Assembly: GCA_951799425.1 (NCBI GenBank)
Contig: OX637391.1
Span: 45,355,069-45,419,068, forward strand
Source of the DNA: Ilex aquifolium
Taxonomy: Eukaryota; Streptophyta; Magnoliopsida; Aquifoliales; Aquifoliaceae
DNA: 64,000 nt
Direction of reading: 5' to 3'
Shown: positions 1 to 64,000 of the stretch, in pieces
Position numbering within the stretch: the first letter of the stretch is position 1
Layout of the letters: every line of letters starts with the position of its first letter
Program-made: the position numbers and the translations under genes
The notes under the pieces: generated by a model
Told to the model about the DNA's origin: nothing
What the model saw: only the letters and a program-made list of their open reading frames with translations
Database searches by the model: none

Positions 1-1741
1 CGGTTCAAGTGAAAACACTTGTTGTGTTCATTGGATTTTGGAGATTGAAGCGTTGTTTCTTTAAAGACGAAATCTATTATATCTTAGGAGATAGTTTCTT
101 ATCAACCTTGAGCACCGAGAGAAAGCAAATATGTATTAAGAAAACTGCGTTTCACATGGCTCAAATTCTTCTTATTGATGTTATTTCTTCTTACTGTTCT
201 ATATTCAAGTAAGCGCATCACTTCTGTTTTCATACATTTTGTTTTATATAATTACTTTGTATATAACAGTATACATAGAGATAGAAATTTGTTATAATAA
301 TTATTATCTGGTTCTGATTTCCATATTGTTAATAGAACCACCATCAACGAAATCCACACCACCATTTCCTGCCACCACATCCACCCCTTTCCTCCCCTTC
401 AACCCCTACTGAACCCATCCAACTGCCACCACCATGGCCAATCGAGACCAGCCCACAACCCCTTCCTCGTCCTTAACCACCGCCAACTACATTCACCGTC
501 ACAGCCACTACCATCGCCATCGCCATCGCCACTGCCCAACCTCCACCCCTGTCTTTCCCCTCCACAATTTGAACCATAGCTCCATGGATGTTCTTAATGA
601 GTGTCTTATATCTATTATTTTCAATTTCCCTCTTCGGATTTGATAAGATAGTTCAATGATCAACATTTTGAATAGGAATTTCAGTTATTTTTGTGTTCAA
701 GTAGCTTTTGGCTTGATTTCAGCAGTTTTGTGCTTATATAGTGCATTCCAAGCCCTAGTTCTAGGTTCAAATTTATGTTTAGGCCCAAGTGATTGTGTTT
801 TTTTATACCGTAAGTTAATAGTTTTTTTTGGTGAGTGACCAACTATTTGTTTGTTTGGTATGTATGTTGGAGAGAGAACAATCAAGCCTTTGTTTCAGTA
901 AAAAAAACGAATGAGATCTAGAGTTATGGTGAGTCTTGGTGTGGTGTGATGAATTATGCTATGAAATTGCTTATATATTTTATCTTTCTTGCCAGGTAGA
1001 TGATGTGCTTGATAGTATTTGTCTTGCACCAAAGGATTGTGTATAATCCTATTGAATATTTGGAATTCTATAATTCACATAGCAATTGTTTTGTGTTGAG
1101 GAATTGACTATAGTTCTACTGTACCTTTTAATATTGGCCGAGCCTTTATGAGCATGAGCTTAACTTGAAAAAAGTGTGATACCATGAAATAAGGCGTTGG
1201 CCAATTGTGACAATGTTTCGTCATAATCTGGCTCTATATTACTATCGATATCATTGTTGTCTTTATCTTCCTATTCATTTTGCTTTTTTAGATTGAATGT
1301 TTTGTGTATTGGTCACCACTTGCGGCATATGTAGATATAAGCAGGGTGTTCTTTGTTGTGGAGGTGTCACTCCCTTTAATAGTCTAATTGTTGTGCTCCT
1401 TTAATTCCGAGGTTTTTTTCAACCTAAAACCTCACTTTATCTCTTTCTTTTGCTTATAATGGTGATTGATTGTCGGATAATCTTACTTATTTATATCTCT
1501 CCCGATGAAATATACTGCACACTTCATCAACATGACAATTCAGTATGGTACTTGTTTTGGTCAATTACAAAGTGACCGGGTAAAGTTTTTAGTATTTTAT
1601 TATTCATCCATACAATTTTACATATAATTTAAATCCAAATTTATGATTTAAAGTTATTTTTTTAATATTATAATAAATAAAATAAAATTTCAGTACCGCA
1701 ATCTTCGGATTATAACCAGATGGTCATTTTCATTTTTCAGT
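1..1741. other. Left-edge intergenic stretch, no gene recognised
   Basis: AT-rich sequence with one CCA/CAC-rich patch at about 335-560. That patch has an ATG in a good plant context at 434 and a short His/Arg-rich reading frame, but no domain, no convincing splice structure and no homologue that I recognise. The rest (840-1741) shows only short frames. It may hold the degraded 5' part of a gene or a promoter, and nothing here supports a named product. Confidence 0.4.
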
Positions 1742-1764
1742 TTGGAAAAGGAGCTTCAAAGCCC

Positions 1765-1910
1765 GACTTTGCTGGCATGGGGCAGACATTTTAGAAAGGT
1801 GGTGCCTTCAAATCTCGGGGTAACATCTTCCATGGTCCTGCATCAATTTTCTCCCGCAGTCTTTCAACGTTCCAACTTTGTATTTACCTCTTTCTTGGAA
1901 CTTTCCTACA
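1765..1910 (+). promoter_or_regulatory. Diverged duplicate of the VQ-gene upstream region
   Basis: This stretch aligns by eye with 40440-40585, just upstream of the intact VQ gene. Shared blocks in the same order are GCATGG-CAGACATT-TAGAAA, CATGGTC-TGC, CAATTTTCT, TTCCAACTT and TTTCTTGGAA. I infer that it is the old promoter region of the VQ-1 relic at 4330, now separated from it by about 2.4 kb of later sequence including a plastid-derived patch. Identity is only roughly two thirds. Confidence 0.45.
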
Positions 1911-1945
1911 CCAAATCTACCCGTCGGTCCGACAAAGGCACTTAA

Positions 1946-2419
1946 AAACTTAAAAAATATTATTTGAATGGGATCTGAAAATTTAATTAATTATAGTCAT
2001 TAAATTAAAAATGAATTATATCTAATATTGAAATTTATAATTAATTTAATATATTTATTATATTAAATCCCCAAATTATGCCTATAGAATTGTTCAAAAT
2101 ATCATTATTCAGTGTGATGTCATATAGATTTATCAAGTAAAAAGTCACATGTATGGAGTTTTATTATTTTTTATTCTTATAATTAAAATTACAAAAGGTC
2201 CATCTACAGTAACTATTTTAGCAATAAGTCTAAGGAAGGTATTTTAAGTTATTAAATTCATGTCATTTGATTTTTTTTGTTATTTAGTCAATCTAATTGA
2301 ATCTATTTTTTTTTTTATTATCAACGTACTCTTGATATATTCTGCGAAGTAATTTATTTATTTTTGGTACATTAAAAGGATATACAGATAAACCACTCTA
2401 CATATTCGTCAAAAGTATT
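1946..2419. other. AT-rich spacer, nothing recognised
   Basis: Very AT-rich sequence with several poly-T runs and no reading frame of note. It separates the old VQ-like upstream block from the plastid-derived patch. Confidence 0.4.
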
Positions 2420-2730
2420 GCCCCTCAGGAGTCAGGACAACATAGCTATCTCACCGCACCTACGTCGTGGCCGAAGTTAAGGTCTTACCGCGTACTCTGG
2501 ACGCTAAAGAGTAAGTTTAGCGGCGTCCTTGAGGCGATCTCGTAGTTCCTACGGGGTGGAGATGATGGGGTCGGTCCATGAATTTTCATTCCTTTTGCCG
2601 CATTTCGCTCAAAGGGTAGAAGGTCCTCCCCTTTTGGGCCGATTGTGGTGGAGGAGGAATTCGAACCCCCGACACTATGGCTCGTAGCCACGTGCTCTAA
2701 TCCTCTGAGTTACAGGTCACACCCCGTTTC
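2420..2730 (-). other. Plastid-derived insert (NUPT) around trnR-ACG
   Basis: A GC-richer island in AT-rich DNA. Read on the minus strand it begins with a plastid trnR-ACG-like tRNA and continues into GGCCCAAAAGGGG, which is how the spacer after trnR-ACG begins in land-plant plastid inverted repeats as I remember it. The remaining ~200 bp also look plastid-like but I could not verify them. The edges are approximate, placed where AT-rich nuclear sequence resumes. Differences from the plastid form show it is not recent. Confidence 0.65.
2646..2719 (-). pseudogene. Plastid-type tRNA-Arg(ACG) relic
   Basis: The reverse complement folds like plastid trnR-ACG. The D-arm region reads TAACTCAGAGGATTAGAGCA, the anticodon loop CTACGAG carries anticodon ACG, and the T-arm GGGGGTTCGAATTCC contains the invariant TTCGA. 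The acceptor-stem ends no longer pair well and the anticodon stem has lost a pair, so it is probably non-functional. It belongs to a nuclear plastid insert, not to the nuclear tRNA set. Confidence 0.7.
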
Positions 2731-3439
2731 CACTATATCTGTTCCCGAAAGTACCCTCAGCTACCGTAGTTATAGAGACTTGGACCCAAACATTAAACAA
2801 AAAAATCCAAATTCTTACCCACTGACCAACAACTCGTTGGTGGAAGTAATTTATCATGTTATCATCCTTCTCGTGATTTTTTTCTAATTTTTAGGGCGCT
2901 AGAATTTTACTCGCTGTTACGTATAAAGACCATCTTCTAGCTCGACAAAAGGAATGGATTGAAATTTTGATTTGATTTGCTTTGATTTTGTTGTCTTTCA
3001 TAGCAGCTCATTCAACAGACTAATTCATCTTTTCATTTAGACTTAGAAGTTGAAACAATAAATTATTCAGTACCAGATCTGGTTTTATGGTGTTTGGTGG
3101 TGGTACAGTTTGAGTCTTTGGATTTTGCTTGCAGCGATGGGTTTTTGGATTTTGCTGAAATTAATGAATTTTTAAATATTTCTTTGATTTTTTTCATTTT
3201 TACTGTCAATTTTTTTCGTTAATATCTAAAATATTTTTAGAGAATAGTAATAGTGGACTATTCACTGTCTTAGACCATGAAATTTTTATACATAAATTGT
3301 TGAGCAATTTTGTGTTATATTGAATATCCATGTTGAGAATTGTTGCATCTGTGTTGGTCAATAGGCTTTTAGTTTTTTTACTTTTGTTGCAACCTTCTTG
3401 TTGTGTGGATTAAAATTCTTAAATATTTTTGACTTCACC
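2731..3439. other. AT-rich spacer, nothing recognised
   Basis: No reading frame, tRNA or transposon end was recognised. Composition is typical of plant intergenic DNA, with many T-runs. Confidence 0.35.
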
Positions 3440-4115
3440 ATTTTTGATATATTTTTTTTCAATTCAAATGAAACTTCTTAAATAAGTTATTAAAATCTAA
3501 TCAATTTTACTAATTAAGTAGAATTTTTTCTTCTTTCCAACTAAATCTCTTAATAATGACCAAAAAAAAAAAAAACCTAAATCTCTTAATCAAATTAATT
3601 TAACTTTTAAGTTAAGATCAAGTTTCATTAGTCTCATCACTGTTTTTGAGTTCACTTTTTATATTTTTTTTAATATTTTGAGTTCACTGTTTTTAATATA
3701 TGTTTCTCAATTCAGATAAAACATTTTAAATATGTTATTAAAATTTAATTAATTTAATGTATTAAACATAATTTATTCTTCTTTCTAACTAAATTTCTTA
3801 ACCAAATTAATTGTATTTTATTTTTAAGTTAAGGCTAAGTCTCATTAGTCCTATCACTGTTTTTGTGTTCATTGTTTTGAGTTCACTGTTTATGTTTATT
3901 TAATATTTTTAAGTTCATTGTTTTTTATATATATTTCTCAATTTAAAATCTAATTATTAAAATCTAATTAATTATTAATTATTAAAATCTGAAACGTCTT
4001 AACTAAGTTATTAAAATCTAATTAAGTAGAATTTATTCTTATTTTCAACTAAATCTCTTAATCAAATTAATTTAGTTAAGACAAAATCTCATTAATCCCC
4101 TCACAGTTTTATGAG
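3440..4115. repeat. Diverged ~235-bp tandem repeat, about three copies
   Basis: Three successive blocks share, in order, TTATTAAAATCTAAT, TTCTTTC/TTTTCAACTAAAT, CTCTTAATCAAATTAATTT, AAGTTAAG and TCTCATTA-TCC-TCAC. They start near 3440, 3690 and 3925. Copies differ by indels and substitutions, so the array is old. It has no coding potential and lies directly upstream of the VQ-1 relic. Confidence 0.6.
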
Positions 4116-4329
4116 AAACCTGATTGTTCGCACAAAAATAACCTTAATTATCTCCTGAAGTAAATGTATTTTTGTCAAAGTTTCCAAATATGAACTTCTT
4201 CCAATTTTTCCTTTAAAATTTATAATAATATCTATACAAAATCTTTGACTTGGAATATTTTCACCAAAATAGTGGCAGCCATCCACATCTCTCTCTCTCT
4301 CTCCCTCTCTCTCTTTCCAAAAATTGGAA

Positions 4330-4704
4330 ATGGGTAATGGTGGGATTCATCATCATCACACCCTCGAGAGCAAAATACCAATTATAGCTAAGAAACAAAC
4401 CAATCAAGGTACAATAACATATATCTCCAATCCAATTATCCAACAACAGTGAAAGCCAACAACGCTTCTAAATTCCCAGCTATAGTTCAAGAACTCACGC
4501 TAGAAGCCCCGGCAATCCTGGAGGTGTGAATACGAATTACGAATCAAGCTAGCTAGCGGGGTTATTGATCATGGAACTCCAAATACAAAGCTCACTATTG
4601 AAAATGATGAATATGAGTCTTTTTCTTCAAGAATGACTTAGTAGCTTGAGAAAAAACGAAGATTTCTTCTCGGGAGAAGTGTTTTTTCGGCGGTTTAGGA
4701 TTTC
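4330..4704 (+). pseudogene. VQ-motif gene relic (VQ-1)
   Basis: The ATG at 4330 opens MGNGG, followed by a His run and TITYISNPII. A frameshift near 4449 then moves the frame, and VKANNASKFPAIVQELT follows. This is the VQ core (FxxxVQxLT), but the final glycine is replaced by leucine. Weaker homology runs on to GAAGATTTCTTCTCGGGAGAAG, matching the EDLFWGGV coding block of the intact copy at 40674. The C-terminal end and 3' flank are cut off at 4705, where a gypsy LTR begins. A CT-rich microsatellite (about 4288-4316) sits just upstream of the ATG. It is a clear pseudogene and the leftmost of three VQ copies here. Confidence 0.75.
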
Positions 4705-5808
4705 TGTGCGAAATGATTCCCGCATAATAACTAATTTACAGAACTCTCTCTTGATGAACTCGAGATTACCTGAAAAGTCGAAGGTCCCGTAGCAAATGGA
4801 TGTTGAGAAATCGTATAAGGTGATGAATCTTTTTACAGCTGTCTGGTCACTCTTGACTTATCGAGATGAGTCCTGTCACTCAAAAAGAAAGGTCAAAAGG
4901 CGCCGGAGTGTTTTCCGGCATGAACCCTCCGCCGATCAAGTCAGTATGTGAGAGAGTGGTGGAAAAGCACTGTTCTATTGTTTGGTTTCTAGTTGCATAC
5001 ATTCGACTTGCATTTGTGAAAGATACATATACCTCCCTGGATTTAATCATTGCGGACTGCCAGATCCCTTGGAGAGAAGGCTCCTTGTTGGCTCATTTGG
5101 AAGGCAACATGTGGAGCTCAGTCCTCGAGCAATGAGCTTTCCTTTTCACGTGGAAGAAGTTTCTGCATTTAATACTTGGACCTCGGTGCATTTAATGCTC
5201 GGCTTCCTATCTCGCCGATCAATAAATGCACCTCATTCTTCGGAAGGGAACATTTAATGTGACCTGATTATGGCTGCTCATGCGCAAGGGCATTTTCGTC
5301 CATTACCCCTCATAGGGGCATGTCTTATGTGCTTTGTACTTCATTCTCCCTTTTCTATTGGTCATTGACTTGCCCTCCCCACCATTTTGATTGCCTTGGG
5401 AAGGGGAAACTGATGATTGACAGCTAACTCTGCTCCCAAGCCATGATAACTGTCAGAATAACTAGTCATACTTTGTCGGTAGGGGACACTGAACACCGAG
5501 GACACGTGTCGAGTGGTCGGGGTTCCGAGGGCATTTGGCACTGAGGACACGTGTCAATACAGGGATGCTCTAGGTTGCCAGCGCCGAGAACACGCATCAG
5601 TTGCAGAGAGCTCTAGAGTGCCGAGGACATGTGTCAATCCATGGGGCATCTGGGGGTGCTATTGTGCCGAGGACATGTGTCGCTCAAAGGGAGATTCAAG
5701 GGGACTCACGCTGAGGATACGTGTCAATCCATGGAACACCCACGTCTATCATGTTGGGAACACGTGTCGACTCCATGTTAATTCACATAAACGTCCCATC
5801 ACCTACCC
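4705..5808 (-). repeat. Downstream LTR of gypsy element 1 (~1.1 kb)
   Basis: It begins TGTGCGAAATGATTCC and ends ACGTCCCATCA, with TG/CA termini. It matches 15086-15921 plus 29935-30197 along its whole length. The neighbouring interior sequence reads as a purine-rich tract on the minus strand (complement of CCTACCCCCCAGCCCTTCAT), the normal priming site beside a 3' LTR. About seven copies of a GAGGACACGTGTC-like motif occur between 5490 and 5770. Confidence 0.85.
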
Positions 5809-6289
5809 CCCAGCCCTTCATCTTCATACGATCGGGGTGACGTTGCAGAGGAAGATTAAAGGGCTTAGCTCGTCCTTCTTCGTGCAGCCGCTTTCCCAAC
5901 CTTGGGGTTTATGCCCTATTTAATGCGCCTCTTTCGTTCATTGTGCATAATGATGAGCTTCGGCTCTTATTTAAACTAAGTCACTGTCTTCCTCTTCCAC
6001 TTTTGACAACCTTGCAACTCGAAGAGTTCTTTGCCAGAGTTTCATCAAAGAAGCCTTAGGTCACCTAAAGCCATCAATCCCTCAGATTTCACCGGGGAAA
6101 GAAGCCACCAACCCCTCCTCTGTATCAGGATCGTGCTCATTGGTGAGTAACTGTTCTTCTTCTTTCCTTGTGACCTTTTTCCCTCTGTCCCTTCTCTTTT
6201 CTATCCTAGTAGCATCGTTTCTGCCCCTCTACCCTCATTCTTCTTTTTTCTTCTCTGTTTGTAGTAACCCTTAGGCCCCCCATCTTTAG
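5809..6289. other. Purine-tract side spacer of gypsy element 1
   Basis: Non-coding interior DNA between the downstream LTR and the antisense reading region. The purine-rich tract lies at its left edge (minus-strand reading). A short stretch near 5930-6130 could serve as leader for the antisense transcript, and no other signal was seen. Confidence 0.4.
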
Positions 6290-8830
6290 GAACCCTCCTT
6301 TCTCCTTACTTACACCTTGCTGAGACGTCATCGGAGTACGAACATCGACACCGATGAGGCTGGTCCCTCGAGGCCGACGAAATATATGGTTAAGGACCGC
6401 CAACAGATTACCAACTTTAAGATCCACTACTCTATCCCCTCGGGGTCGCTGTCAAAGAGTTCATTTCGGGACTCCACAGTGCCGACACTGGCACTGAGGC
6501 AACCATGCCCTTATACACTAAGGCCATTATGGAGGGTGGTATTAGATTTCCACTCCATCTTATCCTCCTTCGCTTCTTGTCCTTATTCTGCCTTTTCTCG
6601 GGGTAGTGTTGCATGAATACCTTCAAGATCATCATGGGAGTGGTGGCCTTGAACTAATGTCTTCAAGTCAACCTTGACTTGGAAGACATCATCTTTTCTT
6701 ACACCTTGATGAGGGTGATGCCTCAACGAAAGTTCTATCTCAAGGCCTGAGACCCAGCCATGTACCTTGTGACACACCTTCCAGACTTAGACAAGGGGTA
6801 CAAGGATGACTTGCTCGTCTTCAGTGGTCAATAAGAGAGAGGAGTTGTCCCCGAGTACACCGATTTTTGTTGTCCCAAGCAATGGCGGACAACGAGTATG
6901 TCGGCTTCTATCTTTTTCTTTTCGGCTTACATCACCTCGACGTACTCTAACTTGTCTTTAATCTTCTTTCTATTGTTTTTGCAGGATTCATCGACGCTGA
7001 ATCTGCTACACGCCCCTGGAACCTTGACAACATCGCCAACCTCATCACAGTCTGGGAATACTTGGGCAATGGGTTCAACCGAGTTGCACACGTGTTGCTG
7101 GACTACACCCCGGGGTACAGAAACTCCTCCTAAACCCCTCAACCATTCGATCGAGCGAGGTGGTTGGCATTATCTAGCAAGAACTTAGAGGAAGACCCCG
7201 ACAGAGCCATCGAAGCCGAGGTAGAGCCTATCGAAGACACTGTTATCGACGCCGAGGAAGTAAGGGATCCATCCACCACCATCCATGTCGAGGCAAGCAC
7301 TTCAGGCAGGGACATCTGATCTAAATTTGAGATTCTGCACAATCTTGAGGAAGAAGACGTCTTGGAGATCGACGTGTCCAACCCACCTCGTCTTTCCCTT
7401 AACCTAATCAAGGAGAAAGCTGCTCTCGCCACTAGGCAGGAGCGTGGCTCGGGCTCTAGGATCACTCTTTCCAACCAGGAACGGAATCATCCTTCTGGGA
7501 TGCCGATCTTGAGGGAGCCACCACCAATGCCCTCAATTGTCGATGATCGTGTTGTCTCGACACTGCTAGGACACAGTCGAGTCCATGACAGGGATCCTCA
7601 AATCGAGGAGAGGCATGATTGTGCTGGCCGCGACAGAGGCACTCCCACTCTGACACAGATGCCAACTCTAATGCTGACCCCAACGCCCACGACAACGTTG
7701 ACCCCCACTGTTCTAGAGTGGCGTGGTAGGGCCCAAGATCGTGACAACCAGTTGATCCTGATGATCGACTCTATCATTGCCTCTCCTCACGCAGCCTACG
7801 CCATGAGTGAGACAAACCACTTTGATGCTGACATGGCGATGCACCGAGGGCGTGGGAGCAATCATTTGTTTCGCTCACTCATCCATAACTCATTGGTGGT
7901 AAAGACTTCAACACTTGTGAATTTTCCTTTCTGTTTTAGTGTCTTCCTAAGTGTAACTCTCTTTCTTTTTTCTTCCAAGTGGCTCAGCAGGTGTGTATCA
8001 TTGCCGAGCGTTTCCATGCCCATCGGGACAAGGTCCAGGAGTGTGAGAGACTCCAAGCCGACCTTGAAAAAGCCCGAGGGGCTCTCACCATGGCCAGGGA
8101 AGACGTAGCTGCCTGAGATAAGACCCTGTTCACTCAAGGGACCCAGATCACCGAGCTCTTCAAAGAGAACCAGGATGTCAAGGGAGAAATTGACAAGGTC
8201 AAAGCTTCATTTGCTGATGCTGAAAAGAGAATTACCAAGGAGGTGAAGCAAGTGTCTTAGGCCAAGGAGAGGGTAGCCGAGTCAGAGCAGACTTGTGTCT
8301 CCCTCACCTAAGAGTTGGACAAGTTAAAGGCTAAGATGGAGGTTAACAAGCGGTCGAAGAAGGAGATCATCGATCGATGCGCCGACGACATTTTGGTGGC
8401 CTTCGAGGAGATGAAGAGGGAGTACTTCAAGATCGGGTGGGATGAGGCACTTTGGGCTGTCGGGGTCCCTGCCAAGTCCTCACTCTTCAAGGAGCACGAG
8501 TGCATTCCCTCTGAGGAGATGGTGTAGGCTGCCGCCGAGGTTGTAGTTGAAGATGTTGCAACACTTCAAGTTCTGCATCAAGCTCCTCCGGCTGAGAACG
8601 CAGATCCAACTCTTGCCCCTCTGAGTGACAATACCTCACTACCCGATGCTGCCATTGGTCCTGCTCCTGCTCCTGCCGATGCCATACCCACAGCTTCTGC
8701 CGACGCCAATCCTGCTGTTCCTCAATCTGACGTTGCACCCACTCCTCGCAATGCTTACTCCTTCTCCTCAAGCATTGACGAAATTTTTGGCGACATTGGA
8801 GGTGGAATCGAAGGAGATGTGATTGGGCCT
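6290..8830 (+). mobile_element. Antisense reading region of gypsy element 1 (Transposase_28-like)
   Basis: A decayed coding region on the strand opposite to gag-pol, between integrase and the downstream LTR. Its first part reads like the 'putative gypsy type transposon' family, with a MPLYTKAIMEGGIRFPLH segment typical of those proteins. Its last part is a Lys/Glu-rich coiled-coil-like segment that includes EYFKIGWDEALWAVGVPA. At least one intron-like gap with a TTTTTGCAGG acceptor occurs near 6900-6985, and spliced extra ORFs are known in this lineage. Function in the element is unknown. It is broken in several places. Confidence 0.6.
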
Positions 8831-9019
8831 CCGTAAAGAAGCTTCTTTACTTTTTTTCTTGTAACTTGGATTTTTCCAATTCTTGTCAGTTGAGGGACGC
8901 AAAGCCCTCTTTTTGTTGAATGTAAGAACATCTCTTTTTTATTAAGTGTCTGTCTCTTTCTTTTTTTTGTAAGTGTATCATTCATAGAGGCCGAGGTGGC
9001 CTAGGGATAAAAGTTTCTA

Positions 9020-9505
9020 AATGTTTTCCCTTGGGGGCCATGTCCTATACAAGAGGCTTCGCTCATTGAGTCTTTTTGGGGCAAATCTTCTTTTTCTAAG
9101 GTCTTGCCCTCGGGACCATGCCCCATCCAGGATGCTTTGCTTCTAGGGTCTCTTTAAGGACAAGTCTTTTTCTAAGGCCTTGTCCTCGAGGCCATACCCC
9201 ATCCAGTAGGCTTCGCTCCTAGAGCGTCTTTAAGGGCAAGTCTACTTCTAAGGCCTTGTCCTCGGGGCAATGCCCCATCTAGGAGGCTTCGCTCCTTAGG
9301 TCTTTTTGAGGTGAGTCTTTCTCTAAGGCCTCACCCTCTGGGCCATGCCCCTCGAGGAGGCTCTGCTCCTTTCGTCTCTTTGCAGGCAAGAGTCTTAAAA
9401 CTTCGCCTCTGGGGTCATGCCCCTTGCAAGAGGCTTCACTCTTTTGTTTCTTTGGAGGCAAGAGTCTTGAGACTTCGCCTCCGGGGCCTTGCCCCTTCCA
9501 GGATA
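9020..9505. repeat. ~75-bp tandem repeats between integrase and antisense region
   Basis: At least six head-to-tail units built around TTGTCCTCGGGGC-ATGCCCCATC-AGGAGGCTTCGCTC, TCTTT and AAGGCAAGTCTTTTTCTAAG. Unit starts fall near 9043, 9110, 9178, 9254, 9328 and 9404. Tandem repeats in this part of the element are known for Tat retroelements. Confidence 0.75.
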
Positions 9506-9726
9506 GCAAGCTTAACAAAAATAAGCCTTCATTTCTAAAAAATAGTACTTTTTCAAATTCATTACATTTCAAAGCCGGAGTACAACATTTATCTTCATAT
9601 CTTCCAATTTGTATGACCCAGAACGTCCCACCGATACAACTCTGTATGGTTCTTCCTAATTTGGTCTCATCTTTCCATCGGCCGAGTCACGAGTGTTCTC
9701 GAGTACTCTTCTGAGCACTAGGTTGT

Positions 9727-10740
9727 CTATTTGGAATCTTCGGGTTTTACTATTTTATTGTAGAGTTTGGACACCCCTTCTTGGTACTTAACTAATCTCA
9801 AGGCGGCCATTTCTCTTCTTTCCTCTGTGAGATATTTCTCTCCAGTGTAAAAAGCTTGCGTTCTTATAGTGGGGAGGCCCATCTCCAGCGGGATAACTGC
9901 CTCTACTTCATAGGCAAGGGCATAAGGTGTTTTGCCCGTTGAGGTCCGCGGAGTCGTCCTGTAAGACCAAAAGACATTCAGGAGCTCTTCCACCCATTTC
10001 CCCTTGGCTTTCTCCAACATCTTCTTGATTCCATTGATGATCGTCTAGTTTGTAGATTCAGCCTGTCCGTTGGCTGGCAGATACGAAGGCGTAAAGTAGT
10101 AATTCCGGATTCTGAGGTGCTCACAAAAAGATTTGAAGGGTTCGCTGTTAAACTAAGTCCCGTTTTCCAATACGAGCGCACGGGGGATCCCGAACCTCGT
10201 CATTATATTCTTTCACACTAACCTTTTGGTGTCCATATCCCTGATATGAGGCAATGGCTCAGCTTCGACCCACTTTGTGAAGTAATTGGTTATAACTATC
10301 AGAAACTTCTTATCTTCAGGATCTCTCGGGAGGGGTCTGACCAAGTCGAGTCCTCATTGGGCAAACGTCCAAGGACTGGTTAATGGGTGCGAATCTCTTG
10401 CTGGCTGTCTAATGGTGGGAGCGAACCTTTGGCATTGGTCGCACTTTCAGACATAAACTTGTGTATCCCTTTGCATCCGTGGCCACCAATATCCTTGCAG
10501 AATAATCTGATGGACCATAGATATTCCACCTGAACGCCCCCCACACATGCCTTCATTTACTTTGTACAGGAGGGGCTCAACTTTATCTTCCAGGACACAA
10601 AGCAAGTAGGGCCCTGAGACTGAATTTCGGTACAACTTCTGATCAAGGGAAGCCCAAAAATTTGGAGCCCTCAACTTTATCTTCCTGGCCTCTTTAGGAC
10701 ACTTTGGGAGCTCTCCGGATATGAGGAACCTAAGTAGCAA
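9727..10740 (-). mobile_element. Integrase region of gypsy element 1
   Basis: Minus-strand reading shows an H2C2-type zinc-binding part near 10450-10620 (HQIILQGYWWPRMQRDTQ). Towards 9727 it shows the C-terminal integrase signature GKTPYALAYEVEAVIP followed by KYQEGVSKLYNKIVKP. These are standard Ty3/gypsy integrase features. The region is broken. Confidence 0.8.
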
Positions 10741-12978
10741 ATCAATCCAACTATGGGGGCTTCCCTTTCTTGGATCGCAATCATTCTAGGGACATCATCT
10801 ATGCTGGAGTTGGGGAGGAACTCCACAGTGATCCTGTACATCATGTAGGAGTCCAACGCCGAGGCTAGGCATGCTAAAGCGTCAACGTGGACATTCTTAT
10901 CCCATAGGACCTGCTTGACTTCCACCTTCTTGAATTTGTGGAGTAGGGTCATCGCCTTGTGATGATAGGCTTTCATCCTCGAATCTCTTGCTTCAAACTC
11001 CCCATTGATTTGGTTGACCCCCAGTAGTCACAAAGTACCATAGCTCCACAGCTCTTGCCGTATCGGCGAGTTTTAGCCTAGAGATGAGAGCTTCATACTC
11101 CGCCTCATTGTTGGATGCCTTGGATCCTAATCGCACTATTTGTTTTGCGACCACTCCGTCCTGGGAGACCAATAACACTCCAATTTTGGATCCCTTACTG
11201 TTGGAGGATCCGTCCATGCACAGCCTCCAGGGGTGCACTTAGTCATCCGTGGAGGGCTCCACCTCGGGGGGAGGTGGCTCCCTGTGGGTAAACTCAGCAA
11301 TGAAGTCCGCTAACACTTGTCCCTTTATCGCAGTGCGAGGCCTATAGTGGATGTCATGTTCCCCCAACTCCATGGCCCATTTCATTATCCTCCTGGAGAG
11401 GTCCGCTTTCCTTAGGATCGTCTTCAAAGGTTAATCTGTCAAGACGGTGGTAAGATGCGCTTGAAAGTAATGCCTCAACTTTCGTTCAGCCGTGACTAGA
11501 GCCAATGCAATTTTCTCCAAATGCAAATATCTTGTCTCCATGTCCAAGAGAGTTTTGCTCACATAGTACACAGGCTTCTGTTCATGTTCATGCTCGTGGA
11601 CTAGTTCGTCGCTTACGACGAACTCGGAGATGGCCAAGTAGAGGAATAGTATCCCCCCCTCTCAAGGACCGATAGGGTTGGGAGGACCCATAAGTATTCT
11701 TTGATCCCTCAAAGCGCCTATTCACATTTCTCATTCCAAGTGTCCTTCCCAAACCTCTTGATGGCACCCAACAAAGGGCTGCATTTGTCTGATGACTGGG
11801 ATATAAAATGATTTAAGGCGGCCAACATTCCCGTAAGTTTTTGGATGTCCCGGACGGTCCGGGGGCTAAGTACATCCATGATTGCATGTATCTACTCTGG
11901 GTTGGCCTCGACGCCGCACCGACTTACTAGGTACCCCAGGAACTTTTTAGAGCCAACTCCAAAAAATTACTTAGTCGTATTCAACTTCAGCCCATATTCA
12001 CAGAGAGTGGAGAAGGCATCCCCCAAGTTTGCGATGTGGTCATTCCGGCTGATCAGCATATCGTCGATGTACACCTCCATGGTATTCCCTATTTGTCGCT
12101 GAACATTCGGTTCATGAGCCTCTAATATGAAGCACCCGCGTTCTTTAGTCTAAATGCCATGATCTTGTAACAGTAGACCCCCTTGGAGTGATGAAGGCGG
12201 TCTTCTCTTGATCAGGCGAATGGAGGGGGATCTGGTGGTAGCCGACTTGGGCATCCATGAATGTCATGCGTTCGTGTCCCGCCGTGACATCAACTAATCG
12301 ATCCACCTTAGGGAGAGGATAATCATCCTTGGGACAAGCCTTATTCAAATCCATGAAATCCACACAGACACGCCACTTCCTACTCTTTTTCTTTGTGCAG
12401 ACGGTATTCGACAACCATTTTAGAAATTACACCTCCCAGATGGCGTCAGCCTCCAGGAGCCTCTCTACCTCTTCGTTCACTACTTGGGCATGATGCGGCG
12501 TCATACGCCGAGGCTTTTGCTTGATGGGCTTATGGTTGGGATCAACATGAAGTCTGTGAGTTATAACATCTGGACTTATGCATTTCATCTCCTTGGCGTC
12601 CCATGGGAACACATCCACATTCTTCTTCAAGGAATTAGCCATCTCCTCCTGCTCGACTGTGGACATGGTGGAGCTGATCAGGAAGTATCTCTTCTCGTCC
12701 CCCTCTCTTAGTAGTACCTTCTGAAGGTCCTCCATGAAGCGGTCATCTAGGTCAAACTGCAAATCATCGATGCCTAGCCACTCGGACTGTAGTTGTTTTT
12801 TGTTCAACATTTCCCCCGTGGCACTCTCCCTCTCCTTGGAGGTAACCTCGGATTTTACGGCGGCATAAAAATAACTTTTTGCTGAAGTTTGGTCTCCACA
12901 AATCTCCATTATTCCCTTCGGAGTGGGAAACTTCAACTTCTGATGGTAGGTGGAGTGAACTGCTCTAAGTGAGTGCAA
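10741..12978 (-). mobile_element. Reverse transcriptase and RNase H region of gypsy element 1
   Basis: The minus strand carries RT signatures: KWRVCVDFMDLNKACPKDDY and ERMTFMDAQVGYHQI near 12145-12414, preceded by a KPIKQKPRRMTPHHAQVV linker typical of gypsy pol. RNase H follows from about 11640 to 10990, including KPVYYVSKTLLDMETRYLH and MDGSSNSKGSKIGVLL with NNEAEYEALI. Order protease-RT-RH-IN confirms Ty3/gypsy. The region is broken. Confidence 0.85.
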
Positions 12979-15060
12979 CCAAGTCTATCCCATTATTATG
13001 TTGTATGGTGAATCGAAGTCAATTGCCATGAACTTCGTGTCGATCATGATGGGCTCGATAGTAACTGGCAGAGTGATCTTCCCTAGTGGCAAGGTGAATG
13101 ATCCGTTGAGCCCGACAAGGGGTGTCTTGATAGCGGTAAGATCCTTGGATCCAAGGCCCATTTACTTCAACACATTGAGGTACAACACCTCCGAGGAGCT
13201 TCCTCAGTCCATCTGAACCCTCTTGACATCAAAGCCCCCAATTCGCAGGGTTATGATCAAGGCATCCTCATGGGGGAGGACCACGCTTTCTAGGTCGGCG
13301 TTCAAGAAGGTGATGTCACATTGATCCGTCTGGGGTCTCTTACTTGTCTGACCCTCATATTTCTCTTTCACCTTCCTAGCAAAGGCTACCCTATTCAGGT
13401 CGAACCTGAGAGTATTGGTTGTCATCCGCTCTAGGGGGTAGACGTGGATGATGTCGATGACATTGCTGCAGACAGGAGCGTGGTCATTGGCGGCGTCTGT
13501 CTCCCTTGACGCCTCCTCCTCGATGTACTCTTTGAGGTGTCCCTCTTATACCAATTTCTCTAGGAAGGACTTGTACACTCAGTAATCCTCGGTGAGATGC
13601 CCACGTCCTTGTAGTACGAACACCTGACATTCTGATTTCTCGTCGACGGATCACCTTGCATCTTAGGCGACCACTTAAAGAATGGCTCCTCCTTGATCTT
13701 ATGCAATAGCTTGTAGATAGACTCCTTGAACACCGTATGGATCCATTTAAAGGAGTTCCCCGACGTAGGGATCAAACATTTCCTAGGAGGGCCTCCCTCT
13801 TTCTCCTTGTCATTCTTTTTAGGAGCCGAAATTTTTCCTTCACTCCCCGCCAACTCGTCTTCAATCTAGGAGTACTTGTTAATGCAGGCCATCAGTTCAC
13901 CGGTGTCCGTTTCATCAAAGACCTATAAAGATTTGTGTCCCGAGACAAGCTGAGTCTGAAAAAATCTGCCGCCATGACCTCGGAACATCCTTTTACTTCA
14001 TTTACCTCCTCCCAATAGTGAGTGGCATATTAGCGGAGTGTTTCACCTTCTTTTCACCAGAGGGTCAACAAGGATCCGACATCCTTAGGGCGTCTGTTCC
14101 CCGTGAAGAACCACACGGAGAACTGTCTGGTCAACTCCCTTTACGACCTTATGTTATTTGGCAGAAAGGTCTCAAACCACTTCATGGTCGTATCGCCTAG
14201 GTTCATTGAAAACACTCGGCCCAACAACCTATGATCTGAGTTATACAAGGACATCATTTGCTTGTATTGTTGGAAATGAGTCTTCGGGTCGGAACGTCCA
14301 TCATAAAATTTGAATCACGGCACCACAAACTTCTTTGGTATCTTCATCTCCATGATATTTTGTTGTGAATGGTGACAAAATGGCTTCGTCATCTGCGTCC
14401 ACGTAGGGGGTGGACTTATCCATCCTCATGGAGTCCAACTTGGACTTGAGGTCTCCCTTATCCTTGTGGTGGCTCCTTTCACCTTTGCTGCGACAAGCCG
14501 CATGCTCCCCAGTTCCGCCATCCTTGAGGGAGAGGGTTGACCCCTCAACGAACTCTTTCACGCCCCCTTGCCCAGATAGTCAAAGGCCTAGCCTTTTTAG
14601 CCGGGACCTTCGGGTCCTATCCATTGGCCCTCAGGCATTTCGAAGTCTTAGAGCCTCTTGCTCCGCCACTGAGTCGGGTCCTCAAGTCATCCGCCCCCAC
14701 CTCCTTGACAGAGGGCTCCTTAGACGGTCGTAAGTTTCGACAAACTCCGCCGAAGAGTGCAAACTCATCGAGTTTGTTGAGGACGTTTACATTGTTCTCG
14801 ATTTTCCTTAGACAGTCTCCCAACCGCTCCTCAATGAGGTCAATAAGTTGACGGGACAAGGGCCCGTCTCTTTCACCCCCCGAGACTCAGTTTAGTTTGA
14901 TGAGTTCTTTCTCTAGAGTGGACCGAAAGCTCCTTGTTGGCGCTTTTAACGTGATCCTCCATTCTCGAAATGGATGGAGCTGGGATGTCCATGTTCTTTG
15001 TTGAGGACCCTTTTTTTTCAAATGTGTATTCACCATGGTCACTGTCACCGAAAAACATGG
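12979..15060 (-). mobile_element. Gag and protease region of gypsy element 1
   Basis: On the minus strand the gag region starts near 15060, just inside the primer-binding site. Towards 13560 it includes EEPFFKWSPKMQGDP and NVRCSYYKDVG, common in Tat-type gag C-termini. The protease lies near 13000-13425, with ALIITLRIGGFDVKRVQMD ahead of a GSSSEVLY-like retropepsin active-site block. The region is broken. Confidence 0.75.
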
Positions 15061-15061
15061 T

Positions 15062-15085
15062 CGCTTCCCACAAACTGAGCCAAAT
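15062..15085 (-). other. Primer-binding region of gypsy element 1
   Basis: Directly inside the upstream LTR, the minus strand reads ATTTGGCTCAGTTTGTGGGA. This resembles the TTTGGCGCCGTCTGTGGGAA primer-binding context usual in Tat-type elements. Its position fixes the inner LTR boundary at 15086. Confidence 0.6.
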
Positions 15086-15921
15086 TGTGCGCAATGATTC
15101 CTGCACAATAAATAAATTGACAAATCTCTCTATTGGTGAACTCGAGGTTACTTGGAAAGTCAAAGGTCCTATAGCAAATGAATGTTGAGAAATCATATAA
15201 GGAGTGGTGATGAATCTTTTTCCAGCTGTCTGGTTACTCTTGACTTATCACGATGAGTCATGTCACTAAAAAAGAAAGGTTAGAAGGGGGCCAAAGTGTT
15301 TTTCAGCGTGCCCCCTTCGACGAATACCTTCGACTTGCATTTGTGAGAGATACTTATACCTCTTTGGAGTTAATCATTGCGGACTGCTAGGTCCCTTGGA
15401 GGGAAGGCTCTTCGTTGGCTCATTTGGAAGACAATAGGTGGTGCTCAGTCCTCGAACAGTAAGCCTTCCTTTTCACGTGGAAGAAGTTTATGTATTTAAT
15501 ACTCGGACCTCTGTGCATTTAATGCACGGTTTCCTAAGTTCGCCGATCAATAAATGCACCTCATTCTTCTGAAGGGAACATTTAATGTGACCTGATTATG
15601 GTTGCGCATGCGCAAGGGCATTTTTGTTCATTACCCCTCATGGGGTCATGTCTTCTGTGCTTTGTACTTCATTCTCTCTTTTCTATTGGTCATTGACCTA
15701 CCCTCCCCACCATTCTAGTTGCCTTGGGAAGGGAAAACTGATGGTTGACAACCAACTCTGCTCCCAAGCCACGATAACCATCAGAATACTAGTCATACTT
15801 TGCTTGCAATAGACACTGAACGCCTAGGACACGTGTCTGATAGAGGACCCTTGAAATGGCACAGACGTCGAGGACACGTGTTGAGCGGTCGAGGCTCTGA
15901 GGGCCCCTGGTGTCGAGGACA
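15086..15921 (-). repeat. Upstream LTR of gypsy element 1, inner part
   Basis: Homologous to 4705-5540 of the downstream LTR, starting TGTGCGCAATGATTCC. It stops at 15921 inside a GAGGACACA motif where CACTA-1 begins, and resumes at 29935. The three bases ACA at 15919-15921 are repeated at 29935-29937. Confidence 0.85.
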
Positions 15922-15934
15922 CACTACAAGAATT

Positions 15935-16400
15935 ATGGGAAAATCCGACATTTAATTTCCGACGTTTGACTTAAACGCCACTAAAATTGGCGTTTGTTTA
16001 TACGCACTAAAAATTATTAAAAAAAAATTTAGCTTAATTTCCGGCGTTTAAGTCAAACGCCACAAATTTTTAATTAAAAATAATAAAAAAAAAATTTTTT
16101 CTCCCCCAACATAAACTTAATAAAAAAAATTCACCTAATTTCCGGCGTTTAAGTCGAACGTCACAAATTCTTAATTAAAAATAATAACAAAAAATTTTGC
16201 TTAATTTCCGGCGTTTAAGTGAAACGCCACAAATTCTTAGTTAAAAATAATAAAAAAAAAAATTTCTCCCCCAACATAAACTTAATAAAAAAATTTTTTG
16301 TCTAATTTCCGGCGTTTAAGTCAAACGTCACAAATTCTTAATTAAAAATAATAAAAAAAAAATTTTCTTCCCCCAACATAAACCTAAATTTTCCCTAATT
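15935..16400. repeat. Left subterminal repeats of CACTA-1
   Basis: About five units, each with a CGGCGTTTAAGTCAAACGCC-type imperfect palindrome. They are separated by ACAAATTCTTAATTAAAAAT, A-runs and CTCCCCCAACATAAAC. Such repeats near CACTA ends normally bind the element's own DNA-binding protein; here that role is inferred. Confidence 0.75.
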
Positions 16401-16458
16401 CACTCTCTCAACTTCTCTTGCGACTCCTCACCAGCTCTCTCTGCGACGACTCTTCCCC

Positions 16459-16542
16459 GGCTCTTCTCAGGCGACGACTCCTCACTGCCTCTTCTCAGGC
16501 GGCGACTCCTCACTGCCTCTTCTCAGCCGACGACTCCTCACA
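16459..16542. repeat. 28-bp tandem repeat, three copies
   Basis: Three nearly identical 28-bp units built on CTCTTCTCAGGCGACGACTC plus CTCACTGC. They lie in a C/T-rich leader-like region of CACTA-1, upstream of the captured RRM exons. Confidence 0.7.
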
Positions 16543-16709
16543 CATTTCTTGTTGTCTCTATGTGTGTGTGAGAGATAGAGAGAGGCGGTAGGTCTGTGTA
16601 AGACAATGCAGACGAGTTTATAGTGGTGCTTCATCTTCATATGTGTATTTATAATTTCTTTGAATAGTATGTTGTGGATTTGTTGTGATTTTTCATTGTA
16701 TTGTTTCAG

Positions 16710-16999
16710 ACGAGAGCAGTACAAGTAGGTCATGTATCAGATCTAGCCAGTGAGAGAGAAATTCACGAGTTTTTCTCATTTTCCGGTGTAATCGAACACA
16801 GTGAGATCCGTCGGTTCGTTGTTCTTTCATCTTTCTACTCTTCGTATATCTGTGTGTGGTGTATTTTAAGGTTTTGAGTGTATTAAGACTTGATTTTGGC
16901 TGTTGTTTATGTATGGAGTGTAGTGAGTCTGAGCAATCGAAGGCTACATTTGTCACATTTAGAGATCCAAAAGCGCTTGAAATAGCATTGTTGTTATCG
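16710..16999 (+). pseudogene. Captured RRM exons, BPA1-like
   Basis: Two exons, 16710-16813 and 16924-16999, joined by a GT/AG intron with matching phase (CG|T). They encode RAVQVGHVSDLASEREIHEF and FFSFSGVIEHSEIRR, then a second segment containing KATFVTFRDPKALEIALLLS. This is the N-terminal half of an RNA-recognition motif as found in plant BPA1 (binding partner of ACD11) and related proteins; KATFVTF corresponds to RNP1. The first exon follows a consensus acceptor (TTGTTTCAG). The rest of the RRM and the protein are missing, so this is a transduplicated fragment inside CACTA-1, not a complete gene. The assignment to BPA1-like proteins rests on memory of the family. Confidence 0.6.
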
Positions 17000-17772
17000 G
17001 TAATTCCTCGATTTTACTTTTAACTTTTGCTGGAAACTATGTACCACAGCCTGAGATTCAGGTAATTCTCTCCATTACTGATGTAGTATTTTTTCAAATA
17101 TTGAAATGAAATTTATATTGTCGGATCATGCAGGTGCTGCCTAGCTTTGGACCAAATGAAGGTGGTAGCACTGGTAGTTTGGTTCAGCCATGTCTCTTCC
17201 CAAAGTTGTACATGAATCACTTTAGGTTGGTTGCAACAGAGCACTAGATACCTGAAATTGGAGATTTTTATTTTGAGTTTGCTGTTGGATTTGAGTTAGA
17301 TCTCAAGACTAATGCTTAGGCAGATGGTTTAGCCAAAGGGAATTTGAATTCCTTACAACTAAGGGGGAATTTTGTTCCCTTTTGTCCTTCAGTTTGTTAG
17401 TGGAACGAGGATAGGTTTTTACTGTTAAGTGCTTTCTATTTTGATTCCTTGTTTATTCTCCAGAAAGTTCCTTGTTCATTGTCATTACTGAAGGAAGATC
17501 ATTTTTTTCCTTGTTTCTTTTTATGTGGATGGAAGTCTGAGTAGTTTCCTATGCAAAAGAATAAACACGATGATAAAAGGACAAGGACGAGAAATGTTCA
17601 AACATATTTGCATGCTTAGCACTTTAAAAACCTTTGTTATCAGATGCCTAATCTGATCATTATTTGTAAACATATCAGCTTTTGGTGTAAGCACAAGGAC
17701 CAGTTGAGGTCCTTGTGCTTGTTATGCTAAAGGCCACCCATAATTTACAATCTCTTTGGTGTTCTTCTGTAG
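17000..17772. other. CACTA-1 interior, intron-like
   Basis: Mostly intron-like sequence between captured exons. A short segment near 17130-17225 could be another degraded exon, but it has an in-frame stop soon after and I do not recognise it. Confidence 0.4.
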
Positions 17773-17894
17773 TTCCCAAGGAGTAAATCTAGTCATTTGG
17801 ATGAGCTAGGAATGCAACCTGTCGATCCAGGTGCAGCAAGAAAGGAACCAAATCAGTCGTTTAAGCTTACCACAAGAGAGGACCCTGTTCCAAT
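17773..17894 (+). pseudogene. Captured exon of unnamed gene, 5' part, split by CACTA-2
   Basis: The acceptor TTCTTCTGTAG precedes an open frame that includes SSHLDELGMQPVDPGAARKE and QSFKLTTREDPVP. The frame is interrupted by CACTA-2 at 17895 and resumes at 28362. If one copy of the 3-bp target duplication is ignored, both sides stay in frame. I do not recognise the parent gene. Confidence 0.6.
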
Positions 17895-17919
17895 CACTAC
17901 AACAAAAAGCATTTTTGGC

Positions 17920-19530
17920 GACGGTTTTTTTTGCGACGTTTTTAAATTTGTCGCAAATAGTTACTATTAGCGACGATTTTTTAATTTCGTCAAAAATTTC
18001 AGTTTTGGTAAATTTTTTAGCGACGTTTTTAAAAAACGTCGCAAATAAACATTTTACTTAAAAAAAACTTAAAAAAAAATAACAATTTAATGCACTTTTG
18101 GCGACGTTTTTCAAAAACGTAGCAAATAAACATTTTACTTAAACAAAAAATTAAAAAAAAATATCAATTGAATTGACTTTTCGCAACGTTTTTAGGAAAC
18201 GTCGCAAATAAACATTTCACTTAAATAAAAAATTTTAAAAAATATCAATTGAATTGACTTTTCCCGACGTTTTTAAAAAACGCCGCAAATACACATTTTA
18301 ATTAAAAAAAATTTTAAAAAAATAACAATTGAATTGACTTTTGGCGACGTTTTTAAAAAACGTCGCAAATAAACATTTTACTTAAATAAAAAATTTTAAA
18401 AAATATCAATTGAATTGACTTTTGGCGACGTTTCCAAAAAAGTCGCAAATAAACATTTTAATTAAATAAAAAATTAAAAAAAATATCAATTAAATTGACT
18501 TTTCGCGACGTTTTTAAAAAATGTCGCAAATAAACATTTTACTTAAAAAAAATTTAAAAAAAATGACAATTTAATTCACTTTTGGCGACGTTTTTGAAAA
18601 ACGTCGCAAATAAACATTTTACTTAAATAAAAAATTTAAAAAATATCAATTGAATTGACTTTTCGCGACGTTTTTAAAACACGTCGCAAATACACATTTT
18701 AATTAAAAAAACTTTAAAAAAATAAGAATTGAATTGACTTCTGGCGACGTTTTTAAAAAACGTCGCAAATAAACATTTTAATTAAATAAAAAATTTTAAA
18801 AAATATCAATTGAATTGACTTTTCGCGACGTTTTCAGAAAACGTCGCAAATAAACATTTTAATTAAATAAAAAATTAAAAAAAATATCAATTGAATTGAC
18901 TTTTCGCGACGTTTTTAAAAAACGTCGCAAATAAACATTTTACATAAAAAAAACTTTAAAAAAAATGACAATTTAATTCACTTTTAGGGACGTTTTTAAA
19001 AAACGTCGCAAATAAACATTTTACTTAAAAAAACTTTAAAAAATGTTTAATTCACTTTTAGGGACGTTTTTAAAAAATGTCGCAAATAAACATTTTACTT
19101 AAATAAAAAATTAAAAAAAAATATCAATTGAATTGACTTTTCGTGACGTTTTTAGAAAACGTCGCAAATAAACATTTTCTTAAATAAAAAATTTAAAAAA
19201 ATATCAATTGAAGTGACTTTTCGCGACGTTTTTAAAAAACGTCGCAAATACACATTTTAATTAAAAAAACTTTAAAAAAAATAACAATTGAATTGATTTT
19301 TGACGACGTTTTTAAAAAACGTCGCAAATAAACATTTTACTTAAATAAATTTTTTTTAAAAATATCAATTGAATTGACTTTTCGCGACGTTTTCAAAAAA
19401 CGTCGCAAATAAACATTTTAATTAAATAAAAAATTAAAAAAAATATCAACTGAATTGACTTTTCACGACGTTTTTAAAAAACGTCGCAAATACACATTTT
19501 ACTTAAAAAAACTTTAAAAAAAATATCGAT
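17920..19530. repeat. Left subterminal array of CACTA-2: ~21 palindromic units of ~81 bp
   Basis: Each unit contains a near-perfect palindrome of the form GCGACGTTTTTAAAAAACGT followed by CGC. It is then followed by AAATAAACATTTTACTTAAA, A-runs and TATCAATTGAATTGACTTTT. Period is close to 81 bp. CACTA elements carry subterminal binding repeats, but an array this long and regular is notable. Confidence 0.85.
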
Positions 19531-21430
19531 TGAATTGATGAAATTGGATGTGAATTTGATAAATCGAATGTTAATTTAATGAAATTGAAAGTCGATTTGA
19601 TGAAATTACATGTTAATTTGATGAAATTGAATGTTAATTTAATAAATTGAATGTTAATTTGATGAAATTGAATGTCAATTTGATAATTGGAATGTTAATT
19701 TACTGAAATTGAAAGTCGATTTGATGAAATTACATGTTAATTTGATGAAATTACATGTTAATTTGATGAAATTGAATGTCAATTTAATGAAATTGAATGT
19801 CAATTTAATAAATTGAATGTTAATTTGATGAAATTGAATGTCAATTTGATAAATGGAATATGAATTTCATGAAATTGAAAGTCGATTTGATGAAATTACA
19901 TGTTAATTTGATGAAATTGAATGTCAATTTAATAAATTGAATGTTAATTTGATGAAATTGAATGTCAATTTGATGAAATTACATGTTAATTTGATGAATT
20001 TGAATGTTAATTTGATAATTTGAATGTTAATTTGATGAATTGGGTGTTAATTTAATGAAATTGAAAGTTTATTTGATTGCTTTAAATGTTTAATTGAATG
20101 TTAATTTGATAAATTGAATGTTAATTTGATGAAATTGAATGTCAGTTTGATAAATTGAATGTTAATTTAATGAAATTGAAAGTCGATTTGATGAAATTAC
20201 ATGTTAATTTGATGAAATTGAATGTCAATTTAATAAATTGAATGTTAATTTGATGAAATTGAATGTCAATTTGATTATTGGAATGTTAATTTAATGAAAT
20301 TGAAAGTTGATTTGATGAAATAACATGTTAATTTGATGAATTTGAATGTGAATTTGATAATTTGAATGTTAATTTGAGGAATTGGGTGTTAATTTCATGA
20401 AATCGAAAGTTTATTTGATTACTTTAAATGTTTAATTGAATGTTAATTTGATAAATTGAATGTCCATTTGATGAAATTGAATGTCCATTTAATAAATTGA
20501 ATGTTAATTTGATGAAATTGAATGTCAATTTGATAAATGGAATGTTAATTTCATGAAATTGAAAGTCGATTTGATGAAATTACATGTTAATTTGATGAAA
20601 TTGAATGTCAATTTAATAAATTGAATGTTAATTTGATGAAATTGAAAGTCGATTTGATGAAATTACATGTTAATTTGATGAAATTGAATGTTAATTTGAT
20701 AATTTGAATATTAATTTGATGAATTTGGTGTTAATTTAATGAAATTGAAAGTTTATTTGATTACTTTAAATGTTTAATTGAATGTTAATTTGATAAATTG
20801 AATGTCCATTTGATGAAATTGAATGTCCATTTAATAAATCGAATGTTAATTTCATGAAATTGAAAGTCGATTTGATGAAATTACATGTTAATTTGATGAA
20901 ATTGAATGTCAATTTAATAAATTGAATGTTAATTTGATGAAATTGAATGTCAATTTGACAATTGGAATGTTAATTTAATGAAGTTGAAAGTCGATTTGAT
21001 GAAATTACATGTTAATTTGATGAATTTGAATGTTAATTTGATAATTTGAATGTTAATTTGATGAATTGGGTGTTAATTTAATGAAATTGAAAGTTTATTT
21101 GATTACTTTAAATGTTTAATTGAATGTTAATTTGATAAATTGAATGTCCATTTGATGAAATTGAATGTCCATTTAATAAATCGAATGTTAATTTCATGAA
21201 ATTTGATTATATTAATGTTAACTACTTGAATCTGAATGTTAATTCGATTAATTGAATGTTAATTTTGTTTTAATTTGATAAAGTAAATTTTAATTGAATG
21301 AAGTTAAATGTTAATTTGGTGTTGATTTGATAAATTACATGTTAATTTGATATAATTGAATGCCAATTGATTAAGTCTGAATGTTAATTTGATGAATTAG
21401 GTGTTAATTGAATGAAATTGAAAGGGTATG
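19531..21430. repeat. Minisatellite with 342-bp higher-order period inside CACTA-2
   Basis: Monomers of about 17-21 bp (GAATGTTAATTTGATGAAAT and variants GTCAATTTGATAAATT, AAAGTCGATTTGATG) fill the region. A distinctive variant, GGGTGTTAATTTAATGAAAT then TTTATTTGATTACTTTAAAT, recurs at 20041, 20383, 20725 and 21067, exactly 342 bp apart, and in altered form at about 21398. This shows amplification of a multi-monomer block. There is no coding potential. Confidence 0.85.
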
Positions 21431-21624
21431 ATTTAAATGTTTACTATCTGCGATGTTTTTTGAAATTTGTCGCAAATTTTCTTTTCGACAATTTCATTTG
21501 CGACGTTTTTGGAAAACGTCGCGAAAAGGTGATTCCCTCCCAATTTTTTTTTGGGCCGAAAGATGGCGGGAGGTGGATAAAATTATTATTTGGTGACATT
21601 TTATATTCGTCACAGAATTCATTT
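21431..21624. other. Edge of the repeat zone with GCGACG palindrome
   Basis: A single further CGTTTTTGGAAAACGTCGCG hairpin near 21500 separates the minisatellite from the leader-like region. Nothing coding is seen. Confidence 0.4.
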
Positions 21625-21652
21625 ATACTCAAAACGACGTCGTTTTGAGTAT
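21625..21652. promoter_or_regulatory. 28-bp perfect palindrome centred on GACGTC
   Basis: The sequence reads identically on both strands from ATACTCAAAACGAC to its mirror. The centre ACGACGTCGT contains the ACGT core bound by plant bZIP factors. It sits just upstream of a C/T-rich leader-like region, a plausible core-promoter position, but function is inferred only. Confidence 0.5.
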
Positions 21653-23514
21653 TTAATTACGTCCATTTGGCCCTAGCAGCCCTTCCTCTTCACATTCCCC
21701 TTTCCAACAGTCTCTCTCTCACTCACCGTCTCTCTCTCTCTCTCTCTCTGCCTCTCCCTGTGAGTCGAAGCCACAAGCCACCGCTGGCCCTCTCTCTCTC
21801 TGTCTCACTGAAGGTCCACAGCACATAACCGACAAGGCTTCATCGTAGGCTTCACCGAAGATCACTGAAGCTTCACCGAGAAGGCTCCAGAATCGAACAA
21901 ATCGATCGACCAAAATAAACAAAGCTCTTTCTTTCAAAATCAATCGATCAAAATCGAACAAAGCTGCTTCAAATTTTCACCAAAACTGAGGCTCTACCGT
22001 CTAAGGCTCCACCGTCTGAACTGAGGCTCCACCGGCTGAAGGCTCCACGGTATGGTCTCTTTCTCTCTCTCTCAGAATGGGGAAGGCGATACAGCTCTAT
22101 CTCTCTCAGATTTGTGGCTTCAGATTTGTAGCTCATCTGGGTTTATGTGTTTAATGTTGCCGTATGAGGCATTTGGGGATGCCATTAATTATCATTATTT
22201 CTTCTGGAGAGATGAGATTTACACGTTATAGATCATATATTTTCGGTGCTGTTTGACTGAATTTTAATGTTATATTTTTTAATTGATTTGAATCTTGCCT
22301 CTGCTGAACCTTTCGCATTGGTCACCCAATCGAATTATGATTCTGGGAATTTCGATATTCTTGCTTCAAAGTTCTTTGTAGAGGAAATTTAGTGTTGTTT
22401 TCATGAAATCTAGGTGCGAGTTAGAGAACCTTTCTGTCGATTTGTTGCAATTTCGTTCAATTTTTCTTGCTGATATGTACCCTTCTGATATGCAGGTAGT
22501 CTCAATTTCAAAGACTCTGTATGCCTCTCTAGCTGCTTGCAAATTGTTGGTATACTCTCTTTGGTTTACTAAGAGAATGATGTTATCATGTAATTGGAGG
22601 TGGTTTTGCCCGGAGAACCTACTTGTTTTTATATGAAACTTTTTTGGTATCTCATTTCTATTATCTAAGATTCTTTGGTCTTTGTTCCTTTCCATGATGA
22701 GAGAATAATAACATTCATACCTATTGTGGTTGCTGTAAGTAGCTATACTATTTGATTTTGTGAATTGTGTTGGGGAAAGAAATGTAGTTTATGCAATCTA
22801 GATTGGTTTTGAATTGCACGAGAATTTCTTTGATGTCCTGTAGGTTTGCAAGATCTTTGTAGGAGCTTGGTATGGAGTAGTGTAAATTGTTTATTTTTAT
22901 GGAATTGAGACTACCTGCCCTTCTTTTGTTCAGCCTTATATGAGTCTATGTATTCATATAATTGTACCAGTTTCTCAAATACAATCTTTCTCAGTTTTAT
23001 AAATTATTAAAAAAAATCAGATTTTTGTTGCTTCTTTGACTTGATTCAACTTTTCTGTTCCCAAGTTGCTAAATTAATAGTTTCAAGAAGTAGGCTCTGT
23101 ATCCTGGGAATTTATTTATGCTAACAAATCACTTCTAGTAGATTTTAATTATCCTCTTGAAATATTCTGTTCTATAAGAAGTTTGTGAACTTAAGTAACT
23201 GTAGACATAATGGGAATTTTTACTCATATGCTAATGCCGACATAGCTCTTTGGTGGATTTGATGGGATTGAAAGAAAACAAATTAAATGAGTTTCTTATT
23301 CTAAAGGATCTTGTGCTCTTATTTCGGAAGAGCACGTGGGAGTTTTACGTATTAATTCTGTTTGGACTATGGCAATATGGATGCTGGGAAAAGGTCTTTG
23401 ATGATGGTTTATGTATTGGTTGTATACTTATATGTAAATGCATTAATCTACACATGTACTTTTTTGTATGCATCTTTGATTTTTCTATTTGATTATTTCT
23501 TTTTGGTTGAGCAG
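21653..23514 (+). other. Leader-like and intron-like interior of CACTA-2
   Basis: It begins with long CT-rich tracts (21710-21800) and short repeats of GGCTTCACCGAAG / GGCTCCACCG(TCT) to about 22050, resembling a plant 5' untranslated region. Long T-rich, intron-like sequence follows. A short open stretch near 22494-22560 could be an exon, but I cannot identify it. Confidence 0.4.
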
Positions 23515-23832
23515 GTGGTATCTCCTTTTCCACCTTCTGAGAAGATTGGGATCAAATCAGTACAAAGGGAGTCTGAAGAAATTCTTCCCATGAAGCAGAT
23601 GAAAATGGACTGGGTTCCTTACATTCCTTTGGAAGACCGGTATGAATCTCCCTTTCGTTGCCTAATTTTCTTTGCTTTTTTTGTCTTCTGAATATGGAAT
23701 GTTCCTCATTGTATGAAGCTTTGAAATCTTTTTTTATATAGATGGTGCTTGTGTAATTTCATTGTACTGCAGGGACTCTCAAGTTGAAAGACTTAAGTCA
23801 CAAATTTTTATTTTGAGCTGCACACAAAGAAG
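23515..23832 (+). pseudogene. Captured two-exon fragment of an unnamed conserved gene
   Basis: Exons 23515-23639 and 23773-23832 are joined by a GT/AG intron of matching phase. They encode a segment containing SEKIGIKSVQRESEEILPMK, then KMDWVPYIPLEDRDSQVERL and KSQIFILSCTQRR. The composition and clean splice sites look like a real conserved plant protein, but I do not recognise which. Further exons of the parent are not visible nearby. It lies in CACTA-2 upstream of the TSR1-like exons and on the same strand. Confidence 0.55.
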
Positions 23833-24173
23833 GTATTAGTCCATTCTCTCCTCGTATATCCTCACAACACCCCCAACCCCTCCTCTCTCTCTCTCTCTAT
23901 GTGTGTGTGTGTGCTTGTACAACACAGTGAACACACAGTGCTTGAATTCTTTGAAATCAAAATGAAAGTTGGGAATTAGACTCTAATCAAAATGGTTCCA
24001 AACTTGTTTGTTTTGCCAATATTTTTAACACCTGTTTCTGTCCCCATGTATGTGAAATTCTGCGTTTAGACCCTAAGATGCTGGATCTTAATTGTTTAAA
24101 AAATGAATTTTATATGAGCCCTGAAGTAAGGTGTTGAAATTTGTTTGTCACTTAAGTCATTTGAGAATTTCAG

Positions 24174-24460
24174 GTTGATTTGGTATCTGATGATTGCAAT
24201 TCTGAAACATGCACCCTCCTCCTCACTGGTTATCTCCGTGCTCGCAATCTTTCAGTGGATCAGTTGGTAAGTTGTTCGGCCTTTGGCATGCATTTTGTGG
24301 CTCATTGTTGTTTTGTACATTCTAATCTTTTTTGGACCAGGTTCGTGTTTCAGGTGCTGGGGATTTTCAAATGTGCAAAATTGAAATTCTCAAGGATCCA
24401 TGTCCTTTGAATGTGAGAAAAGGGGACTTCATGGATTCGGATGAAGTACATGATGTGCAG
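24174..24460 (+). pseudogene. Captured TSR1-like exons (pre-rRNA processing)
   Basis: Exons 24174-24266 and 24341-24460 with consensus splice sites, both in the same phase. They encode VDLVSDDCNSETCTLLLTGY followed by LRARNLSVDQL, then VRVSGAGDFQMCKIEILKDP followed by CPLNVRKGDFMDSDEVHDVQ. This matches the central part of plant TSR1/BMS1-like proteins (20S pre-rRNA accumulation, 40S biogenesis in the nucleolus), whose GYLRxxxLSVNQLVHVSGxGDFQ stretch I recognise. Only two exons are present, so it is a transduplicated fragment. One change from the usual LVHVSG to LVRVSG is visible. Confidence 0.65.
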
Positions 24461-24789
24461 GTATAGGTTGCTTTCTGAAAATAATGAAGTGATAGTGTAA
24501 AACTGATTTTCCAACTGATTTTCCATTTTCCAGCTACCATCTTATCAAATATGATACCTCGAGAAATTACAAGCTCATTTTTTTTTGGGTTGTATTGACA
24601 ATCCTATGAATTGATATTTGTCAACTTTTTTATCAAACTTCTTCCTTTTTTGTGAAGGGATTAATGCATATGCAATACATTCAAATATTGATTGTTTAGT
24701 GTGAAGTCATTTGCCTTTAAGCATGCTTCATGCCATTTCCATATATGGTGATTATCGAATTGTAAGTTGTATTCTTATTCATTTCTCCC

Positions 24790-26560
24790 TCGCTTTAATA
24801 ATTCATGACTGGAGTATAGATGAATCTTCACCGCGATATGTTCCTAATATCTTTAATTTTTTGTCACTTTGTCTCTCTACCACAGCTTTAAACTCAAGAA
24901 ATTTGAAGAAAGCTTCTGATTTTTGTTTGAGAAAATAAAGCGACAACATCCAGGTATAATAATCAACAAATATAAGAAAATATATTTTGTTGCCAACTGA
25001 TGGTGTTCTGTTTGCCCTCAAATACTAGCATGCACTAATTCCAATGATGTTTTAGCTCTCCAAGAAATATTCGAGAATGGTAGCCTATGCATTTTCCCAT
25101 AAATACATTCTTCGCAGATTTTATCAATTTTTTCAATATATGATGTCATGTACCATACTTTTTTGTTTGAGCAATCTCAGGCCTCTATAATTTAAGTGTC
25201 CATATCTCAAATGCCATAAATAGGAATCACCGATTCTTCACTTTGAAGTGCAAGATTTTCATTTAGTGGCATAATAAGATGAAAAACTTTATTTTGGGTC
25301 ATTTGAACCTATGTCACTATTTAATTACGCATATCCTTTCTGAAGCAATTTTCCAACACTTAATAAATTTTGAGTTAGCCTTGGAACATAAAGAACATCA
25401 TAAACAAATTTTATATTACCTCCTTTTATGTAGACGACAATAACTCATTTGCCTTAGAGATTTTGCAGCCTTCCATCATCAAGTTTTACTTGTAAGAAAC
25501 TTTGTCATCCAGCTCCGTAATCTTTTGATTCCTGGCCATATGATTGTTGCATCCATTATCCAAATACCATGTATTTTTTTATTCTTTGAATAACTATACA
25601 AGAGAGCATGGCATCTCTTTCCTTCGCTTCTGAAAAATTTGCCTAGCAATCTCATTGTGAGTGATTTAATACTTTTGTAGTTTTGCATCTGAATGTACAA
25701 TCTTTGGCAGTATAATTGAATCTTTTGCAAATAATACAGTGAGAAACAATTATCGTCAAAATTACTTTTGATTGGTGTAACCTCTTTCTTTATCTCGGGT
25801 TTGAAATGAATTTTGTCTTCCACAACCTCTCCATATTGACCTCTTTTTTGAAATTTGCCCCTTAATTTTCTTTGCACCGTTTATACGTTCTTTCCTTCTT
25901 TCAATATTGACTTTGGATTGAAATGTTTGTTCCAAATATTGGTTTGTAAACCTACTCATCATTTTCTCGTGTGCCTCTAGAGAACTCATTAACTCATGCC
26001 AAGTCAGTTTTGACAAATCTTTAGCTTCCTTGATTGCTATAATGATATGTTTGAATCTTGATTGCTATAACGATATGTTTGAATATTGCAGCTAGGCTCC
26101 ATAGGACTTTTTCAACAATTTTCTTGTCTGAAAGAGTATCTCCATAACTTCTGATGGATTCATTTTCTTTCATTGCTAGATTATCAAAATCTCACCATAG
26201 AGTTTGAAGCTTGATAGAGATTATCTTATCAAATCTTTCATACACAATCTTCAATATCTTTCATGTCTCCTTTGAATTTTTTGCACTCAAAATTCATAGA
26301 AAAATAGTTTTCCTAACCCTCGTTGAATATGAAGTAGCTCCACTGCATCTCTTCTTTTTGGTCTCCTTGTATTTTATTTAATTTGCATATTTCCAATTTG
26401 CTAATTATTCATCATATATATGTGGTGCTTCAAATCCAGATTCAAGTATATCCCACAAATCTTGTGAAATAAATAAAATCTCCAATTGGATTCTCCAATA
26501 CTTATAATTGGAATGAGGGCTCGCTCAGAATTGAACATGAAAATATTAGCTTCTATTGTA
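24790..26560 (-). mobile_element. Ty1/copia gag-protease-integrase fragment, broken
   Basis: Minus-strand reading from right to left shows a copia gag (UBN2-type, with LTWHELMSSLEAHEKMMSRF), a protease-region block (GIWIMDATIIWPG) and the start of integrase with YFLIFVDYYTWMLSLYFLKQ. No reverse transcriptase, RNase H or LTRs were found. It is a partial, much-decayed copy inside CACTA-2. Confidence 0.7.
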
Positions 26561-27016
26561 GTGGTTTATCTTAAAAGGCTGTGAGCTTATGCTAACTGAC
26601 TTGTGTAGTGCTGGATTGCATTTGCTTCGCAGCATTAGAACAAAAATTTCTATATACAATGCCCCTTTATTTGCACAATGTAGATTTGATATAATTAGAT
26701 CTTTGAGTTGCTCAAACAAATTTTAAAATGGGTGGTTAGGGTGTTCTGTAAGCAAGTGTTCCACATGCCAAATGTTCGTAAATATTTCATATGTGGCATA
26801 GGCGAGGAGGGAACTCCATTTGTATATGACAAGCATCAAGTACAGAGACAATTTCTGCTGTTTAATAATCACTCTGTGTTGTGTTCAGGTTGATATGTAT
26901 AACCAGTAAACCAAAAATCCTATGTTTGCTGTGTGGCAGCACTATTTTCCTATGTTTGCTTTGTGGCAGCACTAAATAGGATTGTTTGGGTTTTCTAATT
27001 TGGTCTCAAATTGCAG
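26561..27016. other. CACTA-2 interior, intron-like
   Basis: T-rich sequence with short frames between the copia fragment and the next captured exon. A direct repeat, CCTATGTTTGCT-TGTGGCAGCACT, occurs at about 26920-26975. Nothing coding is recognised. Confidence 0.35.
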
Positions 27017-27085
27017 GCTCAACAGCTGAACAAAGACATATTTGAGACCATATACTACCAGATTTTAAAGGCTTCATCTGGAGCA
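27017..27085 (+). pseudogene. Captured exon fragment resembling ribonucleotide reductase large subunit
   Basis: After the acceptor AAATTGCAG the frame reads AQQLNKDIFETIYYQILKAS. Class I ribonucleotide reductase large subunits (RNR1) carry an almost identical QLNKDIFETIYYHALKAS helix. Downstream sequence diverges from the family at once, so only this exon or part of it was captured. The match is short but distinctive; the parent assignment is moderate. Confidence 0.5.
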
Positions 27086-27499
27086 CTGAATTATTTATGG
27101 AAGGAGGATGTGGTTGGATATGAAGCAGTTGCATGGAGCTTGCTTGAGGCTTGGTTGTTGATCAGTGGTTTTCTGTTATTTTGACAGATTGCTACTTCTC
27201 AAAATTCTGTTTAGTTTTGATTTAGATGACTGTTGGAGCTGTTCAAGTTTAAGAGACATTAAATGTAATTAGAGATGGTTTAAATCCTCTTGAAGGATTA
27301 AAGTCATTTTTTCAATTTTTAGAACTTCATGTTCTTTGATTAATTCTTGTAATTCATTCTTTTTTGGAAATAAATTTTTGTTTTTTTTAAAAAAAGATGT
27401 GAAATGTATTAATTGTATTAGTTTTTTATTGAACACAGGTATTATTGGTGTACAGGTGAAAAATTATCATTTTTTATGAATTATTTTTAAAAAAAAAAA

Positions 27500-28350
27500 A
27501 AAATTTTGCGACGAAATTAAAAACGTCGCAAAAAATTGAAGAAAAAATATTTTTGGCGACGACTTTTATACATCGCTAATAATTAATTATAGTAATTTAC
27601 ATATTTTTTTGTACAAATTTATTCGCGACGATTTATTTTACGTCGCTAAATATTAATTAAATTATTATTTTTTTATATTTTTATTTTCGTAAAAATTTAT
27701 TTGCGACGATTATTTTTACGTCGTCATAAATTAATTAAATTATTATTTTTTACAATTTTAATTTTGTAAAAAATTATTTGCGACGATTTTTTTTCGTCGC
27801 CAAAAATTAATTAAATTATTTTTTTTACATTTTTTTTATATAAAAATTTTTTTGCGACGATTTTTTTACGTCGCAAAAAATTAATTAAATTATTTTTTTT
27901 ACATTTTTATTTATGTAAAAAATTATTAGTGACGATTTTTTTACGTCGCAAAAAATTAATTAAATTATTTTTTTTTACATTTTTTATTTATGTAAAAAAT
28001 TATTAGCGACGATTTTTTTACGTCGCAAAAAATTAATTAAATTTTTTTTTTACATTTTTTATTTATGTAAAAAATTATTAGCAACGATTTTTTTACGTTC
28101 CAAAAAATTAATTAAATTATTTTTTTTTATTTTGTTACGCTGGTGGAATAGATTTTTAGCTACTTTTTTTTAACTTTTGGCTACGTTTTTTTTTCGTCGC
28201 AAAAAATTTTTTTTGCGATGAAAATAATTTTACGTCGCAAAATACTTTCTGCGACGAAGACGCGACGAAAAAAAAACGTCGCGAAAAATAATTTGCGACG
28301 ATTTTTTTGAATTTAGCGACGAAAAAAATCGTCGGAAAAAACGATTTTTG
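27500..28350. repeat. Right subterminal array of CACTA-2
   Basis: About a dozen units of roughly 70-75 bp, each with a hairpin GCGACGATTTTTTTACGTCG followed by AAAAATTAATTAAATTATTT. Unit sequence differs from the left array although both share GCGACG and CGTCGC arms, so the element ends are asymmetric. Confidence 0.8.
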
Positions 28351-28358
28351 TTGTAGTG

Positions 28359-28636
28359 AGTGCTAGACAATAACACTGATCGTGGTAGTAACATGGACAG
28401 TAAATTGATTGATCTTAATGCAAGGCCTCAACGGATCCATGGGGAAGCTTCAAATGATCAGGTATTCATCTTTGACAGGAGTTCTATGTATATTTCTGAT
28501 GTTCCATCTTAATTAATCAGGAATTGTTTTGCTTCCTTTTATATTAAAGGAACAGGGAGTGGATTTTCTAAGTGGTAGTAACCACGAATCTGCAAGTGTG
28601 GTTCCGGGTGGATTCTTTAGAAGAGAGAATGAGTGA
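28359..28636 (+). pseudogene. Captured exons of unnamed gene, 3' part with stop
   Basis: This continues the exon split by CACTA-2 with LDNNTDRGSNMDSKLIDLNA and RPQRIHGEASNDQ to a GT donor at 28462. The final exon, 28550-28636, encodes EQGVDFLSGSNHESASVVPG and GFFRRENE before a TGA stop. The acceptor is ATATTAAAG. The parent gene is not recognised. It looks like the C-terminus of a plant protein rich in Asn, Ser and Arg. Confidence 0.55.
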
Positions 28637-29469
28637 TGATTGAGATATATGCTTGCTTCTGATTAAATTTTCTCTCGTTTTTCTACTTCTTGTTCCACAG
28701 GGGGCAGTGGTTGTAATGCTGTTGATGGTTTCTAGGAAGATTTTATTGTTTATGAGGGTGAATTGTTCAGAAGGATGTTTGAGATCATTTATAATGTTTG
28801 TAGCAGTGCACAAAATTGTAAGGCCTTGCTACTTTAAAAAAGGTTGTCTAGTGTGGAAAATATATTTTCTTGTTAGTTAAACATCTTTGCTTGTTGGGTT
28901 TTCTGTTTGGATTGAATTTGTATTATTGGAAATACAAATATGTTCATTTTTATTGTTTTATGTGGAATTCATGTGTTAATTGATATGTCGCATTTTGATC
29001 ACAGACAGTATACTATTCTCTTAATGGTAGATTACACTCCATGAATGGGTGTTGATTTGTTTGAAACATGTCATTTTTATTGGTTGGAGGTTGAGGTCAG
29101 TTCAGATTGACGCTGTGAAAACTGTTGGTGGCCTGTTTTACTAGTGTTATTGGTTGGAGGTGGCTGTAAGAGTGATGTTTCTGCTGACTGTTTTGGGAGC
29201 TGGCCTGTAATCTTTTGATTTGGTTTTCTGTTTGTTTTTGTTTCTGGAATAGGAGGCCTTATGTGGTTTTCCTTTTTGCTTCTTGTAACGACTGGTTTTG
29301 TGTTAAAAAAAAGAAGAAGATGGAAGCACTGATGCAGGGGATTACCTGTGCTTCAAAAAAAGAGGACTATTGTTTTTGATAATATGGACTGATTTGGTCT
29401 TTGTTGTCTGAAGTACAGGGGTAGAAAAGGGTGGTTGTGGTGAAGCCTTTGTGCTGGAGTTGTTGTTTT

Positions 29470-29501
<32 letters not shown>

Positions 29502-29624
29502 GGTATTTTTAGTAGCTTGACTATCAATTTTTCATCAGGTGGAAAATCTCTGAATATTTAAAATTACTATTCTAGTGAAAATGCAATTAGTTAGGTTTTA
29601 TTATGAAAAAAAAATATTAATTAT
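28637..29624. other. CACTA-1 right interior
   Basis: 3'-UTR-like and AT-rich sequence after the captured stop codon, with a TA microsatellite near 29484-29500. No gene was recognised. Confidence 0.4.
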
Positions 29625-29934
29625 CATTACCGGCGTTTAAATAAACGCCGGAAACCAGAAAATCATAAATAATAATTACTGACGTTTAAATAAACGCCGT
29701 AAAATAGCTCTGGTCACCGAAATTTTACAAGGAAGCCGTCGATTAAATAAGCGTCGTTTTAGTGTTTAGTAAACGTCACTTTAATTTTTGTGGCGTTTAA
29801 TTATACGCCGGTAATTTTCCCGACGGAGCTTTCGACGTCGTTAATAGCAAACGTTAGTAATAATATTTTGTGACGTTTATTTACATTTTACCGGCGTTTA
29901 TTAAACGTCGGTAAATATCTTTTTTCTTACAGTG
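29625..29934. repeat. Right subterminal repeats of CACTA-1
   Basis: Several TTACCGGCGTTTAAATAAAC and GCCGG-type palindromes up to the terminal TTTCTTACAGTG. They share the GGCGTTTA core with the left end of the same element, which supports pairing these two ends. Confidence 0.75.
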
Positions 29935-30197
29935 ACATGTGTCAACATAGGGATGCTCTGGGTTCTCAGTGCAGTGGACACGCGTCAATCGCAGAGAGCT
30001 CCAGAGGGAACACATGTCATGGACACGTGTCTATGCATGGGGCGTCCGGGGGTACTGTTGTGCCGAGGACATGTGTCGCTCACAGGGAGATCTGAGGGGA
30101 CTCATGCCAAGGATGCATGTCAATACTTGAAACGCCCACGTTTATCATGCCGAGGGCACGTGTCGACTCCATGTTAATTCACTTAAACGTCCCATCA
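29935..30197 (-). repeat. Upstream LTR of gypsy element 1, outer part
   Basis: Continues the LTR interrupted at 15921. It corresponds to about 5547-5808 of the downstream LTR and ends at ACGTCCCATCA. It contains further GGACACGTGTC-type motifs. Confidence 0.85.
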
Positions 30198-30686
30198 GTT
30201 TTCGTAAGTGAAAAAATGATATTCGTGAGAGGTAAACATCTACAAGTAAAGGGCGCCCTTACAAAAAAAACTTTAGGCACCTGTAAAAAACAAAAACATC
30301 TCACTGTGGGGAAATTAACTTGTTAGTTCTTTACATAAGCTTAATAACAGTGAGGTTTTAGTACCTCAATAAGTCCCGAGTCAACCAAAGTACTCAAAGT
30401 GTAAAGGTCGCAGTTGCATGATTAGACTTTCTTTTATAGTCTCTCTCTCCAGGTAAAGTGTGCCTAGTGTATGTTGAATTCGAGATGATTAGTTGGTGAA
30501 ATGTAAGGATTCCCTCTTTCTAGAAAGAAGACTGGTTATTTGATGACCATTGACAACACGGCCGCCGTTGGATATTTCTTAGGAGATGGAGGATGGAGGA
30601 AGACTTAAGACATGTTATAGTGCTGTACTGTTATGGCCAGATACGAAGTAACTGTGTAGATAGATCCCACAAAAGTATTTAGCAAA
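30198..30686. other. Upstream region of VQ-2, with a block shared with 43.95 kb
   Basis: 30325-30450 aligns at roughly three quarters identity with 43945-44060. Shared blocks include TTAGTTCTT, AAGCTTA, AATAAGTC-CGAGTCAACCA, ACTCAAAGT and AGACTTTCT. This marks an old duplication of flanking DNA around the VQ genes. Other sequence to the ATG at 30687 is not shared with the intact VQ gene. Confidence 0.5.
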
Positions 30687-31036
30687 ATGGGTAACCATAG
30701 GAACAAGGATTATCAGCTGCACTTAAAGGGTAAAAATCCCACCAGAGGCAGTGAAGAAGGGATCAAGGTGAAGTACATATCAAGCCCTGTGATGGTGACA
30801 GCCAATAACGCTTCCGAGTTCCGAGCAATCGTTCAAGAACTCACCGGCCAAAACTCCCACATCAGAAACCCCGGCGATGCAGACACAATGGTAAGCAATA
30901 AATCTAGCCAGATTCATAGTCATGGAACTTCAATTTCACACCCGGTTTTCAAAAAATGGAGTACATGAATACTTGAACACTCTATCATCCTTGGAGATTA
31001 ATAAAGATTTGTTCTGGGGAGAAGTTTCAGAGAGCT
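30687..31036 (+). pseudogene. VQ-motif gene copy with C-terminal frameshift (VQ-2)
   Basis: The ATG at 30687 opens a 93-residue frame ending at 30968. Residues 1-80 closely match the intact copy at 40674, including VKYISSPVMV and the VQ core FRAIVQELTG at residues 45-54. One extra A in an A-run near 30955 shifts the frame, so the conserved C-terminal NKDLFWGEVSES block is lost from the product although its DNA persists to about 31035. Homology to the other copy continues through the 3' flank to about 31210. A truncated protein with an intact VQ motif could still be made, so it may not be fully dead. Confidence 0.75.
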
Positions 31037-31210
31037 GATCCAGCTTACATTTTCATCGCCAGTAGTGGTTTTATCTTTCAACAGTTATTACCTTGGAGTT
31101 CTTGTTGATTTTATTCCTGCTTATAATTCCTAGTAAAGAATAATAAATCCAGAAGATGTCCAGTACTGCTTCATACATAGAGCTATCCTTATATGTCAAG
31201 TTATACAATT
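31037..31210. repeat. 3' flank shared by VQ-2 and VQ-3
   Basis: Matches 41046-41215 downstream of the intact VQ gene. Shared blocks include TTTTCAACAG, CTTGGAGTTCTTGT, ATTGCTTATAA, ATCCTTATA and AGTTATACAATTCTGATCC. The duplication that made the two genes therefore included at least 170 bp of 3' sequence. Confidence 0.65.
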
Positions 31211-33460
31211 CTGATCCTCTGAAAATTATAATTGCTTCATACGTAGGGCGATGATAATCGCTTGTCCGGTTAAGTGATGGGCACGGGTTTAAATTTTGTA
31301 GAGCTTTTAGAGTAGCCAAGGAGGGCTCTCGTGATGCAGGGTAGGGTGAATAAAAATCGAGATTAAATAATAAAAATTTTAACGTGTTGATTATCACAAT
31401 AATATTAGATTAAAATTGTCAAGAGCTTTGTTGATTTACGAAGAATACTAAGTCAATTAGAAAAAAGAAAAATTTAACCTCAGTTTATTTTAAATAATCA
31501 AAAGCTGTTGAATTAGTTTTCTCTACACAATATAAATACAAAATCATAATTGCCCTAAATTACTAAGATAACCAAGTAAATAAGTAATATTACAAAATAC
31601 CCCAAATAACGGAATAAAATAAAAAAAGATCTAAAAAATGTCATAAATGTCATTTTTGAGCTTAAAAACGACGGAATGAAAGATAATTTTTTTAATCTTG
31701 CTCAGATCGTCGAGAGCTTTTTGGAATGAGGTATTCTGAAGTTTTTTGACACTATTAGTCAGAATCAGTCCTGATTGGCATCTGATCAGCATTGCTTTCG
31801 ACAATCTTAATTTGTCATGTAATCAGTGAAATCAATAACATCATTATGCTAATGACACATCATTTAATCTCATTTTTTTGTATAATGACATGGTGTTCGG
31901 GGATTAGAAATTGGATCAGGAATACGTGTGTGTGGTTAAGGGTTCGGATGCCAGATAGCTGAACTATGAACAGATAGCCAGAAATGTGTAAGTAAGTGTT
32001 TTGGTGATGATTGAGATGTTAAAAGAAGTGATGAGCATGATCGGTGAAGAGAGAACAAGTCGTGATGCGCACTCGAGACAGTTAGGGTTAGTACGTACCA
32101 GGTGATCAGGGATGTGGGGGTTACGTTAACTGGTCATTTTGGTATTCAAAAATTTAATTAGTAATTTTTTAGTGTTTGATTTACTGTATGTGTAATTTAT
32201 TTATTTTTTAAAAATAATATTTTTAATAAATTCTTAAAATTTGGCCAAAAGGGTGAAATTACTAAAATGCCCTTAGAAGCATCTCCATCCTTCTAGCATG
32301 GCAAGGTGTCGGCCGGAAGGCTCTCCAAGGCAGCATGTTTTCCACGGTGATGCTTGAAGTTTAGTCAGCAAGTGCTAGAAGTTAAAAGCTTGGAAAAATC
32401 GTGGGAAGAGAGAGAAAGAGAGGACAATGATTAGGCTCTCAAAACAAGTCTAAAGATGTACTGTAGAGTGACTTATAGGGGTGAGAAGAGGGGGCAGTCG
32501 AAATAAAATTTTTGGAAGTACGGTTGCTGGAGGTTGAAGATAAAGTGGATTAAGAAGACCATTGGACACCCTGATGGCGCGTGAGGTCTCCTCCGATGTC
32601 CGATGGACCTCTAGTTAGTGCCAAAAATTTTGTAAAGTCTGTGTGGAGGTCTCAGTAAAATTTGTTGTCCGGTATTTTTGCCTATCTATTGGATGGCCAA
32701 TCAAAGCCTAGGCTGGTTTGAAACCAGCCAAACCAATACCCGAATCAATATCTGGTGTAAAATGTCAACTTTTGCCATCCGGCAGCAATTTGTCCTACTT
32801 TTGGTTTACCAGATTTATAAATACATATGGTTCAAGGAGCAACTCAACAGTATACAAAAATCCTTCCACATGGTGGCACAAATTTGGAAACATAATGATA
32901 GTAAAATTAGATATACAAAGTACAAGATACAATGAAACAGTAATTTCTAACGAGCTCGGCAGCTTGTACTTTGATCATTTTACAGGCTTTAGTCGAGCAT
33001 TGATGATTCCACTTCAGAAAAAGCTTTCAGTCTACTCCTTTTAAGTGGCTAAAAACAAATTTGACTTGAATAAAACAACTTCGATATGTATTCTTAGGAA
33101 GAATGACAAGAGTGCTACACTTTTTATGTGATCAAAAGAATGACAACTTTATACAAAATATGAATTATAAAGCATCATGCCTTTTTGCTTAAAAGCAAAA
33201 TCAAAAGATAAAATTTTGTAAGTGTAAAATTGCAAAAACACATGGAAACAATTCATGTATGGTCCACTCATACACAAATATTCAAACTTACAGTATATGA
33301 TTGACCAATGATTTTAAAAGATTCTATATTGAAAAGTGGTCTGCACTGTAGGATATGATTTAGAAAGCAAGTAGACATAGCAACAATATTTGGAGTAGAG
33401 AAGAGTAAAAAAGGGCCTTAAATGTATGCAAAAACCGACATGGCTTGTAACAATTATTAA
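31211..33460. other. Intergenic stretch, possible LTR remnant
   Basis: No gene was recognised. The region around 31900-32560 is less AT-rich and contains GTGAAATTACTAAAATGCCC, a phrase common in plant gypsy LTRs, but no paired copy, primer site or coding domain was found. The remainder is ordinary AT-rich DNA with scattered short frames. Confidence 0.3.
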
Positions 33461-33668
33461 CCCTAGCTCAAGTGATAATAAAGGTAAGTTGTAAATTCAA
33501 ACGCTCTGAATTCGAATCTTGGTAATCTTTTAAGACCAGACCATGGGGGATATATCTCATGAATATCCTAATCTCGACGTGGATGGTCTTCTTTTGATCA
33601 GACCGACGAGGGAATTAGTCGAGGTACACATAAGCTAATCCAAACACTTCTACCCATTGAAAAAAAAA
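33461..33668 (+). mobile_element. tRNA-derived SINE, ~206 bp, with target duplication
   Basis: It begins CCCTAGCTCAAGTGATAAT (A-box-like), with a B-box-like GAATTCGAATCTTGG about 45 bp on, and ends in an A-run after TACCCATTG. It is flanked by AATTATTAA at 33452-33460 and 33667-33675. The structure is that of a plant tRNA-derived SINE inserted on the plus strand. Confidence 0.75.
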
Positions 33669-33675
33669 TTATTAA

Positions 33676-34234
33676 ACTCGCATCTTCCATGAAATCACAA
33701 TATTTTAACTTGCCAACTTCAGAGAAAATCATCAAATTGAAGCAAAATAAAGTAATTAGCTTTTCTCTATCCGTCATAATATGATAAAAAAAAAAAATGG
33801 GTCTTTTGAAGTCTGGTACATTTAATTAGACTTATTATTGTTTAAGTCTATCAAGGAAATTATTTTTGTAAAGAAGTCCACTAGTGAGAAAAAAAAGACT
33901 ACACTATCCTTCAAAACAATGCTGCAATTGCCTAATTGAATTAGGAAACCCATAATACCATCCCTTTTATTTACGGCAAAATAAATATTTCCATTAACCC
34001 ACTCTCACATTTAATGTTAATATGAGAAAACCCTAAAATTTAGGAGTTTATAAAGAAATAATCCAACATGGGAAAGATCTAAAATTAAAGAATTTAAATT
34101 TTGTTTAAATTTTAAATTTGGTTACATATCTCATATTAGAGAGAAAAAATTCTAATATAAGAAACTCTAAAATTTAGTTGTTTTAGTCATTTAAAATTTA
34201 GCAAAATAATGCATGAACCCTAGTTTCTATTGGA
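33676..34234. other. AT-rich spacer
   Basis: No gene was found. A pair of diverged direct repeats around AATATGAGAAAACCCTAAAA and AATATAAGAAACTCTAAAAT occurs at about 34018 and 34155. Confidence 0.35.
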
Positions 34235-34960
34235 TGATATGGAAATTTTTTTTTTTTTTTTTATGATGAATCATATGTTTTTGAAATTATGATTCTTTCA
34301 GAATAAACATTCGTCATATACAATAAGTAACATAGTGATGTCACACTATCTATTTCCTTTAAAAAAAAATGTTTATTTTTACGGTAACACCTTCAATGAA
34401 TACTTTGTTGATACAATTTATAGTCACACATCCTGTATATTGATCCAATATCATTCAATGTTGTTGTCATGGAGTGTTGTTTTGCTCGAGAAACTCTTTG
34501 TTGTCATAGTTTTTACTTATTTTGGCATATGAATTTATAGTGTCACAAAACATTTTGGTAAATATTTTCAGATGCTCACATAAGTTTAATAATATGACCT
34601 GTATATATTATGGTAATAATATGATGGATATGTTGGAGATTATGAAAGTATTTTTTTTTATGATAAATCATATATATTTGAAATTATGATTATGGAATAA
34701 CAAATATTCATCTTTTAGTTCAGTAACACTGTGCTGCCACACTATCTATCCACTCTATATGAAGTCACTTAATGTAGTTAAACTTTCAATGAATACTTAG
34801 TTGAGACACTTTTAAGTCACACATCCTATATTTTTGAGTTAATATCAATTATATGTTATTTTCCTGGAGTATTGTGTTGTTTGTGTTACCCTTTATTGCC
34901 ATATTATCTTGGGTATTGTGTTGCTTATTTTGATCCAAAAAACTATTGTACATAACATAT
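34235..34960. repeat. Diverged direct duplication, period ~400 bp
   Basis: 34260-34560 and 34657-34960 share blocks in order: ATGATGAATCATAT, TTGAAATTATGATT, ACACTATCTAT, TCAATGAATACTT, AGTCACACATCCT and GGAGT-TTGTTTTG/GTGTTG. There is no coding potential; the origin is unknown. Confidence 0.6.
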
Positions 34961-36740
34961 ATTGTATGAAAAAATTATATCATTTCATAACGATATTATG
35001 AAAAAAAACGAGTGATTGGCTAGCACATTAAACAACATGAATATTATATAAAAAAAAATAAATGAAAGCATAATTTCAATCTTGATATCTGATTTTTAGT
35101 TTGAACTTGATATATAATCAGATCAATGGCGTATTGGAGAAAATAAAAAACGACAGCTGGTTGGAGAAGAAGAAAATCGATAATGGTTGATTGTTGAAGA
35201 AGAATAAAGAAGATACATTTAATGTCAAAGATACAGAAAATATAATTCAAAATAAATTATGTTAGAAAGAATAAACGTTATTTTGTCAAAAGATACTGAC
35301 AATATATTTCGTCTATAAATTTAGAAAATATTTAATATAATATAACAAATTCAGAATACAAAATAACTGTCATATCTAATATGCATGATTTAAGAAAAGA
35401 GTAAACACGTCAAAAAAATTTTGAAAAATTCAAAATGTATACTTGGACACAATAAAGTTAAGAAAATGAGAACTAAATTACTTAACAATATGAACTATAT
35501 ACTTTAAGACTAATAAGTATTATTTGGTGTATCTCTTAACAACTATCCGTAAAAAAAAATTCAGTCTCATTAAGAATCCAATTATCCAACTGGACTGATA
35601 ATACCCTCAACATAATGGTGGTTATGACCCAACATTAGCATGCACCTGTTGGTTTAGTGATTGAATAAGAAAAATGGTCTAAATCTGTGATTGTGTGCAG
35701 CTGATTTAGTCAATCACTTTTTCTTTTTTTGATAAACAAACGTGCTCAACCATTCTTACTTTTCTTTCCACTGAAAAAGTTTCATCGTTTGGTATGGTGG
35801 GATCTCCTTGAAGAATCAAGTCTAATTTCATGGGCCACACTTTTTGAACCCTCCTCCAGAGAGAGAGAGAACCATAACCTTTTTTTTAATCTTCGTTTCA
35901 TTAGCATCAAAACACTAGAAAGTATAAAAAAATAAAAAAAATAAAAACTAACTTTTTCTTTGTTTGATTACCTAGAAGTACAATTTTTCTAGGTAATTTT
36001 TTTCCCTCAAGTATCAAATTTTCTCATAAACATCTACTTTGGATTCCCACAAATTGTGTGGGGAAATTTTTGTTTCTTATGAAAGTTGTCTTATTTTTCC
36101 TGTTTTGCTTGCTTACTTACCTTTTTTTCCCATTAGATTGATATGATCAGGATAATTTAGTCCTTGCACCAATTTTTCTTTATTTTTCTGGCAAACTTTT
36201 CATTCTAATCAAAAGTATACAAGAAAATAAATTTTCCTTTCCATTTCCTTTATTTCACTTCACTTCACTTCACTTTCCATTTTTTTTTAATTTTTCATTA
36301 TTAATTTCTTTCGGAATTATGTTTGGTATTGAAAAGTATGGTATCAAAAATTATAATGTTATAACTGTAAATTACGACTTAAAAAGACAAAATAATTATG
36401 ACTCAATTGAGTTTAGATATAAAAAAAAAAACTTGGGATCAGTCCCAAATTTTTAATGCTCATTAAATTATATCCTAATTTCATTATTTTGTAATTTATG
36501 AGAATTTTTTCTAATATAGCACCAACACGATAACGTAGATTTTTCCTTTTTCCGAATGACACACCCAGAATGGTCAAGCACTGGTCCACTGTTTGATTAT
36601 AGCGGCAGACTAAATTTAATTTGACAATTATTACATGCTGCATTTGATTTTTTCTATTTCACCTTATACCAGACAAAGGTAATAATTGAAACTTTCAATA
36701 TGGTCAGTCAGTCCAGAATGGCCCACATATGCGCAGTTAT
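34961..36740. other. AT-rich intergenic stretch, nothing recognised
   Basis: Very AT-rich, with poly-A and poly-T runs. A CACTTCACTTCACTTCACTT microsatellite occurs near 36255. No supportable gene was seen. Confidence 0.4.
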
Positions 36741-37304
36741 TAGGGTGTTTATCCTATCCTAAAAATTATAATATTCTATTTTTTATTCGATAATTTACGA
36801 AATAAATTTTTTTTAACCTACTCTATTCGATCAAGTATATTATTCTTATTCGAATTCCGTCCAAAATAATCAGGTAGGAAGTCGGGTAAGAAATCAAGTA
36901 AACACATATTTGTTTGTTATTAATTTTTAGATTATTTTAATAATTTAATTAAGTAACCTACACCAATTAACTAACACAATAAGTCAATAATACTAAAGAA
37001 AACACAATAAATTTGATAATACATAAACAATTACAATAAAACACAACAAGAAAACAATAAAAAGATCGACAAATCATATATACGAAAATTATAAACATAA
37101 ATAAAATATTATATATGCGGGTAGGTAAGGTAGGGTAGGAATACAGAAATTTTATACGTATTCCGTATTCTTACTCGATTTTTTGCAAAATACCAAAAAA
37201 TCTTTCATTGGCTTATCCATTTCTTTCCGATAGCCGATCAATAGAATCAGGTAAAATAAAGTAGGATCGAAATTTACGGATAATCGAAAATTTAAACACC
37301 CCTA
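36741..37304. mobile_element. hAT-like non-autonomous element (~0.56 kb)
   Basis: It begins TAGGGTGTTTATCC and ends TTTAAACACCCCTA, giving imperfect inverted ends TAGGG(G)TGTTTA. Internally it carries GGGTAGGTAAGG and CGGATAATCG-type phrases common in short plant hAT elements. No clear 8-bp target duplication could be found, so the ends are provisional. Confidence 0.45.
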
Positions 37305-39782
37305 ACACTTGCTTAACGGTCTGTGATGCGGAGCTCTTGATAAATTTCAAGGAGAGAACATTCAACTCATTAAATTATGGTCACCAAGAAAGAAAATATG
37401 GTCGAATTAATTTAAGCAGTAATTCAAACATGTCAAGTTAATATATTCAATAAGATCGATTTAGGATCAATTCAAAAAAAATTGGGTCAATTCTCCTAAG
37501 TTTTATAAGGGATTTCAATTCTTTGAATTTCACGAGTTGGAACATTCAACTCATTAAATTGTATAGATTGTACGGTTTCAAATCAGTACGATAGATTGTT
37601 TCATGTTTTTTTTTTCCTTCTAGAAAGGCGTCACCTTTGGAGATTCAATGTATAGACATTTAACACTTTTCTGCTGGACTGTGATGTAAGAAAATCATTG
37701 ATTCGAATCAAATATAATATTGAGAGTTCAGTTGGCTACGCTGTCGAAAAAAAAATTTAGTATTATATCTCTATTTTTTATATTTGTGAATATTTTTATT
37801 ATTGTTATAATATTAAAAAAATAATAAAAATAATTATCATAACAATAATAAAAACACCTATAACAATAAGACAAACACTTACAAATATAATAAATTACTC
37901 ATAAAAATAATAATTTTTTTAATACCGAAGAAAAGTGACAAATAGTGATAAAAATACTTATAACAATGGTAAAAATATTCATAAAAATATTATAAAATAA
38001 TTCATAAAAATTATGAAAACATTTATTAAAATGTTAAATTTTAGAATTACGATACCAATATTTTTTATCCGTACCTAGTCAAGTCCATGATAGTTTTCTA
38101 CATATTATTAGCAAAAACATGTGCCTGCCAATTTGCGGTAAAAGTTGACAGCTATGGAAGTCAAATGTGACAAAACGTACCATTTGATAACAATTTTTTT
38201 AAAGCAAAAACTAATTTTGCCACATAACAATTACTAAGTAATAAAAGTGGTCTATATGAATCCTAACTTATAAATAAGACTAAGTAATTTTTCGTGTCTA
38301 GAGACACGGAGTAATAAAAAAAATTATTGTCAATTAAAAGATATACTAAATAAAAGAGCGCTGAGGATATTAAGAAATGTATATTTTATTATACCAAAAT
38401 CTACTATTTCAACATTCAACCACATACTAAATAGCACTACTACAAACAACGTATTATTTGTAGTTATGACTATACACATAAAAACATAAAACCACTGTGA
38501 GAAAAAAAAATCACGAATATATTACTACGCAATGTAATGAAAACATGTAGTTTGTTTCGACAAAGTTCTCTTTAAAAATATGATCCAATTGACAATATCA
38601 ACTTATGTGTATAGAACATCTCCTCTCTTGTAACACTACTTAAATGGATCACTTTTAACGTGTTCAAATAAATACCATCACCCCAATTCGAAGCTAATGA
38701 TAAAAGTAGCTTCATTAATTCCTCTGACAGTATACCTTCAACAAATCCACTCGGCTTCACTGTCATCAAACATAATTTGTATGTCATATATATATATATA
38801 AGATACTCCCCTCAATCACATCTTCGAAATCAACCATGCAAATAGCATAAATGTCCATATTAAGGATCAATCACACCCTTGAAGGCACTATGAAACAAAA
38901 AAAAAAAAGTATTCAGGTTTTTAAAATAAAAAAATTGTAGCCAATTCAACAAAACATTAAAAGAAAACACACTGGATAGTAGATTTAATGGCTTCACAAA
39001 AATGTAAGACAAAATACTACTTTAACACTCAAAAATGAAAAAATGAATTCAGGGCACAATTTTGTGACTAAAACATCTCTGATTATTGGTGGGAGTCTGG
39101 GACAGTATATACCTTATTTTGAATTATTTGATATGCTAGAAAGAGAATAGGGAGAAAAGAATTGGTTATAAGCAATTGGAATTTCCAACATTGGTTATAG
39201 ATATCAACCCATACGCTCTAATAAATGTGTCAAAGATGCCTCAAAGTTCTATGAAGAAGATGAATTTTCAAAAAAGTTTTGGGGTTATAATATTATTTTT
39301 GAAACTTAAGGGATAATAATGGTGTTTTTAAAACTTAAGGGTCAAATATAAATACATTAAACTTATGTGGTTTTAATGAAATTTGTGGTCGCCTTTTTTG
39401 CTTTCTCTTTTGGGCGACGGGAAGCCATTGTTGACAATTTTAAGGTTTGAATTGTTTGTTTTATTCATTCACTTGGAGCCTAATTTTGAATATAAGTTAG
39501 ATAAGCATTTTCAGATAAGGTTTATTGTTATCATTATCAGTTGCTATACAATTGAGCAGTGGAATGCGCAAAATAGGGATTTAATTGCTACATGATTGAT
39601 CTATTACTTATTGCTTTATTTTTGAAATTGTGTTTTTGATTTAATGGTAAGTATCGAATTCGGATTTGATCGAAATTTGGCCGGAGAATCGCCAAATCTG
39701 TTCCACGTGAGTGTGAGTGAGAGAGAGAGAGAGAGAGAGAGGAAGAAGTGAACTGTGAATAGTTGTAAGGGTAAGGGTAAGG
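37305..39782. other. AT-rich intergenic stretch
   Basis: No gene recognised. Notable are A/T repeats around 37780-38060, a TA microsatellite near 38790 and a GA microsatellite at about 39717-39742. A short minus-strand frame near 38572-38787 is not recognisable as any family. Confidence 0.35.
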
Positions 39783-39869
39783 GATAAGTGTAGAGGTAAG
39801 GGACACGTGGCGATAAGTGTAGAGGTAAGGGACACGTGGCGAAAAGTGTTGAGGTAAGAGACACATGGC
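39783..39869. repeat. 29-bp tandem repeat, three copies, each with a G-box-like core
   Basis: The three units span 39783-39811, 39812-39840 and 39841-39869. The first two are identical and end in ACACGTGGC; the third has ACACATGGC. CACGTGGC is the G-box/ABRE core recognised by plant bZIP factors. It lies about 0.8 kb upstream of the intact VQ gene. Confidence 0.7.
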
Positions 39870-40592
39870 GAGTTGTAATACGTCCAGATGTATGGTGACT
39901 GATTGAGATTGTAAGAGAGCGAATTTGGGCGGGAATTTGAAGTTTGGAAAGTTAATATGAGCCTTTGAATTAGATTTAGACAAATTTAAAAACAGTCTGG
40001 ACTGTGAAAAGCAGAAGTCGTGTTGTTTATCTTTTAAAATTTGTATTGTTTTGTACTTTATTATATAGATATATAAGCTAACCATTACATAATGGGATTC
40101 AAGGGGTCCATTTCCATTACTTGCCAATAGCAATTAATGAAATATTCGTTGCCTTGACGACCCTATAACGAGGTAATGTAATTAGCCCTGGAAAGGTTCT
40201 GAATTTTTTGGATAAAAAAATCCAAAAAAAAACTCACCATCAGTCACTAATAATCTAGATTTGTGTGAGTTTAGACTTCGAATATGCATAGATATAAATT
40301 TTGAAGAGGTATGACTTATGAGTAGAAAACAATTTATGCCTTCGATTGTTTTTTTATTTTGGTTACACTGTACACCATTGTGCTATTGTTACGGTGCCCG
40401 TTTCAGTTACCATTATCTGAAATTAGCTTGAAGCTTCGTAGCATGGCAGACATTCTAGAAATTTGAATGCCAACGTGTACTCTCTTTGCATGGTCGTGCT
40501 GCAATTTTCTTTACCTTTCTCTCGATTTTCCAACTTGTCTCTTTCTTTTAGTTATTTCTTGGAAGCCCTCTCAACCACTCTAACACATCTCT

Positions 40593-40600
40593 TATATATA
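40593..40600 (+). promoter_or_regulatory. Probable TATA box of the intact VQ gene
   Basis: TATATATA lies 74 bp before the ATG at 40674, following the C/T-rich stretch that is also found, diverged, at 1765-1910. Position and context fit a plant core promoter, but no start site can be fixed. Confidence 0.45.
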
Positions 40601-40673
40601 CGTAAAAAAATCACTAAGCAGCCATCCCCCACCCCCACCCACCCACACACACAAAAAAAAGGAAGTTAAGAAA

Positions 40674-41045
40674 ATGAGCAATCACAGAAACAACGATTAC
40701 CAGCAGCACTTAAAGGGTAAAAGCCCCACCAGAGGCAGTGAAGAAGGGATCAAGGTGAAGTACATATCAAGCCCTGTGATGGTTAAAGCCAATAACCCTT
40801 CCGAGTTCCGAGCAATTGTTCAAGAACTCACCGGCCAAAACTCTGACAACAGAAGCCCTGGCGATGCAGACACAATGTTAAGCAGTAAACCTAGCCAGAG
40901 TCATAGTCATGGAACTTCAATTTCAAACCCGGTCTCCGAAAATGGAGTGCGTCAGTACTCTATATCATCATTGGAGTTTAATGAAGATTTGTTCTGGGGA
41001 GGAGTTTCAGAGAGTTTATCCAGCTTTCAGTTTCGTCACCAGTAG
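40674..41045 (+). CDS. VQ motif-containing protein, SIB1/VQ1/VQ10-like, 123 aa
   Basis: A single-exon frame, as is usual for VQ genes. Basic N-terminus, then VKYISSPVMVKANNPSEF leading into the VQ core FRAIVQELTG at residues 45-54 with every key residue present (F45, V49, Q50, L52, T53, G54). A Ser-rich middle follows, then a C-terminal FNEDLFWGGVSESLSSF block like the acidic-aromatic end of SIB1-type proteins. VQ proteins bind WRKY factors (groups I and IIc) in the nucleus and tune defence and stress transcription; SIB proteins also bind plastid sigma factor. This role is inferred by family. The ATG is the first in frame and has a TATA-like box 74 bp upstream. It is the only intact copy of three in the window. 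Confidence 0.9.
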   Translation: MSNHRNNDYQQHLKGKSPTRGSEEGIKVKYISSPVMVKANNPSEFRAIVQELTGQNSDNRSPGDADTMLSSKPSQSHSHGTSISNPVSENGVRQYSISSLEFNEDLFWGGVSESLSSFQFRHQ

Positions 41046-41544
41046 CGAATTTATTTTTCAACAGTGATTGGCTTGGAGTTCTTGTCTATTTTCATATTGC
41101 TTATAAATGCTGCGGCAGACTGATCAATCCCAAAAATGTCCGGTGATTCCTCATATACAGAGATATCCTTATACATCTAGTTATACAATTCTGATCCGCT
41201 AGAAATAACAACTTAAGGCTATGTTTAAAACCAACTTTAAATTGTTTTCGTATTGGGTTTCTACACATGGTACCGACGTGGAGTGATAACAATCGCTAAT
41301 CCATCCAAGTGAATTTGGAATTAGTCTTTTCAAAATAAAGTAAGATTGTTAATCATTTATCTCTAATCCTGTAAAAGAGAGAGACTTGTGTACCCGTTAA
41401 AAAACCTTTTTTTTAAACCATGCCTTGCCAATCCACTTCTAACATTCCTCAACAGACAAGAAAGTGAAAAAAAAAATAAGAAGTCTGTGACCACCAGGGT
41501 CTTTTTCCGAATAGAGTAGAAGTGGATCTGTTAGAACTTGATGT
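41046..41544. other. 3' flank of the intact VQ gene
   Basis: The first ~170 bp are shared with the 3' flank of VQ-2. The rest is non-coding and unremarkable. Confidence 0.4.
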
Positions 41545-41765
41545 TGGCCACCACAATAAATTGCAGTTTTTGCGACAATTTTTATGCGACGCATACAAAA
41601 AGTAGCAAAAACTACTTGTGTTGCAATGATTTTGGCATTTTTGTCAAAAATATTCTTTTTGTAAAACTTTTTGCAACAAAGAATAATTGTCGACGGCATC
41701 GCCAAATTGTTTTAGTGACGAAATTAGTTCGTCGCTAAATTTTTTGTTGCCTTTTTTGACAGTGT
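41545..41765. mobile_element. Possible CACTA-derived remnant
   Basis: It contains GCGACGCAT, TTTAGTGACGAAATTAGTTC and GTCGCTAAATTTT phrases like CACTA subterminal repeats, and ends TTTTTTGACAGTG. The left end CCACCACAATAAATTGC matches only weakly and no sure 3-bp duplication was found. A decayed short CACTA derivative is the likeliest reading. Confidence 0.35.
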
Positions 41766-42661
41766 GGCATATTTCAACAGTATAAAATTTTAGAGTACCA
41801 AGTAGGGAAGGCCCTTGGTATAAAGCCTTCGCAAATGAAAGCAAACAAAAGGTGGAAGTCAATCACAATTCTACTTTCAACAAAAGATAAACCTTTTGAC
41901 CGTATTTCTACATTAGGTTATGTTTGAATATAACTGGTCTATTAAAACAAATCAAGATAAGGAAGTGTACAAAGAAAACATAACTGGAAAAGTATTATTA
42001 GCTAGTTTGCTACGACAAAGCGAGTGAAATAAGTTAAATTATTGCCATCATATTTGGCACGCCCCAAATTTTCCAAGATGTGATTGTTTTAGAAAAAAAC
42101 TGGATTACTTGAGAAAACATGTTGGTTTATCATTAATTTTCCACAAAAAACGAAAAAGTTATCATAGAAAATTTGCGCAAAGCCCCATTTGGAAAATAGA
42201 TATTGGGCGAGTTGGTATAAAGATTAAACATGTGAGAACATTTATAACAATAACAAAATCTACTCTATCCATATCTCTGTCAACTTCATAACAACCCTAA
42301 CACATTACCAACAAAAACCAAGGGCTCACAAAGTCCTTCTAGATCCGGGATCCAATGTCTACGCTCAATATACAATCTCTATATATAACTCAATATAAAC
42401 AGTTACCATCAACTCCAAAAACAACTACCCCCATATCATACACAACCATGCATCAGGTTTTTAAAGCAATTGTTCGCAAAAGGAAAACACCCGTGTACAA
42501 CCATGCCATTAATGCATGAAATTTAAGGAATATCGGTGCATAGAATATGTAATTTGGGCATAACATACCCAAGAATATTAAATCTCCTTTGAAACATGCA
42601 TGTTATCGAATGCAATGAAAATCATTTTCATCAAGGCATTTATGAGCAACATATGTACAAC
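41766..42661. other. Intergenic stretch, nothing recognised
   Basis: AT-rich sequence without a supportable gene or transposon end. Confidence 0.35.
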
Positions 42662-42679
42662 AACATTTATTCCGACATT

Positions 42680-42788
42680 TTTTTTTTTTTGGGGAGGGAG
42701 AGGGGAGAAGAGGGCTTGAAACTCTTGATCTCAAGAAAGCAAAACTTTTGCAAAGTAAGGAGTACCATTGAACCAAAGACCCATTAGT
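42680..42788 (-). mobile_element. Short tRNA-derived SINE with 18-bp target duplication
   Basis: On the minus strand it starts TAATGGGTCTTTGGTTCAAT, followed by GGTACTCC (A-box-like). A B-box-like GATCAAGAGTTTCAAGCCC follows, with a C/T-rich tail and an A-run (plus-strand T-run at 42680). The 18-bp flanks at 42662-42679 and 42789-42806 are identical (ACATTTATTCCGACATT preceded by A). At about 109 bp it is a short or 5'-shortened copy, and the perfect duplication makes it relatively recent. Confidence 0.8.
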
Positions 42789-42806
42789 AACATTTATTCC
42801 GACATT

Positions 42807-43173
42807 AGCGTGCTTTCCAATAACTTATCTGTGATTTGTGAATTACTTAATATTCCTCATAATCATAGCCAAATCTCTTCCATGCTACTCATGTATACAA
42901 AATATATCAATCCATCACTTGCCCTTGCATGGGCTATCCATGAGTAGTTTTAAGGTCTTTCACCAGAGGGAATATCATATCCTTCTTCCTTTTTAAAGAA
43001 GACTAATAATGGAAGCTCGTGGTACCGCACATGTCATCACAATCATCTAGTTACTACTAACCAAACATCCATATAGCTAGTGACCACCCTTATTAACAAT
43101 ACCCTGCACCAACCGTCCATTAGCCCTCTGCTTGTTCATATCGGGCATGAAATGCAACTGCATGACGTCCTTA
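42807..43173. other. Intergenic stretch, nothing recognised
   Basis: No coding or repeat signal stands out. Confidence 0.35.
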
Positions 43174-43182
43174 TTTTGCAAT

Positions 43183-43363
43183 GGAAAATGCTATTTGAAC
43201 CTAAAAATCTGACATAATTTGCTGACCTAATGACGTGGCTTCATTGGAACCATTGGATTAACACCAAGTTCCAATGTTTGATGGAACCCACAGTTAATCC
43301 AAAGGTCATAGTGAATTAGGTCAACAAATTAGGTCAGTAAATTAGGTCCCAATAGCATTGCTC
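43183..43363. mobile_element. 181-bp Mutator-like MITE
   Basis: The left end is GGAAAATGCTATTTGAACCT and the right end, inverted, GAGCAATGCTATTGGGACCT. These give inverted repeats of about 22 bp with a few mismatches. It is flanked by identical 9-bp duplications TTTTGCAAT at 43174-43182 and 43364-43372. Length and 9-bp duplication fit a Mutator-type MITE. Internally TTAGGTCA/AATTAGGTC is repeated. Confidence 0.75.
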
Positions 43364-43372
43364 TTTTGCAAT

Positions 43373-44889
43373 TATTGGGGCTGGAGTTGTAATGTTAAGC
43401 AGCCTCTTTCTAAACGTTGATATAACTTTACATTAGGGTTTGGAAACCTAACTATGCATTATGATATGATAGCTTTAGATTTACAATAACACATGGTTTG
43501 ATAAAGCACATCGATGGAACATGACTTGTAATGTCCTGTCCGACCTTAATTACTTAACACAAAGTGTTTTTTGAATTAAATTTAGTTGAGCTAGGGTGAA
43601 CATCTATAACGTCATTTTAATTGATATATAAAGTGTTATGAGTCGGTCAACATACTACAAGCGCAAGCTCTCTCGCACACACCGCACGCGCATATAGACT
43701 ATAAACACTGATTTGTATAATATATTCAGCTCTCATGGCTCATGAAAAATTCTGTTGGATAAGGAAAAACAAACCAAGAAGAAAAAAGGGGCAGAAAAAC
43801 GGAACAATCCCATGCAGACCACCTCTGCTCACCTAAAAATAGCACACAGAAAGCTTTATCAATGGGCCACCCATTTGATGACTTTAATCAATGATCACTA
43901 CATAGTTGCCACACTAGGTACTGTGTCCCTTGTTTTGAAACTGTTAGTTCTTACCAAAGCTTATTAGCAGGGTGGTTTTAATGCCTCGATAAGTCACGAG
44001 TCAACCATAGCACTCAAAGTCTAAAGCTAGCAATTGCGTAAAAAGACTTTCTCTCTCTCTTTCTCTCAAAGTCTAAAGTTGGCAATTACATAATTCATGT
44101 GCATATCTATCTATAAAAGTAGTGCATCCACTCTACAGAGACATGAATCTTGAAAAGTCAGTTTTGGATGTCTTGGAATCTTCGTTTTTTTTCTTGGTCG
44201 TCAGTTATAAAGGAAATGTAACATTTAGGATAAATAAATATCTTAAATTAGGGCTCAGTTTTAAAATGTCCATTCAAAATTTTAATTATTTCATTATGTA
44301 GGGACTAGCAATAATCTCTTTTCTGTCTAATTTTTTTGTTACAACAAACCAAATGACCCATAAAATTCATTTTGTTTTGCATCTTTAACTTTTATTATTT
44401 TCTGGGTTTTTAGTTCATTTTAATGCTCATATTGAACTGAAGAAACTAATTGTCATGCCTTACATAGTATAAGGGTTAGCCACCCTTTTTTATCAGGGGA
44501 TATAAACCCTCTCGAATTACGATAGCCAATATCCGAGCTAGAGAGAGTAATTGGCACAACCCTAAACACCCTATAGTAAAAAAAAAAAAAGAATACATAA
44601 TTTAAGGACTAGACTAACGCTATTAGAAGTTGAGGAAAATTTTAAAAAACACACATATAGTTTGAGAGTCATTTATGTTATTGTTTGGCATATTTTTGGA
44701 TTATGGGTGTGCCAAAGTTCAGGTGAACTTAAAATCCAAACATGTACCACTTTAACTATTTGAACTGACATTGGGTTCTAAAAATTGTGATTATTCAGGC
44801 AACTATAGCGAGGCGTAAGGTTACCTCTAGATTCTTTTCTATGCATTAGAGATTCAATGACTTTAAATAATTTCACCGGTCAGAGACGT
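43373..44889. other. Intergenic stretch with VQ-associated duplicate block
   Basis: 43945-44060 matches 30325-30450 upstream of VQ-2. At about 44475-44592 a retroposon-like piece ends in a 12-A run, and imperfect flanks ACATAGTATAAGG / ACATAATTTAAGG may be its target duplication. No gene is supportable; a Lys-rich short frame near 43755 has no recognised domain. Confidence 0.4.
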
Positions 44890-45397
44890 GTGAACACTCC
44901 TGAAAGTAAATTGTGGAAATGCAAAATATTGAGTAAACTACATTTGAATTTGGAAGACGAACCGAACAGTGGACTTAGCATTAAATGAAAGTAATAAAAG
45001 ATCACCGGAGTGATGTGTTATTGGAAAAAGTAAAGGTTGCTCGAAAGCAAGTATTGAGTAAAAAATAGACTGCCTCTATGAAGAATATTTGTGATTTGAT
45101 CGTGGGATCACTTTCTGGTAGTTTAGTCTTTGCTATTTATAGGGATGACTCTCAACCATTGATCCATCTTTTTTGGCCATGACCTGTGATCATGGCCCTG
45201 TTCCTTGAGATACGTGAATGTAAGTCGAACAGTTTTCAACTGGCATCTCATGATGTCATGTTTCTTAGTTTCTCGAGATTTCAAGAGTCATATTCCTCTA
45301 ACTGTCTAGTCGATTGTGGACTCTCACAGACTCCCTTATGACCGTTGAATTCTTTCCACTTGTCACCTTGAGATTTTGCTATTTTTGGGTGTAAACA
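44890..45397 (-). repeat. Downstream LTR of gypsy element 2 (outer edge uncertain)
   Basis: The inner edge is firm. The plus strand ends GGGTGTAAACA at 45397, directly against a C-run that on the minus strand is the purine tract. A TATA-like CTATTTATAGGG (minus-strand CCCTATAAATAG) lies near 45138. The outer edge is placed at TGTGAACACTCC only provisionally. Confidence 0.45.
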
Positions 45398-45428
45398 TTG
45401 CCCCCCCTCCCCCCCCCCCCAAAAAAAA
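45398..45428 (-). other. Polypurine tract of gypsy element 2
   Basis: The minus strand reads an uninterrupted purine stretch, mainly G with one A (complement of CCCCCCCTCCCCCCCCCCCC), ending in CAA against the LTR start TGTTTACACCC. This is the expected plus-strand priming site. Confidence 0.7.
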
Positions 45429-45738
45429 TGATGTTGTTGAATACTCCACATTTGGGGCGTCGTTTTGGCTCCTTTGAATTTAAACATTTACTGCTACACA
45501 AGCCTTACTCAGATGTCGTACCACCATTGGCCGTAATGCTTCAAGGACTGCGGCTAATGATCCACATGTAGTCCTTCGGTCTTTCCTTAATCTTTTCAGA
45601 TTTGCAATAAATGGTTGGCATGTGATCCATCCATATCTTCTTAATCATTATTTCAGCATGCTTTTTGTGCCTATATAATCCGCTTCCAGACCTGGTATTT
45701 GGTCATTACTCTGACTTTCTTCCTTCTTCTTCAACAAT

Positions 45739-48700
45739 GGAGACTCATCATGTTGCTGCTCTTGAAGTGGCTCTTTCTCGAGTGCAAGCTACTTAGTACA
45801 CTCTTCGTACTTTCAATCCAATTTCCGATTCTTCTCCAACACTAGAGATGACCCTTGTGTCCGCCTTTCACAAAGATGCCTCCAGATGAAGTGCGGTGCA
45901 TCTATCCTGACTCTCATATGTCCCTACCCTTCAACTTCAAGGAACCTCATCAATGGACAAATTGGCTTAGTAGCAATGCAGTTCGTGCATAGAAAGCCCT
46001 TTCCCCAGATTGGATTTCGTGGGTGGCTCGCGTTAAAGCACTCAAAGGTTCTCTATGGCGTCGTCTTGGAATTTATGATGCCATAGAACTGAGTATTATT
46101 TCAATACCTATCGACAAGTCTCTACTCAGTGCCGCTCTCTTATTTTGGTCCATGGAAAATAATGTCTTTCACTTTTTTTGCTTTGGCATGATGGCCCCCA
46201 CGGTATATGATATTTTTTCCCTCCTCAGTCTTTCTCCTTTTGGGACTGAGGCTGACGTTCTACTTATGCATACGGAAACGAATTACGCGTTTCCACTTGA
46301 CGTTCATAGCAAGTCAATCACTGCCTATTCTTATTTTCTTATGGTCTGTCGTGGCCGTGATGGCTCCCCTATGTCAGATCAAGAACACATCTCGTTCTTG
46401 ATTTATTGGCTTCACAAGTTCTTCTTTTACACCCCGTCTTACAAGATAACTAAGGAGTTTATCCCGCTGGCCACCTTCTTGGCCGTGGGATCTTCGTATG
46501 CTCTTGCCCCTATCATGACTGCCCATCTCTATTGCAGAATATGGGAAATGGTGGCATCGAAGATGTAGAGGGGTTCAGGTCCTCTCTGGGTACTTTAGCT
46601 ATGGCTTCATGCTTATTTCCCAAAGCTCTCTATTCTGCCTGCTGATAGCTCCTCCTTTTCTTATGGCCGTCTATTTTTCAAGGCCCCTTCTAGGGAATAG
46701 TCCTTTGCTGACTGTTTCTCTTATTTGTATAATCTGAATGGCTCATGGCCCATTTGGATGTCGTTTGCCTAGACTCGAGGCCCTGAATGGTTCTTTTATA
46801 ATCCCGAGGAGGCCCATACTGATACCGCTACTTCTCATGAGGATGCCTTGTTCTCCTATGTCCACCCTCGATACCTGCATTGCGACTTGGGGCTGACTCA
46901 TGGTGCCAATGCTCACTGCAGCGTTGAAGTCTACATGCCTCAATAGTTCACTCATCAATTTGGCCTGGTGCAGCAAATCTCATATCCTTTTACTCACAAT
47001 TTAAATATTGATCTTGTCACTCGGCCGAATGTAACAAAGATGAACATCCCAGAAGTCAGTCGTCACTACTCTCACACTCGTCACTCTTTTCGAATGGCCT
47101 CCTTCACGAAATCATTCGATGTTTCAAAGATTGCCAAGGTTTGGTGGAGGCAATACGTCAATCGACAATTCGAATGTGACATAGCCGATATTCTCAACCA
47201 TGTGAACTTTTTATCACGAGTTCAATCATCTCCTAAGGTTGGCTCAGTCAGGACTTCTCCTTTTGCTATTATTCCTCATCGAGGAGTTGACCATGATCTT
47301 GTTATTTCTGCGGATCTGGCTTCTTCAACCATTCCCACTTCTCTAACACGGCCTTGCCGCAAAGACAAGCGTTGGCATTCTTTTGCAACTCCTTCCACAT
47401 CTATTTTTCATGCTCAAGTTGACGAAAATCAGATGTTGAAGATGATACACCCTTTACGCGCCAAGTTTGTCAGTGTGAAATTACTCCTCCTTCTACGACC
47501 CTTTTAGTCAGTATGGGACCTTCTCTAGATCCCATCTTTGGGAATCTTGAGCCCTTTGCCCCAGCTGCTGTTTCAATTTCTATGGCCTCTTCTATGGCCA
47601 TAGATGAATTGGCTCCACCAGAGCCTTCTTTTGATAACATGGCCACTGATGCAGTCGACAACGTCGAAGTTATGGACCTTGAACTCGAAGAAAGTCTAAG
47701 CCCGAGACAAGAACTTCTTGGTTCTCCAGCAGGCCAAAATACCTCTAAGGCCACTGAGACTATTCAAGCTGCGACCCCAACTCAGGCCGCTACCACTTCC
47801 TCGGTTACTCTTCCTTCACGTGATGCTGACTTATCTTCTATCTTGACTTCCTTGAAAACTCATCTTTCTTTCGGTCTTGTCTCTTTTCAGCAGTTTTAGT
47901 TGATTATAAAGCGTGAGTTTGAAAACCATTGCGAATGTGCTTGTAGTTACCCCTCCAAGTGCTAAGGTAGCTGCAACTAAGGGGCTAAACCTTGCTGGTG
48001 CTTATAGTGAGGGTTTACCCATTCCCAAGTGCCCTTTCTTCAAATGGAATGTTCGCCAGCCCCCTCCAAGGACAAGGGAAAGGGTATGTTGCCGGAGTCC
48101 ACTAAGGAAGGGGAGGAGCAAAATCCCCAACCTTCTTAGCCCTCCATGTCAGAGGATGAGTAGGAAGCAAGGGCAAGGCTCCTCAGTTTCATAGATGAAA
48201 GTGAGGTGAAAGTTGTATTTAACATGGGGGTTGAATGGATGACAACTGTTCTTTCCAAGATCATAGTCAGGGTAAATGTTTGCAAAACCCTTTTTCCTTT
48301 GCTTTCTTTTGCTCTTTTCCTTGCTTTTTCCTTTCTTATGCAGCTCACCATTCTCTCCACAAGATTCTCTTATACTGTGTTAGGTGATCAAAAGGTTTAT
48401 AAGGAAGAATTTCTTCGTTTAGAGGATAGGAGAAGATCTTGAATCTGCACGCTGACCTTGTTACTTCCTAGGAGAAACTACTTCAAGAGATAAAGGAATG
48501 CATGAAGGTAGAAGATCTCTCTTGAATGAAGTACTAGAGGAAAGTAACGGGCTTCAGTAGGCCAAGAATGATCTATAGGGGAAGCTTTCTGCCTCAGAGG
48601 TTGCTTCCTTGGAGCTTTCCTCTAGAGTGGATAAGGCAGAAAAAGAGAAAAAGACCCTCTCACTCAAGGTCTCCAAGCTCACTACTACTTTGGCAAAGAA

Positions 48701-49080
48701 AGAAGCCAAACTCTCTGAGGTCTTGAAGGAAAATGACTTCGAGCTCTCTGAGGCCTTGAAGGAGAAGGACTTTGAGCTCGCCGATACAGAGAAAGCTGCC
48801 AAGGATGTTGTCGTGAAGGAGTATAAGGGCTCCTTCGAGTTTAATAAGGAGACCCTTTATTACTTTGACAGTGGCTTTGAGGAGTGTAGAAATCATATCA
48901 AGGTTGAATTTTCAAAGCTGTACTTCTCCAAATTTCAATCTGATGATGATCCTACCTTAGTTGTTGGCGAGGAGAAGGGAAAGGAAAAACAAAATGAAGC
49001 AGGGGATGAGACAACCAACAAAGCTCTCGTGGAGGCTAGTAATCAGACATAGGCTGGCTCTAGGGGTGAGGCTAAGGCGA
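45739..49080 (+). mobile_element. Antisense reading region of gypsy element 2 with plant mobile domain
   Basis: A plus-strand decayed coding region opposite to gag-pol. The best-preserved part (46023-46568) has the plant mobile domain ('aminotransferase-like') pattern, including LWRRLGIYDAIELSIISIPI, then DKSLLSAALLFWSMENNVFH, FFCFGMMAPTVYDIFSLLSL and LATFLAVGSSYALAPIMTAH. Later parts include RVDKAEKEKKTLSLKVSKLT, a coiled-coil-like stretch. Antisense PMD-type extra ORFs are known in some Tat elements. A host MAIN-like gene was considered and rejected because of its placement between the purine tract and integrase. Broken in several places. Confidence 0.7.
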
Positions 49081-49408
49081 GCCAACTAGCTGGGCAATGG
49101 ACAAGGTGAACTAACTTTCCCATTGTTATTTGTTTCTTTTTTCTTTATAAATTTGGTTTTAATAGAAACTTTTTGCCACTTTGCAAAATTACCTTTCCTC
49201 TTTATCTTGCCAATTGATTCGCCCAAACTTCTGTTAATCGTATGAATTATTTTGTTTACTTAGTTTGGAGCTAATCAAGATATCCTCAACAGATCCTTAG
49301 TAGGGGTTGGTGCTAAGATATGAGCCCCACACTGTTTTCCTATTAGTCGTTAGATTTTTAGGATTCTCACAAACCTTCTTGACTTGGTCCACACTTATTG
49401 GTGATGTC

Positions 49409-49559
49409 TTAGGCTTCTAATGAACCTCTTAGGTTTAATCTGAGTTAGGCGAGGTGCCTTGAGCTTCTAATGAACCCTTTTAGATTCAATTCAAATTAGG
49501 AGAAGTGTCTTACGCTGCTAATGAACCCCTTTAGGTTTAATTCGAGCTAGGCGAGGTGG
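49409..49559. repeat. ~50-bp tandem repeat, three copies
   Basis: Units start with CTTCTAATGAACC-TTTAGG, then TTTAATTCGAGCTAGGCGAG and GTG, at about 49409, 49459 and 49510. They occupy the same place in element 2 (between antisense region and integrase) as the ~75-bp repeats in element 1. Confidence 0.65.
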
Positions 49560-49899
49560 TGGCCAAGCCTTTTTTGAATTGGTTGATAAAGGGTAGGTGC
49601 CTCCCTCCCCCTCCCCCATGGGATACTCAATTTTGCATTGCCATGGGACCTTAAGTTAGATATTGGGAATTGCAACCTTTCTCAATTGGGAAAAACATTT
49701 TATTAAAACTAGCTACCAAGCTAATCAATGAGCCTTATTACAGTTAAGGAACAAAAAGTAAATACTTAAAGAACTTTTTCAAATGTTCTACATTCCAATG
49801 ATGAGACAACTTAACTCCTCTTAGGGTTTCCAGGTGGTAGGTTATCGGCCTTAGCACTTTTACCACTCAGTATGATCCTTTCCATGTTGCTCCTAACTT

Positions 49900-50860
49900 C
49901 CCATCTTTGGGATCTTTGGAAGCTAAGATGACCTTTTTTTAAGACTAGATCATTTGGTAGGAATCCCCATGGATCGACCCTGGAGTTGTAGTACTTTGTT
50001 ATCCTACTCTAGTATGATGTGACCCTTATCGATGATTATTCCCTTTCTTCTTCTGGAAAGTCTAAGTTGCAGGCTAGCTGCCGCCCATTTGTAGATGGAT
50101 TGAACTCCCCAGTCCGATAGGTGGCCAGTTCAATTTCGATTGGGCTAATCACTTTCGTTCCAATGGCTAAAGAGTAGGGTGTCTCACATGTGGGGGTCCA
50201 GACTATGGTTCTTTACGTCCATAGGATACTTGGTAGTTGCTTAAACTACAACCCTTTAAAATGCTCAAGCCTAATCTTGATGCTTTTGAGCAAGGTTCGA
50301 ACGGCTACCTCCGTTTGCCCATTGTCTTGTGGTTGTCCAGGGGAAGAATGGTAGTTATGAATTCCAAGCATAGAGCAGAACCTTCTGAACTTACCATTAT
50401 CAAATTGCCTTTTATTGTCACTAATGAGAACTGTTGTGATGCCAAACCAACAAACGATGGATTTCCATACAAAAACCCATTGATTGTTTGTTCAGTGATC
50501 ATTGATAGAGGTCCTACTTTAGACCCCTACTAGAAGAACGGCCATAAGCTCGATAAGGGACTAAGCTCTAAGGGGGTAATTTTGGGATAGGAACAAACTT
50601 TTGACTCAAACTTCTACATATAGCTCTGAGCATCCTTCTTCATTGTTGGCCAAAAATACCCGTGTCTTAGCACCTTGTGGGCCATGGCATGTCCTCTCAA
50701 GTGATTTTCACAAACTCCTTCATGCACCTCCTCGAGCACATATGCTGCTTCACTATGACTCAAGCACCTTAGGTATGGGAGCGAGTGCCCTCTCTTGTAG
50801 AGCACCTAGTTGAATATCGTGTACCTGGCCGCCCTTCTACGGAGTTTCCTGGCCTCCTAA
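49900..50860 (-). mobile_element. Integrase region of gypsy element 2
   Basis: The minus strand shows an H2C2 zinc-binding segment near 50614-50805 (EEVHEGVCENHLRGHAMAHK, then VLRHGYFWPTMKKDAQSYM). It then shows core fragments near 50300-50500 (MLGIHNYHSS-like with PGQPQDNG) and a TPYSLAIGTKVISPIE-like C-terminal block near 50150. Broken. Confidence 0.75.
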
Positions 50861-51480
50861 GCTCCTTATGGGAGAATTTTGTGCTGCAACTACACAAATA
50901 TTTCATCGACCAACTAGGTTTCCTGAGCCACTGGTTAAACATCCGTACTCTGATGTGCTCGATTTTGGCAAGAAACTCGATAGAGATGCTTCTGACCAGG
51001 TTCTTAGAAAAGGTTGAGGCTAGTCGTGGAAGTGAATCTGCATGTGAATTATGTGACCGAGCTACCTAGGCGATCTCAAAATGTACAAACTTTAGCACAA
51101 GTTCATTTACATTGGTCAAGTAGGAGCTCATGCGGGGCTCCCTAGCCTGATAGTCTCCTTGCAACTGTCTTATCACTAGCTACAAGTCGTTGTACACGTG
51201 CAGATATTTCACTCCAAATGATTTAGCAAGTTTTAAACCTGCAATGAGGGCCTTATATTCAGCTTTATTGTTTGAAATCTTGAATCCAAATCGTAGAGCA
51301 TATTCAACCTTCTCTTCAACTAGAGAAGTGAGGATTAGTCCAACTCCTCCTCCAAACGAGTTAGATGATACAATCTTCTTCTTGTAAGGGGATGAGCTTA
51401 AATTTCAAAATTTAGTAGATATTGTTAGGATATTTAGTTTGGTATCAGGTTTGAAGGAGAACATGTCCAAGAGTCTTGTG

Positions 51481-52393
51481 TAGGGATGGCAGTGGACCGG
51501 GGAAAAACGGGTATTCGTCCAAACCCGCCCCGTTTGGACCGGGGATGGACTATACGTATTGGACGGTGGACGTATACGGGGATACCCGTATAAACCCGTA
51601 CGGGGATAAAGGCGGGGATAGACTTACCCTTACCCCCTCCCCGTCCCTGCCTCGCCCCTCCCCGTCCCCGATTACCCGTCAATATTGTGTATATATATAT
51701 ATATATAAATAAACTCCAAACCTTTGGGCATCCCCACAACTGGCCCAGCAAGAAAGGCTGATCATTAAAGAACTTGCATCACATCAATTAAAAATACCCC
51801 ATTCTTCAATCTTGATGCAGCCTGTAGCTCACCAGTTAACATCTCCAAACTGCAATACCCAAACTAACCACTCCCTCTGGTACCCATCGATTACAGCCAA
51901 AGAATCAAACCCATTGACAACAGTCCAATGAACCTCTAACAGTGGAAACAAACTGAAAATATATAGATCCTCGAGTTGTGTGTTTTCTTCGTTGTTTTAG
52001 CTCCTTTTATTTTTCCTGAAGAGAAGTTATAGAATTTTTAGCAGTTCTTATGTTTTACCAGAAACCAAACAGAACTTTAGTGTTTGTTTTCAAGATCAGG
52101 TTATTTAAAATGTTGGATTTATTTAAAATTTTGGATTATGTTGGCTTGAACTTGGGCTTGGGCTTGGGCTTGGGCTTGGGCTTGGGCTTGGGCTTGAGCT
52201 TGAGCTTGGACTTGGGCGAGTACGGGGGAAGCGGGGACGGGGGCGGGGATTAGAAATTTACCCTCGGACGGGGATGGGGATGAAAATTATACCCGTTAAC
52301 AGGGGTGGACCGGGGATGGACGAAGGTTTTTTAAGTAGGTACGGAGATGGAGACTATACCCCCCGCCCCCGCTTCGATCCACTGACATCCCTA
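51481..52393. mobile_element. 913-bp hAT element with perfect 8-bp duplication, inside the LINE
   Basis: The left end is TAGGGATGGCAGTGGACC and the right end, inverted, TAGGGATGTCAGTGGATC. It is flanked on both sides by GTCTTGTG (51473-51480 and 52394-52401), the 8-bp duplication expected of hAT. The subterminal regions are rich in GGGGATA/CCCGTA-type G/C strings, typical of non-autonomous hAT elements in plants. No transposase frame is present. Confidence 0.85.
52142..52214. repeat. Hexamer microsatellite (GGGCTT)n
   Basis: About eight perfect or near-perfect copies of GGGCTT with degenerate GAGCTT copies at the right, inside the hAT element. Confidence 0.85.
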
Positions 52394-55199
52394 GTCTTGT
52401 GTCGGGTATTAATGCTTCAAGGAGTAAAATTGAAGGGTTGGCTGGGAGACTAGGTTGTGATTTGAGTGATTGGCCTTTAAAATATTTAGGTCTTCCATTA
52501 GGAGGTAACCCTTTATCTCTTAATTTTTGGGATCCTATTGTGGAACGAGTGCAAAAAAGGTTAGATGGTTGGAAAAAGGAATGTTCATCTAGGGGAGGAA
52601 GGCTCACTTTGGTTCCATCATTCTTGGGTAGTATTTCTATGTATTTTTATGTCTGTTTTTAAGATCCCTAAGAAATTGGTGAAGATTTTAGAAAATACAA
52701 TGAGAGATTTTTTATGGAAATGTAGTGGGGAAGGGAAGAAAGATCATCTCATTAGGTGGGAAGTAGCGTCAAGATCTAAACAAAAAGGGGGTTTGTCTAT
52801 AGGCAATTTAGTTTTTAGAAAGCACATCAAATTGAGGGTTGAAAATGGGGAAAGAGTTCGCTTCTGGGAAGATTTGGATTGGAGAGTCATCTCCTACTCT
52901 TTTGTTTCCAAGATTATTTAGATTATCAGTCGCATAATTACCTGGTAGCTAAATCGTTTTGCCCTTCTTCTTCGTCTTCTTTGGATGGGTGGAATTTAAA
53001 TTTCTTTCGTTATCTAAATGATCAGGATATTTTGGAGTGCTCTTCACTTTTTCCCTTGTTGGATTCGGTATCATTATACATCTTGATTAGGATAGGAGAA
53101 TTTGGTCTCTTGATTCATCCAAAAAAAATTCTTGCTCTTCTTATTTTGAATACTTGATTGATGATTCAAGTATTGTTACATTTGATCCTTATTCATTCAT
53201 TTGGAAGGGAAGAGTTCCTGTTAAAGTGCAAATCCTTGCTTGGATTATAGCACATGGTAGGGTGAATACTTATAATTTGTTGCAAAAGAGAAGGCCTAAC
53301 ATTTTTATTTCTCCACATTGGTGTTTTTCTATAAGTAATCTTGTGAAAGTATTTACTATTTGTTCTTTCATTGTCCCATTGCTACTTTCTTGTGGCATAA
53401 GTTTTTGTGGGAGACGGATTTGGCATGGGTCACACCGCGTTATTGTGTTTCTCTTTTGGTGATGATATATGATGGTTTTGAAAATGGGAAAAAGCTTCAA
53501 CCTTATGAAAGTGTGCAGTTATGGCTATTTTTTGGGTGGTATGGATAGAGAGGAATCATAAAATCTTTGATGATAAGGAGGACGAAAGGAATTTCTTTGG
53601 GATATAGTGAAATTTTTGGCATCTTGATGGGTTGTGGTTACCAATAATTTTCTTGACATTTCTCTATTAGTTCTCCAACATAATTGGAAAGTTGTTTGTA
53701 GCTCATAGTGACTGTTTACTGACTTTCTTTGCCATCAATTATGTACTCTTATATCTTTCAAAATGAAAGTTTTGTTTCTTATCAAAAAAAAAAAAAAAGA
53801 TGAGTTGGAAGATCCATCAACATACATCTTCCAAATAGGTTGCTGAAGGTCTTGATCAGCTTTTGTGGGCTCAATTTCCCCACTCATGAATTCTACAATT
53901 AGATCTGCCACCACTTGTCGTTTGACAAAGGTTCGAGGCATGTACTATATATCAAACTCTCCTAGCTCGATGGATCACTTAGCCAGTCGCCCTAACACGT
54001 CTAGCTTCTGGAGGATCTGTCGTAAGGGGACATCAGTAATAAACACAATGGTATTCACTTGAAAATTGGGTCTCAATTTTTAGGATGCTATAACCAACAT
54101 AAAGGCTAACTTCTCCATTGTGGGATATCTAGCTTCTGCCCTCAGCGTCCGACTTATATAATAAATTGGATGTTGTAGCTTATCTCTTTGACTAACCAAT
54201 ACTGCGATGATTGTTTCTTGTGACATAGCAAGGTAAAAGTACAACTCTTCCCCTTGCTCTGGTCTAACCAAGAGTGGGGGGCTTATGATGTACTCCTTGA
54301 GGGCTTTGAAGGCCTTTTCACACTCTGGGCTCCATTCGAATGCCCCCTTTAGTACTTTAAAGAAAAGAAGGCACTTTTCACTAGCTTTGTAGATGAATCT
54401 GTTCAGAGTTGCTACCCTTCTTATGAGCACCTAAACATCATTGGTGCTTCGAGGGGATCTCATGTCTAGGAGTGGCTAAGTTTTTTCACGGTTGGCCTCT
54501 ATGCCTCTCTGGGCGACCAAGAAGCCCAAGAATTTTTCCTTACGCCACCCCGAAAGCACACTTAGCAAGGTTGAGCTTCATGTTGTATTTTCTAAGTATT
54601 TCAAAAGCTCCTCTCAGATGGTCAATGTGCTCATAGGCTTTGAGACTTTTGACAAGGATATCATCTACATACACTCCATGGAGCTCCCTATGAGGTCTTT
54701 GCACATCTGATTGACCAACCTCTAGTAGTTGACTCTTGCATTCTTCAACTCAAAAGGCATTACATTATAGTAGTAGGTTTCTTCTTCCATGATGAATGAG
54801 GTCTTCTCTTGATCTGGTTTATGCATCATGATTTGGTTGTAACCAAAGAATGCGTCCATGAAAGTGAGTATTTATACCCTATTGTAGCATTAACCAGAAC
54901 ATCAATTCTAGGCAATGAAAAATAATCTTTTGGAAATGCTTTGTTTAAATCAGTGAAATCAACACACATTCGTCATTTTCCACTAGTTTGATTTACTAGC
55001 ACCACATTGGCTAGCCATTCTGCGTAATGTAGTTCTTTTATTGAGCTTGCTTCAAGAATTTATCACCTCTTCACTGATTGTTTTGCTTCGCTCGGGGGCA
55101 AATTTTCATCGCTTCTGCCACACTAGTTTGTAATGCAGGAACTCCACAAGTAACGGCTTCAGAGTCTTTCCGAGCATCTTTCCAACATAAGTGGTCTGC

Positions 55200-57660
55200 T
55201 TATGTCATTCCCCAATTTGGATTGGTTTAAGGTCTTCAATGGGGTGGGGGTGCTCGGCTTCTCCTCTGTGATGCATAGATTCTATCTGTAAAGGTTTCTT
55301 GATGTTGCTTCTCTCGCATGGAGGCCATGTAGCACTCTCGTGCTACTACTTGGTTACCTCGTACCTCGTCTACACCTACCTTCGTTGGGAAATGCAGCAA
55401 GAGATGATAAGTTGATGGTACTCCTGTCATCAAAGTTAGAATTAATTGGCCATAATTTTGGCTTAACTGAGGGATAGTCCAATACGAGGAAATTGGCCAT
55501 ACTTTTGGTTCGGTGTGGAGCTTGTCCGGGCATGACTGGTATAACAATGGCCTCTAGTGGATAGGTCATCTCCCCTAAAAATCATATTAATGGGGCAATG
55601 CCGAACGCTAATTTATCTCTGCCTATGTTTAACTTGTCAAAGGTATGAGTAAATATGATGTCCACTGAACACCCACTATCTATCAAGAATCTTCACACGG
55701 AATAGTTGACAATGATTAAAGTCACCACTAGGGGATTATCATGTGGGTGAGGTCATCGTCGGAGAATGTGATTGGCTGGCTCAAGCAGGGCTTCTTTCCT
55801 AGGTTTACCAAGCTAACTTCTTTCTCGATCTTTGCCTTATGAGCATGGGCTCGCCTAGCAAAACTATTTTCTCCCCCACTAGTGAACCCACCGAAGATTA
55901 ATCTTACCTTGGCTTATTACTGTTGGTGCTGCGCCTTGTCCCAGTGGGGTTATGCCTCCGCTTTCTCCTGGTGTCTACACTCTATATACCTAAGGTCCTC
56001 AATCTGGTGTTTGAGTACAAATGAGTCCTTAGTGAGGCCATGGTCTCGATGGAACCTATAATACTTGTCCCTAGGTCTTTTGCTAGAGTGAGTTTGCATT
56101 TGTACTGACCATTTCAGGACTTGATCATCCTGAATTTGGAAGAGTATATGTTCAACTAGGGTATTCAGTAGTGTGTATCTACAAGCTAGCTAACTTGGAG
56201 TCCAGGGACCTAGGTGATCCCTAGCGCTTACGCGTTCAGTCCGATTCTTATTTGGACTGCTTGCTTTGTCATTCTTGCTTGGTTAGTTACACCTCTTCCT
56301 CTTCTCATGCTTATCCTTCTAGCTCCTACAAGCAAGGAGTGTGTCTTCAGCATTCATATGACTTTGTGCTCTCAACAGTAGCTCAATCATACTCTCAGGC
56401 AGGTCTTTGGATAGTGAAAAGAGAAACTGGGAAGGCTAATGGCCTTCCATGAAGGCAGTGACAAAATCTACTAACAAAACTCCTAAGCTTCTTGTTCTTT
56501 GTCTGCTTTACATTTAAGAGTTAAATGGGCGGTCTCATGTTCGTTCTCCCTCTAATGAAGTGCGAGATAAACGATGTTCTGAGCCCTACAAAGGAGCTAA
56601 TGGAACTTGGTTTTATCTTGTTGAACCAATGCCATGCAGTTCTTTTGAGGATAGTTGCAAAGCCTCTAGACATGATCTGATATGGGACGCTATAGAGCAT
56701 GATTAGAGATTGTAGGTCTTTAGGTGGTCGAGCGGATCTTTTAGTCCATCGAAACTTTCTATTGTCGACATTTTGAACCTTGCTGGAAAGGGTAGTTCGA
56801 CACGTCAGGAGGAAAGGGTGACTCTGTGTTATACTAAAGCTCCCACCACTTCAGGAACCCGGGCTTTCACAATGTTTAGGACAGTATCAAGTTTATCGTT
56901 GACCTCTTGTATCTTTTGTTCCCATTGATCATTGGTTTGTGGTCGAATTACCTCATTATGGCCATGTCCTTCATTTTCTTATTATCGTCTCTGTTGTGGG
57001 TGTCTTGTATTCCAGTCCTAATAGGAAACTGATTTGAATTTTGTTCTCTTTAGGGATTTAGAAAGGTAGATGTCTTAGAATTCTACTTCAAATAAAAGAC
57101 CAATTAGAAACCCTATTGTATTAGGAGACAAAGTATTTTGGGTCTATAAATAGATTATAGACAACTCAATTTCTTTTGGGTTTTTGGCCCCCAGTTTTGG
57201 GCATCCATGTTTGGTTTTATTCTCTGGGTTAGAGAATTTTGTGTAATCTCCCTTTTGTTAATAGTGAAACTTTGCTTCTGCATTTCGCCCGTGGAGTATG
57301 CTTTTAAGCCGATCCACGTAAATTTATGTACTATTTTTCTATTTCGTTCCGTTCTATTTTGCTCGTGGTCTTTGTTCATAACAGTCTCGATGCTCTTGGA
57401 TGTGGAACAATTCTTCTCTGGAAGTTGCCGGACAATTAGGAGCAATATGATCTATCGATTCTAATGAACTAACTCCTCTACTGTTTTTTTTTTTCTTTAC
57501 CCTCACCATTTCTTTTTCCAGAGAGTCTGGATTTCGCTGGCCAACCTGATGTAACCTTGGTCGTTCGTTATCATGGATTTGGTCTCTAGCTGGGTCCTTC
57601 GACCTTGTGATGGCCATTGGTTTTAGGAACCCAAGAATAGTTATTTGTAAAACCATGAAA
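55200..57660 (-). mobile_element. Gag and protease region of gypsy element 2, split by a solo LTR
   Basis: Minus-strand gag begins near 57612 with MAITRSKDPARDQIHDNERP. The region around 55350-55700 corresponds to protease and the link to RT. The solo LTR 56992-57383 interrupts gag. Broken. Confidence 0.6.
56992..57383 (+). mobile_element. Solo LTR, 392 bp, with perfect 5-bp duplication
   Basis: It begins TGTTGTGGGTGTCTTG and ends TTTGTTCATAACA. The flanks are GTCTC at 56987-56991 and 57384-57388. A TATA box (CTATAAATAG) at about 57143 and a downstream TTTTGTGTAATCTCCC leader fit a copia-type LTR on the plus strand. No internal coding sequence remains, so it is the product of LTR-LTR recombination. 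It is younger than gypsy element 2, into which it inserted. Confidence 0.85.
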
Positions 57661-57690
57661 AAATTAGCGTTTTTCACAGACATCTCCAAC

Positions 57691-58430
57691 TGTAGATACC
57701 ATAAATAGCACTCCAAGCTCCTTGGATGGAATCACTTTCTCCTTTATCAAAGAGAGCACATGCAAGGGCAAGTCAAAGTCCAGATGGGCTTTAAGGGTCG
57801 ACACTTCAATGCCTAAGTTAAATTAGAGACTAAGAATGAGAAATATTCAATTGGAATGATTATTGCCTACCTCCATTGATCTCCATCCTTTCCCTTTTAT
57901 AGGGAAGCTTAATTGTGCAGTTAAGGATCCTTATTCCTTTATTCAAATAGAGGCAGTTAGTCTTTGAGCATTGGAAAATTTCGAACTTTTCAAAATCAAA
58001 TTACCAAAAAAGAGGGTTTTTAGACCATTTTTGTTACAATTTACCCTCAAAAATGTGTTTTACACAAAAGAGTGGCGGCTTGGGTACTGCAACATTTTCG
58101 GTATCACAGTCTTACCCTTGCGACATGGGGAAGAAAAAAGCCATATCTGGCAAGTTGAGTAGATAATTTGAAAGAACAAAACAAAACTCAGAACAATATT
58201 GAGGAAAACAATGTAAAATTTGGTAAACTGAATTTATGATATGTATAAATAGACATCACCAGATTCCCAACACTGAAAATAATTTGATTTTAAGCCAACC
58301 TAAATTTCAAGAACATGTGAAAGGAATTTACCATTGGCCAATTATGATAATCCACAAACAAATTAAGAGGACAAAAGCAGCCAGGAAATAGAACTAAGCA
58401 AGTCCATAGCACATATCATAATGGCCTACA
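57691..58430. other. Possible outer LTR of gypsy element 2 and spacer to GIF1
   Basis: The minus strand ends ...GGTATCTACA at 57691, next to a TTGGAGATGTCTGTG primer-site-like phrase. A TATA-like CCCTATAAAAGGG (minus) lies near 57898. It does not visibly match 44890-45397. Beyond about 58200 the sequence is ordinary spacer before the GIF1 3' UTR. Confidence 0.4.
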
Positions 58431-58611
58431 AATTTACATGATACACTGCACTTAAAACACTAATCCATGGCTTATAAGTCAATTCTCTTGTTTCACACAA
58501 GATAACAAGTCCATTAAGCAGCAAGGTTTTCACACTTTTCTCCTAGATTTAACCCTAACTAGATGTTCCTAAGTTCAGATGTCAACAACTCAGAAGTTCC
58601 ATCCTTACCTC

Positions 58612-60289
58612 TCAGTTTCCATCTTCAGTGGCTTTCAAGTAAAGGGCCTCGCCCCCATTTCCACCATGACCTCCTGAGTTCCCACCGCGCCCTTCAGAAG
58701 ACCCGGCACTCCCAATATCTTGCTTACTCTCACCAAGCATTCCCCTTCCAGTAGCCTGCAAGCCATCCCCAGCTGTGCCACGGCCAAAGTCGGGAAACCC
58801 CCCAAGTGCCCCACTGCCTCCAGCACTAGTAGCCTCCCCTTGCAGCATATGAAGTCCACTGCTACCTCCAGAGCTCATTCCAAGGTGGCTGTGCAAGGCT
58901 TGCTGTTGTTGGAGTGACGAAAGTTGCTGTTGGCTGTACAACATAGATGACCGTGCAGCCATAAGCGATTGCTGTGTCATTTGTTGAGCTTGTTGGTGCT
59001 GCAAGTAGTGTGCTCCAGGCTGCATAATTCCACCAGGAGGGAACTGTAGGGCATGAAAGAGAAGCGTTAGTGTGTAATTGCCATTTCTTTTTTTCTTCTT
59101 TTGATCAGCAACATAACTATATTAATTATAAAACATATTACAAGAAGGACGATTCATCCATCAAAGTAGGAAACTAAAGCTAACCAAAGAAAATTCAGTT
59201 ACAATTCGTATAGAGATTGCAATCCGCTCTTATCAAACCCAAGGAATTCCTGAAAAATGAGAAGACACTGAAGCCCAAAAGGATGCAAAAAAACCTATGC
59301 TATCCCATAGACAAATCTCCTCTTCACCTGTGTCTTCAAACCGAAAAGCCCAAAAGGAATTACCATCTTTACAATAGCCACTAAACACCCATGAATATGG
59401 GCATACCACAACAAAGAGGTCAAAATAAAAAGTTCAGTAAAACCCATGAATTACCAACTTATCAAAGGCCAGCATAGCTCAGAAGAAAGAAGCAATACTC
59501 TATCCTATTGGAATTATTCCAAATAACATGAAGTGTGAACCACCAAGACAGAAGCCCAAAAAAACCATAGTGACAATAAATACGCAAGATTGCACACTGT
59601 CACGGCCTTGTAACCCACCAAAGCTCAAGTTGTTAGGAGAACCGCCTAAGATCTTATAAGCCCATATGATGCCCCCTACCTATCCGATGTGGGATTCGTG
59701 ACATTCTCCCCCACCCAAAGATGTGACACCCTCGTCGCATCGGCTCCAACCCTGGAGTAAGAGGGCCCACCTGGCTCGGGCATATCGACCTTGGTATCCC
59801 CAATGTGAGACCCGCACGACTTATATGGTTGTGACTCAGTAGGTCTCACTTTGATACCACTTGTCACGGCCTAGCAACCCAAAAGCTTAAGTTGTTAGGA
59901 GGAGAACCGCCCAAGATCTTATCAGCCCATATATAACCCCCTACCTAGCTGATGTGGGATTTGTGACGACACGGAAATAAGATCTGTACCTGAGAATGCA
60001 TTGCAGGTGGTTGAGGTTGAGAATCAGCAATAGCAGCAAGGTACATTAGGTTTCGCTGAAGCCTGGCTTGGTTCCTGTCATAATATAGGACAAGTGATCC
60101 ATTTAGCAGTTTCTAAACAAGAAGCTTTTTGAAAAGGGATGCATCAATCTACATCATAGAATAATTCACTAACAAAAACAACTGGCAAAGGGAAGGAAAA
60201 ACTTATACTTACTCGGCGCACTCACTCAGTTTCCCTGAGTTCTGGCTCTCAACAATCTTCAGAATCAGTGATTTGTTTTCATCCAGATA
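58612..60289 (-). CDS. GRF-interacting factor 1 (ANGUSTIFOLIA3-type coactivator), partial
   Basis: Three exons on the minus strand: 60289-60213, 60074-59990 and 59043-58612, with AG/GT borders and consistent phase. The first two encode most of the SNH/SSXT domain (YLDENKSLILKIVESQNSGK, LSECAENQARLQRNLMYLAA and IADSQPQPPAMHSQ). The last encodes the Gln/Gly-rich tail (MTQQSLMAARSSMLYSQQQ, SGLHMLQGEA, FPDFGRG) ending EALYLKATEDGN then TGA. GIF1/AN3 binds GRF transcription factors through the SNH domain and recruits SWI/SNF remodelling, promoting cell proliferation in leaves and meristems. The first exon (MQQ..., about 25 residues) is not seen and must lie beyond 64000, giving intron 1 over 3.7 kb. 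The next-to-last intron here carries a TRIM. Confidence 0.92.
59085..59590 (-). mobile_element. Probable retroposon 3' fragment in GIF1 intron
   Basis: The intron begins with a T/C run and TTGATCAGCAACATAACTAT, which on the minus strand looks like a LINE 3' end (ATAGTTATGTTGCTGATCAA followed by an A-rich tail). The adjoining ~480 bp are AC/CA-rich and unlike nearby intron sequence. No coding domain or duplication was found. Confidence 0.35.
59598..59968 (-). mobile_element. TRIM element in GIF1 intron
   Basis: A miniature LTR retroelement, about 371 bp, on the minus strand. Two ~106-bp LTRs (59598-59703 and 59863-59968) begin TGTCACGAATCCCACATCGG-like and end AAGGCCGTGACA. A tRNA-Met-type primer site TGGTATCAAAG lies just inside the upstream LTR, and a purine tract GGGTGGGGGAGAA lies against the downstream LTR. 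The short interior has no gene. Flanking ACAC on both sides is the likely target duplication. LTRs are roughly 85% alike by eye, so the insertion is not recent. It ends 22 bp from a GIF1 5' splice site. Confidence 0.85.
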
Positions 60290-62936
60290 CTGCAGATATA
60301 AAAAATGAGGTCAGAGAATGTCAGCAAAACCCAACATGGTTGATGTGCCAATTAATTGAAAAATGGAGTGGAAAACTTTAGATGGATTTTTGCTAGCTCT
60401 CTGATTATCCATATAATGTAAAACAAAACCCTGAAGTTGGCATCCTGGTACTGATAGTGGCGGAAGCCAAATGAATGCAACACATCAAGAACTCTTGCAT
60501 TTCTACCATTCGCACCCTCAACCATCATTATTACTAAAAAAAATGTTTCCATCTAGACACTTTTATATCAATCACTATTTCAGGAGTATTCCACTTGATA
60601 TGGATATTTGACTTAGACCCAGGTTCAGTCAGCAATATAAACTGCTTTATTTGTAAAAAGATGTATCATAAATTCCGTTGCCCATCATCCTAGTAAACCC
60701 ATGCTCAAATAATATGAATATCACACAAAAGTTGCTTCCAAAATCTTCCAGCATAAGCCTCACAACAATCAGGGAAATGTGTCACATATAATAACATAAT
60801 AAAGAACAGTTAAAGAAGTGACACCATCAATAACAGTTCTTTCAGAGAGACAGCATTCATTACCATAAATACAACAGAGAATAGAATCATCAATCAACAG
60901 CATTTGCATGTTATTTCTCCTGAAAGCTGTTGGCCCTTTTTACTTTCCATCCCCAAATAATATAAAACTTTGTTTCTTTCTTTTGCTTACATATAACTTC
61001 AATGAATCTCAAGATAGGTCTAAGAATAATCGATAGTCTTATAGTAAAATTGTGAAGTGTTGGACATGATGTTCTGGAAAACTTGTGAAGAGTTGATTTT
61101 AGTTATGGATTATGGCCACACTATGGGATATAAGCTCTGTTACAATTATGAAGTGGTTAAGGGGGTAGCTTGCATACCTCAAACAGTTATGAAGCACGTT
61201 ATATGGACCTGAAGGTTAATTAGTTTTTCAGTGATCTAATTTTATTGAAAAATAGTCCCTTATGAAGAAGATTGCTCGATGTCACCCACCTGTCACAGGG
61301 TAGGTTACCATAAGAGCCATTAGATGATAACATCTTCATTTCCTTAACTAAATAATAAGTTTTGAAGAAACTCCACTATATAGGGCCATAACTTTCCATT
61401 TCAAAGGAATGGAAAGAAGAATAATTTTATAGAATCCAGGGCGAAATGCCATACATATTATGGCGAATTAGCACAAAAACATAGCTCAAGAAGTGTTATT
61501 CTTCTTGTGACAGCAAGCCAAGACATCTTCACATATATTCCTATCCATGTTCTTTATGATGATGATCCTAGAAACCATCCAACAGCAATTTTGGTTAATA
61601 TGGTTCTAGACTTCACTACAAATTTTCACATTAGCACAGATCATATAACCCTACATTGACTACAAAGACAATATGACATAGCGATTATTCATTTAGACGA
61701 ATAGATAACCTAGCAGACTAAGTGATTGCACTAGAGAATCAACATACAACTATCAAATCCCGACAGCCACCCAGTATACTAATAGCATATATACCACCAC
61801 ATATATGCAATTGCTTCAAATAAAAGTTCGAATTATGAGAGCACCAAATTAGAAAACAAGATACTGGAGTTTAGTACAAGGTAAACAAAGGAAAGAAAAC
61901 AGAAGATGAAGAAGAATTAATAAATGGGGCTGAAGCACATCAATGATCTCAACATGTTACTCTCATAAATTCAAATGAAAGAAGACACTCTGTTAGAAGG
62001 TCATAATCCATAGTTTTGTTGTTGCTGCTAACAATCGTAATTCATATCAAGAACCAGAAGAATGTATGTCGAAACAGAGAAAAGTAAAGAAATGGAGAGG
62101 CCTACAAAAGAGGTTGAAAAATATGAAACCCCAAATCTTTGTCATTATGTCATACCTTAAGCTATCCAAGGAGCGCAAATTAAATGCAATGGAAAAACAT
62201 GTAACATAGGAACTTGTTAACCCAAGGATATCCTATAATCCAATAATTGGAGCACCATACGAATCTAAGGGTCATTGTATAAGGTGTCATCGACTGGGAG
62301 GCTACCAACACACAGCAGTCATGGCGTCCCTGCACAATATTGGTCGATACGTCCAAAAAGTACTAAAAGAATCCTTAAAAATTCTAATAAATGTAAACAA
62401 CATCCATGCATCATAAGTCCAAAATATATCATAAAACACATTAAACATAGTGAAAATAAATTACAAGGGTGCTATTGTCAGGGTACAACGTCAATGTGTC
62501 AATTTAGTCGTATAGCTTTCAATAATGATAAACAGTACATCAAAATCATGAAGTTTCACATAAATCGATGTTAGACTCGGTTATGACTCCATAGTCCATA
62601 GCATTGGCACATCATCTCGTTTGAATTGGATGACTCACATTTGCATTAAATCGATACCCTCAAAATTGTTCACCAAATCTCAAGCAATAGAGAAGATGCC
62701 AAAGAAAGACAAAAGAGATGAGGGACATGGGACTCACATCTATAAAAGAAGACCCAACCTACAAGAAAAGGCCAAACAAAACTAGATTAATAGGAAAGAA
62801 AGCAACAAGTGCATATCACAACCTTATAGAAACCCCTATGGTGCTCTATGGTCTATCAAATCCGACACATAGAAGCGCTAATTCAATCGTGTGGTTATTC
62901 AACCCATAAATCATACCTTTTTGCCATTCTAAAAAT
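60290..62936 (-). other. GIF1 first intron
   Basis: AT-rich sequence after the acceptor TTTTATATCTGCAG. No exon, RNA gene or transposon was recognised. A search by eye for the GIF1 first-exon pattern (MQQ... with DHIQQ or EQIQK) on the minus strand found nothing. Confidence 0.6.
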
Positions 62937-63261
62937 GGCAAATTACACTATAACCCCTTTAACTATGGACTCAATTTTACTTTGCTCCTTGAACTATTGA
63001 ATTTTTTACATTGCCCAATTCAACTTTTTGAATTATTTCTCATTGCCCCAAATATAAACGCTCATTATCTTTTGGAAGCAAATTGTCAACCTGTCTAAGG
63101 AAAAGTGAAAAAAACACATGGTTTGAGAGGTAAAGTCAAATAACTTTTCTTCAAATTTGTAACAAACATTACAAATTAGGACAATGTAGAATTAATAATA
63201 TCGTTAAAAGTCCAAATATGATAAACATAACAACTGAGGAGGGTCAAAGTGTAATTTGTCC
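62937..63261. mobile_element. MITE-like element in GIF1 intron (~325 bp)
   Basis: The left end is GGCAAATTACACTATAACCC and the right end, inverted, GGACAAATTACACTTTGACC. Flanks TCTAAAAAT and TCATAAAAA are only partly alike, so a 9-bp duplication is possible but unproven. The termini fit a Mutator-like or related MITE family widespread in dicots. Confidence 0.5.
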
Positions 63262-64000
63262 TCATAAAAAAGCGTACAAGGAATTGAGTTAATTCGTAAA
63301 ACAAACTTGTAAAAAAACATGGAAGAATTGCTTTGAATGCAGAAAGCTCCATTCTTCTTCTTTATGAAGCTTTTGTGGTCTCACAGAAAGTGCAACATTG
63401 TTTATTCTTCCCAATATTATCACCAACGCTCTAAGCCTCCGATCACATCATGAGCTTCGTCTCTAAGGTTCTCTCACTACGTACATGATCGAGACCAACA
63501 TAGTATCATAGTCCCTCTCATCTCAACTTCCCTACCCATAAATAAGGAACGCAATCTGGAAGCCAACGTGCCCCTGAATGGCATTGATTTGTACATATTT
63601 TCTTCCGAAAATCAATTAAAGATATGTTCTCAGTTAGGAAAAATCATTTCAATGTTCTTCCTCTTCAAAGCAACACCATTCAATGTACTTGATAGTGGGC
63701 TCAACTATCAGTCCCTGATCGACACTATCATTGACGCACAACCGAGAATTAAGAATCTTACTTGGTATTCCTATTTGGAGGAGGAAGCAACAACTTAGAG
63801 TATACGTCTCCTCAACCTAAATAATGATGTGTGATGAGTGAAGTTCTACGACTAAAAACATACTATAAATTTCATGACTTATTGCATAGACAATATGTAA
63901 AGTAGCCTTCTAGTCTTGATCCATCATCTTTAAGACCCTTACGAGAGACTTCGTGAGGGATTGAATTTCTCTTGCTTTTATCCAGGATCGATCGGTCAAA
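63262..64000. other. Right-edge stretch, nothing recognised
   Basis: Presumed GIF1 intron 1. No convincing exon or repeat was found. A 76-residue plus-strand frame near 63568-63798 shows no domain. Confidence 0.4.

Follow-up and report, generated by a model that had tools for sequence, protein, structure and literature searches.

Two gene-carrying CACTA transposons, probably of different families, nested in an LTR of a gypsy element in Ilex aquifolium

We analyzed a 64,000-nucleotide stretch of Ilex aquifolium DNA, hereafter the window, in which a minus-strand Ty3/gypsy element is the host of a CACTA transposon (CACTA-1) inserted in one of its LTRs. A second transposon (CACTA-2) lies within the first. 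The gypsy element comprises the following parts.

4705-5801, minus strand: left LTR (the 3′ LTR), which bears the empty target site; BLAST and global alignment against 15086-15921 plus 29938-30197
5802-15085, minus strand: internal region with broken ORFs for RT, RNase H, a second RNase H and an integrase zinc domain; Pfam
15086-15921, minus strand: right LTR (the 5′ LTR), segment ahead of the CACTA-1 insertion; LTR alignment
29938-30197, minus strand: right LTR (the 5′ LTR), segment past the CACTA-1 insertion; LTR alignment

BLAST and global alignment showed that 896 of 1,047 aligned bases were identical between the two LTRs (K2P 0.164). Pfam analysis of 10 ORFs from the internal region detected RVT_1 (3e-9), RT_RNaseH (3.1e-11), RVT_3 (4.9e-5) and Integrase_H2C2 (0.0017, below its cut-off). 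Thus, the LTR pair encloses RT, RNase H and integrase in the order of Ty3/gypsy elements, with RT and RNase H above the cut-off and the integrase zinc domain below it. No 5-bp duplication of the gypsy element was found at the assumed LTR borders.

Next, the limits of CACTA-1 and its terminal repeats were defined.

15922-29934, plus strand: CACTA-1, 14,013 bp (3,549 bp minus CACTA-2), ends CACTACAAGAAT / CACTGTAAGAAA; ends, empty site, motifs and shuffles
15919-15921: ACA target-site duplication, left copy; sequence and empty site
29935-29937: ACA target-site duplication, right copy; sequence and empty site
16010-16387, plus strand: left subterminal repeats (GGCGTTTAAGTCAAACGCC palindromes); self-BLAST, motif counts and TRF
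29611-29934, plus strand: right subterminal repeats and terminus; motif counts, TRF and shuffles

The inverted ends match at 10 of 14 bases and are flanked by an exact 3-bp duplication. An end match and duplication as good as these occurred in 5 of the 2,691 CACTR pairs in the window, CACTA-1 included, and so the ends and duplication alone, being not above chance, were dismissed as proof. CACTA-1 is nevertheless real because the partner LTR retains the empty site and the subterminal repeats are common to both ends. The left gypsy LTR has a single ACA at the site that is doubled around CACTA-1, and the LTR alignment is ungapped over ~50 bp ahead of the insertion point and ~70 bp beyond it. Either 500-bp terminus contains five copies of the motif GGCGTTTA, against means of 0.05 and 0.03 in shuffled sequence, and none of 200 shuffles equaled the alignment of the two ends with each other. 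Inverted CACTA/CACTG ends, a 3-bp duplication, and direct and inverted subterminal repeats at both ends, as in CACTA (En/Spm) elements, were thus all found. These results bear out the ends, coordinates, ACA/ACA duplication and gypsy-LTR location that a first-pass annotation had given for this element.

The same analysis was conducted with CACTA-2.

17895-28358, plus strand: CACTA-2, 10,464 bp, perfect 14-bp inverted ends CACTACAACAAAAA, flanks AAT / AGT; ends, motifs and shuffles
18015-19538, plus strand: left subterminal array, 81-bp unit in 19 copies, with the GCGACGTTTTTAAAAAACGTCGC palindrome; TRF and motif counts
19535-21422, plus strand: AT-rich minisatellite, ~21-bp unit, 82.5 copies to 21203; TRF
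27544-28137, plus strand: right subterminal array (75-bp unit in 7 copies at 27596-28127), in the opposite orientation to the left one; self-BLAST and TRF

The ends agree at all 14 bases, the top score of the 2,691 pairs of CACTR ends compared across the window, and again none of 200 shuffles equaled their alignment. The terminal arrays contain 29 and 20 copies of GCGACG, compared with shuffle means of 0.54 and 0.77. Accordingly, inverted CACTA ends and direct and inverted subterminal repeats at both ends place CACTA-2 among CACTA (En/Spm) elements, and the subterminal repeats that had been noted in both elements were far above shuffled sequence. CACTA-2 interrupts an exon in the cargo of CACTA-1, whose reading frame is open for 40 codons before the insertion and 34 after it, which upholds the proposed nesting. 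The claim of duplications at both elements, in contrast, stood only for CACTA-1: no exact 3-bp target duplication is present at the CACTA-2 borders, where the flanks AAT and AGT are alike at two of three bases, and the target duplication of CACTA-2 is therefore unconfirmed.

Both elements carry exon-like pieces. Those of CACTA-1 are listed first, followed by those of CACTA-2.

16421-16541, plus strand: CT-rich leader-like sequence, 28-bp unit in 4.4 copies, containing both GCGACG copies of CACTA-1; TRF and motif counts
16606-17061, plus strand: RRM gene fragments (start 16606-16611, exons 16710-16813 and 16924-16999, truncated exon 17034-17061); splice-site inspection and Pfam
17134-17244, plus strand: exon-like stretch ending at a stop, no Pfam family; splice-site inspection and Pfam
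17773-17894, plus strand: first part of an exon of a second gene, broken by CACTA-2; open frame across the insertion
28359-28461, plus strand: second part of the exon split by CACTA-2; open frame across the insertion
28550-28636, plus strand: last exon of the split gene, with stop; splice-site inspection
21711-22048, plus strand: CT-rich leader-like sequence of CACTA-2, a TC repeat followed by 15-bp repeats, limits set by eye; TRF at 21711-21749 and 21989-22048
23515-23832, plus strand: two exons of one gene (23515-23639 and 23773-23832), mutually in frame; AG/GT borders and frame
24174-24460, plus strand: two TSR1/BMS1-type exons (24174-24266 and 24341-24460) with their intron; Pfam and structural homologs
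24806-26565, minus strand: copia-type gag-pol piece, opposite in strand to the exons, no LTRs noticed, outer limits set by eye; 2 of 8 ORFs scanned match
27017-27181, plus strand: last exon, first 21 residues like the ribonucleotide reductase large subunit; PDB phmmer, weak (best E 0.22)

Eleven exons, one of them split by CACTA-2, and a start ATGCAG were laid out, all on the plus strand. The splice sites reported earlier were recovered, with AG in 10 of 11 acceptors (the exon at 17034 is without its own) and GT in 8 of 9 donors (AC follows ATGCAG), although these borders were picked by eye to suit AG/GT and with no control. Leader-like sequence upstream of the exons was likewise confirmed as CT-rich repeats in both elements.

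The RRM fragments, which we take to be BPA1-like, matched Pfam RRM_1 just below the cut-off (E 5.6e-4; 20.2 bits versus 20.7). The TSR1/BMS1-type exons matched AARP2CN at 1.3e-13, and their best structural match was the TSR1 homolog 6g18 (1.1e-7), followed by Bms1 5oql (5.7e-6); we presume that TSR1 rather than BMS1 was their source. Neither the exons at 23515-23832 nor the other exons of unnamed genes gave a convincing match in Pfam, NCBIfam or PDB; the best hits, to a nucleoprotein at E 0.056 and to a subunit of a sodium-translocating reductase at E 0.075 and 0.091, were rejected. The exon at 27017-27181 had no match in Pfam or NCBIfam, and all four PDB chains listed for it were reductase large subunits, so that E 0.22 over 21 residues tentatively suggests a ribonucleotide reductase fragment. 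Of all the exons, only those of TSR1/BMS1 type have matches that statistically establish an origin from a host gene. The first-pass annotation had described same-strand exons of unrelated host genes; the common strand and the TSR1/BMS1-type exons hold, but RRM falls just short, the resemblance to the reductase is weak, and no family match was obtained for two sources. Within CACTA-2, the frame is broken when the first two exons are spliced to the TSR1-type exons, whereas a join of the latter with the last exon preserves it. In all likelihood, the cargo of both elements has decayed and serves no function. The copia-type piece, overlooked by the first-pass annotation, showed Pol_BBD (1e-8, 25328-25444) and gag_pre-integrs (1.9e-6, 25136-25237, 0.4 bit below the cut-off), and its assignment to the copia type is our assumption.

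We then considered how the two elements may have moved. As described before, no transposase is visible: none was found in the 43 ORFs and six typed exon translations scanned from both elements outside the 18.0-21.4 kb arrays. It is highly probable, in our judgment, that both CACTA transposons at this locus, one nested in the other, are non-autonomous gene carriers and that they come from two different families. The gypsy element was in place first. CACTA-1, with its pieces of two genes, one of them the RRM gene, then entered one gypsy LTR with a 3-bp duplication, and CACTA-2, with TSR1/BMS1-type exons, other exon pieces and the copia-type fragment, sits in an exon of the other gene carried by CACTA-1. 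Because the ends and subterminal repeats proper to each element are preserved and the ORFs scanned include no transposase, each may have been mobilised in trans by proteins of its own family, a transposase and a repeat-binding protein of the TNPD/TNPA type. The gene pieces may have been acquired by the Pack-CACTA route, whereby neighbouring related insertions move as one, or by faulty gap repair.

The evidence for two families comes from the subterminal motifs. GGCGTTTA is confined to the CACTA-1 termini, where GCGACG, abundant in those of CACTA-2, has zero copies; GCGACG elsewhere amounts to 2 copies in the CACTA-1 leader, 1 in window positions 1-15000 and 4 in 31000-64000 (shuffle means 0.05, 1.05 and 0.85). 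The two elements thus lack the common main subterminal motif expected within one family, and CACTA-2 probably belongs to a family other than that of CACTA-1, each element probably needing a transposase of its own family. A soybean study (PMC2613891) took a motif divergence of six bases to separate two families; it also asks whether the binding protein of one family could act on a family with a different motif. That one outside transposase serves both elements and that their stacked same-strand exons yield composite transcripts, as first proposed, is improbable. Both elements share CACTACAA at their ends and, at low copy, the shorter core CGACGTTT. This core has one copy per CACTA-1 terminus, compared with shuffle means of 0.05 and 0.07, and is frequent in the CACTA-2 left array, so that a distant kinship of the two families is possible. 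GGCGTTT also has one copy in the CACTA-2 left terminus, and the motif sets of the two elements are thus not fully separate. However, between 6 and 170 of 200 shuffles did as well as the eight cross-element end alignments, although for one of these alignments the number was only 6, and since the main motifs differ, shared mobilisation is unsupported. Ends of different families had been named in advance as grounds against that proposal; within the window, main motifs and end alignments do differ, but the CGACGTTT core is common. The plus-strand layout of all exons and the splicing of soybean Tgm-Express1 exons into chimeric mRNAs (PMC1947982, in part) favor composite transcripts, but CACTA-2 separates the outer exons by 10 kb, including its stop-ended last exon. 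It is scarcely credible that both CACTAs form a stacked exon store, transcribed as a composite unit, in which in-frame joins from the TSR1-type exons to the last exon give a new protein.

Alternatively, the nest may have been mobilised whole as a 14-kb composite, if CACTA-2 had entered CACTA-1, or the captured gene, before the jump into the gypsy LTR. We regard this as possible though doubtful. The exact duplication of CACTA-1 and the inexact one of CACTA-2 would be expected if the CACTA-2 insertion were older, and a CACTA of 20.5 kb is on record (PMC2613891); nevertheless, a difference at one base out of three says little about age, and the viral and prokaryote collections searched yielded no further copy of the nest. 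Unequal 3-bp flanks would also result, on our reading of the Pack-CACTA model in PMC8903248, if CACTA-2 were two adjacent insertions of one family enclosing native DNA, with capture under way. Here, however, the exon continues in frame straight from 17894 to 28359, and therefore none of the host exon appears to lie inside CACTA-2, although chance gives such agreement in frame once in three; we hold this alternative to be quite improbable. The preferred reading thus remains two separate families, nested.

Relatives and known systems were also compared. A looser pattern of the CACTA-2 end plus GCGACG gave three genome-contig matches, all bacterial, each showing a single end that lacked its partner within the available stretch; these were taken as chance. 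In viral contigs, neither the CACTA-2 end plus GCGACG nor the CACTA-1 repeat had a match. The viral and prokaryote collections searched thus gave no other copy of either element, and Rfam at gathering scores gave none in the whole window. cactacaacaaaa was not found in the literature. Portions of the literature on Pack-CACTA, CACTA gene capture and nesting yielded no nested Pack-CACTA pair, which is no proof of absence.

Gene-carrying CACTAs (Pack-CACTA, Tgm-Express1), their chimeric transcripts and TE nesting are already published, and the locus reveals no new mechanism. Pack-CACTA and other Pack-TYPE transposons are described in Arabidopsis, maize and rice (PMC8903248, in part, drawing on Catoni 2019). 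As in that system, the ends start with CACTACAA, CACTA-1 has a 3-bp duplication, no transposase was found in the ORFs scanned, and each element carries exon pieces of several sources; in contrast, the two elements here differ in subterminal motif and are nested. Host coding DNA inside, which defines a Pack-CACTA, is present in CACTA-2 as the TSR1/BMS1-type exons; for CACTA-1 there is only RRM_1 just below the cut-off. Tgm-Express1 is similarly a single CACTA with several unrelated host gene pieces and introns, but it lies in a gene intron and its exons were shown in chimeric mRNAs (PMC1947982, in part), whereas the present elements lie in an LTR and are known from sequence alone. Wheat chromosome 3B also combines CACTA gene capture with heavy TE nesting (30,199 nested insertions reconstructed; the same captured gene in two CACTA families), although the part of PMC4290129 used here is an annotation survey of a grass and not one dissected locus. 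The present locus suggests that two CACTA families in one plant both take up host exons, and it may serve for testing whether capture runs separately per family. The dissection is clean, with the empty site supplied by the partner LTR.

The outer CACTA element (CACTA-1) interrupts one LTR of a Ty3/gypsy element, and the inner one (CACTA-2) is nested in CACTA-1. The locus comprises these features:

about 4705-5801, minus strand: left gypsy LTR, by LTR alignment
15086-15921 and 29938-30197, minus strand: right gypsy LTR, by LTR alignment, in two parts around CACTA-1
15922-29934, plus strand: CACTA-1
in CACTA-1, plus strand: RRM exons (RRM_1 5.6e-4, 0.5 bit below cut-off)
17895-28358, plus strand: CACTA-2
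23515-23639 and 23773-23832, plus strand: two exons in one continuous frame, AG/GT borders by eye
24174-24266 and 24341-24460, plus strand: TSR1-type exons with AG and GT borders, part of an AARP2CN domain (1.3e-13)
24806-26565, minus strand: copia-type gag-pol piece (Pol_BBD 1e-8; gag_pre-integrs 1.9e-6, 0.4 bit below cut-off)
from 27017, plus strand: last exon of CACTA-2, weak ribonucleotide reductase likeness (E 0.22)

The minus-strand region between the two gypsy LTRs encodes, in order, RT, two RNase H domains and an integrase zinc domain (below cut-off); no duplication was seen at the assumed LTR borders. After removal of CACTA-1 and one ACA from the right LTR, the pair was identical at 896/1047 bases (K2P 0.164), and neither the ~50 bp leading up to the insertion point nor the ~70 bp beyond it contained a gap, although long gaps (45 and 61 columns) occurred elsewhere. 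The left LTR thus carries the empty site, with one ACA, which fixes the CACTA-1 ends at 15922 and 29934 and bears out the insertion with a 3-bp duplication proposed in the first-pass annotation. Since CACTA-1 is present in only one of the two LTRs, it is younger than the gypsy insertion. With both RT_RNaseH and RVT_3 (10680-11661, minus strand), the element has a pair of RNase H-type domains, as in the Tat/Ogre lineage. A tandem-like repeat (spacing ~79 bp, 76% alike) lies between pol and the left LTR at 9014-9503.

The ends were compared with 2,691 CACTR end pairs spaced 0.5-20 kb in this window. CACTA-1 ends match at 10/14 bases with an exact duplication, a result reached by five pairs, itself included; therefore, ends and duplication alone prove nothing for CACTA-1. 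CACTA-2 ends match at 14/14 bases, the top of all pairs, and its flanks (AAT/AGT) form no exact duplication; of the duplications claimed, the one at CACTA-1 is confirmed and that of CACTA-2 is not.

Unlike its ends and duplication, the subterminal repeats of CACTA-1 stand above chance. Each 500-bp terminus contained five copies of GGCGTTTA, against shuffle means of 0.05 and 0.03, and the motif was absent from the other regions counted, which included CACTA-2 regions except 19540-21599. The left and right arrays of CACTA-2 contained 29 and 20 copies of GCGACG, against shuffle means of 0.54 and 0.77, confirming subterminal repeats in both elements. GCGACG was absent from both CACTA-1 termini, and was found twice in the CACTA-1 leader within a 28-bp repeat (shuffle mean 0.05), once in 1-15000 and four times in 31000-64000 (1.05 and 0.85). 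Inward of the CACTA-2 array lies a 1.9-kb AT-rich minisatellite of ~21-bp units (19535-21422).

Shared mobilisation by one outside transposase had been suggested. The shorter core CGACGTTT is common to both elements (one per CACTA-1 terminus, 29 in the CACTA-2 left array), GGCGTTT has one copy in the left CACTA-2 terminus, and the subterminal motifs may be distant kin. However, the main motifs differ, and when 400-bp termini were aligned locally, an element's own two ends scored above all 200 shuffles in both cases, whereas the eight cross-element comparisons stayed near shuffles (6 to 170 of 200 as good). In a soybean study, six base differences in a motif were taken as two CACTA families, such motifs were viewed as domains for TNPA-like proteins, and the question was raised whether such a protein could work across families (PMC2613891). 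We infer that CACTA-1 and CACTA-2 represent two families, each probably with its own partner.

Both elements carry exon fragments, with AG at 10/11 acceptors and GT at 8/9 donors, borders picked by eye without a control. In CACTA-1, the RRM fragments, whose nearest kind we take to be BPA1-like proteins, have a donor after ATGCAG that is not GT and a truncated fourth exon. CACTA-2 interrupts an exon of a second gene, which is open and in frame on either side of the insertion and is followed by a stop-ended last exon. For the AARP2CN exons of CACTA-2, the nearest solved structures were a TSR1 homolog (1.1e-7), then Bms1 (5.7e-6). The reported host-exon cargo of CACTA-2 was upheld for its TSR1-type part; the opposite-strand copia-type piece had been overlooked. 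This piece (matches from 2/8 ORFs scanned there) lies between the TSR1-type and last exons; LTRs were not noticed, and it was either captured or inserted. In a putative composite transcript joining the CACTA-2 exons one after another, the initial two would throw the TSR1-type exons out of frame, and the latter are in frame with the 27017 exon. Exons within the soybean CACTA Tgm-Express1 can be spliced into chimeric mRNAs (PMC1947982).

No Pfam transposase match was found among 43 ORFs and six typed exon translations from both elements, and for these the reported lack of visible transposase stands. ORFs were picked mainly by length; a decayed trace could escape, because the scan took in neither short ORFs nor the arrays at 18.0-21.4 kb and passed over some ORFs as long as those chosen.

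The nest is a fresh example of gene-carrying CACTAs already described, not a new system, and a tidy one because an empty site exists. Published work describes Pack-CACTAs, in maize with coding DNA from several loci per element and with capture proposed via neighbouring insertions (PMC8903248; reviewed in PMC13317346), 145 genes captured by CACTAs on wheat 3B, where nested insertions number 30,199 (PMC4290129), and the 3-bp duplication (PMC8978399, PMC4938662) and subterminal repeats (PMC8978399) as CACTA features.

Beside the nest, 30671-31226 and 40658-41206 (83% alike, same strand, ~10 kb apart) are probably a tandem duplication, the latter encoding a VQ-motif protein (5.4e-8). A Q-rich ORF at 58612-59121 (minus strand) gave no Pfam match up to E 0.1 and resembles a GRF-interacting factor (AN3/GIF1). 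An ORF at 45993-46568 carries a plant mobile domain (PMD, 3e-21), which together with the VQ motif marks the window as plant DNA, and a zf-RVT domain at 53091-53462 (1.1e-7) probably marks a LINE-type reverse-transcriptase remnant.
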